From: Ilex aquifolium
Lineage: Eukaryota; Streptophyta; Magnoliopsida; Aquifoliales; Aquifoliaceae
Direction of reading: 5' to 3'
DNA: 64,000 nucleotides
Assembly: GCA_951799425.1 (NCBI GenBank)
Contig: OX637393.1
Coordinates: 20,501,744-20,565,743 of the forward strand
The notes under the pieces are model-generated. The model searched no databases. It was not told where the DNA came from and saw nothing but the letters and a program-made list of their open reading frames with translations. Position 1 is the first letter of the stretch, and each line of letters begins with the position of its first letter. Position numbers and translations under genes: made by a program. This document shows positions 1-64,000 of the stretch, piece by piece.

Positions 1-1610
1 GTGAGTATCACATATGTATCTGCTTTTGAACTCAAATGTATGTGCTCTTTGAATGTGTAATTTCGGCAAGTTACGGATTGAATTCATATTTTAGGATTGA
101 CATAAATAGTTGAGATGAGTAAGGACCCATGAGAGCTTTAGTGCCAATCCTTTTTGGAGGGAACTTACATTTACTCAGGGAACAATTTTTCAAATTTCAA
201 ATTTGTTCAATAATCTCATTATGCTTGTTTTGGTTAGAGTGCATTTGGGTAGTTAATTGATTTTGTCTTGAAATGCAAAATGCTCTCCCAGGCTTATGTA
301 GAAATGATCTTAGGTCATCTTTGATTTATTTGGAGCCTTGACCTTTTTCTTGTGAAAATATTATCCCTAGTGCCGTGATTGAGCCTTAATTAAAATTCGT
401 TTCCACGCCACACATTTGACCAAGCCAGCGCAAAATGATAAAATCTGCCTCACCTTGGTTGTTCCTTGTGCTGAGTATGAATGATCATAAAAAAATAAAA
501 AATAAAAGGAGTTATGGTGTGGAAGCCCAAACAAAAGGGATGAATGAAAGTTGAAACTCAAAGAGTTGAATTGAAAAGAATGAAAATCCAAGGAAAGAAG
601 AAAAGGGGTGAAAAGAAGAAAAGAATAAAAAAATAAAGAAAAATGTTAAGGAAAAGAGAGAGAAAGAACAAAGAGTGTGGTGATGGTGTTAATTTGAAAA
701 GCCCATGAAAAGAGAGTTTTTTTTACAATAGCCATTCACTCGGAACAACCCTCCTTTGTTATCCTTTGTCCTTCGTTCATTTACCTAGATATCACCCTAA
801 GGCCTCATTACAACCCGTGAAAGTCCTAAATGATCTTGAGAAGCATGGGGGATGCATACTGTTAAAGAAAAAGAGGAGTTAGTTTTGCTGCCTAATGCCC
901 TAGCATTCCTTTCATGAGATTATGCCAATGTCGTTTCATTTTTATGCATGGACTTTGTTTTTGGATTACATGTGAGCAAACTTTGTTTTGTGCACAAGAT
1001 TCTATCTCACATGTACACATGGAGTGCATGCCAGGATAACTAGAGTGTGATTCATTGTTTTGAGAGACCTTTGGTGAGTTTCGCATTGAAGCTGAATTTG
1101 CCTAGCCATTCAAATGTGAATTCTGTAGTGTAAGTGCTTAAATTACTTGTCCAATTCACACACACACGAACTTGAAAATGAATGTGTAGGTGCATACTTT
1201 AGACTAGTATTTAAGACTATAGTGATGCTCATGTGTGCTTGATTCGGACATTTGAGGGACGTGTTTCGTAGCCCTTATCTTAAAGGATAGGGGAATATAG
1301 GTCAAGTTTTTGATATTTTAATGAATTAGGAATGCATTTTGTTATTTGTATATGTGCCTTACATTGTGGGTGTTCATTTTGGTAGTTAAATATAGAAATC
1401 TACGCCTTGTGTTTTGAAAGCTTCAAAATTTTAAATCATAATTCAATTTCGGTAATGATTTGGGCATGATGGTTCAATTTGTGATTTTTAAGTCGAGAAC
1501 ATGTTTTGGATGGAGTAGATGTAATAAATAGAGTGTTAGAATGTGTAGGTCTTGAAATGTAGTGGAATGGAAGTGTGTTGAATAGCAGTGGTCTATTTTG
1601 CAAATAAGGC
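1..1610 (+). other. Conserved non-coding spacer of E0
   Basis: No convincing ORF. The stretch is purine-rich around 480-720 and has landmarks that recur in all five internal regions of the window: 'gatcttagg(c/t)catctttga' near 306-324 and 'catgagattatgccaa' near 915-930. In E0, E1 and E5 this spacer lies between integrase and the env-like ORF; in E2 and E3 it follows the env-like ORF. The role is unknown. Structural RNA, packaging or splicing functions are possible but not shown. Confidence 0.7.
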
Positions 1611-1739
1611 AAAACCTACCGGTAGGCCTACCGGTAGGTTTTGGCCACTGGTCCTGCACCTACCGCAAGCCTACCGGTATTTTTTGCTCACTGGAGTAAA
1701 ACCTACCGGTAGGTTTCCATCGACCTATCGGTAGGTTTT
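1611..1739. promoter_or_regulatory. Internal palindrome cassette of E0 (CCTACCGGTAGG type)
   Basis: Perfect 12-bp palindromes CCTACCGGTAGG lie at 1615-1626, 1627-1638 and 1702-1713, with imperfect copies near 1670 and 1724. The block, including the text between the palindromes, is closely similar to 34873-34995 inside the E0 LTR. It sits about 290 bp upstream of the env-like start codon. It is probably a transcriptional or silencing-related cis-module; the binding protein is unknown. Confidence 0.7.
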
Positions 1740-2025
1740 GCCCATAATGCAAAAATTAGGGCTTTTAATCAATTTTTTTCGGGGTGACTATTCATTGTCT
1801 CCCTAAATTACAAACCCTAGGGCAAATCTCTTCCACTCAAAGCACCTCTAAGCTTTCAAATCCTTTACCTCTTCCATTGATCTCTCAATCCTCAACCCTA
1901 AGGCTGTTGATTTAGTGATTTTTAGTGAAGATTTGGAGGTTTCCTCTATTAAAACCCCAGTTTTGCCGAAAATCCCCAAAACCCTATTCTCCTTTGATCT
2001 TTGCAAAACTTCCAAGATTCTTGAA

Positions 2026-2256
2026 ATGGCTCACCAATGGAGAATCCTCCGTGACGTTATGGACCCGATTGAGGGGTTCATTTTGGCTCTCTTTTCACTA
2101 TTGACCATTGGGGCATTGTTGCTATGCATGGCTCGCACAAAGCGCACCGGGCCAAGCTCTCCACAGCCCGAGGGTGCTAGTGCCCGAAAGAGGAGTGGGG
2201 AGGGGTCTAGTGGAGACCGGAATGAACAATGGAAGAAGGCGAGGAACGATGCTAGG
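2026..2256 (+). pseudogene. env-like ORF of E0, N-terminal part, cut by E1
   Basis: Seventy-seven codons from ATG 2026, the start matched by the homologous ORFs in E1 (13776) and E5 (48693). An upstream in-frame ATG at 1915 exists but is not shared. Residues about 12-32 form a hydrophobic, membrane-spanning-like segment (DPIEGFILALFSLLTIGALL), followed by a basic Ser/Pro/Gly-rich stretch. E1 is inserted directly after codon 77. The homologous remainder starts at 33214. Athila post-pol ORFs are called env-like by position; an entry function has not been shown for this family. Confidence 0.75.
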
Positions 2257-3933
2257 TGATTAGCACAAAACTTTGCATATTTTAGGTGCTAATCATCCTA
2301 TATACAATTGCTTTTGGGGGTTAAATGATTGGAGTTGTATTATTAGAGTTCTTAATGAAGATTTTTGGTGTTTGTAGAAAAAAGGCACTAAATGAGGCTT
2401 CTTAAAGCCTTCCCAAATGAGTTGAGGTGAATAAGGATGAAAAAGTGGCTAAAGAATGGCTCAGGAGTGAAGAAATCAGAAAAATCAGACAAAGTAGCAG
2501 AAGCGTACCGGTACGATTTGGCCACTAGAACATAGCGTACCGGTACGCAGTACCGTTATGGTTCTGCCTCTGGAGTTCGGGGTACCGGTACTAAGAACCG
2601 GTACGGTCTGCTATCCCTTCCTCAATCTCTACAACTCAGGTCCGCCGTTTTTTAGGGACCCACCAATCACTCTCCCACTTGTCTCTGACTCCTCCATCAC
2701 ATTGTACCACCCTCCAACACCATCCATTTGACTTTGGAATCTTGAATGATAAATGAGAAGAGAGAAGAAGAATGGAGCTAGGTGTGTAGGCTAGCTCTGC
2801 ACCACCCTGTCCAGCCCATCCCTCTTGACAGCCTATGGATGGAGATCACATCACTCAGCTGGAAGAGCACACTATGGACGTTTTGGGGGGGGGGGGGGGG
2901 GGGAAGAGGACTCCATTCATGAGGATTCAGCATTGGATACACTACACAGAGATATACAGAGAGAGTCTGGGTAGAAGATGATGAATAGTGTTCTAGAGAG
3001 ATAAAATTGAGATTTTTACATTTTCTTCAATACATTGTCTTGTAATCTCATAGAAGACTCTTTAGAGCTTCATTTAATGTCATTAATGCTAGTTCCTACA
3101 AGTTCATTGCAAGTTTAATTCTCTTTTAAAGCTTTCACCATCAATGCATCAAAGTTCTTTTTTTTCTTACTTTTAAAATAGGTATTCATTGTTTTCACTT
3201 ACAGCTTATGTTTGCATGCATTTAGTTACTCAAGAACTTCATTCCTTTGCAATGCATCATCATTACATTGTTAATTTCATCCCAAGAATGAGTAGCTAAA
3301 ATCCTTTAGTTGGCAAAACCAAGGGGAACCTTCACTTGGGTATGCCATTTCAACTCATTCTCCTCCCTTCTTTCAGAGTTCAATGGTTGGGTTTGACTGG
3401 GTTGAGGGTGGATAAATTGGTGAGTCTTTGATATTCCGTAGGCCTAGTCACGGTTTATGCTTAGATACTCACCCTTCTTATCCCTAGCTTCCCACGAATC
3501 AATCGTTCATTAATGCTTTATTGGAGGAGGGATTCGAGTTGAGATGGTATTCCTCTTGGAGTGACCTCTTGGGTTAGCCAACGTTTGTTTCTCATTTCAT
3601 TTTCACCAAAACACACTTCACCAAACAACTTTCAACAACAAAAGATTTTACACTTTCTTTCACCCAAAATCACCTTCCCATTGGTTTACATCCTTCCACG
3701 TGGAAACGACCTTGGAGTACCTCCAAATAAAACACGACCCACAAAAGTCTCCTTGCGCTTGGGGAGCATTTTTGTTTATACACATAACACATTTCCACCA
3801 TCCCATTTTCCTATCTCCTTGCCCTTTCTTTTGACACTACTCAAGGGAGAGTGACACTCCCCTCCATCCATATACAATACATTTTGAGGGATGATATTTA
3901 GGGGTTAGGGACAACAAGGAAAAACATCAAGCA
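2257..3933 (+). repeat. 5' LTR of E1
   Basis: 1677 bp, TG...CA ends, followed by a TTTT spacer and the PBS. The first third carries GTACCGGTAC palindromes (2504-2606). A 19-base G run is at 2885-2903. The R/U5-like 3' half has a block near 3300-3550 that is conserved in all LTRs of the window except those of E2/E3, and the potential hairpin AGGGAGAGTGACACTCCCC near 3844-3862. Confidence 0.92.
2504..2606. promoter_or_regulatory. LTR palindrome cassette of E1 (GTACCGGTAC type)
   Basis: CGTACCGGTACG at 2504-2515 and 2536-2547, GTACCGGTAC at 2582-2591, and an ACCGGT core near 2597-2602. The flanking text (gccactagaacatagcg, gttctgcctctggagttcgggg) reappears at 13400-13515 upstream of the env-like ORF, so this is a duplicated cassette rather than isolated motifs. 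I see no clear TATA box just downstream. Confidence 0.7.
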
Positions 3934-3937
3934 TTTT

Positions 3938-3954
3938 TGGCGCCGTTGCCGGGG
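3938..3954 (+). other. Primer-binding site of E1 (tRNA-Asp)
   Basis: TGGCGCCGTTGCCGGGG is exactly complementary to the 3' end of plant tRNA-Asp, the primer usual for Athila elements. It lies four bases after the LTR end. The leader to gag (3955-4090) holds nothing else recognisable. Confidence 0.9.
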
Positions 3955-4090
3955 AAGGCAAGTGTCAAACCAAGAAGGTGATTTACGGACGATGGAGGTA
4001 AGTCCCGTGATCTTCATCACGGGCTGAGGTACATTGTCCCATGTATATATTTTTGTTTGTGTATAATTTCATTTGTAGATATTTTGTTGC

Positions 4091-7000
4091 ATGTGGGGAA
4101 GGGACGACCAAAATCGGTTAGTTAGGCAACCCCCTGGCCCCAACCTGAATCTTGACCAAGACCCACCCGAGGATGCACGGGATAATTTTGAAAATGTGGA
4201 TGCCAACCCGAACATGAAAATGGGTGGGGGAGGACAAGAACCTAGAATACCCAATCCACGAATGCATTTCCCCCCTCCTAGAAATGAAGGGAACAATATC
4301 CAAATTGATCCTCCGGCGAGGTCAATGCAGGAATTCCTTCAACCAACCCGTACCACCACACCTTGATGCATCCTCCTTCTGGTCCAGGCTCATCTCTTCA
4401 TAGTTAAACCAGGGATGTTACAATTACTTCCTACTTTTCACAAAATTGAGAATGAGAACCCCTAGTCGCATATAAGGGATTTTGAGGAAATAGTTGCAAC
4501 CTTTCTCCCCAATCACAATATGGAAGAGATAGCAAGAATGAAATTGTTCCCCTTTTCCTTGAGTGATAAGGCAAAAACGTGGCTTCATGCCTTGAGATCC
4601 CGAACCGTGACATCTTGGGGCCAAATGATTTCTGTGTTTTTGAACAAGTTTTTTCCGGTGCATAAAACCACCACCCTAAAGAAACAAATTCAAAACTTTT
4701 TTGAGCTGCCCAATGAACAATTCTATCACTACTGGGAACGATATAATGATTTTCTACAGTCCATTCCACACCATGGCTTTGAACCATGGCAAATGGTGAG
4801 TTTCTTCTATGAAGGAATCACACCAGGCCATCGACAATTCATTGATATGATGTGCAATGGGGAGTTTTTGAGAAAAGACCCCGATGAGGCCTTAGATTAT
4901 TTTGATGCATTGGTAGAAAATGCACAGTCATGGGACATTATGAATCCCACCGATGTACTAAGGTCTTCTCCTCAAGGGAGTAGCCAAACTCACAGGGGAG
5001 GGATTTATGACTTGAGTGACCGGGAGGACTTACTTGCAAAAATTGCCAAATTATCTAGGAAGGTTGAGATTCTTGAGGTCAATAGGAGGCATGAGGTGTC
5101 ACAAGTGTCAAAGGCCGAGGAGTTTTGCTCAATATGTGAAAATGTGGAGCATTCCATATCGAAGTGTCCCAACATTCCAGCGCTTAAGGAAGCATATCAC
5201 GAGCAAGTCCATGCATTTAACCAAACAAGACAATCATTCTCCCCTCATTCAAACACGTTTAATCCGGGTTGGAGCAATCACCCTAATTTTAGTTGGAGAA
5301 ATGAGAATCCCACTCCTCATGGTTCAAATGCACATACACCTCCCGTGCCTCCTAAGCAAGGTCAATACCAAAATCAATACCAAGGCCAAGGGCAAACGTC
5401 TAGCTCTCAATACCCCCGGACTAATCCGCAAGGGTATTCAACAAACCCGCCACCATAAAATTTTTCTCCAAGTCCACCTTCATAAAGTTTTTCTCAAGGA
5501 CCATCCAATTCATCCACATACCAACCTCCTCACAAAAGGAATTTGGAGGATATGTTCCATTCCATCATTCAAAGCCAAACCGCCATCAATAACCAAAATG
5601 CCACAACCATCAATGATATAAGAGCCCAACTCACAAAGTTAACAAACTCCATAAGTGCATCTCAACAAGAAAAGGGGAAGTTCCCCGCTCAACCACAAGA
5701 GAACCCTAGGGGTCAACACATTGTTGAGTCATCGGAGCCTTCAAGAGAGAGTTGCGAGCAACTCAATGCTGTCACCACCCTCCGTAGTGGGAAAGAAATT
5801 AACAAAACCATTTTGCCAACAGTCTCACCCAAGACCACATTGCCAAAAGGAAAAGATATCTTGGGTGACGCCGACAAGGGTGAGGTGAGTGAAGAGAAAG
5901 AAAGAGAGGTTGTTGAGAAAGAAAAATTAATTGATGATTGTGTGTTTATTCCTCTCATGCCTGCCCTTTTCCCGAGTCGTTTGACGCCACCTGTCAAGGT
6001 GGCTAATTACATTGATATCTTGGAAATGTTTAAGCAGGTGAAGATTAACATTCCACTCCTCGACGCCATCAAGCAAATCCCATCTTGTGCTAAAATTTTG
6101 AAGGATCTATGCACGGTGAAAAGGAGATTGAATATCTACAAGAAGGCATTCCTCACAGAACAAGTGAGCTCAATATTGAGGACCAACACTCCTCCCAAAT
6201 TCAAAGACCCCAGCTGTCCAACCATAGCCATCACCATTGGAAATTGTCGAGTGGAGCAAGCACTCCTCGATTTGGGGGCAAGTGTGAATCTTCTCCCCTA
6301 CTCGGTGTATCAACAGCTTCAGCTTGAGGAGTTGAAGCCCACCTCAATTACGCTTTAATTGGCGGATCGTAGTATCCGTACACTAAGGGGAGTAGTTGAG
6401 GATTTCTTAGTTCAAATTGATAAATTTTACTTCCCTGTCGATTTCATTGTGCTTGATACACACCCTGTTGCAAACCTTAGCTCCCAAATTCCCGTAATAC
6501 TTGGAAGACCCTTCCTTGCTACATCTAATGCCGTGATAAATTGCAGGAACGGTCTAATGAAGTTGGCATTTGGGAATATGACAATGGAGCTCAATGTATT
6601 CAACTTGGCAAAGCAACCGGGTGATGATGAGGAAGTAAGTGAAGTAAATAGAATTGACACTTTGGTTGAGGAGCACTTGGAGCTGGAGGGGATGTTGAAA
6701 TTTAAGGAAGAAGGAATTGTGGATCTTGAGAATTATGATGAGCAAGATGAGGTAGAAGATTTGAAAGGGATGGAAAGGTGGATCCCTATATTCGAGGAGT
6801 TACCCCATCGAGAAAAGAAAATTTTTCCGTCTGATGAACAAAAGCCCAACTTAGAGTTGAAGCCCTTGCCCTCCCATTTGAAGTACGCCTATCTTGGGGA
6901 AGGTGAAACATTTCTGGTGGTCATTAGCTCTACATTGAACATGGAACAAGAAAAAGAACTCTTGGAGGTATTGAGAAAGCATAAATGAGCAATTGGGTGG

Positions 7001-7883
7001 ACCATTGCAGATATTAAGGGGATAAGCCCTCTCATTTGCACCCACCGCATATATCTTGAGGAGGATTCCAAACCTTCCTGACAACTACAAAGACAGTTGA
7101 ATCCCATCATGAAGGAGGTGGTGAGGGATGAGGTTCTGAAACTACTTGATGTGGGGATCATCTTTCCAATTGCCGATAGCAAGTGGGTTAGCCCCACGCA
7201 AGTAGTACCTAAGAAATATGGAGTTATGGTGGTTGAGAATGATGAGAATGAGCTTATACCTACAAGAGTGATCACCGGATGGAGGGTGTGCATTGATTAC
7301 CGAAAGCTGAACGCTTGCACAAGAAAATACCACTTCCCATTGCCATTCCTCGATCAAGTTGTAGAACGAGTAGCGGGTCATCTATTCTACTACTTTTTAG
7401 ATGGATACTCCGGCTACAATCAGATCGAGATTTCTTTGGAGGATCAAGAGAAGACTGCCTTCACGTGCCCCTATGGTACCTTTGCCTACCGTCGCATGCC
7501 ATTTGGACTATGCAATGCTCTGGGGACTTTTCAATGCTGTATGATGGGGATTTTCAGTGACATGGTGGAAAAGATAGTGGAGGTCTTTATGGACGACTTT
7601 TCGGTGTTTGGGGATTCATTCGAGGGATGTTTAGCAAACTTGGAGAAAGTTCTAACAAGATGTGAGGAGAAGAATCTAGTCTTGAATTGGGAAAAGTGTC
7701 ACTTTATGGTGACGGAAGGAATTTTGCTTGGCCATATAGTTTCGGCAAGGGGTATTGAAGTCGACAAATCCAAGGTGGAGGCCATCTCCAACCTCCCCAC
7801 GCCGAGAGCCATCAAAGGCATCCGGTCGTTTTTGGGTCATGCGGCGTTTTATCGTCGATTCATAAAGAATTTCAGTGCATTGG
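4091..7883 (+). pseudogene. E1 gag-pol, part 1: gag, protease, reverse transcriptase
   Basis: One reading frame from ATG 4091, broken by in-frame stops at 4364, 4463, 5456, 5483, 6356, 6986 and 7079. Gag has the usual Athila matrix/capsid region and a zinc knuckle CSICENVEHSISKC (CX2CX4HX4C). Protease is recognised by LDLGASVNLLP, with DLG where many retroelements have DTG or DSG, as is common in Athila. RT shows WRVCIDYRKLN and the catalytic FMDDF. Several stops fit C-to-T change of Arg or Gln codons, as expected from decay of methylated cytosine. S1 interrupts the frame near the RT/RNase H border. Not functional. Confidence 0.9.
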
Positions 7884-9705
7884 TGATTGGTTGGAAATGC
7901 GGTGTTGTTTCCTAACCGCTTAACATCACCCTCACCCTCAATGTGTGTATGTGGCTTATAGTGATGGGGGAGTGTCACTCTCCCTCCGGATGATGCAAGA
8001 AGATAGGAAACAACAACAAAATGGATGTGAATGGAAATGTGATGAACAAAATAGATGGAATGAGATGCGGTGTGGACAAAAATGCTCCCCAATCGAAAGG
8101 AGTCTTTTGTGGTCGTGTATTTTACTTGGAAAATATTCCAAGGTTGTCTCCTCAGGGAAGGAAAGAGAGTTTTGTGAAAGTGATTTTACAAAAGTGAAAA
8201 GAAAGTGTAAAATCTTGTATTTGAGTTTTGTGTTTGGTTTGTGAATGAAAATGGAAATAAATCAAGTGTTGATTAACCACAAAGGTTCACTCCAATGGGA
8301 ATGTCAAGCCAACTCAAAGCCTTCCTCTGATTGAGCATGAATGAACGATTGATTCGGGGGAAGCTAGGGACGAGATTGGTGAGTAATCTAAGCATAAACC
8401 GTGACTAGGCCTACGGAATATCAAAGGCTCACCAACTCATCCACTCTCAACCCCGTCAAACCGAACCATTTGACTCAAAAGGGAGGAAAGAAGAAGAGTT
8501 GAAATGGAATCCCCAAGAGGAATTTTCCCTTGGATTAACCAACTTAAATCCTAGCTAATCATACATAAAAATGAAAGACAAGCATAATGTAAAGACATAT
8601 AATGAAGACATGAAGCATGAAAATTAACTTACAACAAGAAATCTAAAGCTATGAAGAGAAATATTCAAAACCCATTTTAAGCTAAAAATGAAGAACATGA
8701 AAGCATAACAATGGTGAAATGAAGAACATCTAAGTAAACTTGCAATAGAATTGAAAGGAATGAGATTAAAGACAATAGATTAAACTTAGAAGATCCTTAC
8801 AAGAGATTACATGACAATGGAATGAAGAGAATGCAAAAATGTAAACTTTCGGCACTATTCATTGTCTTCTTCATTGGAACTAAACTAAGCTTAGGTAGCC
8901 CCCCCAATACAAGCTTGTAATGTTGAATATATGGAGTGTATGCCTCTCATTTTCGTGCATGGTGGTCCCCCCTAGCTGTGTGAACGAGCTCCCATCAAGA
9001 GAAGGCTGAATGGATGGCTTTGACAGGCTAGGGAGAGCGTAGCCTGGCAGCCCACTTCCCTCCCCCTTCCTTCAATGTTCAAGCCTCAAAAGTCTTCCCC
9101 AAGGTGTAAGAGAGACATGGTTGTGTAAGGAAATGCTGGGGGAAACGTGGGAGAATCGATGGTGGGACCCCCAAGCAAGTGGGGCTGAGTTGCAGGAGCA
9201 TCGGGGCTGCTTTAGGGGAGCGTACCGGTACGCGTACCGGTACCCTCTTTTCTGCTCTGTACCACTTTTGGTAGAATCCGCATAACTTTTGATCCAACCG
9301 TTGGATTGGGCTGAAATTTTGACACAAAATATAAGACACCCAGATCTACAACTTTAATGTTTTGAAATTTTTCAAATTCTGAGTAGATCATGGTCAAAAT
9401 GGAGGAACTCCGAGGCAGTACTTCCAAACGATGTGGCTGCTGATGCCCTTGTTCCCAAGCACCAATGCCTTCTTGATTTCTTCACTTTTAAGCCTCCAAT
9501 TCTTCATGTATTGTGTCCATGCCTTCACCACACATCCATCAAGGTTGCAATGTCCTAAAATCAATCATTTAAGCTATAAAAGGTTGCAACATCAAAATAT
9601 CAACATTATAGTTCAAAACGGCTAACTTCTAAGCACTTATATGCAAAAGTTGAGTTGAAATGCTTGCAATGAGGCCATGAAATATGCAAAATTACGCACT
9701 CATCA
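7884..9705 (-). repeat. Solo LTR S1
   Basis: 1822 bp, bounded by TGATTGG...CACTCATCA and flanked by the 5-bp duplication ATTGG (7879-7883 and 9706-9710). It is homologous to S2 and S3; the strand is set by matching S2, whose 5' end is TGATGAGCAC. No internal region remains, so it is a product of LTR-LTR recombination. Palindromes CGTACCGGTACG (9221-9232) and GTACCGGTAC (9234-9243) lie in its U3-like part. The hairpin motif near its 3' end is at 7966-7984. Confidence 0.93.
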
Positions 9706-9710
9706 ATTGG

Positions 9711-11433
9711 CCCGACCCTTGACCAATCTGCTGTCTAAGGAGGTCCCATTCGAGTGGTCGGATGATTGTGAGGCATCCTTTAAAAAACTTAAAAGCATGC
9801 TAGTCACACCTCCGATCATGCGACCACCCAATTGGGATCTACCTTTTGAGCTCATGTGCGACTAGAGTGATTATGCGGTCGGTGCAGTGCTCGGTCAAAG
9901 GGAGGAAAATAGATCGTATGTGATACACTATGCTAGCAAAACACTGAATGAGGCTCAGATGAATTACACTACCACCGAGAAAGAGTTGCTAGCGGTAGTG
10001 TTTGCCTTAGATAAATTTCGTTCTTACATCATTGGTTCACTTATTGTTGTCTTTACTGATCACTCTGCTTTGAAGTATTTGTTGTCTAAGCAGGATGCAA
10101 AACCGAGACTCATTAGGTGGATACTCCTCCTACAAGAATTCAACTTGACGATCAAGGACAAGAAAGGAGTTGAGAACGTGGTGGCTGATCATTTATCCCG
10201 GCTTGTGGTGCAAGAGACCAATGAGCACATTCCTATCCTTGACTTTTTCCCTGATGAGCATTTGCTTTCAATTCATTTTGTATGTCCTTGGTATGCTAAT
10301 ATATGTAACCATCTTGCAACAGGATAGATACCACCGCAATGGAGCTCAGAAGATCGAAGACGATTTATGGCAGATGTGAAGTACTTCTACTTCGACTACC
10401 CGTACCTGTTCAAGTACTGCCCTGACCAAATCATGAGAAGATGTGTACCTAAGAATGAACAACGGGACGTCCTTGCATTTTTCCATTCACAAGCATGCGG
10501 TGGACATTTTTCAGCGAAAAAGACTTCGGCTAAAATTCTCCAATCAGGTTTTTACTGGCCCTCTCTTATCAAAGATTGTGTTTCGTTTTGTAAGGGATGT
10601 GACAGATGCCAACGTTTGGGTAGTGTGACCCGAAGAAACATGACGCCCCTTTCCCCTATGCTTGTCATAGAAATATTCGACTGTTGGGGCATCGACTTCA
10701 TGAGTCCTTTTCCTATGTCATTTGGTTATTTGTACATCCTTCTGGCAGTGGACTATGTGTCCAAGTGGGTGGAGGCTATCCCGACCAAGACTAATGACCA
10801 CCGGGTCGTAGTAAAGTTTCTCAAGGAGAACATCTTTTCGAGGTTTGTGATGCCTCGTGCAATAATAAGTGATGGTGGATCACATTTATGTAATAGGCCA
10901 TTTGCATCTCTAATGTTCAAATATGGCGTCACTCACAAAGTATCCACTGTCTATCACCCACAAACAAATGGCCAAGCCGAGCTAGCCAATAGGGAGATCA
11001 AGAACATTCTAGAAAAGATGATTAACCCAAATAGGAAGGATTGGTCTGATAGATTGACCGATGCCCTATGGGCATACCGCACTGCCTTTAAAACTATTTT
11101 GGGCAAGTCTCCCTACCGACTTGTCTATGGAAAAGCTTGCCACCTGCCAGTCGAAATGGAACACAAGGCCTATTGGGCCATTAATACTTTAAATTTTAAT
11201 TTGAGAATGGCCGGTGATCATAGGAAGTTAGAGCTAAATGAGTTGGAAGAGATTCGACGAGATGCGTATGAGAGCTCCAAAATCTCAAAGGAACGGGCTA
11301 AAATCTTTCATGATAATTCCATCATACGGAAATCATTCGAGCCCGGCCAAAAAGTGCTCTTATACAATTCTTGCCTCTCAATTTTCCAGGGAAAACTCCG
11401 ATCCCGTTGGGATGACCCCTATCTTGTCAAGGT
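9711..11433 (+). pseudogene. E1 gag-pol, part 2: RNase H and integrase
   Basis: Continues the RT frame across S1. RNase H-like sequence ([39 protein letters not shown]) has a stop at 9863. Another stop at 10325 precedes integrase. Integrase has the zinc domain (HSQACGGHF...CKGCDRCQ) and catalytic residues GIDF, SDGG and QAE with D(35)E spacing. The C-terminal end is lost: after the [12 protein letters not shown] region the frame enters an inverted segment at 11434 and stops at 11455. Non-functional. Confidence 0.88.
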
Positions 11434-11730
11434 GATATGCAATGAAGGACAGTAGAAAGATGAGTAGGATTAGAGGACACCTCGCAATTGAGCTTCGTTA
11501 AAAGCACCAATGTCTGAAACTAAGAAAAACAAAGCTATACAAACAAGTAAAGTAAGTGGCATGAAATAAAAATATCATAAGTAAATAAAAGCAAATGTAC
11601 ACTAAAAAACATAGAAACTAGCTACTCCTCTACAAATTCCGAATACACCGGATCCGTTAACTCCTCCTCCACCTCCTGTCCTTCAAAAACCTCAAAGAAT
11701 GGCTTAAGTCGTTGGCCATTGACCTTGAAT
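11434..11730 (-). other. Inverted segment carrying the end of E1 pol
   Basis: About 297 bp lie in reverse orientation inside E1. On the minus strand they encode the integrase C-terminal tail ([21 protein letters not shown]..., stop near 11622) and the following untranslated region. They match the E5 plus-strand text at 54371-54665 although E1 and E5 have opposite orientations. Parts of integrase and of the spacer that should adjoin it, including the internal polypurine tract, are missing. Short GATAT homology is present at both junctions. Confidence 0.8.
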
Positions 11731-13399
11731 GATATATTGATCTTTGTTGGGAACTTTGAGCACATGAGCATACTATGGAAATTGATCCTATGCGTGATTA
11801 TCACATATGTATTAATTTTTGAACTCAACTGTATGTGACCTTTGAATGTGTAATTTCAGCAATTTACGGATTGGATTCATGTTTTAGGCTTGACATAAGT
11901 AGTGGAGATGAGTAAGGACCCGTGAGAGCTTTAGAACCAATCCTTATTGGAGGGAACTTACAATTACTCAAAAAACAATTCTTCAATGTCAAATTTGTTC
12001 AATAATCTCATTATGTTTGTCTTGGTTAGGCGCATTTGGGCAGTATACTAATGTTGTCTTGTATATGCAATGCCCTCCCATGCGTATCTGGAAGTGATCT
12101 TAGGCCATCTTTGAATATTTTGAGCCTTTGCCTTATTCTTGTGAAATATTATCCCTAGTGCCGTGATTGAGCCTAATTGAAATTCATTTCTATGCCACAC
12201 ATTTGAAAAAGCCGATGAAAAAAGAGAAATATCTACCTTACGTTGGTTGTTCCTAAAAGCTGAAAATGAGTGATTGCAAAAATAAAGGAAGTGTGGTGTG
12301 GAAATTCGAGCAAGGGATGAATGAAAGTGAAACTCAATGATTTCATTAGAAAGGGAATGAAAATTCAAGAAAAGGAAGGAAAGGGGTGAGAAGAAGACAG
12401 AATGATCAAAAAGAAAAAGAAAATGTTAAGGAAAATAAAGAAAAGAAACAAAGAGTGAGGTGAAGGTTTAAGAATGAAATGAAAACATCCCATAAAAAGG
12501 GAAGTGTCTAGAAATAAAAAGGCTTTCACTTGGAACAACTTTATTTGTATCTTATGTCCTTCGTTTCTTTTACCTCAATATCAACCCAAGGCCCCATTAT
12601 AACCTTCGAAGTCCTAAGTGATCTAGTGAAGCATGAGAGATGCATAATTTCAAAGAAAATGATGAGTTAGTCTTACCACCCAATGCCCTAGTTTTCTTTT
12701 CATGAGATTATGCCAAAGTCGCTTCATTTTCATAACATGAAATTCATTTTTTGATTACATGTGAGCATACTTTGTTTTGAGCACAAGATTTCATCTCACA
12801 TGTACACATGGAGTGCATGCCAGGATAACTAGAGTGTATTTCATTGTGAGAGTGACTCTTGGTGAGTTTTGCATTGAAACTGAATTTGGCTGGCCATTCG
12901 AATATGAATTCTGTTGCGCAAGTGTTCAAATTATTTGTTCAATTCACACACACACGAGTTCGGAAATAAATGTGTAGGTGCATACTGTAGACTAGTATTT
13001 ATGACTATGGTACTGCTCATGTGTGCTTAATTCAGACATCTGAACAATTTATTATTGACTTCCATGCTTGCAGAGTAGGGGAATATGGCTCAAGTTTTTG
13101 ATATTTGAAAGGAATTAGGAATGCCCGTGTTATTAGTTGTGTGACTTGCAGTTTGGGTGTTCATTTTGATAGTTAAAGAATAGAAATCCATTCCTTGTAC
13201 GTTGAATGCATCAAAAGTTTAAATCACTTTGCAATTTCAGTAATAATTTGGGCATGATGGTTCGGATTGTGGTTTATAAGTGGAGTACATTTTTTGGGAT
13301 GGAGTAGAGGTCATAAATAGTGTGGTAAAATGTCTAGGGAAGTCCTGAGTTGGAATGGAGTGGAGAGGTGTGCTCAGCAGGATTATTTTGGCAAACAAA
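11731..13399 (+). other. Conserved non-coding spacer of E1
   Basis: Homologue of 1-1610, with 'gatcttaggccatctttga' near 12096 and 'catgagattatgccaa' near 12701. No ORF of note. It leads into the palindrome cassette and the env-like ORF. Confidence 0.7.
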
Positions 13400-13515
13400 G
13401 CAGAAGCGTACCGGTACCGCGTACCGGTATGGTTTGGCCTCTGGAGCATAGCGTACCGATACTGAGTACCAGTACGGTTCTGCCTCTGGAGTTCGGGGTA
13501 CCGGTACGGTCTGCT
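13400..13515. promoter_or_regulatory. Internal palindrome cassette of E1 (GTACCGGTAC type)
   Basis: GTACCGGTAC at 13408-13417 and 13498-13507, with near-copies at 13421-13430, 13452 and 13466. Sequence between the palindromes (ggtttggcctctggagcatagcg, ggttctgcctctggagttcgggg) matches the LTR cassette of the same element at 2504-2606. It ends about 260 bp upstream of the env-like ATG at 13776. Confidence 0.72.
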
Positions 13516-13775
13516 GAACCGAAAAAAAATTAAGGCTTTAAGTTAATTTCTTCAGGGAACCCTTCATTTCCCACCTTAAATTACAGCCCTAAACCACCCT
13601 TTCTCACTTGAAAACCTCCCAAGCCTCCAAATCCCCTTGTCTCTCTTTCAAGTCCAAATTCATCCTTTCCTTAAGCTTTGATTTTGTGCAATCCACGCCT
13701 GTGAAACCCTAAGTGCCGAATTTCCATAAGCTTCATTCACCTCTATTTTTCTCCAATCTCTTCAAGGAACTCTAC

Positions 13776-14914
13776 ATGACTCTTCATTTGGATGTTGTTC
13801 TTGAGGCCATAGACCCGATTGAGGGTCTTTTCTTGATCCTCTTTTCATTTCTCTCGATGGGGGCACTGTTGCATTGCATGGCCCAAACCAAACGACCTGG
13901 ACCCAGTTCCCCTCCACCCGAGGATCCCACTAGCCGCAAGAGAAGCGGTGAAGGGTCAAGCGAGGACCCAAATGTGCAAAGGAAGAAGGCCAGGAATGAG
14001 GTACGACTCCAGTGGATTCAAGGGAGGAGTGTGACTTGTGAGCGGCACCTTGATCACCTCTCACTGACCCTAATGCATGAGGTTGTGAAGGTCATTGAGA
14101 GACATGGCATGAGATTTTGGTTTAAGCCCGTTGATGGGTATAATTTTTCAATGTGTAGAGAATTCTACCAAACGCTTAGGGTGGCTGTGGTGGACGGTGT
14201 GGAAGTTTTGAGAGCAAATGTGCGGGGTAAAAGGTTCGAGGTGACCCCCGATGTCATTGCCACTCTTCTTGGAGAATACGAGAGACCACCACCCTTCCCG
14301 CCTGTCTATCCTCACAATGTCACTAGAGCCAAGACTAGAGACGAGTTTGTGGCTCTAATGTATGAGGATCCCACTCAATTCAAGGGATTTTTTCAAAGTG
14401 GAGGGTTAAAGCACGTCTACGGGCTTCTGAATAAACTCCTCCATTACAATCTGCTCCCAAGTGCTTCGAAAAAGAAGCCGAATATGGAGAAGTTAGCCCT
14501 GTTAGATGTCGTCGTGTCAGGTAAAACGATCGACTTTGCACTCTTCATATGGGAAGTAATGAAAGATTTTGCTGAAACAACGAAGCCAATGACTAATTTG
14601 CCATACAGGAATTTGGTAACCCGGATGTGCACGCACTTCAAAGTAAAGGGGTACGTGTTTGACAAACTCACTCCTTCCGAGATCGGGGTTATTGGCAAGG
14701 CCAGTAGTAAGAAGAGAAAAGCAATGAGTAAGGAAGAGCGAGCTAAGATGCTGGGTTATGATGTTAAGGCTCCCGGACCATCCTCATCCACTGGGCCATC
14801 CACAGCTACACCAGCACGCTCAATCCCCCAGTGTCTGGATGCACTCGAAGCATCAATGCAGGGGATGAAGGCCATGCTGAGAGAGATGTTCATGTATACC
14901 TTCCCAGGGAGGCC
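13776..14914 (+). pseudogene. env-like ORF of E1, N-terminal 379 codons, cut by E2
   Basis: Open without a stop from ATG 13776 to the E2 insertion; an upstream in-frame ATG at 13713 is less likely because homologues lack it. Residues about 10-31 are hydrophobic (GLFLILFSFLSMGALLHCMA), probably one membrane segment, followed by a basic Pro/Ser-rich linker. The central region (REFYQTLR..., VRGKRFEVTPDVIATLL, CTHFKVKGYVFDKL) matches the plant transposon protein family (Pfam PF20167, from memory) found downstream of pol in Athila elements. The tail resumes in frame at 31053. Apart from the E2 insertion the ORF is undamaged, unlike the gag-pol of the same element. Confidence 0.82.
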
Positions 14915-16917
14915 TGATGCTTGATCCGAAATGTGTACACCCAAGTGCAGGCGGTCAAGCTATAGTAATAATCCGGTTTGAGTCCGGAGTCGAATCCACA
15001 TGGAACTTTTGTTGATATTTCTGAGGTGAGCAGTGGTAGAGATCTATTGATTGTAACCTTTGAGATTTGCTGTGAGATATGACTTTTTCTGGACAGAATA
15101 TAAGATTCTTTCCAGGAAGATTTTCTTAACAAAATAGGTGCTAATAAAAAAAGTCACTCTTTAGTGCAAGGATCTGGACATGTAGCTAGTTATCCGGTTT
15201 GTCATAATTGTGCTTGATAACTCAATTAACTCCCGTGTCAACAACAAGTTAATCGGAAGATAAAGATGGATTGTGAGAATTAAGAACATGATTCCGATGT
15301 CTTTCTAGAAGTTGACAAGAATTGCCTGTGCCGAGACTTAACCCGTCTATAAACAAGCAAGTGTTTCTACAAGACATCCAATCATGATATTAATATTCCA
15401 TTCTTTAAATGAAGTACAATAAGGGGGAAGATTGAGGGGTAGTCATGAGGATCTAGCCGGGGTACTTGCCTTGAACTGATGAGTCTTTCTATGCAAGAGT
15501 CATCCGTGTCATAGAAAGAACCCACAATTATACAAAGTACCCTAGCTTTGCTAGATGCAATCAATCATCCAATAACAAGAATAAATAAGCGTTAAGCATA
15601 GAAACATTGCAGAAATAAGCGTTAAGCATAGAAACATTGCACAAATATGATTCCCGGATAACTTATACATGCCCTTCTCCTCTTACTAAAGAGTGAATGA
15701 GAAACTACTCACTCTTCATGGCTTGGGTAAAGCTAGAAAAGTGAGTGATGCTCATCCCTCCAAGTAGAGAACTTATAAGATAAAGTAACAACAAATGTGT
15801 AGCCAATCTTTAACAAAGAATGGGTGAATCACATTCCACCCTTCACGGCTTTGGTAAAGCTCTAGAAAAGTGGAAAAGTTTCACTCTTCTAAGAAAGAAA
15901 GAAGCGCAAGCAATGGAAGTGAAATGTATGAACAATAAAAGTAGAAGAAAGCTAGTCACATTTGGAGGGTGGCTTCCTCAACCAAGAATTGGAGGGTTGC
16001 TTCCTCAACGAAAAGGTGAGCTATCTCTCTTCTATGCATGAAAAATGAAAGCATAAACATAAGCATAAACATAAAACTACTGTTATAACAAGCAAGAGAT
16101 GTTGGACTAAAGCCAAACTAATCTCTAAAATAAAGACTTCATACAAGGGAAATGAGCTAAATCTACAATGAGAGTGGGAGTCTAAGCCTCTATCAAATTT
16201 CCTACTTTCTACTTCCTACTTCCTACTTCCTACTTGGCTCTCATAACTCTCCAACAAGGGGAGTATTTATAGGCAAGAGGAGGAGACAAGGGGGGGAGGG
16301 GTGAAGGAATAGTGTTTGCCGCCCAAGTCCAAGTGAACAGTCAACAACTCTGCTGCCAGTCTGTGAATAACGTTCGAACGTGAGTTGGCGTTCGAACGTT
16401 CTTTCTGTTTTTGCACTAAGGGCGTTCGAACGTTTACTGCCGTTCGAACGTTTCTTCTGTTTTTGCACTGAGGGCGTTCGAACGCCAGATTTGCTTTGAC
16501 CCTATCACTCGAGTAGTCTGGTGGTCTTCTGTGAGGTTCAGTTCCAACTCTTTGCAGTGGTCTGGTCTTCCATCAACTCAAGTGTATGTTCGAACGTGAG
16601 TTGGCGTTCGAACGTGACACTCAAGTGCTTCAGAGCTCCAGTCTTCTTTCCTAACTGCAACACGCCTTCTCTTCAGCAGTTGAGTCTGCTACAGTGCAAT
16701 GTGGACGTTCGAACGTGATTTGGCGTTCGAACGTTCTGGCTGTGCTCCAAGCTTTTCCAATTTTGGCCCTAATGTGCTGGTGCTGCATCCAAGTGTGGTA
16801 CTTGTTGTTCTTGGGTCCTTGTTCAATTTAGGGCCTGAAATGACATCACTTAAACTCCATTAAAGTACAATTAGTCTTAAAATGTCATAATAACATGTCA
16901 ATTTTAAGTACTAATCA
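14915..16917 (-). repeat. 3' LTR of E2
   Basis: 2003 bp. It differs from the 5' LTR by scattered substitutions and a tandem duplication of about 31 bp around 15585-15645 (aaataagcgttaagcatag unit). A TATA box (TATAAATA on the minus strand) is at 16264-16271. Short ORFs here are also in the other LTR copies and look incidental. Confidence 0.93.
16371..16733. promoter_or_regulatory. CGTTCGAACG palindrome array in E2 3' LTR
   Basis: Eight exact 10-bp palindromes at 16371, 16389, 16423, 16441, 16475, 16605, 16706 and 16724, plus one degenerate copy (TGTTCGAACG, about 16588). The array lies upstream of the TATA box at 16264-16271 on the minus strand, the position of U3 enhancer elements. Spacing is irregular and many copies come in pairs about 18 bp apart. 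Confidence 0.78.
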
Positions 16918-16933
16918 CACTCTCCAACCTAAT
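16918..16933 (-). other. Polypurine tract of E2
   Basis: On the minus strand the purine-rich text AGGTTGGAGAGTG immediately precedes the LTR start TGATTAGTAC. This is the expected plus-strand primer position. Confidence 0.75.
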
Positions 16934-18677
16934 TATTGCTAGTCTCTAGTAATACGAAAAAGAAAAATCTACTCCTAATGCCATTTTCGTAGGTCATCTG
17001 GTTGCATTTAGCTTATGCAACAAGCCGTTGAACCACTAGGTTTACCCTAGCGGACGAGTGTTGTCTCGTGAGGGTTTCCAGGGAAGCTACCCACAAACTT
17101 CAGTCGAACAGATGTGCATAGGAGAGTGCTGACTAAAGTAAATTAGCATCATGGTCGTTGGGACACCAGATTCTCAATTTTGACTTATGTCTCACACGTC
17201 CTTACTTCACATGTATTCATTCTATGCAAAAATTATCATTTGTTACATTGGTATTTGAAATTCTCAATGCAGTAGGAATGATCATTCAAGCAACCGGAAT
17301 TGTTATGTAACAAATACTCCCTTTTATCACCTTCCATGGATAGTTTCGATTTCACAAACCTCACATAGTATACACTCAGCAAAAATTCACTCTGATTATA
17401 GTGACTTGTTTCTCATAGATCATGTGATCAGAAGATGGCCAATTGAAAAATCACATGCACAATTTAGGAAAGGAGTGAAATTTTTAAGAAGCAACTACTT
17501 ATGTTTGGCATAACCTCATGACAGAATATTAACGCAATTAAAAGGAATGCTATTTACCATATCCCAATTGTGATTATCAACACATGCATGTAACAGACTT
17601 GAGATCAAATAGGGCTTTTCATAGGTTGTAGCGTGGCCAGAGGTCAGTGGCTAACGAAACGACGTCAGGGATTTTCAAAAGTTATCTTTTGTTTACGTAT
17701 TGTAGCACACCTTTTTCTAACTTCTTGATATTCTGCCGAGAGATGACATTTCTTTCTTTCATTTTTCTCATTTTTCACTTTCTTGGCAAGTTCTTGCCTT
17801 TTTGCTTTTGTTTTGTTTCAATTGTTCCAATCAACTCTTCTTGGATGATAATCTCGAATGCTCCTTTTTCTTTTCCTTTTTCTGTATCATCTTACAAAGA
17901 GGATGTAAGAAAATTAGATAGCCAAGGTATGTCAAGTATGTTTTCCTGTGGATTGGTAATCATATAGGTTTATCAAAGAAAAATTTATACATTGATGGCT
18001 CAAACATGGCTAACGAGGGATAAATTTTGTCAAAGAAAGGTCTAAGGCTCAATATTATATCAAAGATGGCCTAAGATCATTTCTCAAGCATGTGCACATG
18101 TATGTGTTGTATGCGATGGTTCCTTGTGGGATATGTCAATAGATCACTTTTAAGTGCGTCAATCAAAGCAAGGTTAATGAGATCATTCAAAAATTGAGAG
18201 TGAACAAAATTTACTTGAGTAATCATTGATTGTCTCTCAAAAGCATCGTTAGGTTCGAAACTCACCCTGGTGTTCTTTGTTATCTCCACTGTGTATGTCG
18301 GGTTTTCCAGGGGGTATTGGTTATATACCAATTCCATTTTCGAGTCAGATCCTCCTGTACCTTTAAAATAACAAATATCGATGTACATATGACAATTTAA
18401 GTATAGAGAGAATACCAATTTTTTTCAAGAAATATGGTTTTAAGTCTCGGTTGATAAATGGATGTGTTAAACCGATCATGTGCAAATTTACTCTAGCGAG
18501 CATTCTTAATATCCACATTTGTTCCATCACCTTTTAATTTTTATGCTAAATCTACAAATGCATTAAAACAAATAAAAGTGATAAATGGAACCATTCATTT
18601 CAAAATATCATCTTTTAATATCAACGGTTCGATTCATTCACAATTGCACAAAAACTTACAACTATCAAAGAAGAAAT
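16934..18677 (-). other. Conserved spacer of E2, downstream of the env-like ORF
   Basis: Homologous to the spacers of E0, E1, E3 and E5 (landmarks at about 17507 and 18065) but placed after, not before, the env-like ORF. It contains a 113-codon sense ORF (18418-18077) that is also open in E3 (44387-44728). Its end overlaps the conserved non-coding landmark and the other elements do not keep it, so I do not call it a gene. Confidence 0.65.
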
Positions 18678-19676
18678 TCATAAAAAGAAGCACTTTAAAC
18701 AAACATAAAAACAAGAACAAGAACAGAAATCCTCTCTCTCACTCTTCTCCTTGTGCACCATCTCCTCCATGTCCACCATGTCCATCCCTTGGGCCGGGGG
18801 CTCTTCTTGCCTTGCCGCTGGGCCGCCACTATGACTTTGGCTTCTCCGGAAGGAAGCCTTGTTCAGTGGCCCCATTGGCTTTTTTATTTCCATCTCGGGC
18901 TTCACCCTTACCCCATGTTCCGTGCACATTTCAGTCACCAAAGTAGCAAAAGGGAGTGCACTCCTCTTTACATCACACCCCTTCTTCATTTCATTTAGGA
19001 TGAGAGAGGGGAGGTCGATGCTATGTCCTTTTCCAATGGCATACAAAAGTCGGGCCATGTCGGGTAAAATCTCATTCTTTCTTCCTACGGGAGCGAAGTT
19101 GGACACCGCAATCAAATTCATCATTTTATATTTGTCGGTGAGCTCCCCTTGCCTAAACAATCTCCTCCTTGCCCATGAAAAGTCAACTACCCCCGTCAAT
19201 TCCTTTCCCACCACATTCATTGCTATGTCCTTCTTTGGGGGGTAGGTAGGGTTTTGCACTCGAGGTATTTCCTCTCTTATTTCAATGATGTATGCTTCAT
19301 CCACGTCAATGTGGGTACCCCTAACATATGTCCGGATTGCGCCGTTGATGATCTCAGCGTTGGAGTAAAACTCCCGCACCAAGTCAACAACGGCGTCTCC
19401 ACCATTCCTCCAATACCAGACCCACTCCCTCCTCTCCATTTCTTGCCTTATTCCAATCCCAGCAAAGTCATCAATTACAACATCTCTCTCACAAACAATT
19501 GCATGCTTATGGTAAAAATTTTCATACCTTTCAGCCTTTAAGGCATTGGGAAACCTGGTCCTGTCATATCTCTTTGTCCTTTGCCTTCCTTCCCTTTCTT
19601 CTATCACCTCTTCTACAATGTTTGGATCTTGGTTCACTGGTGGAGCACGCCTGGCAGGGAGTTTCATCCTTGGCAT
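18678..19676 (-). CDS. env-like protein of E2 (plant transposon protein family)
   Basis: 332 codons from ATG 19676. The core has the family hallmarks: ERYENFYHKHAIVCERDVVI, a tryptophan-rich EREWVWYWRN segment, DLVREFYSNAE, an RTYVRG motif and the SNFAPVGRKNEILPDMARLLYAIGKG block. Unlike E0/E1/E5 it has no hydrophobic N-terminal segment, so a membrane or envelope role is doubtful here. Comparison with E3 shows that E2 lacks a stretch near the C terminus and reads out of the original frame for its last 30 or so codons (FCSCSCFYVCLKCFFL), so the true tail is missing. It lies downstream of its own palindrome/TATA module. Function unknown. Confidence 0.78.
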   Translation of the reverse strand: MPRMKLPARRAPPVNQDPNIVEEVIEEREGRQRTKRYDRTRFPNALKAERYENFYHKHAIVCERDVVIDDFAGIGIRQEMERREWVWYWRNGGDAVVDLVREFYSNAEIINGAIRTYVRGTHIDVDEAYIIEIREEIPRVQNPTYPPKKDIAMNVVGKELTGVVDFSWARRRLFRQGELTDKYKMMNLIAVSNFAPVGRKNEILPDMARLLYAIGKGHSIDLPSLILNEMKKGCDVKRSALPFATLVTEMCTEHGVRVKPEMEIKKPMGPLNKASFRRSQSHSGGPAARQEEPPAQGMDMVDMEEMVHKEKSEREDFCSCSCFYVCLKCFFL

Positions 19677-19894
19677 GGCGTTCGAACGTGGGTTTTGGTT
19701 TGAGAGGGTGCTGAAAAGTGCTGGAAACTTAGGGTTCTTGGTCTGGGATTGATGATTTTGATGCGGAGAGGAGTTAGGGAGGGTCGAATTTGGGTATTCT
19801 TGGGGAATGAGGGCGAGTTGAGGTCTGTGGAGTGAAAATGAGTTCTAGGGTTTTGAAAGAATTTGGGGATTTTGGCTGAAAACGACGAACCAGG

Positions 19895-20197
19895 CTTTTA
19901 TAGCCTGAGTTGTATCGTTCGAACGTTGGTAACGTTTGAACGTTGGTAGAAGGATTTTAAACAAACCGTTCGAACGTGGTATGGTGTTCGAACGTGGTGA
20001 GCTCTCAGTACTTTTGAGTTTCTGTCAGAGGCCAAAGTACTGTAAGTTCTCTTCGTTCGAACGTTCTATTGCCGTTCGAACGTTAATCTCGTTCGAACGG
20101 TCTATTGGCGTTCGAACGGACTGAGCTCCCAGTACTTTTAAGTTCCAGCAGAAGCTTCATCAGAGGCTGAGTACTGTAAGCAGTCAACGTTCGAACG
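19895..20197 (-). promoter_or_regulatory. Internal promoter-like module upstream of E2 env-like ORF
   Basis: Seven exact CGTTCGAACG palindromes at 19916, 19977, 20054, 20073, 20090, 20109 and 20188, with degenerate copies at about 19931, 19995 and 20204. On the minus strand the last palindrome is followed 13 bases later by TATAAAAG (19902-19895). The env-like ATG is about 220 bases further on. The same palindrome fills the U3 of this element's LTRs, so LTR and internal module probably respond to the same factor. Confidence 0.75.
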
Positions 20198-20484
20198 TTA
20201 CCTGGCGTTCAAACGTTGAACCAAAATTAAAGTTTTTCTCTACTACACTATATACAATCAAAGAAAACAAAACACACAAATTTAAATCAAGAAAAACTAA
20301 GGCGTCTCAGGATGAACCCCTACCCACGCTTCAGGTTGGTATTTTGGGGCATTCCTTACTCGGCCCATATTTTCATTTCAGTCAAAAGAATTTATACAAA
20401 AAGATTTTTACACTTTTTACAACAAATTCGGACCTTTGGCATTCACTCCCCCAACAAAAGCACAAATTTCCTACAGAAAATTAT

Positions 20485-20895
20485 CTATTCCGAGTCTCCC
20501 TCTGTGTCTGTGTAAAATGGACAACCAATAACTCTCCCAACTTCCTCTCTCACAAATCGGTTAAGCACAGTACCGGAATAGCATGACGTATCAGGGTAAT
20601 CCTTACTCAGCCCATTCACTATCCAGTCTAATCGATCAAGTGCGCGACCGAAAATTGGTTCAGAACACTGGTTGTACCTTTTTTCGTGAAAGAATCTGCC
20701 ACACTGTTTACAGGCACCAAGTCTTTTTGCACGACGGCGTTTGGTAAAGCTGCTTCTGCCACAGAGGGGTTTCGCTTGTTTTTCTTTGATTTCAGCCTTC
20801 CTTACTAATCTTGCTTTTCTCATGATCATAATATGTACATCAGATGGAAAAGTACGTACAACTCCTAGGCTAAACCAAAAAAGATTTACATCCAT
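20485..20895 (-). CDS. Small basic zinc-finger protein of E2, flexivirus NABP-like
   Basis: 136 codons, intact, between integrase and the env-like ORF. A hydrophobic N-terminal stretch (NLFWFSLGVVRTF) is followed by a basic region, then CGRSSFTKRRRAKR and a cysteine/histidine cluster CKQCGRFFHEKRYNQC (CX2CX4HX6C), then RALDRLDWIVNGL and an acidic end (DTEGDSE). The order GRS, Arg-rich run, CxxC finger recalls the cysteine-rich nucleic-acid-binding proteins of Betaflexiviridae (Viral_NABP family), several of which suppress RNA silencing. The resemblance is by eye and continues weakly past the finger. An alternative is a divergent gag-type zinc knuckle protein. It is the first ORF of the inferred spliced RNA. 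E3 keeps an intact copy with nine amino-acid changes. Confidence 0.72.
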   Translation of the reverse strand: MDVNLFWFSLGVVRTFPSDVHIMIMRKARLVRKAEIKEKQAKPLCGRSSFTKRRRAKRLGACKQCGRFFHEKRYNQCSEPIFGRALDRLDWIVNGLSKDYPDTSCYSGTVLNRFVREEVGRVIGCPFYTDTEGDSE

Positions 20896-21080
20896 GATTG
20901 CTAAATTTTAAGACTCACTATCTGGTTCTTTAACGTCTGCCAGTCACAAAGACGATTGAAGCTGATTCATAAGCATAATCATCAATTTATACAATCAATG
21001 TTCAAACATGATTAACAGCAACAATAAAAATTTAAAAATTTACGAAAATTATGAACGAAAAAGAATTGATGAACTGATCA

Positions 21081-21096
21081 TACCCCCCAACCTAAA
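21081..21096 (-). other. Internal polypurine tract of E2
   Basis: Minus-strand text TTTAGGTTGGGGGGTATGATCAG closely resembles the PPT-LTR border of E2/E3 (TTAGGTTGGGGAGTGTGATTAG in E3) but lies about 100 bases downstream of the splice acceptor. An equivalent tract is in E3 (41552-41567) and E5 (54314-54332). It may act as a central plus-strand primer or be a relic of an old LTR border. Confidence 0.6.
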
Positions 21097-21481
21097 CTGA
21101 ACATTGTCCCCAATGTTTCGAATTTACCGGTTCATGGAGTGTGGAGATGAGGTTGAATGGTAGAGATCTGTTCACCGCTGAAACCTACAAACAAAAACAC
21201 AAAAATTACTCATCTGTGCGCAGATCTGGGTTTCGGGTAGGCTGAAAATCCTTATGTGTGAGTGCGAACAAGAGAAGAACACCCGTGAGCAAATATAAGA
21301 TTAAAATGCAAAACATGAAGCATAAAATCGTGTTTGTGGAGTGTGTGGTCATGGGTGATTTCTCGGGTAACAGAGACTCGAAGACGAACAAAAGGAAGAA
21401 GAAAAGAAAAAGAAAAAAAGAAGAAGAAGAATAAGAAAAGGGGGGGGGGCAATTGTGGCGGCTGGGGAAAAAGTGGGTGCC

Positions 21482-22927
21482 TTATAAAGGCGCCCCAGTG
21501 GGTCGGGTTGGAGTAGATATTTCCTGACCCGATCCACTGGAGTGTCGGCAGGCGCGAATTTCAGAAGAGTACTCTGGTTCCATTAAAAGAATGGTTTCCA
21601 CATTTCTAACACAGTCCTCCAAAAATGGTTTGAACCTCTGATCATTAACAGTAAAATTATTACCGTTTGCTGGGTTTTCCACTTCAACTGCTCCATATTC
21701 AAACACCTTTTTGACAATGTAAGGCCCAGTCCATCTTGATTTCAACTTACCAGGAAAGAGGCGGAGTCTTGAATTAAATAGCAAGACTTTTTGAGACGGC
21801 TCAAAAGATTTTTGCACAATGTGTTTGTCATGAAAAATTTTCATCCTGGTTTTAGCAATCTTAGCATTTTCATATGCTTCATTTCTCAATTCCTCCAATT
21901 CATTTATCTGAAGTTTCCTTGTTAGCCCAGTCTTGTCCAAGTCAACATTCATTGCTTTAATAGCCCAGTATGCCCTATGTTCCAATTCCACAGGCAAGTG
22001 ACATGGCTTTCCATAGACTAATCGATAAGGAGACATGCCTAAAATTGTTTTAAAAGCAGTACGGTATGCCCAGAGCGCATCAGTTAGTCTTAATGACCAA
22101 TCTTTGCGATCTGGATTCACCGTTTTTTCCAAAATTAATTTGATCTCCCGATTAGCTAACTCAGCTTGTCCACTGGTCTGTGGGTGATAAGGTGTTGCAA
22201 TTTTGTGAAAAATCAAGTATTTTTTCATTAAGTTCCAGAAGGGACGATTTAAAAAATGAGCACCTCCATCACTTATGATTGATTTCGGAATTCCAAACCG
22301 GGACAAAATATTTTCTTTCAAAAATTTGATCACTGTTTTGTGATCATTGTTTCGGCATGGAATTGCTTCAACCCATTTGGATACATAGTCTATAGCCACT
22401 AAAATGTATAGATAGCCAAAGGAAGGGGGAAATGGTCCCATAAAATCGATGCCCCAACAGTAAAAAATTTCAATTACCAGAATGGGGTTTAAGGGCATCA
22501 TATTTCTTTTAGAAATGTTTCCCAACCTTTGACACCTATCACAAGTTGAACAAAAGTCATGGACATCTTTGAAAAATGTGGGCCAGTAAAATCCACACTG
22601 CAATATTTTTGCAGCTGTTTTTCTTGATGAAAAGTGGCCACCGCATGCTTCAGAATGACAAAATGTTATTACCTGGCTACTTTCATGAGCAGGGATGCAA
22701 CGTCTTATGATTTGATCTTTACAGTACTTGAATACGTAAGGATCTTCCCAAAAGAAGTTACGAACTTCCCTCAGAAATTTCTTTTTGTCCAACATGGTAA
22801 AGGATGGAGGGAGTGTACCAGTAGCAAGAAAGTTAGCAATGTCTGCATACCATGGTGTCCTATCAATCATGAACAGTTGTTCAACGGGGAATTTCTCATT
22901 GATTGGCAGTCCATCCTCATGAAATTC
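21482..22927 (-). pseudogene. E2 integrase, distal part of broken pol
   Basis: Open frame continuing pol after the stop codon at 22928-22930. The zinc domain is visible as HSEACGGHF...CSTCDRCQ. The catalytic core has [16 protein letters not shown] and [11 protein letters not shown] with exactly 35 residues between the second Asp and the Glu. C-terminal GPY-like text ([20 protein letters not shown]) is present and there is no chromodomain, as expected for Athila. The domain itself is undamaged; it is cut from the rest of pol by stops upstream. Confidence 0.88.
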
Positions 22928-23410
22928 TTAGGTTAGTCTGGACAGATGATCTGCCACCACATTCTCGACACCTTTCTTGTCCTTGATGACAAGATCAAAC
23001 TCTTGGAGCAAAAGTATCCATCTCAAGAGTCTTGGTTTGGCATCCTTCTTTGCGAGCAAAAATTTTAGGGCTGCATGGTCAGTGAATACAGTAACAGAAG
23101 AACCAACAAGATAAGAACGAAATTTTTCCAGTGCAAAAACTACAGCAAACAATTATTTCTCAGTTGTCGAATAATTCATTTGGGCATCATTCAAAGTTTT
23201 GCTTGCATAGTAAATCACATGGGGTTTCTTATATTTTCTTTGTCCCAATACAGCACCTACATCAAAATCACTTGCATCACACATTAGTTCAAAGGGAAGA
23301 TTCCAGTCAGGGGGTTGCATTATTGGTGCAGAAATTAACATGTCTTTTAGCTTGTCAAAGGCTTTTTGGCATACTTCATTCCAATCAAATATTACATCCT
23401 GACTTAGGAG
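22928..23410 (-). pseudogene. E2 RNase H region with two stop codons
   Basis: Same frame as RT once S2 is discounted. It shows [42 protein letters not shown] and [13 protein letters not shown] at 23153-23155 replaces a conserved acidic codon after STTEK, and another TAA at 22928-22930 separates it from integrase. Confidence 0.85.
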
Positions 23411-23415
23411 GTGAC

Positions 23416-25327
23416 TGATGAGCACAAAATATTGTATATTTCAAGGCCTCATTACATGCATTTTAACTCAACTTTTGCATCTAAGTACTTAGAGTTAGTC
23501 GATTTTATGAATAATGTTGAATTCTTGATGTTGCATGTTTTTATAGATTAAATCATGTATTTTAGGACCTTGCAACTATGATGGATGTGTGGTGAGGGCA
23601 TGGACACATTACATGAAGATTGGGAGGCTTAAAAGTGAAGAAATCAAGGAGGTATTGGTGTTTGGGAACAAAGGCGCCAGCAGCCACACCAGTGGGTTGA
23701 TAAGCCTCGGTTTTCCTCCATTTTGACCATGATCCGCTTCGAATCTGAAAAAATTCAAAACATGAAAGTTGTAGATCTGGATGTCTTCTGTATTGTGTCA
23801 AAATTTCAGCTCAATCAGACGGTTAGATCAAAAGGTATGTCAATTCTACGAAGACTGGTCCGGAGCAGAAAAACAGTACCGGTACGCCGAAGCTACTGGT
23901 GTTCGAAGTACCGGTACGGTACAGTACCGGTACTGTCTTCTGAAAAAGCCCGAAATGCCTCCAAATCACTTCCCACTTGCTTGGGGGTCCCACCAATGCT
24001 TCTACCACTTGCCCCCCAACATTTCCTTACACATTTCCATGCCTCCCTGACACAACTTGAAGACTTTTGAGGCTTGGCATTCAAGGAGGAACAGAGAGAA
24101 ATGGGCTGCCATGTGGGTTGCAGGCTAGCCTGTCCAAGGCTTCAACTCAACCTCCTATTGATGGGAGGCCTGCACACAGCTGGGGGGACCACCATGCACG
24201 AAATTTGAAGGCTCACACTCCATATACTCAGCATTATTCAGCATTGCAAGGGGGTGGCTACCTAAGCTTAGTTTTAGTTCCATGTAGAAGATGATGAATA
24301 GTGTAATGTAAGTTTATGTTTTTGCATTTTCCTTTCCATTGCAATTGTTGTAAGCTTTAAACCTCTTGTAATCTTCGTTCCTTGCACTTTAATCTAAGTT
24401 GTTTCAAGTTTATTCCAAGTTTACTTGCATGTTCTTCATTTCACCATTGTTGCTTCAAGTTTTCTTCATTTCATCTTTTAAAATGGGTATTGCATATTTT
24501 CCTTCATAGCTTTAGATTTATTGCTTCAAGTTAAGTTTCATGCTTTAAATCTTCATTTCTCTACAATGTCTTTCATTTACATTATGCTTGTCTTTCTTTT
24601 ATGCATGAGTAGCTAGATTTTTAGTTGGCTAATTCAAGGGAGAATTCCTCTTGGGCCCTCCATTTCAACTTATTTTCTTTCCTCCCCGGTGTACGATGGT
24701 TCGGTTTGACTGGGTTGAGTGTGGACGTGGTGGTGAGTCCTTGATATCCCGTAGGCATTTGTCACGGGGTATGCTTGGATCCTCACCTCCATTTGGTTGT
24801 GTGGCTTTGATATTCCGTAGACTTGTCACGGTTTATGCTTAGATCCTCATTTCCATTTGTCCTGAGCTTCCCACGAATCAATCGTTCATCTATAAACCCT
24901 TGGAGGAAGGTTTTGAGTTGAGTTGGTATTCCCATTGGAATGACCCTTTGGATTAGCCAACATTTGTTTTCATTGCATTTTCATTCAAAAACTTCACTCA
25001 CAAAACACAAACACAAGATTTTACATTTTCCCTTTTGTTCACCAAAATCACTTTCACACACTCGAACTTTCCTTCCCTGAGGAGACGACCTTGGAATACT
25101 TTTCCAAGTAAAACACCGACACACAAAAGACTCTTTGCGATTGGAGAACACTTTTGTTCACACATTTCATTTCATATATTTTGTTCATTCCATTTTCCAC
25201 CAATCCGTTGTTGCCTAATCTCTTGCATCACCCCGAGGGAGAGTGACACTCCCCTTCACACATAAGCCATATACACATTGAGGAATGATGTTTAGGGGTT
25301 AGGAATAACAACGTTTTTGCTCAATCA
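23416..25327 (+). repeat. Solo LTR S2
   Basis: 1912 bp, TGATGAGCAC...TTTGCTCAATCA, flanked by GTGAC at 23411-23415 and 25328-25332. Same family as S1 and S3. Palindromic ACCGGT-core sites occur in its U3 (AGTACCGGTACG near 23875, GTACCGGTAC near 23909, AGTACCGGTACT near 23923). The hairpin GGGAGAGTGACACTCCCC is at about 25237-25254, some 75 bases before the LTR end. Confidence 0.94.
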
Positions 25328-27697
25328 GTGACACATTGGTTTTGCTATGGTACTGAAATCTTTTATGAATCTCCTGTAGAACCCTGCATGTCCTAGGAAT
25401 GATCGAACATCCTTTACAGTCTTAGGGGCAGGCAAATTTCCAATCAAATCAATTTTTGCCTTGTCAACTTTCATACCTTCAGACGACACAATGTGACCAA
25501 GAACAATGTCCTGTGTTACCATAAAATGGCATTTTTTCCAATTGAGCACTAGGTTGGCTTCCTTACATCTGATCAGTACTTTCTCTAGATTGGTTAAACA
25601 CAAATCGAAGGAATCACCATAGACAGAGAAGTCATCCATAAATACTTCCAAAATTTTTTCAACCATATCATTGAACAGGCTTAGCATACATCTTTGGAAT
25701 GTTGCAGGAGCGTTACAAAGTCCAAATGGCAACCTTTTGAATGCAAAGGTGCCAAAGGGGCATGTGAATGTTGTTTTCTCCTGATCATCTAAGGCTATCT
25801 CAATTTGGTTATACCCTGAATACCCATCTAAGAAACAGTAAAATGCATGCCCTGCAATTCTCTCCAGAACTTGGTCAAGAAATGGGAGGGGAAAATGATC
25901 TTTTCTAGTGACTAAATTGAGTTTTCGATAATCAATGCACATTCGCCATCCTGTGACGACTCGAGTTGGTACTAGTTCATTTGCATCATTTTTTACCACT
26001 GTGACCCCAGATTTTTTTGGCATAACTTGGGTTGGACTGACCCATTTACTATCTGAGATAGGGAAGATTATCCCTGCATCTAAGAGTTTGAGTACCTCGA
26101 TTCTCACAACTTCCTTCATGTGAGGGTTCAGTCGTCGCTGCATTTGACAAGAGGGTTTTGAATCCTCTTCAAGGTATATGACATGATTGCAGATTAACGG
26201 GCTTATACCTTTCAAGTCAGCGATGGTCCATCCAATGGTACTTTTATGACTTCGAAGAACTTCAAGCAATTTAGACTCTTGCAAGTCTGTGATTTTAGAT
26301 GAAATTACCACTGGGTATGACTCATTCTCTCCTAAAAATGCATATTTGAGGTCAGATGTGAGAGGTTTCAATTCAGGCCTTGGTGGGCTAACACTTGATG
26401 AGACTGGCTTTGTGCCACTCGGTGAAATTTCTTCGAATTTGGGTGCCCATGTCTCAACAGTATGAGTAGGGCCACTTGGTGGATTTGGGTCATCATCTGT
26501 TATTTCTGATGAGATGAGTTCTAACAGAGATGATTCATTAGGATCCTCACAGAATGTATCATCCAGATGTTCCTGTATCAAAGATTCTATGGAATTTACT
26601 TCCCTTTCTTCCTTTTCTTCTTCTGGATGTTTGGCAATATTGAAAATGTTTAGTTCGAGAGTCATATTTCCAAAAGTTAATTTCATTACTCCATTCCTAC
26701 AATTGATTAAAGCATTGGAAGTTGCTAGGAATGGCCGACCAAGAATGACGGGAATTTGGTTCTCCGAATTTATTGCTGGTTGAGTATCCAGAACAATGAA
26801 ATCAACAGGGAAGACAAAACTATCTACTTGGACAAGCACATCTTCAACAATCCCTCTGGGGGTTTTGACAGATCTGTCAGCCAACTGGAGTGTGATACAA
26901 GTGGGTTTAAGTTCACCCAGACCCAACTGCTGATAGACAGAGTAGGGTAGCAGATTAACGCTGGCTCCAAGGTCTAACAAGGCTTGTTCAATCCTGAATT
27001 TCCCAATGATACATGACACAGTTGGACATCCTGGGTCTTTGTATTTTGGAAGGGTTTTATGTTGGAGAAGAGCACTAGCTTGTTCCGTTAGGAAAGCTCT
27101 CTTTTGGACATTCTGGCTTCTCTTGATTGTGCACAAGTCTTTTAGAAACTTGGCATAAGACGGAACTTGTTTGATTGCATCCAGAAGTGGGATGTTGATA
27201 TTTACTTGCTTAAAAAGCTCGTAAATTTCAGGCTGATTTTCCTCCTTCTGTTTGGTTTTGAGTCGATGAGGAAACGGAGCTGGAATGGGATACGAAGGTT
27301 CCCTTTTCTCAGAAGGTTCTGGCTCTTGTTCAATCACAGGCTCAGGGTCTTTCTCAAGTTCAATCTCAATTGGTTCAGGTTCAGATGATGGATTGGCTGG
27401 GCTTGACTCAGGCCTTGGCTTGGGAATGAGTATGTCTCTGATTGTTTTGTCAATCACTTTGCCACTTCTTAATGTCGTGACAGCTTGGGCTTGGTCTTGG
27501 GTGTTTCCTGTTGTTGAAGGGTTCCCTACATGGAATTGGCCTTGTGGTTGCTTTGGTTGAGCAGGAAACCTTCCCTTTTCGTGTGTGACCATGGATTGAG
27601 TCAACTTTTGGATGTGGTTTTTAAGATCCTCAAAAGATTGAGTGGTCTGGGTTTTGAAATCAGTGAATTCCTGTGTGAAATTATTGTTATAATTCAT
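25328..27697 (-). CDS. E2 protease and reverse transcriptase (pol, interrupted by S2)
   Basis: 790 codons without a stop. Residues 1-150 are a charged gag-pro linker. Protease LDLGASVNLLPYS is at about residue 240. RT follows from about residue 500 (RRLNPHMKEVV, SDSKWVSPTQVMPKKSG, WRMCIDYRKLN), with catalytic FMDDF at about residue 686, and ends where S2 interrupts KPMCH. The first ATG overlaps the gag stop as ATGA (27697-27694), one base back from the gag frame. Family members usually fuse gag and pol, so this may be coupled reinitiation, frameshifting or an old 1-base indel. Confidence 0.9.
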
Positions 27698-28962
27698 TTG
27701 CTTTGCATGAACTGATTCAGTGTGTCCTCAAGGTTCCTCTTTTGTGGTGGTTGGTATGGTTGATATGCAGGAGGTCCTTGAGGTGGTGGGTATGGTCCTT
27801 GTTGTTGGTTCATGGGTATTGGTTGTGTGTTTTTCCAACTGAAGTTAGGGTGGTTTCGCCACCCTGGATTGTATGTTTCAGAATATGGGTTGGAGTAGGG
27901 CTTGTTGAAGTTGGAAACTGCATGTGTTTGTTCCAACAAGACTTCTTTGAATGCTGGGATGGTGGGACACTCCCCAGTAGGGTGTCCTGTTAGCGCACAA
28001 ATTCCACACATTTGCTCGGTGGAAGGGCTAACATCAACTTGATGGACTTTCTTCATCCCTAAAGCTTCAAGCTTTCGAGATAGTGTGGACATTTTTGCTC
28101 TCAAGTCATCATCCTCTCTCAAGACATATTTTCCTCCTTGGGAATTAGATGGTCTGGCTTCTACAGTGGTAGGGGAGGCTGAGTCCCACATCTGAGAACT
28201 GTCAGATATGGTGTCGAAAAAATTGAATGCCTCCTCCGGACTTTTTCCCATGAATTCTCCTTGGGCCATCATTTCGACAAACTGACGTAGTCTAGAGGGT
28301 AAGGAGTCATAGAAAAATCCTACCAAAGTCCAATTTTCAAAAGCATGATGTGGGCATGATTGGAGTAGATCTTTGAATCTCTCCCAACTTTGATAAAAAG
28401 TTTCTCCTTCTTTGACCGCAAAATTTATGATTTGCCTTTTTAGTGCATTTGTGCGGTGTAAAGGAAAAAACTTTCTAAAAAATTCATTTTGTAATGCTTG
28501 CCAATTGGGTATTGAAAAAGCCTTTAAAGAATTTAACCTTCGTTTGGCTCTATCCCTCAAGGAAAAAGAAAACAGTTTCATTTTGGCCAATTCAGAATTG
28601 TCTTGGAATGTTCCACACACTTCCTCAAAATCTTTTATATGCAGATATGGATTTTCTGCATCCAATCCATGAAATACGGGTAATAACTGTACTGTCCCCG
28701 GCTTTACAGTAAAGAGAGGAGCATTTTCAGGAAAAATAAAACAAGAGGGGACACTATTTCTTGTGGGATTTAAGTAATCCCGCAAAGTTCGGATGTTAGG
28801 GACCTCCTCCTCTCTCATAGGGACTTCTCCATTTCTTTCATTATTTGCCATACTACCCTCACAAGAGTCTGCTACTGATCTAGGTGAATTAGGTTCAGGC
28901 TGATTCACGGACTCACACGATTCTGCCGGCAAATTTTGGAAGTGAGGAGTGCCCTCAGTCAT
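27694..28962 (-). CDS. E2 gag polyprotein
   Basis: 422 codons, intact. The Athila capsid region (NPYLHIKDFEEVCGTF, AKMKLFSFSLRDRAKRRLN, QALQNEFFRKFFP, GETFYQSWERFKDLL) spans about residues 100-230. A zinc knuckle CGICALTGHPTGEC (CX2CX4HX4C) is at about residues 318-331, followed by a Pro/Gln-rich tail. The start ATG 28962 is about 95 bases after the PBS. It should form the nucleocapsid and bind element RNA. The whole ORF lies in the inferred intron. Confidence 0.92.
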   Translation of the reverse strand: MTEGTPHFQNLPAESCESVNQPEPNSPRSVADSCEGSMANNERNGEVPMREEEVPNIRTLRDYLNPTRNSVPSCFIFPENAPLFTVKPGTVQLLPVFHGLDAENPYLHIKDFEEVCGTFQDNSELAKMKLFSFSLRDRAKRRLNSLKAFSIPNWQALQNEFFRKFFPLHRTNALKRQIINFAVKEGETFYQSWERFKDLLQSCPHHAFENWTLVGFFYDSLPSRLRQFVEMMAQGEFMGKSPEEAFNFFDTISDSSQMWDSASPTTVEARPSNSQGGKYVLREDDDLRAKMSTLSRKLEALGMKKVHQVDVSPSTEQMCGICALTGHPTGECPTIPAFKEVLLEQTHAVSNFNKPYSNPYSETYNPGWRNHPNFSWKNTQPIPMNQQQGPYPPPQGPPAYQPYQPPQKRNLEDTLNQFMQSK

Positions 28963-29056
28963 AAAGAAAATAAAACAAAGTTATTTACAGTAAACCAAAA
29001 TATACACAATGTTGAAGGTCTTTTTACCTTTCACCTTAAAATACCTTTTAAAGGTT

Positions 29057-29073
29057 CCCCGGCAACGGCGCCA
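29057..29073 (-). other. Primer-binding site of E2 (tRNA-Asp)
   Basis: Exact 17-base complement of the tRNA-Asp 3' end, six bases (AGTCTT) after the 5' LTR end on the minus strand. Confidence 0.92.
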
Positions 29074-29079
29074 AAGACT

Positions 29080-31047
29080 TGATGCTTGATCCGAAATGTG
29101 TACACCCAACTGCAGGCGGTCAAGCTGTAGTAATAATCCGGTTTGAGTCCGGAGTCGAATCCACAGGGAACTTTTGTTGATATTTCTGAGGTGAGCAGTG
29201 GTAGAGACCTATTGATTGTAACCTTTGAGATTTGCTGTGAGATATGAGTTTTTCTGGACATAATATAAGATTCTTTCCAGGAAGATTTTCTTAACAAAAT
29301 AGGTGCTAATAAAAAAAGTCACTCTTTAGTGCAAGGATCTGGACATGTAGCTAGTTATCCGGTTTGTCATAATTGTGCTTGATAACTCAATTAACTCCCG
29401 TGTCAACAACAAGTTAATCGGAAGATAAAGATGGATTGTGAGAATTAAGAACATGATTCCGATGTCTTTCTAGAAGTTTACAAGAATTGCCTGTGCCGAG
29501 ACTTAACCCGTCTACAAACAAGCAAGTGTTTCTACAAGACATCCAATCATGATATTAATATTCCATTCTTTAAATGAAGTACAATAAGGGGGAAGATTGA
29601 GGGGTAGTCATGAGGATCTAGCCGGGGTACTTGCCTTGAACTGATGAGTCTTTCTATGCAAGAGTCATCCGTGTCATAGAAAGAACCCACAATTATACAA
29701 AGTACCCTAGCTTTGCTAGATGCAATCAATCATCCAATAACAAGAAGAAATAAGCGTTAAGCATAGAAACATTGCACAAATATGATTCCCGGATAACTTA
29801 TACATGCCCTTCTCCTCTTACTAAAGAGTGAATGAGAAACTACTCACTCTTCATGGCTTGCGTAAAGCTAGAAAAGTGAGTGATGCTTATCCCTCCAAGT
29901 AGAGAACTTATAAGATAAAGTAACAACAAATGCGTAGCCAATCTTTAACAAAGAATGAGTGAATCACATTCCACCCTTCACGGCTTTGGTAAAGCTCTAG
30001 AAAAGTGGAAGAGTTTCACTCTTCTAAGAAAGAAAGAAGCGCAAGCAATGGAAGTGAAATGTATGAACAATAAAAGTAGAAGAAAGCTAGTCACATTTGG
30101 AGGGTGGCTTCCTCAACCAAGAATTGGAGGGTTGCTTCCTCAACGAAAAGGTGAGCTATCTCTCTTCTATGCATGAAAAATGAAAGCATAAACATAAGCA
30201 TAAACATAAAACTACTGTTATAACAAGCAAGAGATGTTGGACTAAAGCCAAACTAATCTCTAAAATAAAGACTTCATACAAGGGAAATGAGCTAAATCTA
30301 CAATGAGAATGGGAGTCTAAGCCTCCATCAAATTTCCTACTTTCTACTTCCTACTTCCTACTTGGCTCTCATAACTCTCCAACAAGGGGAGTATTTATAG
30401 GCAAGAGGAGGAGACAAGGGGGGGGGGGGGGTGAAGGAATAGTGTTTGCCGCCCAAGTCCAAGTGAACAGTCAACAACTCTGCTGCCAGTCTGTGAATAA
30501 CGTTCGAACGTGAGTTGGTGTTAAAACGTTATTTCTGTTTTTGCACTAAGGGCGTTCGAATGTTTACTGCCGTTCGAACGTTTCTTCTGTTTTTGCACTG
30601 AGGGCGTTCGAACGCCAGATTTGCTTTGACCCTATCACTCGAGTAGTCTGGTGGTCTTCTGTGAGGTTCAGTTCCAACTCTTTGCAGTGGTCTGGTCTTC
30701 CATCAACTCAAGTGTACGTTCGAACGTGAGTTGGCGTTCGAACGTGACACTCAAGTGCTTCAGAGCTCCAGTCTTCTTTCCTAACTGCAACACGCCTTCT
30801 CTTCAGCAGTTGAGTCTGCTACAGTGCAATGTGGACGTTCGAACGTGATTTGGCGTTCGAACGTTCTGGCTGTGCTCCAAGCTTTTCCAATTTTGGCCCT
30901 AATGTGCTGGTGCTGCATCCAAGTGTGGTACTTGTTGTTCTTGGGTCCTTATTCAATTTAGGGCCTGAAATGACATCACTTAAACTCCATTAAAGTACAA
31001 TTAGTCTTAAAATGTCATAATAACATGTCAATTTTAAGTACTAATCA
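29080..31047 (-). repeat. 5' LTR of E2
   Basis: 1968 bp, minus-strand TGATTAGTAC...CAAGCATCA. It contains the palindrome array, TATAAATA at 30392-30399 and a 14-base G run (30418-30431) next to the promoter. The transcript start is probably 25-35 bases downstream of the TATA box. Confidence 0.93.
30392..30863 (-). promoter_or_regulatory. U3 promoter of E2 with CGTTCGAACG array
   Basis: Minus-strand TATAAATA at 30399-30392. Upstream are seven exact palindromes at 30501, 30571, 30605, 30717, 30735, 30836 and 30854, plus a degenerate site near 30553 (CGTTCGAATG); a site exact in the 3' LTR (16389) has decayed here near 30519. All sites contain a central CG and so could sense CG methylation. Confidence 0.8.
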
Positions 31048-31052
31048 AGGCC

Positions 31053-31245
31053 CATCCCAGAAGGACCCACTCCACAAGCTACTGTCCCTTCTGCACCTGC
31101 CCCCTCTGCCTTCACAGCAGTTGAGGCTGATGATGGGGATGATGGAGAGGATGATGACGATGAAGATACTGAGGAGTCTGGGGAAGATGAAGGGTCTGAG
31201 GAAGATGAGGCTAATGATGGGAGTGATGGAGAGGGTGATGAGTAA
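31053..31245 (+). pseudogene. env-like ORF of E1, C-terminal tail after E2
   Basis: Resumes the frame of 13776-14914 exactly after the duplicated AGGCC and runs to TAA 31243-31245, about 64 codons. It is Pro/Ser-rich, then strongly acidic (runs of Asp and Glu), a tail also seen in E0 and E5. Together the two parts account for about 443 codons with no internal stop. Bases 31246-31538 hold only the 3' untranslated region. Confidence 0.85.
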
Positions 31246-31538
31246 GAGGCTGTTGTAGTTGTTGCCTTTCCTTTGGTGTTGGATTGTATATAGTTGGATG
31301 GGGTTGTAGGCCGTTTTGGATTCTTTTTGATGTCCTACTCCATGTACTCCAACTCTATAACACATTAATGGAAAACCACAGTTCTTGATTCAATCTTGTC
31401 TATGTTATTTTGTTAATTGCATTATGATTTTTGTTTTTTTGATTAATTGAGTGAATTGTTTGTTTAAATGGATTATTGTATGTTATGCTCGTTACCTTGT
31501 TTGAAAAATAAATTTTTGCTAAGGGACTAGCAAAACCC

Positions 31539-31551
31539 AAGCTGGGGGGTG
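31539..31551 (+). other. Polypurine tract of E1
   Basis: AAGCTGGGGGGTG directly precedes the 3' LTR start TGATTAGC. Confidence 0.8.
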
Positions 31552-33208
31552 TGATTAGCACAAAACTTTGCATATTTTAGGTGCTAATCATCCTATTTTC
31601 AATTGCTTTTGGGGGTTAAATGATTGGGGTTGTATTATTAGAGTTTTTAACGAAGATTTTTGGTGTTTGCAGAAAAAAGGCGCTAAATGAGGCTTCTTAA
31701 AGCCTTCCCAAATGAGTTGAGGTGAATGAGGATGAAAGAGTGGCTAAAGAATGGCTCAGGAGTGAAGAAATCAGAAAAATCAGACAAAGTAGCAGAAGCG
31801 TACTGGTACGATTTGGCCACTAGAACATAGTGTACCGGAACGGTCCTGCCTCTGGAGTTCGGGGTACCGGTACTGAGTACCGGTACGGTCTGCTATCCCT
31901 GCCCCAATCTCTGCAACTCAGGTCCGCCGTTTTTGAGGGACCTACCAATCACTCTCCCACTTGTCTCTGACTCCTCCATCACATTGTACCACCCTCCAAC
32001 ACCCTCCATTTGATTTTGGAAACTTGAATGATAAATGAGGAGAGAGAAAAAGAATGGACTGGGTGTGCAGGCTAGCTCTGCACCACCCTGTCCAGCCCAT
32101 CCCTCTTGACAGCCTATGGATGGAGATCACATCACTCAGCTGGGAGAACACACTATGGACGTTGGGGGGGGGGGGGAAGAGGACTCCATTCATGAGGATT
32201 CAGCATTGTATACACTACACAAAGATATAGAGAGAGTGAGTCTGGGTAGAAGATGATGAATAGTATTCTAGAGAGATAAAATTGAGATTTTTACATTTTC
32301 TTCAATACATTGTCTTGTAATCTCCTGGAAGACTCTATAGAGCCTCATTTAATGTCATTATTGCTAGTTCCTACAAGTTCATTGCAAGTTTAATTATCTT
32401 TTAAAGCTTTCACCATCAATGCATCAAAGTTATTCTTTTTCTTACTTTTAAAATAGGTATTCATTGTTTTCACTTACAACTTATGTTTGCATGCATTTAG
32501 TTACTCAAGAACTTCATTCCTTTGCAATGCATCATCATTACATTGTTAATTTCATCCCAAGCATGAGTAGCTAAAATCCTTTAGTTGGCAAAACCAAGGG
32601 GAACCTCCACTTAGGTATGCCATTTCAACTCATTCTCTTCCCTTCTTTCAGAGTTCAATGGTTCGGTTTGACTGGGTTGAGGGTGGATAAATTGGTGAGT
32701 CTTTGATATTTCGTAGGCCTAGTCATGGTTTATGCTTAGATACTCACCCTTCTTATCCCTAGCTTCCCACGAATCAATCGTTCATTAATGCTTTATTGGA
32801 GGAGGGATTCGAGTTGAGATGGTATTCCTCTTGGAGTGACCTCTTGGGTTAGCCAACGTTTGTTTCTCATTTCATTTTCACCAAAACACACTTCACCAAA
32901 CAACTTTCAACAACAAAAGATTTTACACTTTCTTTCTCCCAAAATCACATTCCCATTGGTTTACATCCTTCCCTGTGGAAACGACATTGGAGTACCTCCA
33001 AGTAAAACACGACCAACAAAAGTCTCCTTGCGCTTGGGGAGCATTTTTGTTCATACACATAACACATTTCCACCATCCCATTTTCCCATCTCCTTGCCCT
33101 TTCTTTTGACACTACTCAAGGGAGAGTGACACTCCCCTCCATCCACATACAATACATTTTGAGGGATGATATTTAGGGGTTAGGGATAACAAGGAAAAAC
33201 ATCAAGCA
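31552..33208 (+). repeat. 3' LTR of E1
   Basis: 1657 bp, matching 2257-3933. The palindrome cassette is partly deleted and decayed: GTACCGGTAC remains at 31864-31873 and 31877-31886. The G run is 13 bases here (32164-32176) against 19 in the 5' LTR. It ends ATCAAGCA followed by target duplication CTAGG. Confidence 0.92.
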
Positions 33209-33213
33209 CTAGG

Positions 33214-34309
33214 AACCAAAGCATCCAGGAGAAAATGTTACATGCGAGAGACACATTGATCTGATTTCCCTCGGCCAAAACAATGAGGTGGTGAAGATCA
33301 TTGTTGCTCATGGGATTGGATTTTGGTTTGAGCCCGTGGATGGGTACAATTTGTCTTTATGCCTAGAGTTTTACCAAAAACTCAAAGTGGTGGATGAGTT
33401 TTAGGTCTTGAGGATGAACATAAGGGGCAAGACATTTGATGTGACCCCTATGGTGATTGCCACCCTCCTGCATTATGAGAGGCCACCTCCCTCCACCTCG
33501 GTGTACCCACATAAAATTACTAGCACCAAGACCATCCCTGAATTTGTGGCTTTGATGTACGAGGACCCGACTCAGTTTATGAGAACGGTCCACGTCGGGG
33601 GCCTCAAACATTCATATGGATGATGAACAAGCTTTTGCATTATAACCTACTTCCGAGGGGCGCCGAGAAGACGCCTAACATTGGAAAGCTTGCCTTCTTG
33701 GATGCGGTGATGTCGGGAAAGGCTATGGACTTTGCACTTTTTATATGGGAGGTAATGAAGGACTTCGCCGAGACTTAAAAGCCAAAGGCGAACCTCCCAT
33801 TTGGAAACTTGGTCACTAGGATGTCCACGCACTTCAAGGTGAAGGGGTATGCTTTTGACAAGATCACTCCACTTGATAACGGGGCTATCGGAAGGGCTAG
33901 TAGCAAGAAGAGGACGGCGATGAGCCGTGGCGAGCATACTAGGGCTACGAGACCAGAGTCGTCTGATGCAAGACCTTCATCTGCTGGGCCATCCTCTGGG
34001 CCATCTGTATTTGTCCCATCCACTTCTGCACCGGAGCGCTTAGTATCTCTGTGCCTCGATGCATTAGAGGTGACAGTGCATGGGATCTCTGCCATGATGA
34101 CCAGACTGTTTCATCACACGTTTCCCGGCGAGCCTATTCTTGGCGGACCTCCACCTTCTACCTCTGCCCCCTCAGCATCCACAGTAGTTGAGGTTGGAGA
34201 GACAGATGATGATGATGAAGATGAGGATGATGCTGGTGACGGTGACGACAGTGATAGTGATGAGGATGAGAGTGATGATGGTGATGATGAGGGTGATGGT
34301 GACGAGTAG
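33214..34309 (+). pseudogene. env-like ORF of E0, C-terminal part
   Basis: Continuation after E1. The homologous frame (ENVTCERHIDLISLG..., FWFEPVDGYNLS, MNIRGKTFDVTPMVIATLL, STHFKVKGYAFDKI) is kept only in pieces, with a frameshift near 33230, a stop near 33401, another shift near 33620 and a stop near 33776. The last open stretch, 33809-34309, ends in a long acidic Asp/Glu/Ser tail like that of E1. Bases 34310-34617 are 3' untranslated. Confidence 0.8.
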
Positions 34310-34617
34310 TTTGTCATTGTTTTTGTTCTTTTGGAGTAGGGTTATACATAGCCTAGGAGGGGAGTACTTGGCCTTGTAGAAGAGTCTTTAGGTTTTAGGC
34401 TATTTTGTATTTTTTTGAACTCTATCTCCATGTACTCCAACTTTGAAAATGATTAATGAAATACCATAGTTTTTGTTCCATATTTGCCGAGTTAATTTCG
34501 TTAATTGCATTGTGATTTTTGTATTTTGAATGTTTGATGAATTACTTGTGTAAATGGATTGTTTTAATTTCATACTTGTTGGTTTGAAAATAAACTTTGC
34601 TAGGGACTAGCAAAGCT

Positions 34618-34632
34618 CAAGTTGAGGGGGTG
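34618..34632 (+). other. Polypurine tract of E0
   Basis: CAAGTTGAGGGGGTG directly precedes the LTR at 34633. Confidence 0.75.
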
Positions 34633-36258
34633 TGATTAGCACAAAACATTGCATATCTTATGTACATTTACATCCCTTTTTATACTTGCTTTTGCGGTTA
34701 AAATGAGCAGAATTGCAATGTTTGAGCTTTTAAGTTTCACTATGTTTACAGGTAAAGGTGCTTAAATGGTGCTTGTTAGGCCCTATCGTGGTGTTTAAGA
34801 TGATTGGAGATGAGATGGTGGCTTAACGATAGCTTAAAAGGTGGAGGAACCAAGAAATCAGCAAAACAAGTAAAAACCTACCAGCAGGCCATAGTGGTAG
34901 GTTTTGGCTACTGGACCTGCACCTACCGCAAACCTATCGATAGGTTTTGCTCACTGGAGTAAAACCTACCGGTAGGTTTCCATCGACCTACCCATAGGTT
35001 TACTGAAACATGCCAGATTCTGCAATCCAACACTATTACTTTGGGGGTCCCACCATTGGATCTCCCACAGTTTCTTGACACTCCTTACACACAAGACAAC
35101 CCCTCCTCTTCCCTAGCTTGGATTTTGGAGGCTTGGACATTAATGAGGAGAAAAAGAATGGGTGAAGCTTGGGAGTGCAGGCTAGGCATGTGCTAGCTTG
35201 CCAAACCAATCCTTTCAGCCCCCTATTGATTGGAGATCAATCACACAGACCGAGAGGGCTCCATGGATGTTTTTGGCAAGGGAGATACACCATTATATGA
35301 TATACATTATAATATAGAGAGAAAAGCTCAAGGAAGAAGATGAATAGTGCTAGAGAGAGAAGTTGATATTTTTGTATTTTCTTTCATCCATTTCACTTGT
35401 AATCCTCTGCAGACTTATGTAAGTTTCATTGAATGTCTTTGATGTCATTTATTACAAGCACATTTCAAGTTTAGTCTTACATTTTGGATTTCACCATTAA
35501 TGCATTCAAGTTTTTCCTTTTCGAGCTTTTAAAATGGGTATTGCATATTTTTCTTCATAGTTTACAATTTCTCTTCATTTCAACTATATCATTACTTTAG
35601 ATATGAGTAGCTAAGTTTATAGTTGGCTAATCCAAGGGAAAATTTCCCTTGGGTATGCTACTTCAACTCATTTTCATTCCTCCTCGTAGTGTACGATGAT
35701 TCGGTTTGACTAGGTTGAGTGTGGACGTGCTTGTGAGTTCTTGATACACCGTAGACATTGTCACGGGGTATGCTTGAATCCTCACCTCCATTTTGGTCTC
35801 GTGCATCCTACTAATCAATCAAACATCTAGGCACCATTGGAGGAAGGTCTTGAGTTGATTTGGCATTCCCATTGGAATGACCCCTTCGGATTAGCTAACA
35901 CTTGTTTCCATTCAAATTTCATCAAGAAATAACCTCAACTCAAACTTAAACAACAAAAGATTTTTACACTACTCTTTTTTTTCACCAAAATCGCCTTCAA
36001 CACGATTCACCTCCTTCCCTGAGGAGACGACCTTGGAATATGATTTCCAAGTAAATCACGATACTCGAAAGTCTCTCTGCTCTTGGGGAGCACTTTTGTT
36101 CACACACACACTACACATTTTGTTCATTTCCACACTATTCCGTTTACCCCTTCTCTTGCATCATTCCGAGGTAGAGTGACACTCCCCTATCCATATAAGC
36201 CACAAACATTGAGGGATGATGTTGGGAGATTAGGGTATATGACAGAAAACATCAAGCA
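34633..36258 (+). repeat. LTR shared by E0 (3') and E4 (5')
   Basis: 1626 bp, TGATTAGCACAAAAC...ATCAAGCA. It is preceded by a PPT and 3' untranslated region and also followed by a PBS, leader and gag, so it serves as 3' LTR on one side and 5' LTR on the other. Such a tandem form usually comes from unequal recombination between LTRs. Confidence 0.88.
34873..34995. promoter_or_regulatory. LTR palindrome cassette of E0/E4 (CCTACCGGTAGG type)
   Basis: CCTACCGGTAGG at 34965-34976 and the symmetric variant CCTATCGATAGG at 34933-34944, where both arms have changed together. Degenerate copies are near 34878 and 34985. The text between palindromes (ggttttggctactggacctgcacctaccgcaa) matches the internal E0 cassette at 1627-1680. 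Confidence 0.72.
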
Positions 36259-36262
36259 TTTT

Positions 36263-36279
36263 TGGTGCCGTTGCCGGGG
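36263..36279 (+). other. Primer-binding site of E4
   Basis: TGGTGCCGTTGCCGGGG, one mismatch (C to T) to the tRNA-Asp complement, four bases after the LTR end. Confidence 0.85.
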
Positions 36280-36414
36280 AAGGCAAGCATTGAATTGAGA
36301 AGGTGATTTTCGGACAACGGAGGTAAGTCCCGTGATGTTCATCATGGGCTGAGGTACGTTGCTCCTTGTATATAATTTTCTTTGCTTACATTTTTATTTG
36401 TAGATAGTTGTTGT

Positions 36415-36828
36415 ATGTGGGAATGGGACGAACAAAACTGATTGGTTAGACAACCTTTAGGCCCCAACATGAACATTGACCAAGACCCACCCGAGGATGC
36501 GGGTGATAATTTTGAGAATGTAGGTGTCAATCCGAACATTCAAAGGGGTGGGGGAGTGCAAGAACCTAGAATGCCTAATCCACGAATGCAATTCCCCCCC
36601 TCCTAGGAATGATGGGAACAATATCCCAATTGATCTTCCGGTGAGGTTAATGTGGGATTTTCTCCAACCCACACGTAACACCACTTCCTCATGCATTCTC
36701 TTACCGGTCCAAGCTCATTTGTTCCCAGTTAAGCCAGGAATGTTGAAACTACTTCCTAAATTCCACGGAATCAAAAAGGAAAATCCTTATTTACATATTA
36801 AAAAGTTTGAGGATATAGTTGCAACCTA
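36415..36828 (+). pseudogene. E4 gag N-terminal fragment
   Basis: Matches the start of E1 and E5 gag (VRQPLGPNMNIDQDPPEDAGDNFENVG, then PVKPGMLKLLPKFHGIKKENPYLHIKKFEDIVAT). It has a stop at 36439 and a frameshift near 36600. It ends abruptly where an LTR fragment begins. Confidence 0.82.
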
Positions 36829-36973
36829 CACATTTTGTTCATTTCCACACTATTCCATTTACTCCATCTCTTGCATCATTCCTAGGGAGAGTGATACTCC
36901 CCTATCCATATAAGCCACATACATTGAGGGGTGATGTTGGGAGATTAGGGTATATGATGGAAAACATCAAGCA
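36829..36973 (+). repeat. LTR 3'-end fragment inside E4 gag
   Basis: About 145 bp nearly identical to 36115-36258, the end of the LTR just upstream, down to the terminal AAAACATCAAGCA. It joins gag sequence on both sides with the middle of gag missing. Not a normal insertion: only the LTR end is present and I see no target duplication. Confidence 0.78.
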
Positions 36974-37399
36974 ACTACCTTCATTCAAAGCCAAACCGCC
37001 ATCAACAATCAAAATGCCGCAACTTTTAATGACATTCGGACTCAACTCACTAAGTTGACCAATTCCATGGGGGCCTCACAACATGAGAAGGGGAAATTCC
37101 CCACTCAACCCCAAGAAAACCCTAGAGGCCAACATGTTATTGAGTCGTCCGAACCCAATAGTGAGAGTTGTGAGCAACTCAAAGCGGTCACCACCCTTCG
37201 AAGTGGTAAGCAAATCGATAAGACCATTGTGCCAAAAGTCTTAACCAAAACCACATTGCCAAAAGAGGAAGAGACTAAGGGTGACACCGAGGGGGGTGAG
37301 GTGAGTGAAAAAAGAGAAAGTGGTTGATGAAAGTGTTCATGTATCCTCCATTCCTCCCCCTTTTCCTAATATTTTGAAGCCACTCGTCAAGGTGGCTAA
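36974..37399 (+). pseudogene. E4 gag C-terminus and gag-protease linker fragment
   Basis: Matches E1 5560-6005 (QTAINNQNA..., LTKLTNSM, EKGKFPTQPQENPRG, AVTTLRSGKQIDKTI). A frameshift near 37320 follows. It stops at 37399 where E5 is inserted; the rest of E4 is beyond the window. Confidence 0.8.
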
Positions 37400-39054
37400 T
37401 GCTTGGTGGTATCCGTTGTAGTATATCCTAACCTCCTCACCCTCGAATATGTTTATGGTGTATATGTGAAGGGGAGTGTCACTCTCCCTCGGAATGATGT
37501 CAAAAGAAAGGGCAACGAAATAGTGGATAAATGAAGTGTAAAATGAGTGCGTGTGTACAAAAATTCTTCCTAAGCGCAAGAAGACTTTTGTGTGTTGTGT
37601 TTTACTTGGAGAATACTCTAAGGTCGTCTCCTCAAGGAAGGAGGTGAATCGTCTTGAAGGTGATTGTGGTAAAAACAAAGTGTAAAATATTTTGTTGTTG
37701 AAGTTTGGTTTGTGAGTTGTATTGTGATGAAAATGAAATGGGAAACAAGTGTTGGCTAATCCAAAAGGTTCACTCCAATGGGTATGCCAAGTCAACTCGA
37801 AACCTTCCTCTAATGGTGCATAGATGAACGATTGATTCATGGGAAGCTCGGGATAAGATGGAAGTGAGGATCCAAGCATAACCCGTGACAAGTCTATGAG
37901 ATATCAAAGACTCACAACCGTGTCCACACTCAACCCAGTCAAACTAAACCATCGTATACCGAGGGGAGGAAAGAAGATAAGTTGAAATGGCATACCCAAG
38001 AGGAGGTCTCCCTTGGATTAGCCAACTTAAAGACTTAGCTACTCATGCTTAAAGGAATGACACTAATGTAATGGAAAGACATTGTAGAGCAATGAAGATT
38101 TTAGCTAAGTTAATGCAAGAAAACATAAACTAAAAGATAATGCATTTAATACCCATTTTAAAACTAAGAAAATGAAGAACATGCATGCATTAATGATGAA
38201 AGCTTGAATAGAAGATTAAACTTAAAAGAAACTTGAAATAAATGGCATTCAAGACTTCAAACAAAGCTTAGAAAGGTCTTCCTCTAGATTACAAGAAAAT
38301 GCAAAAATCTCAACTTCTCTCTCTAATACTATTCATCTTCTTCCTTGGACTCTCTATCTCTCTATATCTATATTATGTATATTACCTAATGCTCAATAAT
38401 AATGGAGTCCCCCTCCAAAAATATCCATGGAGTGATGCTATAGCCCTGTGATGTGATCTCCATGCCTAGGGGCTGAAAACGGATGGGCTAGACAGGGTTG
38501 GTGCAGGCCTTGTCTCCACACCCAACACCTTCTCTCTCCTTTTTCCTCATTAATGATCAAGCATCCAAAAGTCCAAGAAGAGGTGCAAGAGGGATGTCCA
38601 TGGTGTTAGGAGTGGCAGGGGTAGGTAAGAGAATGTCTGGTGGAACCCCCAAGATTTCAGAGCTTGAGATTCAAATTCTGGCGCAATTCAGCAAAACCTA
38701 CCGGTAGATCACGGAAAACCTACCGGTAGGTTTTATGCTTGTAGGCAAACTATACCGGTATTTCTTTGGTAGGTGCAGGACAGTAGCCAAAACCTACCGG
38801 TAGGGTCTACTGGTAGGTTTTTCCTAGTTTTGTTGATTTCTTGGTTCCTCCACCTCCTAAGCTATCGTCAAGCCTCCTCCTCATCTCCATTCATCTTAAG
38901 TATCATGAGAGGGCTCAGCAAGCATCATTTAATACGATCATACCGAAACTTCGTTAATAGCTCAAACCGTGCCATTCCATTCATTTTAACTTCAAAAGCA
39001 AGTGTAAAAAGGGATGTAATGGTGCATAAAATATGCAATGTTTTGTGCTAATCA
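37400..39054 (-). repeat. 3' LTR of E5
   Basis: 1655 bp; plus-strand TGCTTGGTGG...GTGCTAATCA. Palindromes CCTACCGGTAGG are at 38719-38730 and 38793-38804 with degenerate neighbours from about 38697 to 38822. The hairpin motif is near 37470-37490. Confidence 0.9.
38696..38824. promoter_or_regulatory. LTR palindrome cassette of E5 (CCTACCGGTAGG type)
   Basis: Two exact and several decayed palindromes. Shared intervening text (ggtaggtgcaggacagtagccaaaacctaccgg) pairs it with the internal cassette of the same element at 48985-49106. Confidence 0.7.
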
Positions 39055-39378
39055 GACCCCCCAACTTGAGCTTTGCTAGTCCCTAGCAAAGTTTACATTC
39101 AAACCAAGAGTATACACATGCAATAATCTATTTACACACCCAAGTCATCCAATCATTCAAAATAAGAAATCATAATGCAATGAACAAAATGAACATGGGC
39201 AAGATGGAATAAAAATTGTGGTTTTTCATTCATCACTTTCAAATTCAGAGTACATGTAGTTGGATTTCAAAAAGAGACAAAATGGCCTAAGACCTAAGGA
39301 CTCTTCTACCAGGCCAGTTACTCCGCTCCAAGATATGTACAATCCAAAACAAAAAGAAAAGATAACAACTACAACACC
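39055..39378 (-). other. Polypurine tract and 3' untranslated region of E5
   Basis: Minus-strand AGCTCAAGTTGGGGGGTC abuts the LTR start TGATTAGC at 39054. The rest up to the env-like stop codon has no feature I recognise. Confidence 0.75.
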
Positions 39379-39460
39379 CTACTCCTCATCTCCATTACCA
39401 TCATCACCACCTTCATCATCATCACCACCCTCACTCTCATCAAAATCACTCTCCCCCTCC
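39379..39460 (-). pseudogene. env-like ORF of E5, acidic tail
   Basis: Last 27 or so codons, rich in Asp, Glu and Gly, ending at TAG 39379-39381. Separated from the rest (47792-48693) by E3; target duplication CCTCC at 39456-39460 and 47787-47791. Confidence 0.78.
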
Positions 39461-41411
39461 TGATTAGTACTTAAAATTGACATATTATTATGACATTTTA
39501 AGACTAACTGTACTTTAATGGAGTTTAAGTGATGTCATTTCAGGCCCTAAACTGAACAAGGACCCAATAACAACAAGTACCACACTTGGATGCAACACCA
39601 GCACATTAGAGCCAAAATTGGAGAAGCTTGAAGCACAGCCAGAACGTTCGAGCGCCAACTCACGTTCGAACGTCCACATTACACTGTAGCAGACTCAACT
39701 GCTGAGAGAAGGCGTGTTGCAGTTAGGAAAGAAGACTGGAGCTCTGAAGCACTTGAGTGTCATGTTCGAACGCCAACTCACGTTCGAACGTGCACTTGAG
39801 TTGATGGAAGACCAGACTACTGCAAAGAGTTGGAACTGAACTTCACAGAAGACCAACAGACCACTCGAGTGAAAGGGTCAGAGCAAATTTGGCGTTCGAA
39901 CGCCCTTAGTACAAAAACAGAGGAAACGTTCGAACGGCAGTCAACGTTCGAACGCCCTTAGTGCAAAAACAGAAAGAACGTTCGAACGCCTAGTCACGTT
40001 CGAACGTTCTCCACAGACTGACAGTAGAGTTGTTGACTGTTCACTTGGACTTGGGCGGCAAACACTATTCCTTCACCTCCTCTTGTCTCCTCCTCTTGCC
40101 TATAAATACTCCCCTTGTTGGAGAGCTTTGGGAGGGAAGCTAAGTAGGAAGTAGGAAGTAGGAAAATTGATGGAGGCTTAGACTCCCACTCTCATTGTAG
40201 ATTTAGCTTATTTTCCTTGTATGAAGTATTTATTTTAGAGATTAGTTTGGCTTTAGCCCAACATCTCTTGCTTGTTATAAAAGTAGTTTTATGCTTATGC
40301 TTATGTTTATGCTTTCATTTTACATGCATAGAAGAGAGATAGCTCACCTTTTGGTTGAGGAAGCAACCCTCCAATTCTTGGTTGAGGAAGCCACCCTCCA
40401 AATGTGACTAGTTTTCTTCTACTTTTATTGTTCATGCATTTCACTTCCATTGCTTGAGCTTCTTTCTTTCTTAGAAGAGTAAAATTCTTCCACTTTTCTA
40501 GAGCTTTACCAAAGCCGTGAAGGGTGGAACGTGATTCACCCATTCTTTGTTAAAGATTGGCTCCGCGTTTGTTGTTACTTTATCTTTTAAGTTCTCTACT
40601 TGGAGGGATGAGCATCACTCACTTTTCTAGCTTTACCCAAGCCATGAAGAGTGAGTAGTTTCTCATTCACTCTTTAGTAAGAGGAGAAGGGCATGTATAA
40701 GTTATCCGGGAATCATATTTGTGCATTATTTTTATGCTTAACGTTTATTTCTTCTTGTTATTGGATGATTGATTGCATCTAGCAAAGCTAAGGTACTTTG
40801 TATAATTGTGGGTTCTTTCTATGACATGGATGACTCCTGCATAGAAAGACTCATCAGTTCAAGGCAAGTACCCCGGCTAGATCCTCATGACTACCCTTCA
40901 ATCCTCCCCCTTATTGTACTTCACTAAAAGAATGGAATATTAATATCATGATTGGATGTCTTGTAGAAACACTTGCTTGTTTGTAGATGGGTTAAGTCTC
41001 GGCACAGGCAATTCTTGTAAACTTCTAGAAAGACATCGGAATCATGTTCTTAATTCTCACAATCCATTTTTATCTTCCGATTAACTTACTGTTGACACGG
41101 GAGTTAATTGAGTTATCAAGCACAATTATGTCAAACGGGATAACCAACTACATGTCCAGATCCTTGCACTAAAGGGTGACTCTTTTTAATTAGTACTTAT
41201 TTTGTTAAGAAAATCATCTTGGAAAGTATTCTGTCCAGGAAAACTCATATCTCACAGCAAATCTCAAAGGTTACAATCAATAGGTCTCTACCACTGCTCA
41301 CCTCAGAAATATCAACAAAAGTTCCCTGTGGATTCGACTCTGGACTCAAACCGGATTATTACTACAGCTTGACCGCCTGCACTTGGGTGTACACATTTCG
41401 GATCAAGAACA
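39461..41411 (+). repeat. 5' LTR of E3
   Basis: 1951 bp, TGATTAGTAC...GATCAAGAACA. TATAAATA is at 40101-40108. Confidence 0.92.
39643..40108 (+). promoter_or_regulatory. U3 promoter of E3 with CGTTCGAACG array
   Basis: Seven exact palindromes at 39663, 39781, 39893, 39927, 39945, 39979 and 39997, with degenerate ones near 39645 (CGTTCGAGCG) and 39763. TATAAATA follows 94 bases after the last. Confidence 0.8.
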
Positions 41412-41417
41412 AGTTTT

Positions 41418-41434
41418 TGGCGTCTTTGCCGGGG
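41418..41434 (+). other. Primer-binding site of E3
   Basis: TGGCGTCTTTGCCGGGG, two mismatches to the tRNA-Asp complement, six bases (AGTTTT) after the LTR. Confidence 0.82.
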
Positions 41435-41459
41435 AACCTTTGAAAGGTGTTTTAAGGTA

Positions 41460-41467
41460 AAAGGTCT
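41460..41467 (+). other. Exon-exon junction scar in E3
   Basis: AAG/GTCTCAG. Bases up to 41463 align with the E2 leader (…AAGGTGAAAG before the intron), and from 41464 with E2 immediately after its acceptor (GTTTCAGCGGTGAAC). Shared AGGT at the join leaves a few bases of ambiguity, and microhomology-mediated deletion is the alternative explanation. Confidence 0.75.
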
Positions 41468-41551
41468 CAGCGGTGAACATATCTCTACCATTCAACCTCG
41501 TCTCCACACTCCATGAACCGGTAAATTCGAAACATTGGGGACAATGTTCAG

Positions 41552-41567
41552 TTTAGGTTGGGGGGTA
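41552..41567 (+). other. Internal polypurine tract of E3
   Basis: TTTAGGTTGGGGGGTA, same position and sequence as in E2 (21081-21096), preceded by the small inverted repeat CATTGGGGACAATG. Confidence 0.6.
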
Positions 41568-41751
41568 TGATCAGTTCATCAGTTCATTAGTTCATATTTT
41601 CGTAAATTTTTTAAATTTTGTTTTGTCGTTGTTGATCATGTTTGAACATTGATTGTATAAATTGATGATTATGCTTATGAATTAGCTTCAATCGTCTTTG
41701 TTACTGGCAGACGTTAAAGAACCAGATACTGAGTCTTAAAACTTAGCAATC

Positions 41752-42162
41752 ATGGATATAAATCTTTTTTGGTTTAGCCTAGGAGTTCTACGTACTTTTC
41801 CATCTGATGTACATACTATGATCATGAGAAAAGCAAGATTAGTAAGGAAGGCTGAAATCAAAGAAAAACAAGCGAAACCCCTATGTGGCAGAAGCAGCTT
41901 TGCCAAACGCCGTAGTGCCAAAAGGCTTGGTGCCTGTAAACAGTGTGGCAGATTCTTTCACGAAAAAAGGTACAACCAGTGTTCTGAACCAATTTTCGGT
42001 CGCGCACTTGATCGATTAGACTGGATAGTGAATGGGCTGAGTAAGGATTACCCTGATACGCCATGCTATTCCGGTACTGTGCTTAACCAATTTGTGAGAG
42101 AGGAAGTTGGGAGAGTTACTGGTTGTCCATTCTACACAGACACAGAGGGAGACTCGGATTAG
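41752..42162 (+). CDS. Small basic zinc-finger protein of E3, flexivirus NABP-like
   Basis: 136 codons, intact, 289 bases after the junction scar. Same layout as the E2 protein. Thirteen base differences separate the two copies by my count: nine change the amino acid and four are silent. One change alters the arginine run (KRRSAKR instead of KRRRAKR). All Cys and His of the finger are kept. The N/S ratio does not show strong purifying selection since their split. It is the first ORF downstream of the leader, as expected for its own spliced mRNA. Confidence 0.72.
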   Translation: MDINLFWFSLGVLRTFPSDVHTMIMRKARLVRKAEIKEKQAKPLCGRSSFAKRRSAKRLGACKQCGRFFHEKRYNQCSEPIFGRALDRLDWIVNGLSKDYPDTPCYSGTVLNQFVREEVGRVTGCPFYTDTEGDSD

Positions 42163-42449
42163 ATAATTTTCTGTAGGAAATGTGTACTTTTGTTGGGGGA
42201 GTGAAAGCCAAATGTTCGAATTTGTTGTAAAAAGTGTAAAAATCTTTTTGTGTAAATTCTTTTGACTGAAATGAAAAATATGGGCCGAGTAAGGAATACC
42301 CCAGAATACCAACCTGAAGCGTGGGTAGGGGCTTATCCTGAGACGACATAGGTTTTTGATTTAAATTTGTGTGTTTTGCCTTCTTTGATTGTATATAGCG
42401 TAGTGGAGAAAAATTTTAATTTTTGGTTCAACGTTCGAATGCCAGGTAA

Positions 42450-42751
42450 CGTTCGAACGTCAGCTGCTTACAGTACTCAGCCTCTGAGGAAGATTCTGAT
42501 GAAACGAGAAAGTACTGGGATCTCTATCCATTCGAACGCCAATAGACCGTTCGAACGAGATTAACGTTCGAACGCCAATAGAACGTTCGAACGAAGAGAA
42601 CTTGCAGTACTTTGGCCTCTGACAGAACACAAAAGTACTGAGAGCTCACCACGTTCGAACGCCAAACGACGTTCGAACGGTCTGTTTAAAATCCTTCTAC
42701 CAACGTTCGAACGTCACCAACGTTCGAACGTTACAACTCAAGCTATAAAAG
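42450..42751 (+). promoter_or_regulatory. Internal promoter-like module of E3
   Basis: Eight exact CGTTCGAACG sites (42450, 42548, 42565, 42584, 42652, 42670, 42704, 42721) followed 14 bases after the last by TATAAAAG (42744-42751). The env-like ATG is about 210 bases downstream. The arrangement matches E2. Confidence 0.76.
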
Positions 42752-42961
42752 CCTGGTTCGTCTTCTTCATTCCAAAACCCTCCTAAAACTCTGAAAACCC
42801 GAAAAACCCTTGGGACTCTTCACTACCCAGACCTCAAACCCCAACCATTCTCCATCTTCACCAAAAAATCAACCCTCCCAAGACATTTGCCACTTCAAGA
42901 AGATCCATTTTCACAAAGAAATCAAAGATTTCAAAACCCTCCAACTCAAAAACCGAAAAAA

Positions 42962-44064
42962 ATGCCAAGAGTCAAGCTTCCTGCCAGGAGGAACCCAAAC
43001 ACCCAAGAGCCAAATTTTGTCGAAGAGGTGGTGGAGGTGAGAGAAGGAATGCCACCACTCACCAGGAGATACGACAAGACTCGGTTCCTCACACCTCTAA
43101 AAGCAGACAGGTATGAAAATTTCTACCAAAACAAAGCCATTGTTTGTGAAAGAGATGTGATTTTGGCTGATTTTGCGGAGTTGGGGATCTTTGCGGAGAT
43201 GGAAAGGAGGGGGTGGTTGTTTTATTTAAGGAACGGCGGTGAAGCCGTAGTCGACTTGGTGCGGGAGTTTTTACTCCAATGCCGAGATCATCGACGGGGA
43301 AATTCAAACTTACGTAAGGGGAGTCCATGTGGACGTTGATAAGGATTATATTTGGGGGGTAAGGCAAGAGGTGCCTCGGGTTCCAAATCCCGCTTATCCC
43401 CCAAGGAAGAATGTGGTGATGAATGAGGTGGGGAAGGAACTAACTGGAGTACCCAATTTTTCGTGGACTGGGAAGAAATTTTTTAGACAAGGGGAGCTAA
43501 GTGACAAATACAAAATGTTAAACTTGATTGCAGTGTCGAATTTTGCTCCAATAGGAAGAAAAAAATGAAGTTTTACCTGACATGGCCCGGTTGTTGTATG
43601 CGATTGGAAAAGGGCAAAGCATTGATCTCCCCTCCCTAATTCTGACATAAATGAAAAAGGGGTGTGATGTGAAGAGGAATTCGCTTCCCTTCGGCACCCT
43701 AGTGACAGAACTGTGCAAAGGCCATGGGGTGAGGGTAAAACCCGAGATGGAAATCCAAAAGCCGATGGGGCCACTGAACAAGGCTTCCTTCCGGAGGAGC
43801 CAAAGTCATAGTGGCGGCCCAGCGGCAAGACAAGAAGAGCCCCCTACCCATGGAGTGGATGAAGTACAAGAGGAACTTGATGCAGAGGAGGAGAGAGAGA
43901 TGGAGAGAGAGAGAAATCAACCAGTAGATGAAGGCCCTAGCACCAGCACCAGCACCCGACGCTCCTTACGGGACGTCATGCTTAGCATTGAAGCTAAACA
44001 GGATGAGATCCTTAGGCTTCTGATGGGTGGACATGGCGGAGATTGTGCACAAGGAGGAGAGTGA
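42962..44064 (+). pseudogene. env-like ORF of E3, frameshifted
   Basis: Same family as E2 19676-18678 (MPRVKLPARRNP..., ERYDKTRF-type start, LVREF, SNFAPIGRK). Broken by a 1-base T insertion near 43270, a 1-base A insertion in the A run near 43560, and a TAA near 43648. Unlike E2 it keeps the C-terminal region: a Glu/Arg-rich stretch, a Ser/Thr run and a likely helical segment (RRSLRDVMLSIEAKQDEILR). No hydrophobic N-terminal segment. Confidence 0.8.
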
Positions 44065-45870
44065 GAGAGAGGGATTTCTGTTCTTGTTCTTGTTTTTATG
44101 TTTGTTTAAAGTGCTTCTTTTTATGAATTTCTTCTTTGATAGTTGTAAATTTTTTGTGTGATTGTGAATGAATCGAACCGTTGATATTAAAAGATGATAT
44201 TTTGAGAAATGAATGGTTCTATTTATCACTTTTATTTGTTTTACTGCATTTTTAGATTTAGCATAAAAATTAAAAGGTGATGGAACAAATGTGGATGTTA
44301 AGAATGCTTGCTAGAGTAAATATGCACATGATCGGTTTGACACCTTAATTTATCAGCCAAGACTTAAAACCACATTTCTTGAAAAATTGGTATTCTCTCT
44401 ATACTTAAATTGTCATATGTACATCGATATTTGTTATTTTAAAGGTACAGGAAGATCTGACTTGAAAATGGAATTGGTATATAACCAATACCCCCTGGAA
44501 AACCCGACATACACAGTGGAGATAACAAAGAACACCAGGATGAGTTTCGAACCTAACGATGCTTCCGAGAGACAATCAATGTTTACTCAAGTAAATTCTT
44601 TTCACTCTCAATTTTTGAATAATCTCGTTAACCTTGTTTTGATTGACGCACTTAAAAGTGATCTATTGACATATCCCACAAGGAACCATCGTATACGACA
44701 CATACATGTGCACATGCTTGAGAAATGATCTTAGGCCATCTTTGATATAATATTGAGCCTTAGACCTTTCTTTGACAAAATTTATCCCTCGTTAGCCATG
44801 TTTGAGCCATCAATGTATGAATTTTTCTTTGATAAACCTATATGATTACCAATCCACAGGAAAACATACTTGACATACCTTGGCTATCTAATTTTCTTAC
44901 ATCCTCTTTGTAAGATGATACAGAAAAAGGAAAAGAAAAAGAAGCATTCGAGATTATCATCCAAGAAGAGTTGATTGGAACAAGTGAAACAAAATAGAAG
45001 CAAAAAGGCAAGAACTTGCCAAGAAAGTGAAAAACGAGAAAAGTGAAAGAAAGAAATGTCATCTCTCGGCAAAATATCAAGAAGTTAGAAAAATGTGTGC
45101 TACAATACGTAAACAGAAGATAGCTTTTGAAAATCCCTGACGTCGTTTCGTTAGCCACTGACCTCTAGCCACGCTACAACCTATGAAAAGCCCTAATTGA
45201 TCTCAACTCTGTTACATGCATGTGTTGTTAATCAAAATTGGGATATGGTAAATAACATTTCTTTAAATTGCGTTAATATTCTTTCATGAGATTATGCCAA
45301 ACATAAGTAGTTGTTTCTTTAAAATTTCACTCCTTTCCTAATTGTGCATGTGATTTTTCAATTGGCCATCTTTTGATCACATGATATGTGAGAAACAAGT
45401 CACTATAATCAGAGTGAACTTTTGCTGAGAGTATACTACGTGAGGTTTGTGAAATCGAAACTATCCATGGAAGGTGAAAAAATGGAGTATTTGTTACATA
45501 ACAATTCCTGTTGCTTGAATGATCATTCCTACTGCATTGAGAATTTCAAATATCAATGTAACAAATGATAATTTTTGCATAGAATGAATACCTGTGAAAT
45601 AAGGACGTGTGAGATATAAGTCAAAATTGAGAATCTGGTGTCTCAACGACCATGATGCTAATTTACTTTAATCAGCACTCTCCTATGCACATCTGTTCGA
45701 CTGAAGTTTGTGGGTAGCTTCCCTGGAAACCCTCACGAGACAACACTCGTCCGCTAGGGTAAACCTAGTGGTTCAACGGCTTGTTGCATAAGCTAAATGC
45801 AACCGGATGACCTACAAAAATGGCATTAGGAGTAGATTTTTCTTTTTCGTATTACTAGAGACTAGCAATA
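44065..45870 (+). other. Conserved spacer of E3
   Basis: Homologous to 16934-18677 in E2. Landmarks: 'gatcttaggccatctttga' near 44728 and 'catgagattatgccaa' near 45285. No supported gene. Confidence 0.65.
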
Positions 45871-45886
45871 TTTAGGTTGGGGAGTG
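45871..45886 (+). other. Polypurine tract of E3
   Basis: TTTAGGTTGGGGAGTG immediately before the 3' LTR. Confidence 0.78.
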
Positions 45887-47786
45887 TGATTAGTACTTAA
45901 AATTGACATATTATTATGACATTTTAAGACTAACTGTACTTTAATGGAGTTTAAGTGATGTCATTTCAGGCCCTAAACTGAACAAGGACCCAAGAACAAC
46001 AAGTACCACACTTGGATGCAACACCAGCACATTAGAGCCAAAATTGGAGAAGCTTGAAGCACAGCCAGAACGTTCGAACGCCAACTCACGTTCGAACGTT
46101 CACATTACACTGTAGCACTCAACTGCTGAGAGAAGGCGTGTTGTAGTTAGGAAAGAAGACTGGAGCCCTGAAGCATTTGAGTGTCACGTTCGAACACCAA
46201 CTCATGTTCGAACGTGCACTTGAGTTGATGGAAGACCAGACTACTGCAAAGAGTTGGAACTGAACTTCACAGAAGACCAACAGACCACTCGAGTGAAAGG
46301 GTCAGAGCAAATCTGGCGTTCGAACGCCCTTAGTACAAAAACAGAAGAAACGTTCGAACGGCAGTCAACGCTCGAACGCCCTTAGTGCAAAAACAGAAAG
46401 AACGTTCGAACACCTACTCACGTTCGAACGTTCTCCACAGACTGGCAGCAGAGTTGTTGACTGTTCACTTGGACTTGGGTGGCAAACACTATTCCTTCAC
46501 CTCCTCTTGCCTATAAATACTCCCCTTGTTGGAGAGCTTTGGGAAGGAAGCTAAGTAGGAAGTAGGAAGTAGGAAAGTTGATGGAGGCTTAGACTCCCAC
46601 TCTCATTGTAGATTTAGCTTATTTTCCTTGTATGAAGTATTTATTTTAGAGATTAGTTTGGCTTTAGCCCAACATCTCGTGCTTGTTATAAAAGTAGTTT
46701 TATGCTTATGCTTATGTTTATGCTTTCATTTTACATGCATAGAAGAGAGATAGCTCACCTTTTGGTTGAGGAAGCAACCCTCCAATTCTTGGTTAAGGAA
46801 GCCACCCTCCAAATGTGACTAGCTTTCTTCTACTTTTATTGTTCATGCATTTCACTTCCATTGCTTGAGCTTCTTTCTCTCTTAGAAGAGTGAAACTCTT
46901 CCACTTTTCTAGAGCTTTACCAAAGCTGTGAAGGGTGGAACGTGATTCACCCATTCTTTGTTAAAGATTGGCTCCGCGTTTGTTGTTACTTTATCTTTTA
47001 AGTACTCTACTTGGAGGGATGAGCATCACTCACTTTTCTAGCTTTACCCAAGCCATGAAGAGTGAGTAGTTTCTCATTCACTCTTTAGTAAGAGGAGAAG
47101 GGCATGTATAAGTTATCCGGGAATCATATTTGCGCATTATTTTTATGCTTAACGTTTATTTCTTCTTGTTATTGGATGATTGATTGCATCTAGCAAAGCT
47201 AAGGTACTTTGTATAATTGTGGGCTCTTTCTATGACACGGATGACTCTTGCATAGAAAGACTCATCAGTTCAAGGCAAGTACCCCGGCTAGATCCTCATG
47301 ACTACCCTTCAATCCTCCCCCTTATTGTACTTCACTAAAAGAATGGAATATTAATATCATGATTGGATGTCTTGTAGAAACACTTGCTTGTTTGTAGACG
47401 GGTTAAGTCTCGGCACAGGCAATTCTTGTAAACTTCTAGAAAGACATCGGAATCATGTTCTTAATTCTCACAATCCATTTTTATCAAGCACAATTATGTC
47501 AAATCGGATAACCAACTACATGTCCAGATCCTTGCACTAAAGGGTGACTCTTTTTAATTAGTACTTATTTTGTTAAGAAAATCATCTTGGAAAGAATCTT
47601 ATATTCTGTCCAGAAAAACTCATATCTCACAGCAAATCTCAAAGGTTACAATCAATAGGTCTCTACCACTGCTCACCTCAGAAATATCAACAAAAGTTTC
47701 CTGTGGATTCGACTCCGGACTCAAACCGGATTATTACTACAGCTTGACTGTCTGCACTTGGGTGTACACATTTCGGATCAAGAACA
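45887..47786 (+). repeat. 3' LTR of E3
   Basis: 1900 bp. It lacks about 45 bp present in the 5' LTR near 41070-41120 (deletion at about 47485). TATAAATA at 46512-46519; palindromes from about 46070 to 46430, several decayed. Confidence 0.92.
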
Positions 47787-47791
47787 CCTCC

Positions 47792-48693
47792 CCATCCTCA
47801 GTGTCTTCATCGTCATCATCACCCACTTCAACCACTGTGGAGGCAGAGGGGACAGCTGCAGCGGGTCCAATAGCTGGAGGTGTGGGTCCTCCCGGGATGG
47901 GCTCTCCCAGAAACATATGCTGAAAGAGTCTCACCATCGTGGCCGAAATTGAAATCCCTTGCACTGATACGTCTAAAGCATGCACTGTCACCTCTAATGC
48001 ATCAAGGCGATGAGGTATTGAGCACTCAGATGCAGGAGAGGATGGGGCAAACACAGACGGCCCAGACTCAGGTGGCACCCCAGAAGACGGCCCAACATTG
48101 GATGACCCTAGACCTGAAACCTTAGAACTCTCAGCCCGAGTTGTGGCAAACCTCTTTTTGCTACTACCTTTGCCAATGGCTTCGGTGTCTGGTGGGGTGA
48201 TTTTATCAGATGCATACCCCTTCACTTTGAAATGATCGAGGCCCCTTACATATCCAGAGACTTACGGTGGTGGATGAGGAAGAACTTTGATATGACTCTG
48301 GTAAAACTCACAACATTGAGACAAATTGAAACCACTTACAGGCTTAAACCAAATTCCGATCCCACAGGCCTCGATCATTCTCACCACCTCATTATTCACA
48401 CCCAAAGACCTCTTATCAATGTACCTCTCACAAGTTACATTTTTTTCGTCGATGATTAGAGTTCTAGCATAGTTCCTAGCTTTTTTTCTTTGCTCGCTTC
48501 CCTGTCTACTCGGCCCTTCCCCACTTCTCTTCCGGCCACCAACATTCGAAGGGCTTGGTGGGCTTGGCCCGGTTCGTTTGGTACGGGCCATGCAAAGCAA
48601 CAGTGCTCCCATAGTCAAAAGTGTGAAAAAGGTTAAGAAAAGGCCATACATTGGGTCCATAACTTCATGGAGGATCACCACATGGCGAGCCAT
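47792..48693 (-). pseudogene. env-like ORF of E5, N-terminal and central parts
   Basis: From ATG 48693: hydrophobic segment (MYGLFLTFFTLLTMGALLLC), basic linker, then CERYIDKRSLGVNNEVV and IWFKPVSGFNLS. Most of the central family domain is deleted around 48240-48262, where the text jumps to HFKVKGYASDKITPP with a change of frame. It continues to E3 at 47786. Confidence 0.8.
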
Positions 48694-48984
48694 TTGAGAG
48701 ATTTTGGAGAATTTAGAAAGATGAGGGAGATTAGGGCTTGAGATAAATTCGGCAATCCTAGGGTTCCAAAGGGGGAAAAGTTTAAATCTTTAATTAAAAC
48801 ACCAATTCAACAGGCCTAGGGTTGAGGATTGACAATTTAGTGGAATAGATGAGGGATTTGGGAAGCTTGGGAGTGGATTGAGTGAGAGAGGAGTGTAAAA
48901 GAGTTAGTAATTTAAGAGGACAATGAAAGGGTTCCCCGAAAATTTTCGATTAAAAGCCCTAATTTTAGCATTCTGGGTGAAACC

Positions 48985-49106
48985 TACTGGTATATCGCGA
49001 AAAACCTACCGGTAGGTTTTACACCAGTAGGTAAAAAGTACCGGTAGTTTTGCGGTAGGTGCAAAACCAATGGCCCAAACCTACCGGTATGGCCTACCGG
49101 TAGGTT
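48985..49106. promoter_or_regulatory. Internal palindrome cassette of E5
   Basis: CCTACCGGTAGG at 49005-49016 and 49093-49104 with decayed copies between. About 300 bases upstream of the env-like ATG on the minus strand. Confidence 0.72.
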
Positions 49107-50228
49107 TTGCCTTATTTACACAATACCCCACTGCTGTTCTGTCCCTATTATAATTCCATTCCTTACATTCTAACACTCAAATTATGACCTCTACTCATCC
49201 CTAATCATGTACTTCACTTGTAAACCACAATTTGAACCATAATGCCCAACTCGTTACTGAAATTGCAATGTGATTTAAAATTTTGACGCATTCAACACAC
49301 AAGGTATGGATTTCTATCTCTAACTATCAAAATGAACACCCATTTGTAAATCATGAATTCAGCTAACACAGGTATTCCTAAGTCTTCTCAAACCTCGAAA
49401 GTTGAGCAATATTCCCCTATTCTACAAGCATGGAGTTATTTAACACATTATTCAGATGGCCGAACTAAGCACACATGAGTATTACCATAGCCTCAAATAC
49501 TAGTCTAAAGTATGCACCTACACATTCATTTTCAAACTCGTGTGTGTGTGAAATGAACAAGTAACTTGAGCACTTACGCAACATAATTCACATTCGAATG
49601 GCTAGCCAAATTCAGCTTCAATGCAAACTCACCAAGGGTCACTCTGAACAATGAAATACACTATTGTTATCCTGGCATGCACTCCATGTGTACATGTAAT
49701 CCAAAAATGAAGTTCAAGTATGAGAATGAAGTGACTTTGGCATAATCTCATGAAAAGAATGCTAGGGTATTGGGTAACAAGACTAACTCATCTTTTCTTT
49801 AAAATCATGCATCTCCCATGCTTCTCTAGATCATGTAGGACTTCTAGGGTTATAATGAGGCCTTGGGGCGATATTTTAGGCAAAAGAAACAAAGGACATA
49901 GGATGAAAAGAGGGTTGTTCCAAGTGAAAGACCTTTTTATTTCAAAAACACCTCCCTTTTAATGGGATTTTCATTCCATTCTTACACCTTCACCACACTC
50001 TTTGTTTCTTTTCTTTATTTTCTTTAACATCATCCTTTTCTTTTGATCATCCTTTCATCTTCTCACCCCTTTTTCCTCCTTTTCTTGGATTTTCATTCTT
50101 TTTCGAATGAACTCCTTGAGTTTCACTTCCATTCATCCCTTTTGTTGAAGTTTCCACACCACACTTCCTTCTCTTTAATGATTACTCATATTCAGGTTTA
50201 GGAACAACCAAGGTGAGGTATATATATA
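49107..50228 (-). other. Conserved spacer of E5, part next to env-like ORF
   Basis: Homologue of the E0/E1 spacer; the 'ttggcataatctcatg' landmark is near 49737. Split from its other half (53613-54554) by the Helitron-like insertion. Confidence 0.68.
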
Positions 50229-53220
50229 CTAGTAATAACCTGTGCCTAAAGGCACGGTGCAATATAATTGAACTCCCATGATTAAACACATTTGATCAAA
50301 TCTAACTCGCAATTCTAAATGCACGCATTTAATTAACATTCATATCAACTTTCATATAAAAATTGTTAGAACAAAAGTCCAAAATCCAAGCAAAACCGAA
50401 ACAAATAAAGATGATTGGTGCAATTGATCATATATTTGTGCCTAAAGACACTCAGTAACCAAAAACAAATAACAATTACCAACGGAAATTCATTGGACAA
50501 ACAATTAAACTATCAATATAATTAAACTCTCATTGGACAAAATTAAATTCTAAAAAAAAATTGGCTAGAATTTTCACTCCAAATGGGACACCGGAAAATT
50601 TTGCCTTCCTTAATCTATGCCAGAGACAACAACTTGATGTTGCAATTTAGATGCATCCATTGTTGAAATCTCTATTAAAGAATCCTACAATGGAAGAAAA
50701 AGTTGAAGAGATGTCAAATAATGGGATAAAAGATGAGATGCAAGGAATTATTGGGATGGCTTCCAAACTGAGAACTTGGAATTGTGATGCAGGTTCCAAA
50801 AGAATTGCATGATATATGCTTGGGTCCAATATTGACATGCATAAAAAAATAAATAAAAATATTAACCCATAATAGGAGCACAAAGCTTGAATATCAACTG
50901 TACACCACATCCAACATAGAAAAAATAACAATTCTCTTCACACACATCAACTAATAAATGATCAAACTAAAGCATGCGCTTATAGACAACCTTGCTCACG
51001 TAAGAACTTCTATAAGCCTTCAATACAAATACACGTGTCTTCGGAAAAAAACTATGACAACTCTATCCCTATAATGAAGTTAAATCCATGAATCAAGTGG
51101 ACTTACATTTATTGGGAAACATATTAGAAGTCATTGTATTGTCAGACATATTATATAGAAGGCACTGTGTAAGACAAAACACTTCATTTGACTTATTATA
51201 GATAGTAGTTAAATATAAGTCAGTATATCGGTCAGACATCAAGACCTATAAAGGCGACTCAACAATCATTAGAGAAATTCTTAATTATTGCAATATATAT
51301 AACTTGATATTTACATTTTTGGTAATGATAAAGAATAAAAAAACTGACACAGGCTTGACAAAATTCTTTTAAAAATGGGACCCAAAAAAAATCAACCTGT
51401 ACACTGGCTTGTGAAAACACGGCCCAAACCAATGCAATATAGAAGCCACACTTTCCACTTATTTAAACTACTCCGCCTGTGAATCACATTTGAATTTAGC
51501 AAGCAACAAAATTTATCTAACCTATTTCTAATCAATGCATTAAGGCTAAAAATAATAGAAAAATTAGCAACAAAGCTGATTCACAAATGTAAAGAAATTT
51601 GGAGTCAAAGCCTTTAACTGAAACAAATAACTTATAAGAAAGATACGACAAACAATAATAGGTAAATGAATAGTAAACTTAAGTGTGATTTGATAGCAAT
51701 GTTAAGGGGGTTCTCCATTGTCACTATTACTGGTCTCTTATTATTCTGGAGAGAGAACAAAAGAGAGGATTATAACATGGCAAAAGGATCTATGAGCAGC
51801 TGCTGTTTTTTGTCCTCCTAACTTTGATTCTTATGGATGATTCGGAAAAAAAGAAGGCATGAGATGTCTATTTGCATAGAAGATTTATTAGTCCACCCAA
51901 AGAAAATCAAGGAGATATTGAAGTGCCTAATACTTAACTCAGGAAAAACTCAGGAGAAGACATATCAGATCCCAAACTTGTAAATACTTCTCTGCAATCG
52001 GTTTATTGATGAACTGGATTTGCTTGAGAAGAACCCAAGAAACCAGAGATCTATTAGATACAAACAACAAAAGGAAGTATTAGCAATATAATTGTGAATC
52101 TGAAAAGAAGAAGACAATTGGAAGTATCAAAAATGAAATTGGTTACCAATAACAAACTTCGTGGGAGAGCAGACAATGGCAGCTCTCAGTAGTTTCTCAG
52201 CTATCAAACAAAGCTACTGTAAAGGACATTTTCCAACAGAAGCCAATCTAGAACATCACACACTTATTACACCACAAATGAAACCATTTCACATAGGCTA
52301 CTGTAGCAAGACCACATGCTACACCACAAATGAATACATCTATTAAGCCCATAGACCTTTTTATCTGCACCAATACACACAGAAGAAAACATAAACAGGC
52401 TACTATAGCAAGATCCAATATTTATTGCATAAAAACTCATCTAAACCAAATAAAGTTTACCAAATTAAAACCACCAAAAAAAAAAAATAGAGACATGAAA
52501 TCCCTATCACATACATACATGAAAAACAGAGGTTTAAAGGGGTTGATAGATTTCCAGCACACAAAGGGAAGCTCACTTGTTTGTTTATCGTATTTTCCAT
52601 CAAACTCAACTTTCAATACAATAGAAGCCTCAAATCCACAAAAGTGCCTATAAAAAACAAAGCAAAATCCAATAATCGGTCAATCATATGATATGCCTTA
52701 GAAAATTCATACATGCCTTAAATTTCATTTATTTATTAGGGTTTCCTCTTAAAACATATGGATGACAAAATCCACAAAAAACACACAAAACCATAAAAAC
52801 AAAAACCCAAGACAACAAACCAAGAAAAAATCTGCTTTTTAGTCACTAAGATAGCCCAATGGACTTCAAACCTGAGCAAATCTGCATGTGCTGATGAAAA
52901 AAAATAAATGGTATATGTGTGTGTGCATGTGAGAAAAACGAACATTTGGGCATTTGATCAAACAACTTATAGGCGCAAATGATAATGTTTGGTGAAGCAT
53001 ATAGAGGGAGGAAGAGTACCTCGTTGGTGGAGACGAAGAGTAAAGAAGAGTACCTCGTTGGTGGCTCCGGTGGCGTCATCTTGGGGACTGGCTGGTGGTG
53101 GCTGGGGTGTGGTATCGAGAGAGATATGAGAGAGAAGAGGGTGTCCCCTTTCTTCCCCTTCTCCACCGTGTATTTGTGTTGGGTGCGTGTGTTGATGTGC
53201 GTGGTTGCTACAGAGAAGAC

Positions 53221-53256
<36 letters not shown>

Positions 53257-53612
53257 AAACCTGCTCTCCATGGTGGTGGGTTGCTGGGCGGCGTGAGAGT
53301 GTTGGGTGGCTACTTGAGAAAATAGAGAAGAGAAGAGGAAGTGGAGAGAGAAGGAAGAAGGATTAGATTAAAAATTAGAGAATGGGGTAGAGAAATTGGG
53401 TGACAGGTAGAGAAAACTCAGGAAAGAGTGAAAATTGGGAAGAGTGCTTAACAGGGGCTGACAGACGCCTGTGTATTGGGGTGTGCAGGGGGCAGTGTAA
53501 CGTTAGGAGGGAGGTGATGGGTGTGATAAGATGGTTTTGGGGGGGAAAAAATATGTGTAGGATAAAATTCAAACTCCCTTATGTTTTATTATATATATAT
53601 ATATATATATAG
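50229..53612 (-). mobile_element. Helitron-like non-autonomous insertion
   Basis: About 3.4 kb that interrupts the E5 spacer. On the minus strand its 3' end reads ...GTGCC-TTTA-GGCAC hairpin, nine bases, then CTAG, and the next base is T: the Helitron terminal pattern (hairpin, CTRR, A/T target). No target duplication is apparent, as expected. The other end, in a TA repeat near 53590-53612, lacks a clean TC, so it is approximate. No RepHel ORF is present. The interior is AT-rich with a GA run (about 53226-53256). Confidence 0.65.
53030..53275 (-). other. Possible captured 5' exon inside the Helitron-like insertion
   Basis: On the minus strand a CT-rich leader-like stretch precedes an ATG context (MTPPEPPTR) followed by GAG/GTACTC, which would suit a splice donor; a 39-bp segment with this donor is tandemly repeated. 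Helitrons often carry gene fragments. I cannot identify a parent gene and this may be chance. Confidence 0.25.
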
Positions 53613-54554
53613 TTTTTTGTTTTTTTTTCACTGGCTTGGTCAATTGTGTGGCATAGAAACGAATTTCAATTAAGGCTCAATCACGGCACTAGGGATAATA
53701 TCTTCTAAAGAATAAGGCCAAGGCTCAAAATATTCAAAAATGGCCTAAGATCACTTTCAGGTAAGCATAAGAGAGCATTGTACATTTCAAGACAAGTTAC
53801 TCGACTACAAAAATGCACCTAACCGAAACAAGCATAGTGAGACTATTGAACAAATTTGAAATTTAAGAATTGTTTCTTGAGTAAATGTAAGTCCCCTCCA
53901 GCAAGAATTGGCACTAAAGCTCTTATGGGTCCTTACTCGTCTCCACTATTTATGTCAAGCCTAAAATATGAATTCAGTCCATAAATTGCTAAAATTACAC
54001 ATTCAAGGAGCACATATGGTTGAGTTCAAAAATAGATACATATGTGATACTCACGTATAGGATTAACTTCTATAATGTGCTCATGTGCTTAAAGTTCAAA
54101 CAAGGATCAATATATCATCCAACCCAAACACTCTTAATAAGGGAATATGGATCAACATTCAGATATTTTTCAAAAAATTTCAAAATTTTCACATAATTTG
54201 CACTATTGTAAACAAAAATCTGTATGCTATGTGAAAAGTAAATTTTCACCCCAAAAATTTGTATTATCCACAAAAGTTCCCACAAACATTGGTGTAACAT
54301 GTAATTGGTGCACCTCACCCCCCAACTTGAGTTATGCATTGTCCTCATTGCAACAAAAAGAGATATGATATGCAATGAGTGATAGTAAAAAGATGTGTAG
54401 GGTTAGAGAACACCTCGCAATTGAGCTTTGACAAAAGCACCAATATCTGAAACTATGAAAAACAAAACTATACGACAAAAGAACGTAAGTAACATGAAAT
54501 AAAAATAAAGTAAGTAAATAAAAACAACTGTACACTAAAGAGCAGAAAAACTAG
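53613..54554 (-). other. E5 spacer part next to integrase, with internal polypurine tract
   Basis: Holds 'gatcttaggccat' near 53742 and, at 54314-54332, minus-strand CTCAAGTTGGGGGGTGAGG. The first 15 bases are identical to the PPT at the 3' LTR of E5. Upstream of it is GAGGACAATGC, the counterpart of the GGGGACAATGT in E2/E3. Confidence 0.65.
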
Positions 54555-57500
54555 TTACTCCTCCGTGAATTTCGGATATACCGGATCCGTCAAATCCTCC
54601 TCCACTCCTTGTCCCTCAAAACTCTCAAAAAATGGCTTAAGTCTTTGGCCATTGACCTTGAATGTCTGGCCATTCTCGGGGTTTGTGACTTCTACAGCTC
54701 CATTAGGGTAGGCCACCTTGACAAGATAGGGGCCGTCCCAACGGGATTGGAGTTTGCCTTGGAAAATCGAGAAACGAGAATTGTATAAGAGCACTTTTTG
54801 GCCGGACTCGAATGACTTCCTCGCAACTGATTTTTCATTAAAGATCTTAGTCCGCTCTTTTGAAATTTTGGTGCTCTCATACTCATCTCTTTGAATCTCT
54901 TCCAATTCATTCAATTTTAGCTTTCTATGCTCTCCGGCCATCCTCAAATTGAAATTCAAAGTCGTTACGGCCCAATAGGCCTTGTGTTCCATCTCAACTG
55001 GCAAATGGCAAGCCTTTCCATAAACGAGCCGGTAGGGAGACATGCCTAAGACAGTCTTGTAGGCGGTGCGGTAAGCCCATAGGGCATCAATTAGTCTGCC
55101 TGACCAATCTTTCCTATTTGGGTTAACCGTCTTTTCTAAGATATTCTTGATCGCCCTATTGGCCAACTCGGCTTGACCATTGGTTTGTGGGTGGTATGCG
55201 GTAGATACCTTATGTGTGACACCATATTTGTGCATCAAAGACGCAAATGGCCTATTGCAAAAATGCGATCCACCATCGTTTATCATTGCACGAGGCATCC
55301 CAAACCTCGAAAAAATATTCTCCTTGAGAAACATGACCACGACCCGGTGGTCATTGATCTTGGTTGGGATAGCTTCCACCCACTTGGACACATAGTCCAC
55401 TGCCAGTAGAATGTATAGATAGTCAAACGACACAGGGAAGGGACCCATGAAGTCAATGCCCCAACAATCAAATATTTCTATAACAAGTACAGGGGAGAGG
55501 GGCATCATGTTCCTTCGGGTCACACTACCCAAACATTGACATCTATCACATTCCTTACAAAATGAAAAACAATCTTTTATTAGAGAGGGCTAGTAGAAAC
55601 CTGACTGTAGAATTTTTGCTGAAGTTTTCTTGGCAGAGAAGTGGCCACCGCATGCCTCTGAATGGTAGAATGCAAGGACATCCCGCTGTTCGTTCTCCGA
55701 TATGCATCTCTGCATGACTTGGTCAGGGTAGTACTTGAACAGGTACGGGTTGTCGAAGTAGAAGTACTTCACATCTGCCATAAATCTTCTTCGATCCTCC
55801 GAGCTCTACTGCGGTGGTATTTGTCCTGTTGCAAGATAGTTATAGATGTCAGCATACCATGGACGAATGGAGTGAATTGAAAGTAATTGCTAGTAAGGGA
55901 AGAAATATGGGATAGGAATATTCTCATCGGCCTTTTACACCACCAGTCGAGATAAATGGTCCGCCACCACGTTCTGCACTCCCTTCTTGTCTTTGATTGC
56001 TAAATTGAACTCTTGGAGTAGGAGGATCCGCCTGATGAGTCTTGGTTTGACATCCTGCTTAGACAACAAATACTTCAAAGCAGAGTGATCAGTATAGACT
56101 ACTATCGGTGAACCAATGATGTAAGAACGAAATTTATCTAATGCAAATACTACTGCTAGCAATTCCTTTTATGTGGTGGTATAGTTCATTTGAGCTTCAT
56201 TAAGGGTTTTTCTAGCGTAGTATATTAAATAAGGTCTATTCTCCTCCCTTTGACTGAGCACTGTGCCGACCGCGTAATCACTTGCGTCGCACATAAGCTC
56301 AAAAGATAAATCCCACTTGGGTGGTCGCATAATCGGAGGTGTGACAAGCATGCTTTTGAGTTTGTAAAAGATGCCTCACAATCATCCGACCACCCAAATG
56401 GGACATCCTTAGACAATAAGTTGGTCAAAGGGCAGGCCAATGCACTAAATTTTTTTATGAAACGACGGTAAAATCCAGCATGGCCCAGAAACAACCTGAT
56501 ATCCTTGACGACTCTCGGCGTGGGGAGGTTGGAGATGGCTTCCACCTTTGATTTTTCAACTTCGATCCCTTTCGCCGAGACGATGTGCCCGAGAACAATT
56601 CCTTGTGTCACCATGAAGTGACACTTCTCCCAATTCAAGACTAATTTCTTCTCTTCGCATCTCTCAAGAACTTTGTCCAAGTTTTCCAAACATCCACTGA
56701 AAGAATCCCCAAAGACCAAAAAGTCATCCATGAACACCTCAACAATCTTCTCCACCATATCACTAAAGATTCCCATCATGCAACGTTGAAAGGTCCCAGG
56801 GGCATTACAAAGCCCAAAAGGCATGCGACAGTAAGCAAAGGTACCGTAGGGACAAGTGAAGGTGGTCTTCTCCTGATCTTCCAATGCAATCTCGATTTGA
56901 TTGTAGCAGGAGTATCCATCTAAGAAGCAATATAATAGATACCCCGCTACTCTTTCCAACACTTGGTTGAGGAAAGGCAATGGGAAGTGGTCTTTTCTTG
57001 TGCACAAATTGAGTTTTCGGTAATCAATACAAACTCTCCACCCGGTGATCACCCTCGTTGGAATAAGCTCATTATCCTCATTTGTCACCACAGTGACTCC
57101 CGACTTCTTGGGTACTACAAGCGTGGGGCTAACCCACTTACTATCAGCAATAAAAAAAATGATGTCCCCATCAAGTAGTTTTAGCACCTCGTCCCTCACC
57201 ACACCTTTCATAATTGGATTCAATCTTCTTTGTGGTTGTTGGGATGGCTTGGAGTCCTCTTCGAGATAGATACGATGTGTGCAAATGAGGGGGCTTATCC
57301 CCTTGATGTCCACAATCGTCCAACCAATCGCCCCCTTATGCCTCCTCAACACCTCCAAGAGCTCTTCTTCTTGCTTTGAATCCAAGGTTGAGCTAATCAC
57401 CACTGGAAATGTCTCATCTTTCCCAAGATATGCATACTTCAAATGGGAAGGTAATGGTTTCAATTCCAAATTGGGTTTTTGCTCATTTGATAGGAAAATC

Positions 57501-59478
57501 TTCTTGGCTTTGTGTGGGAGCTTCTCAAATGTAGGGATCCACTTCTCTACCCCTTTCAAACTCTCCAATTCCTCTTGCTCCACAACATCCTCAAAATCAT
57601 CAATCTCCTCCTTTGATTTCAACATGCCCATCAGTTCTAAGTGCTCCTCTATCAAGGTGTCAATCCTATTGACTTCATGCACCTCCTCATCATCTCCCGG
57701 TTGCTTAGACAAGTTGAACACGTTGAGGTCCATAGTCATGTTCCCAAATGCTAGCTTCATAAGACCGTTCCTGCAATTAATAACTTCATTAGATGTGGCA
57801 AGAAAAGGTCTACCAAGTATTACAGGGATTTGGGAGCTAAGATTTGCAATCGGGTGAGTGTCAAACATAATAAAATCAACGAGAAAGTAAAATTTATCGA
57901 CTTGAACTAAAACATCCTTAACTACTCCCCTTGGTGTTCGGACACTACGGTCCACCAGTTGAAGCGTGATTGGAGTAGCCTTCAATTCTTCAAGCTGAAG
58001 TTGTTGGTACACCGAGTACGGAAGGAGGTTCACACTAGCACCTAAATCAAGCAATGCTTGCTCCACCCGACAATTCCCGATTGTTATGGCAATGGTGGGG
58101 CAGCCGGGGTCTTTAAACTTCGGTGGGGTGTTTGTCCTCAAGATTGAGCTCACTTGCTCGGTGAGGAATGCCTTCTTATGGACATTGAGCCTCCTCTTTA
58201 CCGTGCATAAGTCTTTCAAGATCTTTGCACATGATGGAATTTGCTTTATGGCATCAAGGAGTGGAATGTTGATCTTCATCTGCTTAAATATTTCAAGTAT
58301 ATTAGCATAATTAGCCACCTTGACAAGTGGCTTCAAACAATTAGGAAAAGGAGCAGGAATAGGGAAAACATGCACATATCCATCACTCAAGTTTTCTTTC
58401 TCAACCACCTCATCACTCACCGCACCCCCCTCGGTGTCACCCTCAGTCACTTTTTCTTTTGGCAATGTGGCCTTGGGTGAGACCTTTGGCACAACAACCT
58501 TATCAATTTGTTTGCCACTACGAAGGGTGGTGACCGCTTTAAGTTGCTCACAACTCTCTTTGGTGGGCTCGGATGACTCAATCATATGTTTGCCCTTAGG
58601 GTTCTCTTGGGGTTGAGTGGGAAATTTTCCCTTCTCTTGTTATGATGTCCCTATGGCATTGGTGATTTTTGTGAGTTGAGCCGAGATGTTGTTGTTAAAG
58701 GTGGTCTGGCTTTGGTTGAAGGTAGTCTGACTTTGAATGAAGGAGTGAACCAAATCCCCCAAACTTCTTTTGTGAGGAGGTTGATATGTGGATGGATTGG
58801 ATGATCCTTGTTGATTAAAATTTTGTGGAGGTGGACCTTGGGAGAAATTTTGTGGAGGCGGGTTTTGTGAGTACCCTTGCGGACTAGGCCGGGGGTATTG
58901 GGAACTAGACGCTTGACCTTAGGATTGAAATTGATTTTGCCTAGGAGGCACGGGCGGTGAATAGGCATTTGAACCATGAGGAGTGGGATTCTTATTTCTC
59001 AAACTAAAGTTCAGGTGATTACTCCAACCCGCATTGTAAGTGTTTAAATGTGGAGAGAATGATTGCCTTGTTTGGTTAAAGGCATGAACTTGCTCGTGGT
59101 ACACTTCCTTAAGCGCCGGAATGTTGGGGCAATCCAATATGGTATGCTCCACACTCTCACAAATTGAGCAAAACTCCTCTATTTTTGAAACATTAGACAC
59201 CTCATGTCTCCTATTGACTTCAAGACTCTCAACCTTCCTAGAAAATTTGGCAATTTTGGAAAGCAAGTCTTCCCGGTCCCTCAAGTCATAAATCCCTCCC
59301 CATTAGTTTGACAACTCCCTTGAGGAGAAGATCTTGGAACATCGGTGGGATCTATAATGTCCCATGATTGTGCATTTTGTGCCAATGTATCAAAGTAATC
59401 TAAAGCTTCATCGGGGTCTTTGTTCAAAAACTCTCCATTACACATCATATCGATGAACTGTCGATGGTCCGGTGTGAT
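54555..59478 (-). pseudogene. E5 gag (C-terminal) and pol
   Basis: Read downward: gag with zinc knuckle CSICESVEHTILDC, protease LDLGASVNLLP, RT with WRVCIDYRKLN and FMDDF, RNase H, and integrase with [16 protein letters not shown] region (here NDGGSHF, Asp kept) and [11 protein letters not shown]. Damage: frameshift near 59284, stops near 58920 and 58640, frameshift near 56370, and stops near 56168, 55935 and 55590 (a Trp codon of the integrase zinc domain). The PR-RT ORF 58585-56225 is long and otherwise open. Not functional. Confidence 0.88.
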
Positions 59479-59697
59479 GCAAATCATAACACAAGCACAA
59501 CTTCAAGAGATCTAGTTCAAGTTCCAATTGGGCCAGTTACGAGAGCACGAGCAAGAAAGTTTAAAGAGGTACTAAACGGGCTGATTCAAGAGGCATGGAC
59601 TCAAGCAAGTGCGTGGAGGCCCATGGAGCATGATCCACTTGGGCAACAAAGATTCATTAATATAATTCAAGTTCTAGAAGAATCCGGCAAAGGCTAA
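59479..59697 (+). pseudogene. C-terminal polyprotein fragment in E6
   Basis: About 72 codons to TAA 59695-59697, with VPIGPVTRARARKFKEVLNG, a C-terminal motif common in plant Ty3/gypsy polyproteins. There is no start of its own and the rest of the protein is absent. Confidence 0.6.
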
Positions 59698-59712
59698 GCT
59701 TAAAGTTGGCAT

Positions 59713-62232
59713 GTTAAAGAATATTTTGGTCTGATTGGAAGACTTTCCTTTTTTATTTAGGCGTGTGATTTATTCTTTTTAGGAAAGTAAAACTTTCCTT
59801 GTCTATTTAGGAGTGTGATCAGCCTAGTTAAGGGCTGATTGTCTTTCTTTTTTCCTTTTGTAGGCAAGTAAGAGTTTGTCTTTAGTTATTCCTATTTGGG
59901 TTTGGATTGTCAAAATATAAACTCAGATTAGGATTTGTTTCCTTAGCAGATTAGGATTTGTTTCCTTAGTAGATTAGGATTTGTTTCCCTAGCATATTAG
60001 GATTCTTTAGGAATTTTCTTTGTAATGGCCAGCCTATAAATAGGCGTCTAAATCAATGAAAAGGTAGATTATTTGATTGATGAAAAACGTTGTTGTATCC
60101 TAACCTCGTAACATCACCCTCACCCTCAATGTGTGTATGTGGCTTATAATGATGGGGGAGTGTCACTCTCCCTCCGGATAATGCAAGAGATATAGGAGCA
60201 ACAACAAATGTGAATGGAAATGTGGAATGAACAAAATATGTGGAATGAAATGCGGGTGTGAACAAAAGCGCTCCCCAATCGCAAGGAGTCTTTCGTTGTC
60301 GGTGTTTTACTTGGAAGAGTATTCCAAGGTCGTCTCCTCAGGGAAGGAAAGGGAGTTATGTGAAAGTGATTTTGGTGAACAAAAGAGAAAAATGTAAAAT
60401 CTTTGTTTGAGTTTTGTGGTTGTGATTGAAAATGAAAATGCAATAAAACAAGTGTTGGCTAATCCAAAGAGGTCATTCTAATGGGAATTCCAACTCAACT
60501 CGAAATCTTCTTCCAATGGTGCATAGGTGAACGATTGATTCGGGGGAAGCTAGGGACAAGATTGGTGAGTATCTAAGCATAAACCGTGACTCGGCCTATG
60601 GAATATCAAAGGCTCACTAACTCGTCCACTCTCAACCCCGTCAAACCGAACCACCGTACACTGAGAGGAGGAAGGAGAAGAGTTGAAATGGAATCCCCAA
60701 GAGAAGGTCTCCCTTGGATTACCCAACTTAAATCTAACTACTCATTCATAAAAGAAAGCCAAGCATAATGTAAATAGACAAGTAAAGGAAAAGAAGATTA
60801 AAACTTAACTAGATGCAAGAAATCTTAAAGTAAGAAGAAGGAAATACAATACCCAATTTAAAGCATGAAAATGAAGAACTTGAAAGCATAACAATGGTGA
60901 AATGTAAAGTGCAAGGCTAAACTTGAAATGTACTTCTAATAAATGGCATTAAAGACAGTAAATGAAGCTTACAATATCCTTACAAGAGGTTACAAGAGAA
61001 ATGGATGGAAGAACATGTAAAAATCACAACTTTACTATTCATCTTCTTCCTCACTAAAACTACTCTAAGCTTAGGTAGCCAACCACCCATACAATGTGTA
61101 ATGCTGAATATAATGGTGTGTGGGAGACTTCCAATTTCGTGCATGAGGCTCCCCCCAAGGTGTGTGCAAAGCCTCCATCAAGAGGGGGCTGAGTTGATGG
61201 GTCTTGACAGGCTAGCCTGCAACCCCCTATGGCAGCCCACTTCTCCCTCCTCTTCATTCAATGCCAAGCCTCCAAAGTCTTCCATTTGTGTAAGGGAGGC
61301 ATGGTTGTAGGGATAAAATGTCAGGCTAGGCGTGGGAGAAGTGTAGGTGGGACCCCCAAGCAAGTGGAGCAAGAAAGAAGTCGTTCTGGGCACTTCTGGG
61401 CAATCAGCTACCGGTAGCTCGGCGGTAGTAGCAACTCCAGAAGCAATCGGCTACCGGTAGTAATGCGGTATCTGGCTTCGCTGGACCATTTTTGGTAGAA
61501 TCGGCATAACTCTTGATCTATCCGTTGGATTGAGCTGAAATTTTGACACAATACAGAAGATACACATATCTACAACTTTCATGTTTTGAAAATTTCCAAA
61601 TTTTGAGTAGATCATGGTAAAAATGGAGGAATTCCGAGGCAGTGCTTCCAATTGTTGCTGCAGCTGGTGCCCTTGTTCCCAAGCACCAATGCCTTCTTGA
61701 TTTCTTCACTTTTAAGCCTCCAATTCTTCATGTATTGTGTCCATGCCTTCACCACACATCCAACATAGTTGCAATGTCCTAAAATACATGATTTAAGCAA
61801 TAAAAACTTGCAACATCAAAATATCAACATTATTCATAATTTCGGCTAACTCTAAGTACTTAAATGCAAAAGTTGAGTTAAAATGCATGTAATGAGCCCT
61901 TCAAATATGCAATATTATGTGCTCATCATTATTATTCAGCAAAATTGGAGAGTGTTTTCTTTGCGGTTCTTTGAAGAACTATTCGAATTTATCGGGATTT
62001 CCCGTGGCGTTCACCAGTAACTTATCAAATGGAATTTCCACCACCGTTTTTGGCGTCTCCCTTATACCGAGGTTCTTGTTTTCCCAATAAACAACGGGTT
62101 GAGGTCATAAATACCAAGGTTCTTGTTTATCGTAAAATAGCGGGTCGAGGTCTATCATTCAAATCTGATCATAGAACGATCTTGGGTTCCTTTTCATTGT
62201 TGGATCTCGTTATTTTGGCGGGGTTCACATCA
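59713..62232 (+). repeat. LTR of E6 (approximate), split by S3
   Basis: Probable TGTTAAAG...CACATCA ends. TATAAATA at 60035-60042. A 23-bp tandem repeat (AGATTAGGATTTGTTTCCTT plus 3 bases) occurs about 3.5 times at 59925-60004. About 665 bp once S3 is removed. Confidence 0.5.
60074..61928 (-). repeat. Solo LTR S3
   Basis: 1855 bp, TGATTGATG...GTGCTCATCA, flanked by TTATT at 60069-60073 and 61929-61933. Same family as S1 and S2. Its U3 has GCTACCGGTAGC near 61408-61419 and a GCTACCGGTAG copy near 61450, a palindrome variant different from S1 and S2. Confidence 0.92.
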
Positions 62233-62241
62233 CGGTGTGAT

Positions 62242-62967
62242 TCCTTCATAGAAGAAACTCACCAATTGCCATGGTTCAAAGTCATGGTGTGGAATGGATT
62301 GTAGTAATTCCTTGTACCGATCCCAACATTGGTAAAATTGTTCATTGGGCTTCTCCAAAAAGTTTTGAATTTGTTTTTTTAGAGCAGTGGTTTTATGCAC
62401 CAGAAAAAATTTGTTTAAAAACTCGGAGAGCATTTGGTTCCAAGATGTTATGGATCGAGGTCTCAAGGAATTAAGCCATGTTTTTGCCTTATCTCTCAGG
62501 GAAAAGGGAAACAATTTCAACCTAGCTATGTCTTCCTTACCATGATTGGTGAGGAAGGTTGCAACTATTTCGTCGAAGTCTTTTATGTGCAAATAGGGGT
62601 TCTCCTTCTCAATTCCATGGAATGTGGGAAGTAGTTCCAACATTCCCGACTTAACTAGGAAGAGATGAGCTTGGACCGGAAGGAGGATGCATGAGGGTGT
62701 GGTGCTTCGTGTAGGTTGAAGAAAATACCTCATTGACCTCGCCGGAGGCTCAAGGTGGATGTTGTTCCCTTCATTAACGGGAGGGGGAAATTGCATTCGT
62801 GGATTGGGCATTCTAGGTTCTTTTCCTCCCCCACCTCGTTGCATGTTTGGATTGGCACCTACATTCTCGAAGTTATCACCCGCATCCTTGGGTGGGTCTT
62901 GGTCAATATTCATATTGGGGCCCAATGGTTGTCTAACTAGTCGATTTTGTTCGTCCCGACCCCACAT
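62242..62967 (-). pseudogene. E5 gag N-terminal part
   Basis: Open from ATG 62967 to the E6 insertion: VRQPLGPNMNIDQDPPKDAG, a Gly/Pro-rich linker, then the capsid region (LELLPTFHGIEKENPYLHIKDFDEIVATF, ARLKLFPFSLRDKAKTWLN, NEQFYQCWDRYKELLQ). Undamaged in this part. Confidence 0.86.
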
Positions 62968-63103
62968 ATAACAAAACTATCTACAAATAGAAATGTAAAT
63001 GACAACAGTATATACAAGGATCAACGTACCTCAGCCCATGATGAACATCACGGGACTTACATCCGTTGTCCGGAAATCACCTTCTTGATTCAACGCTTGC
63101 CTT

Positions 63104-63120
63104 CCCTGGCAACGGTGCCA
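63104..63120 (-). other. Primer-binding site of E5
   Basis: Minus-strand TGGCACCGTTGCCAGGG, two mismatches to the tRNA-Asp complement, four bases after the LTR. Confidence 0.85.
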
Positions 63121-63124
63121 AAAA

Positions 63125-63963
63125 TGCTTGGTGGTATCCGTTCTAGTATATCCTAACCTTCGGACATCACCCTCGAATGTGTATATGGTGTATATGTGAA
63201 GGGGAGTGTCACTCTCCCTCGGAATGATGTCAAAAGAAAGGGCAACAGAATGATGGATAAATGAAGTGTAAAATGAGTGCGTGTGTACAACAATGTTTCC
63301 CAAGCGCAAGACGACTTTTGTGTGTCGTGTTTTACTTGGAGAATACTCCAAGGTTGTCTCCTCAGGGAGGGAGGTGAATCGTCGTGAAGGTGATTGTGGT
63401 AAAAACAAAGTGTAAAATCTTTTGTTGTTGAAGTTTGGTTTGTGAGTTGTATTGTGATGAAAATGAAATGGGAAACAAGTGTTGGCTAATCCAAAAGGTT
63501 CACTCCAGTGGGAATGCCAAGTCAACTTGAAACCTTCCTCCAATGGTGCACAGATGAACGATTGATTCGTGGGAAGTTCGAGACGAGATGGAAGTGAGGA
63601 TCCAAGCATAACCCATGACAAGTCTACGGGATATCAAAGACTCACAATCGTGTCCACACTCAACCCAGTCAAACCGAACCATTGTACATCGAGGGGAGGA
63701 AAGAAGATGATTTGAAATGGCATACCCAAGAGGAGGTCTCCCTTGGATTAGCCAACTTATTTAATACCCATTTTAAAACTAAGAAAATGAAGAACATGCA
63801 TGCATTAATGGTGAAAGCTTGAATAGAAGATTAAACTTAAAAGCAACTTGAAATAAGTGGCATTCAAGACTTCAAACAAAGCTTAGAAAGGTCTTTCTTT
63901 GGATTACATGACGATGTAATGAAGAAAATGCAAAAATCTCAACTTCTCTCTCTAACACTATTT
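63125..63963 (-). repeat. 5' LTR of E5, partial
   Basis: Matches the end of 37400-39054. It lacks about 130 bp present there (near 38027-38145; gap at about 63758). Similarity stops near 63963. Confidence 0.85.
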
Positions 63964-64000
63964 GTGAGGTTCCTGTTAAAGATGCGCAGTCCTGGTGTCC
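63964..64000. other. Unidentified sequence interrupting the E5 5' LTR
   Basis: The last 37 bases no longer match the LTR. Probably the edge of another insertion or a rearrangement; too short to identify. Confidence 0.4.

What the first reader, a model, noticed from the sequence alone, without database searches (positions are those of the whole stretch)
39461..47786. E3 looks like an integrated copy of a spliced retroviral-type subgenomic RNA
E3 has both LTRs, PBS, PPT and a 5-bp target duplication but no gag-pol. Its leader joins post-integrase sequence at 41463/41464. In its relative E2 the left break falls at AAG/GTAAAAAG (29027) and the right break directly after TTTGTTTGTAG (21185), a canonical GT-AG pair with a pyrimidine-rich lead-in. 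Predicted spliced length from E2 (4319 bp) is close to the E3 internal region (4475 bp). Spliced env-class transcripts are known in plants (barley Bagy-2), but here the spliced RNA seems to have been packaged, copied and integrated. The join carries AGGT microhomology, so a DNA deletion remains possible.
Basis: partly seen in the sequence, partly recalled or inferred. Interest (0 to 1): 0.95.

Follow-up and report, generated by a model that had tools for sequence, protein, structure and literature searches.

The report
Genomic copies of spliced retroelement RNA
A plant virus-like mobile element seems to splice its RNA so that its core genes are skipped, and dozens of DNA copies of that shortened form sit around the genome, apparently from several separate events.

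Summary
E3 (39461-47786) is a gag-pol-less relative of E2. Its join lies at E2's best-scoring splice acceptor (1st of 752 AGs) and the best donor in the leader.

The host assembly (800 Mb) gave 40 matches, the cap, to the E3 junction. Three tandem leader donors are joined to the same acceptor: 29027 in 35 copies, 29034 in 5, and 29044 at 11 pattern places, the last foreseen from the donor list.

Spliced and unspliced copies interleave on a tree: 18 label changes, at least 7 forced by well-supported branches. L009, L025 and L028 have the same unspliced relatives on both sides of the join. Six of six spliced copies whose far end was found, of eight sought, carry exact 5-bp target duplications. 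Repeated retrotransposition of spliced RNA explains this best; one DNA deletion does not.

Not shown: the RNA, its packaging, and a full census of other deletions. Closest precedent: murine leukemia virus SDARE. The retained ORF matches carlavirus nucleic-acid-binding proteins.

The parts
39461..41411 (+). E3 5' LTR
41418..41434 (+). E3 primer binding site (2 mismatches to the E2 motif)
   Evidence: tRNA-Asp assignment recalled, reported for the Calypso group and Diaspora in a passage of PMC1142308
41462..41465 (+). AGGT at the E3 join (exon-exon junction 41463/41464)
41552..41563 (+). internal copy of the PPT motif, 89 bp after the junction
41752..42162 (+). E3 ORF, 136 aa, Pfam Viral_NABP (1.6e-8) and Carla_C4 (1.2e-4)
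42962..44123 (+). E3 Transposase_32-type ORF region, frame broken
45871..45882 (+). E3 3' polypurine tract motif
45887..47786 (+). E3 3' LTR, followed by target duplication CCTCC
29080..31047 (-). E2 5' LTR (unspliced relative)
29028..29079 (-). E2 leader = first exon beyond the LTR, with PBS and three AAG|GT donors (intron starts 29044, 29034, 29027)
21185..29027 (-). E2 inferred intron: gag, protease-RT, integrase, plus a 1.9-kb LTR-like insert about 23416-25327
16918..21184 (-). E2 inferred second exon up to the 3' LTR
27694..28962 (-). E2 gag ORF (Retrotrans_gag)
25325..27697 (-). E2 protease-RT ORF (ends at the LTR-like insert)
21482..22870 (-). E2 integrase ORF (rve, Integrase_H2C2)
20485..20895 (-). 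E2 ORF, 136 aa, Viral_NABP (2.6e-8) and Carla_C4 (3.4e-5)
18678..19676 (-). E2 Transposase_32 ORF (PF20167)
14915..16917 (-). E2 3' LTR

Best explanation
E3 is, or descends from, an integrated DNA copy of a spliced subgenomic RNA of an Athila-like Ty3/gypsy element. The full-length RNA starts in the 5' LTR. The host spliceosome joins one of three tandem AAG|GT donors, about 35-56 nt after the LTR, to a strong TTTGTAG|GT acceptor just after integrase. The product keeps both RNA ends, the PBS, the NABP and Transposase_32 ORFs and the PPT but has no gag-pol. Gag, RT and integrase supplied by full-length relatives then package, copy and insert it. This has happened repeatedly. Shown: the join, its identity with strong splice-like sites, its recurrence with three donors, integrations with their own target duplications in the copies checked, and interleaved ancestry on both sides of the join. 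Inferred: that splicing happens in the RNA, that spliced RNA is packaged, and that full-length copies supply the proteins in trans.
For: Acceptor 21184 scores 1st of 752 AGs and donor 29027 5th of 608 GTs and best of 10 in the leader; the pair is the best of 927,735 join classes. Of those 40 junctions 35 use donor 29027 and 5 donor 29034, all with the same acceptor. Donor 29044, listed beforehand, is joined to the same acceptor at 11 places with at most 1 mismatch, 14 with at most 3 against 7 for the reversed control. The donor reads AAG|GTAAAA in 17 of 17 unspliced leaders found, of 20 sought. The acceptor TAG is intact in 20 of 20 copies close to E2 and 19 of 20 of the GCAGATG subfamily. Tree after the join, 40 spliced and 41 unspliced: 18 label changes, at least 7 forced by starred branches, 0% of bootstrap trees with one. 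Tree before the join, 40 and 18: 4 changes, all forced. L009, L025 and L028 have the same unspliced sisters on both sides. Target duplication exact in 6 of 6 copies whose far end was found, of 8 sought.
Against: No RNA data. All three donors and the acceptor share AGGT, so reverse transcriptase jumping between short repeats is not formally excluded. The searches were for this junction and would miss others. By bare consensus the donor is not outstanding (rank 3 in a tie of 27). Sister pairs on the 3' side are partly weakly supported (L009 86/74; L025 97/76). Some copies look recombinant (L022; L055/L059), which can mimic independent origin. A 10-row spliced clade (L014, L015, L018-L021, L023, L026, L027, L031) may be one amplified lineage, though its junctions mix two donors. 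The 11 donor-29044 places were seen only as 24-base patterns, two of them on small contigs (C24, C63). L047's upstream LTR is preceded by a PPT-like sequence, so it is not a plain single insertion.
Confidence: 0.91

Rival explanations
1. Reverse transcriptase switches template inside one unspliced RNA, or between two, from AGGT after integrase to one of the AGGT copies in the leader, so the deletion arises during cDNA synthesis without splicing.
For: All three joins share 4-bp AGGT microhomology; recombination is visible in the family.
Against: E2 has 34 downstream AG|GT sites and E3 uses the one with by far the best acceptor score, 11.67 against 8.51 for the next. 5,100 join classes have at least 4 bp of microhomology and 1 reaches the observed score. 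Of 63 exact leaders on C1-C3, 57 run straight into the intron, 1 is E3, 2 more are unspliced on other evidence and 3 are unresolved.
Confidence: 0.05
2. A full-length insertion lost gag-pol by illegitimate recombination in chromosomal DNA.
For: Microhomology at the join; small microhomology deletions exist in the same locus, for instance 43 bp in the E3 3' LTR.
Against: The same nucleotide join recurs in copies with different flanks, target duplications and ancestry. None of the other indels listed is GT-AG compatible.
Confidence: 0.01
3. One ancestral spliced copy founded a non-autonomous family; later recombination with full-length relatives made its parts look interleaved, and slippage between AAGGT repeats made the other two junction lengths. 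(This overlaps with the best explanation: the founder itself would still be a spliced RNA.)
For: A 10-row spliced clade exists; L022 and L055/L059 are discordant between trees; the leader holds tandem AAGGT repeats.
Against: L009, L025 and L028 group with three different unspliced lineages on both sides of the join. L022 and L028 share with unspliced L066 substitutions 2 and 6 bases after the junction, so a crossover would have to fall at the join itself. The GCAGATG subfamily mixes spliced and unspliced tips. 1,035 unspliced leaders match a pattern with all three repeats, but the direct count of slipped unspliced leaders did not complete.
Confidence: 0.06

Closest known systems
Murine leukemia virus SD' RNA and its integrated form SDARE (PMC2925334, passages read)
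   Different: MLV SD' keeps the same Psi sequence as genomic RNA; here the donors lie only about 35-56 nt after the LTR, so a packaging signal would have to lie before them or in the second exon. Here it is a plant Ty3/gypsy element with dozens of genomic copies from three donors.
Bagy-2 / Athila env-class elements with spliced env RNA (Vicient 2001; described in passages of PMC7264820 and PMC3735527; the paper itself is not held)
   Same: Athila-type element with a post-pol ORF and a spliced subgenomic RNA.
   Different: The passages I saw report the spliced transcript only; here genomic DNA copies of the spliced form exist. The NABP-type ORF is extra.
BARE1 spliced Gag RNA (PMC3735527, passages read)
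   Same: A plant LTR retrotransposon makes a spliced subgenomic RNA.
   [quoted passage not shown] here such copies are seen.
Diaspora, soybean (PMC1142308, passages read)
   Same: The authors proposed that anomalous packaging of a spliced RNA could remove a gene in one step.
   Different: There env was lost, as a hypothesis without junction evidence in the passages seen; here gag-pol is removed and the joins are at splice sites.

Membership tests
Athila-lineage Ty3/gypsy LTR retrotransposon (E2, E3) | gag, protease, RT, integrase in the autonomous form | tested here: met
   E2 ORFs (pol interrupted by an insert); E3 lacks them by the join
Athila-lineage Ty3/gypsy LTR retrotransposon (E2, E3) | tRNA-Asp-type PBS a few bases inside the LTR | tested here: inconclusive
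   Motif TGGCGCCGTTGCCGGGG found in E2; its tRNA-Asp identity is recalled and reported for Calypso/Diaspora in a passage of PMC1142308
Athila-lineage Ty3/gypsy LTR retrotransposon (E2, E3) | post-pol ORF of the Transposase_32 type | tested here: met
   PF20167 at 1.3e-23 in E2; link to Athila in a passage of PMC11728184
Athila-lineage Ty3/gypsy LTR retrotransposon (E2, E3) | place in an RT tree | not tested
   no RT tree built
SDARE-like integrated spliced retroelement | internal join equals donor and acceptor of the full-length element | tested here: met
   (splice sites by score, not by RNA)
SDARE-like integrated spliced retroelement | two LTRs and target duplication (integrase-made insertion) | tested here: met
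   E3; 6 of 6 others found, of 8 sought
SDARE-like integrated spliced retroelement | spliced RNA exists and is packaged | not testable with these tools
   no RNA or particle data
Carlavirus nucleic-acid-binding protein family (136-aa ORF) | match to the family profile above its cut-off | tested here: met
   Viral_NABP 34.5 bits (cut-off 23) and Carla_C4 24.2 (20.9)
Carlavirus nucleic-acid-binding protein family (136-aa ORF) | same fold | tested here: inconclusive
   model with mean pLDDT 44.7, not usable

The most novel reading that the evidence does not exclude
Retrotransposition of the spliced RNA is a regular side path of this element rather than an accident: signals in the LTR, the 50-nt leader or the second exon let the subgenomic RNA be packaged, and the carlavirus-type RNA-binding protein encoded on that very RNA may help to carry it. 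The element would thus keep seeding satellite copies that encode only the accessory proteins.
Probability: 0.12. Interest if true: 0.92.

Novelty: new variant of a known kind. Interest (0 to 1): 0.83.

Why it matters
The BARE authors write that retrotransposons must avoid packaging and integrating spliced RNA, and found no DNA copies of theirs (PMC3735527, passages). Here spliced copies appear as a recurrent product, in rough proportion 36+5+11 against 1,035 unspliced leaders (different patterns and mismatch limits, so an order of magnitude only). They are a fossil record of splicing: donor choice can be read from genomic DNA without RNA. They also give a one-step route to gag-pol-less, non-autonomous elements, and make it testable where the packaging signal of an Athila-like element lies.

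Tried and rejected
Single DNA deletion: rejected by recurrence and separate target duplications. Relatives in viral contigs and genome contigs with the NABP alignment: no loci. Solved structures: 8 weak matches, ribosomal eL37/eL43, best E 0.075, not pursued. Structure model of the NABP ORF: mean pLDDT 44.7, not used. First windows for unspliced leaders lay too far upstream because E2's own insert had been counted in: 0 of 20 found; second windows 17 of 20. Rows kept in trees although odd: L123 (long branch), L010, L013, L026 (long), L036/L037 (one insertion duplicated), L113 (from a tandem array). From I fetched 20 of 40 hits (one of the array, none of those already held). Papers: searches listed nothing that I recognised as a carlavirus-type ORF in Athila, but I saw listings only and did not open PMC5967125, which holds both words; searches listed nothing that I recognised as integrated spliced copies of a plant LTR retrotransposon. 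That is all I can say about print. Vicient 2001 and Wright and Voytas 2002 are not held.
Full report
What is there. The window holds several Athila-like LTR elements. E2 (14915-31047, minus strand) has two LTRs, gag, protease-RT, integrase, a 136-aa ORF and a Transposase_32 ORF. E3 (39461-47786, plus strand) has the same kind of LTRs, a PBS, the 136-aa ORF, a decayed Transposase_32 ORF, a PPT and a 5-bp target duplication, but no gag-pol. Apart from the diverged Transposase_32 region, E3 follows E2 with one large gap, which falls at AAAG|GTAAAAAG in the leader and TTTGTTTGTAG|GTTTCAG after integrase, with AGGT shared.

Is the join a splice junction? I scored every GT and AG of the E2 internal region with approximate dicot splice-site weights that I recalled. 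The acceptor ranks 1st of 752, the donor 5th of 608 and best of the 10 in the leader. Of 927,735 join classes between leader and downstream sequence, one reaches the observed score: the observed one. With jittered weights the acceptor ranks median 3 (95th percentile 37), the donor median 11 of 608 (95th percentile 55) and median 1 in the leader. A bare T-count ranks the acceptor joint first; a bare consensus count leaves the donor at rank 3 in a tie of 27. Local control: none of the indels of 8 bp or more listed between copies in the window is GT-AG compatible (9 listings, several of one event; 8).

Is E3 alone? No. The host assembly (800 Mb, 103 contigs) gave 40 matches, the cap, to a 201-bp query across the E3 junction, 88-100% identical, 38 of them end to end. 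In these 40 copies (E3 and 39 fetched) the junction is at donor 29027 in 35 and at donor 29034 in 5 (L023, L024, L026, L027, L046), always at the same acceptor. A pattern for the main type with up to 3 mismatches found 43 places against 9 for the reversed control; by eye about 35 are real, one of them new. A pattern for the donor-29034 type found 20 places against 11 for the control; the five known ones and one possible further one stand out. The third leader donor, 29044, had been listed; a pattern for its junction found 14 places with up to 3 mismatches against 7 for the control, 11 of them with at most one. The unspliced leader-donor pattern occurs at 1,035 places with at most two mismatches and none in the control.

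One event or many? I fetched post-junction pieces of 20 unspliced copies close to E2 and 20 of a second subfamily marked GCAGATG. 20 of 20 and 19 of 20 have an intact TAG acceptor (L119 reads TAC). On a tree of 40 spliced and 41 unspliced pieces the label changes 18 times, at least 7 forced by starred branches, and no bootstrap tree has one change. On the other side of the join (R-U5 and leader, 40 spliced and 18 unspliced, the latter only from the E2 side of the family) it changes 4 times, all forced. L009 sits with unspliced L065/L067, L028 with L066 (and L022 on the 3' side), and L025 inside the E2 group, on both sides, although some 3'-side nodes are only moderately supported. Of 8 GCAGATG unspliced copies checked against the listed part, L110, L112 and L123 have an exact unspliced leader 5.9 kb upstream and L117 and L124 one at 7.8-8.3 kb; 3 have none in that listing. 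Recombination also occurs: L022 and L055/L059 change partners between trees. The L015-type second exon has other copies at 90% identity or more outside the junction list; I could not read them.

Real insertions? In 30 of 39 fetched copies the 5' LTR start was readable, and the flanks differ except L036/L037; L047 is preceded by a PPT-like sequence. For 8 copies I fetched the expected 3' end; in 6 it was in the stretch, 412-498 bases into it, and all 6 show a 5-bp duplication identical to the 5' flank (GTACT, CATTG, CACCA, AACCT, TGACG, ATGCA; the last read by eye with the LTR end one base further on). In L009 and L018 the end was not in the stretch.

Less biased control. Of 63 exact leaders listed on contigs C1-C3, 57 continue exactly into the intron and one is E3. 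Of the other 5, one is the known unspliced L067, one has an unspliced acceptor 5.9 kb away, and 3 are unresolved. So other joins at the leader are not common there, but they are not excluded.

Mechanism. Best reading: the full-length RNA is spliced from leader to post-integrase acceptor, as reported for Bagy-2 (passages of PMC7264820), and the spliced RNA, which still carries the ends that reverse transcription needs, is packaged by proteins of full-length copies, copied and integrated. In MLV this is known as SDARE (PMC2925334, passages). The BARE authors report the opposite for their element (PMC3735527, passages), and the idea was offered as a hypothesis for env loss in Diaspora (PMC1142308, passages). 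RNA, packaging and trans-supply are inferred.

E3 itself. Its LTRs differ by 2.1% and E2's by 1.2% without gaps. Its place among spliced and unspliced relatives is unresolved, so whether it was made directly from spliced RNA of a full-length copy or from a transcript of an earlier spliced copy cannot be told.

The cargo. The ORF carried by the spliced form matches Viral_NABP and Carla_C4 above their cut-offs. Ten homologous proteins in public assemblies are 63-82% identical; 46 positions are invariant in 12 sequences. dN 0.029 and dS 0.047 between E2 and E3 show no strong constraint on this pair.

Noticed in passing
window 20485-20895 (-) and 41752-42162 (+): A 136-aa ORF in an LTR retrotransposon matches carlavirus nucleic-acid-binding proteins (Viral_NABP 2.6e-8, Carla_C4 3.4e-5), possibly a gene captured from or shared with plant RNA viruses.
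   Followed up: partly
window 42450-42760 (+) and 19890-20200 (-): An internal array of the GTTCGAAC palindrome that also fills the LTR U3, followed by a TATA-like box (42743 in E3; reverse motif at 19897 in E2) before the Transposase_32 ORF: it looks like a second, internal promoter. 48 of the 49 GTTCGAAC in the window lie in these LTRs and arrays, the other at 19680 just before the E2 ORF.
   Followed up: partly
window 21085-21096 (-) and 41552-41563 (+): A second PPT motif lies just after the splice acceptor, identical over 12 bases to E3's 3' PPT motif and followed by an LTR-start-like TGATCAG.
   Followed up: no
window 42857-43835 (+) against 18805-19798 (-): The Transposase_32 ORF region differs between E2 and E3 (63-84% identity per 200 columns) while the flanks are mostly 91-98%: it looks like a swapped module.
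   Followed up: no
G000 C2:23935641-23960169 (L113 inside): The post-integrase segment recurs about every 1,518 bp, with 15 hits listed: a tandem array derived from this element.
   Followed up: no
window 3998-4079 (+), 62980-63060 (-), 36323-36404 (+): Leaders of three other Athila-like elements hold an intron-like stretch of 80-81 nt (GTAAGT...ATTTGTAG) just before gag.
   Followed up: no
window 21206-21352 (-): A 48-codon hydrophobic ORF lies inside the inferred intron between integrase and the acceptor (read by eye).
   Followed up: no
window 23416-25327 (-): A 1.9-kb LTR-like insert interrupts E2's pol and resembles 60074-61928 and 7884-9705.
   Followed up: partly
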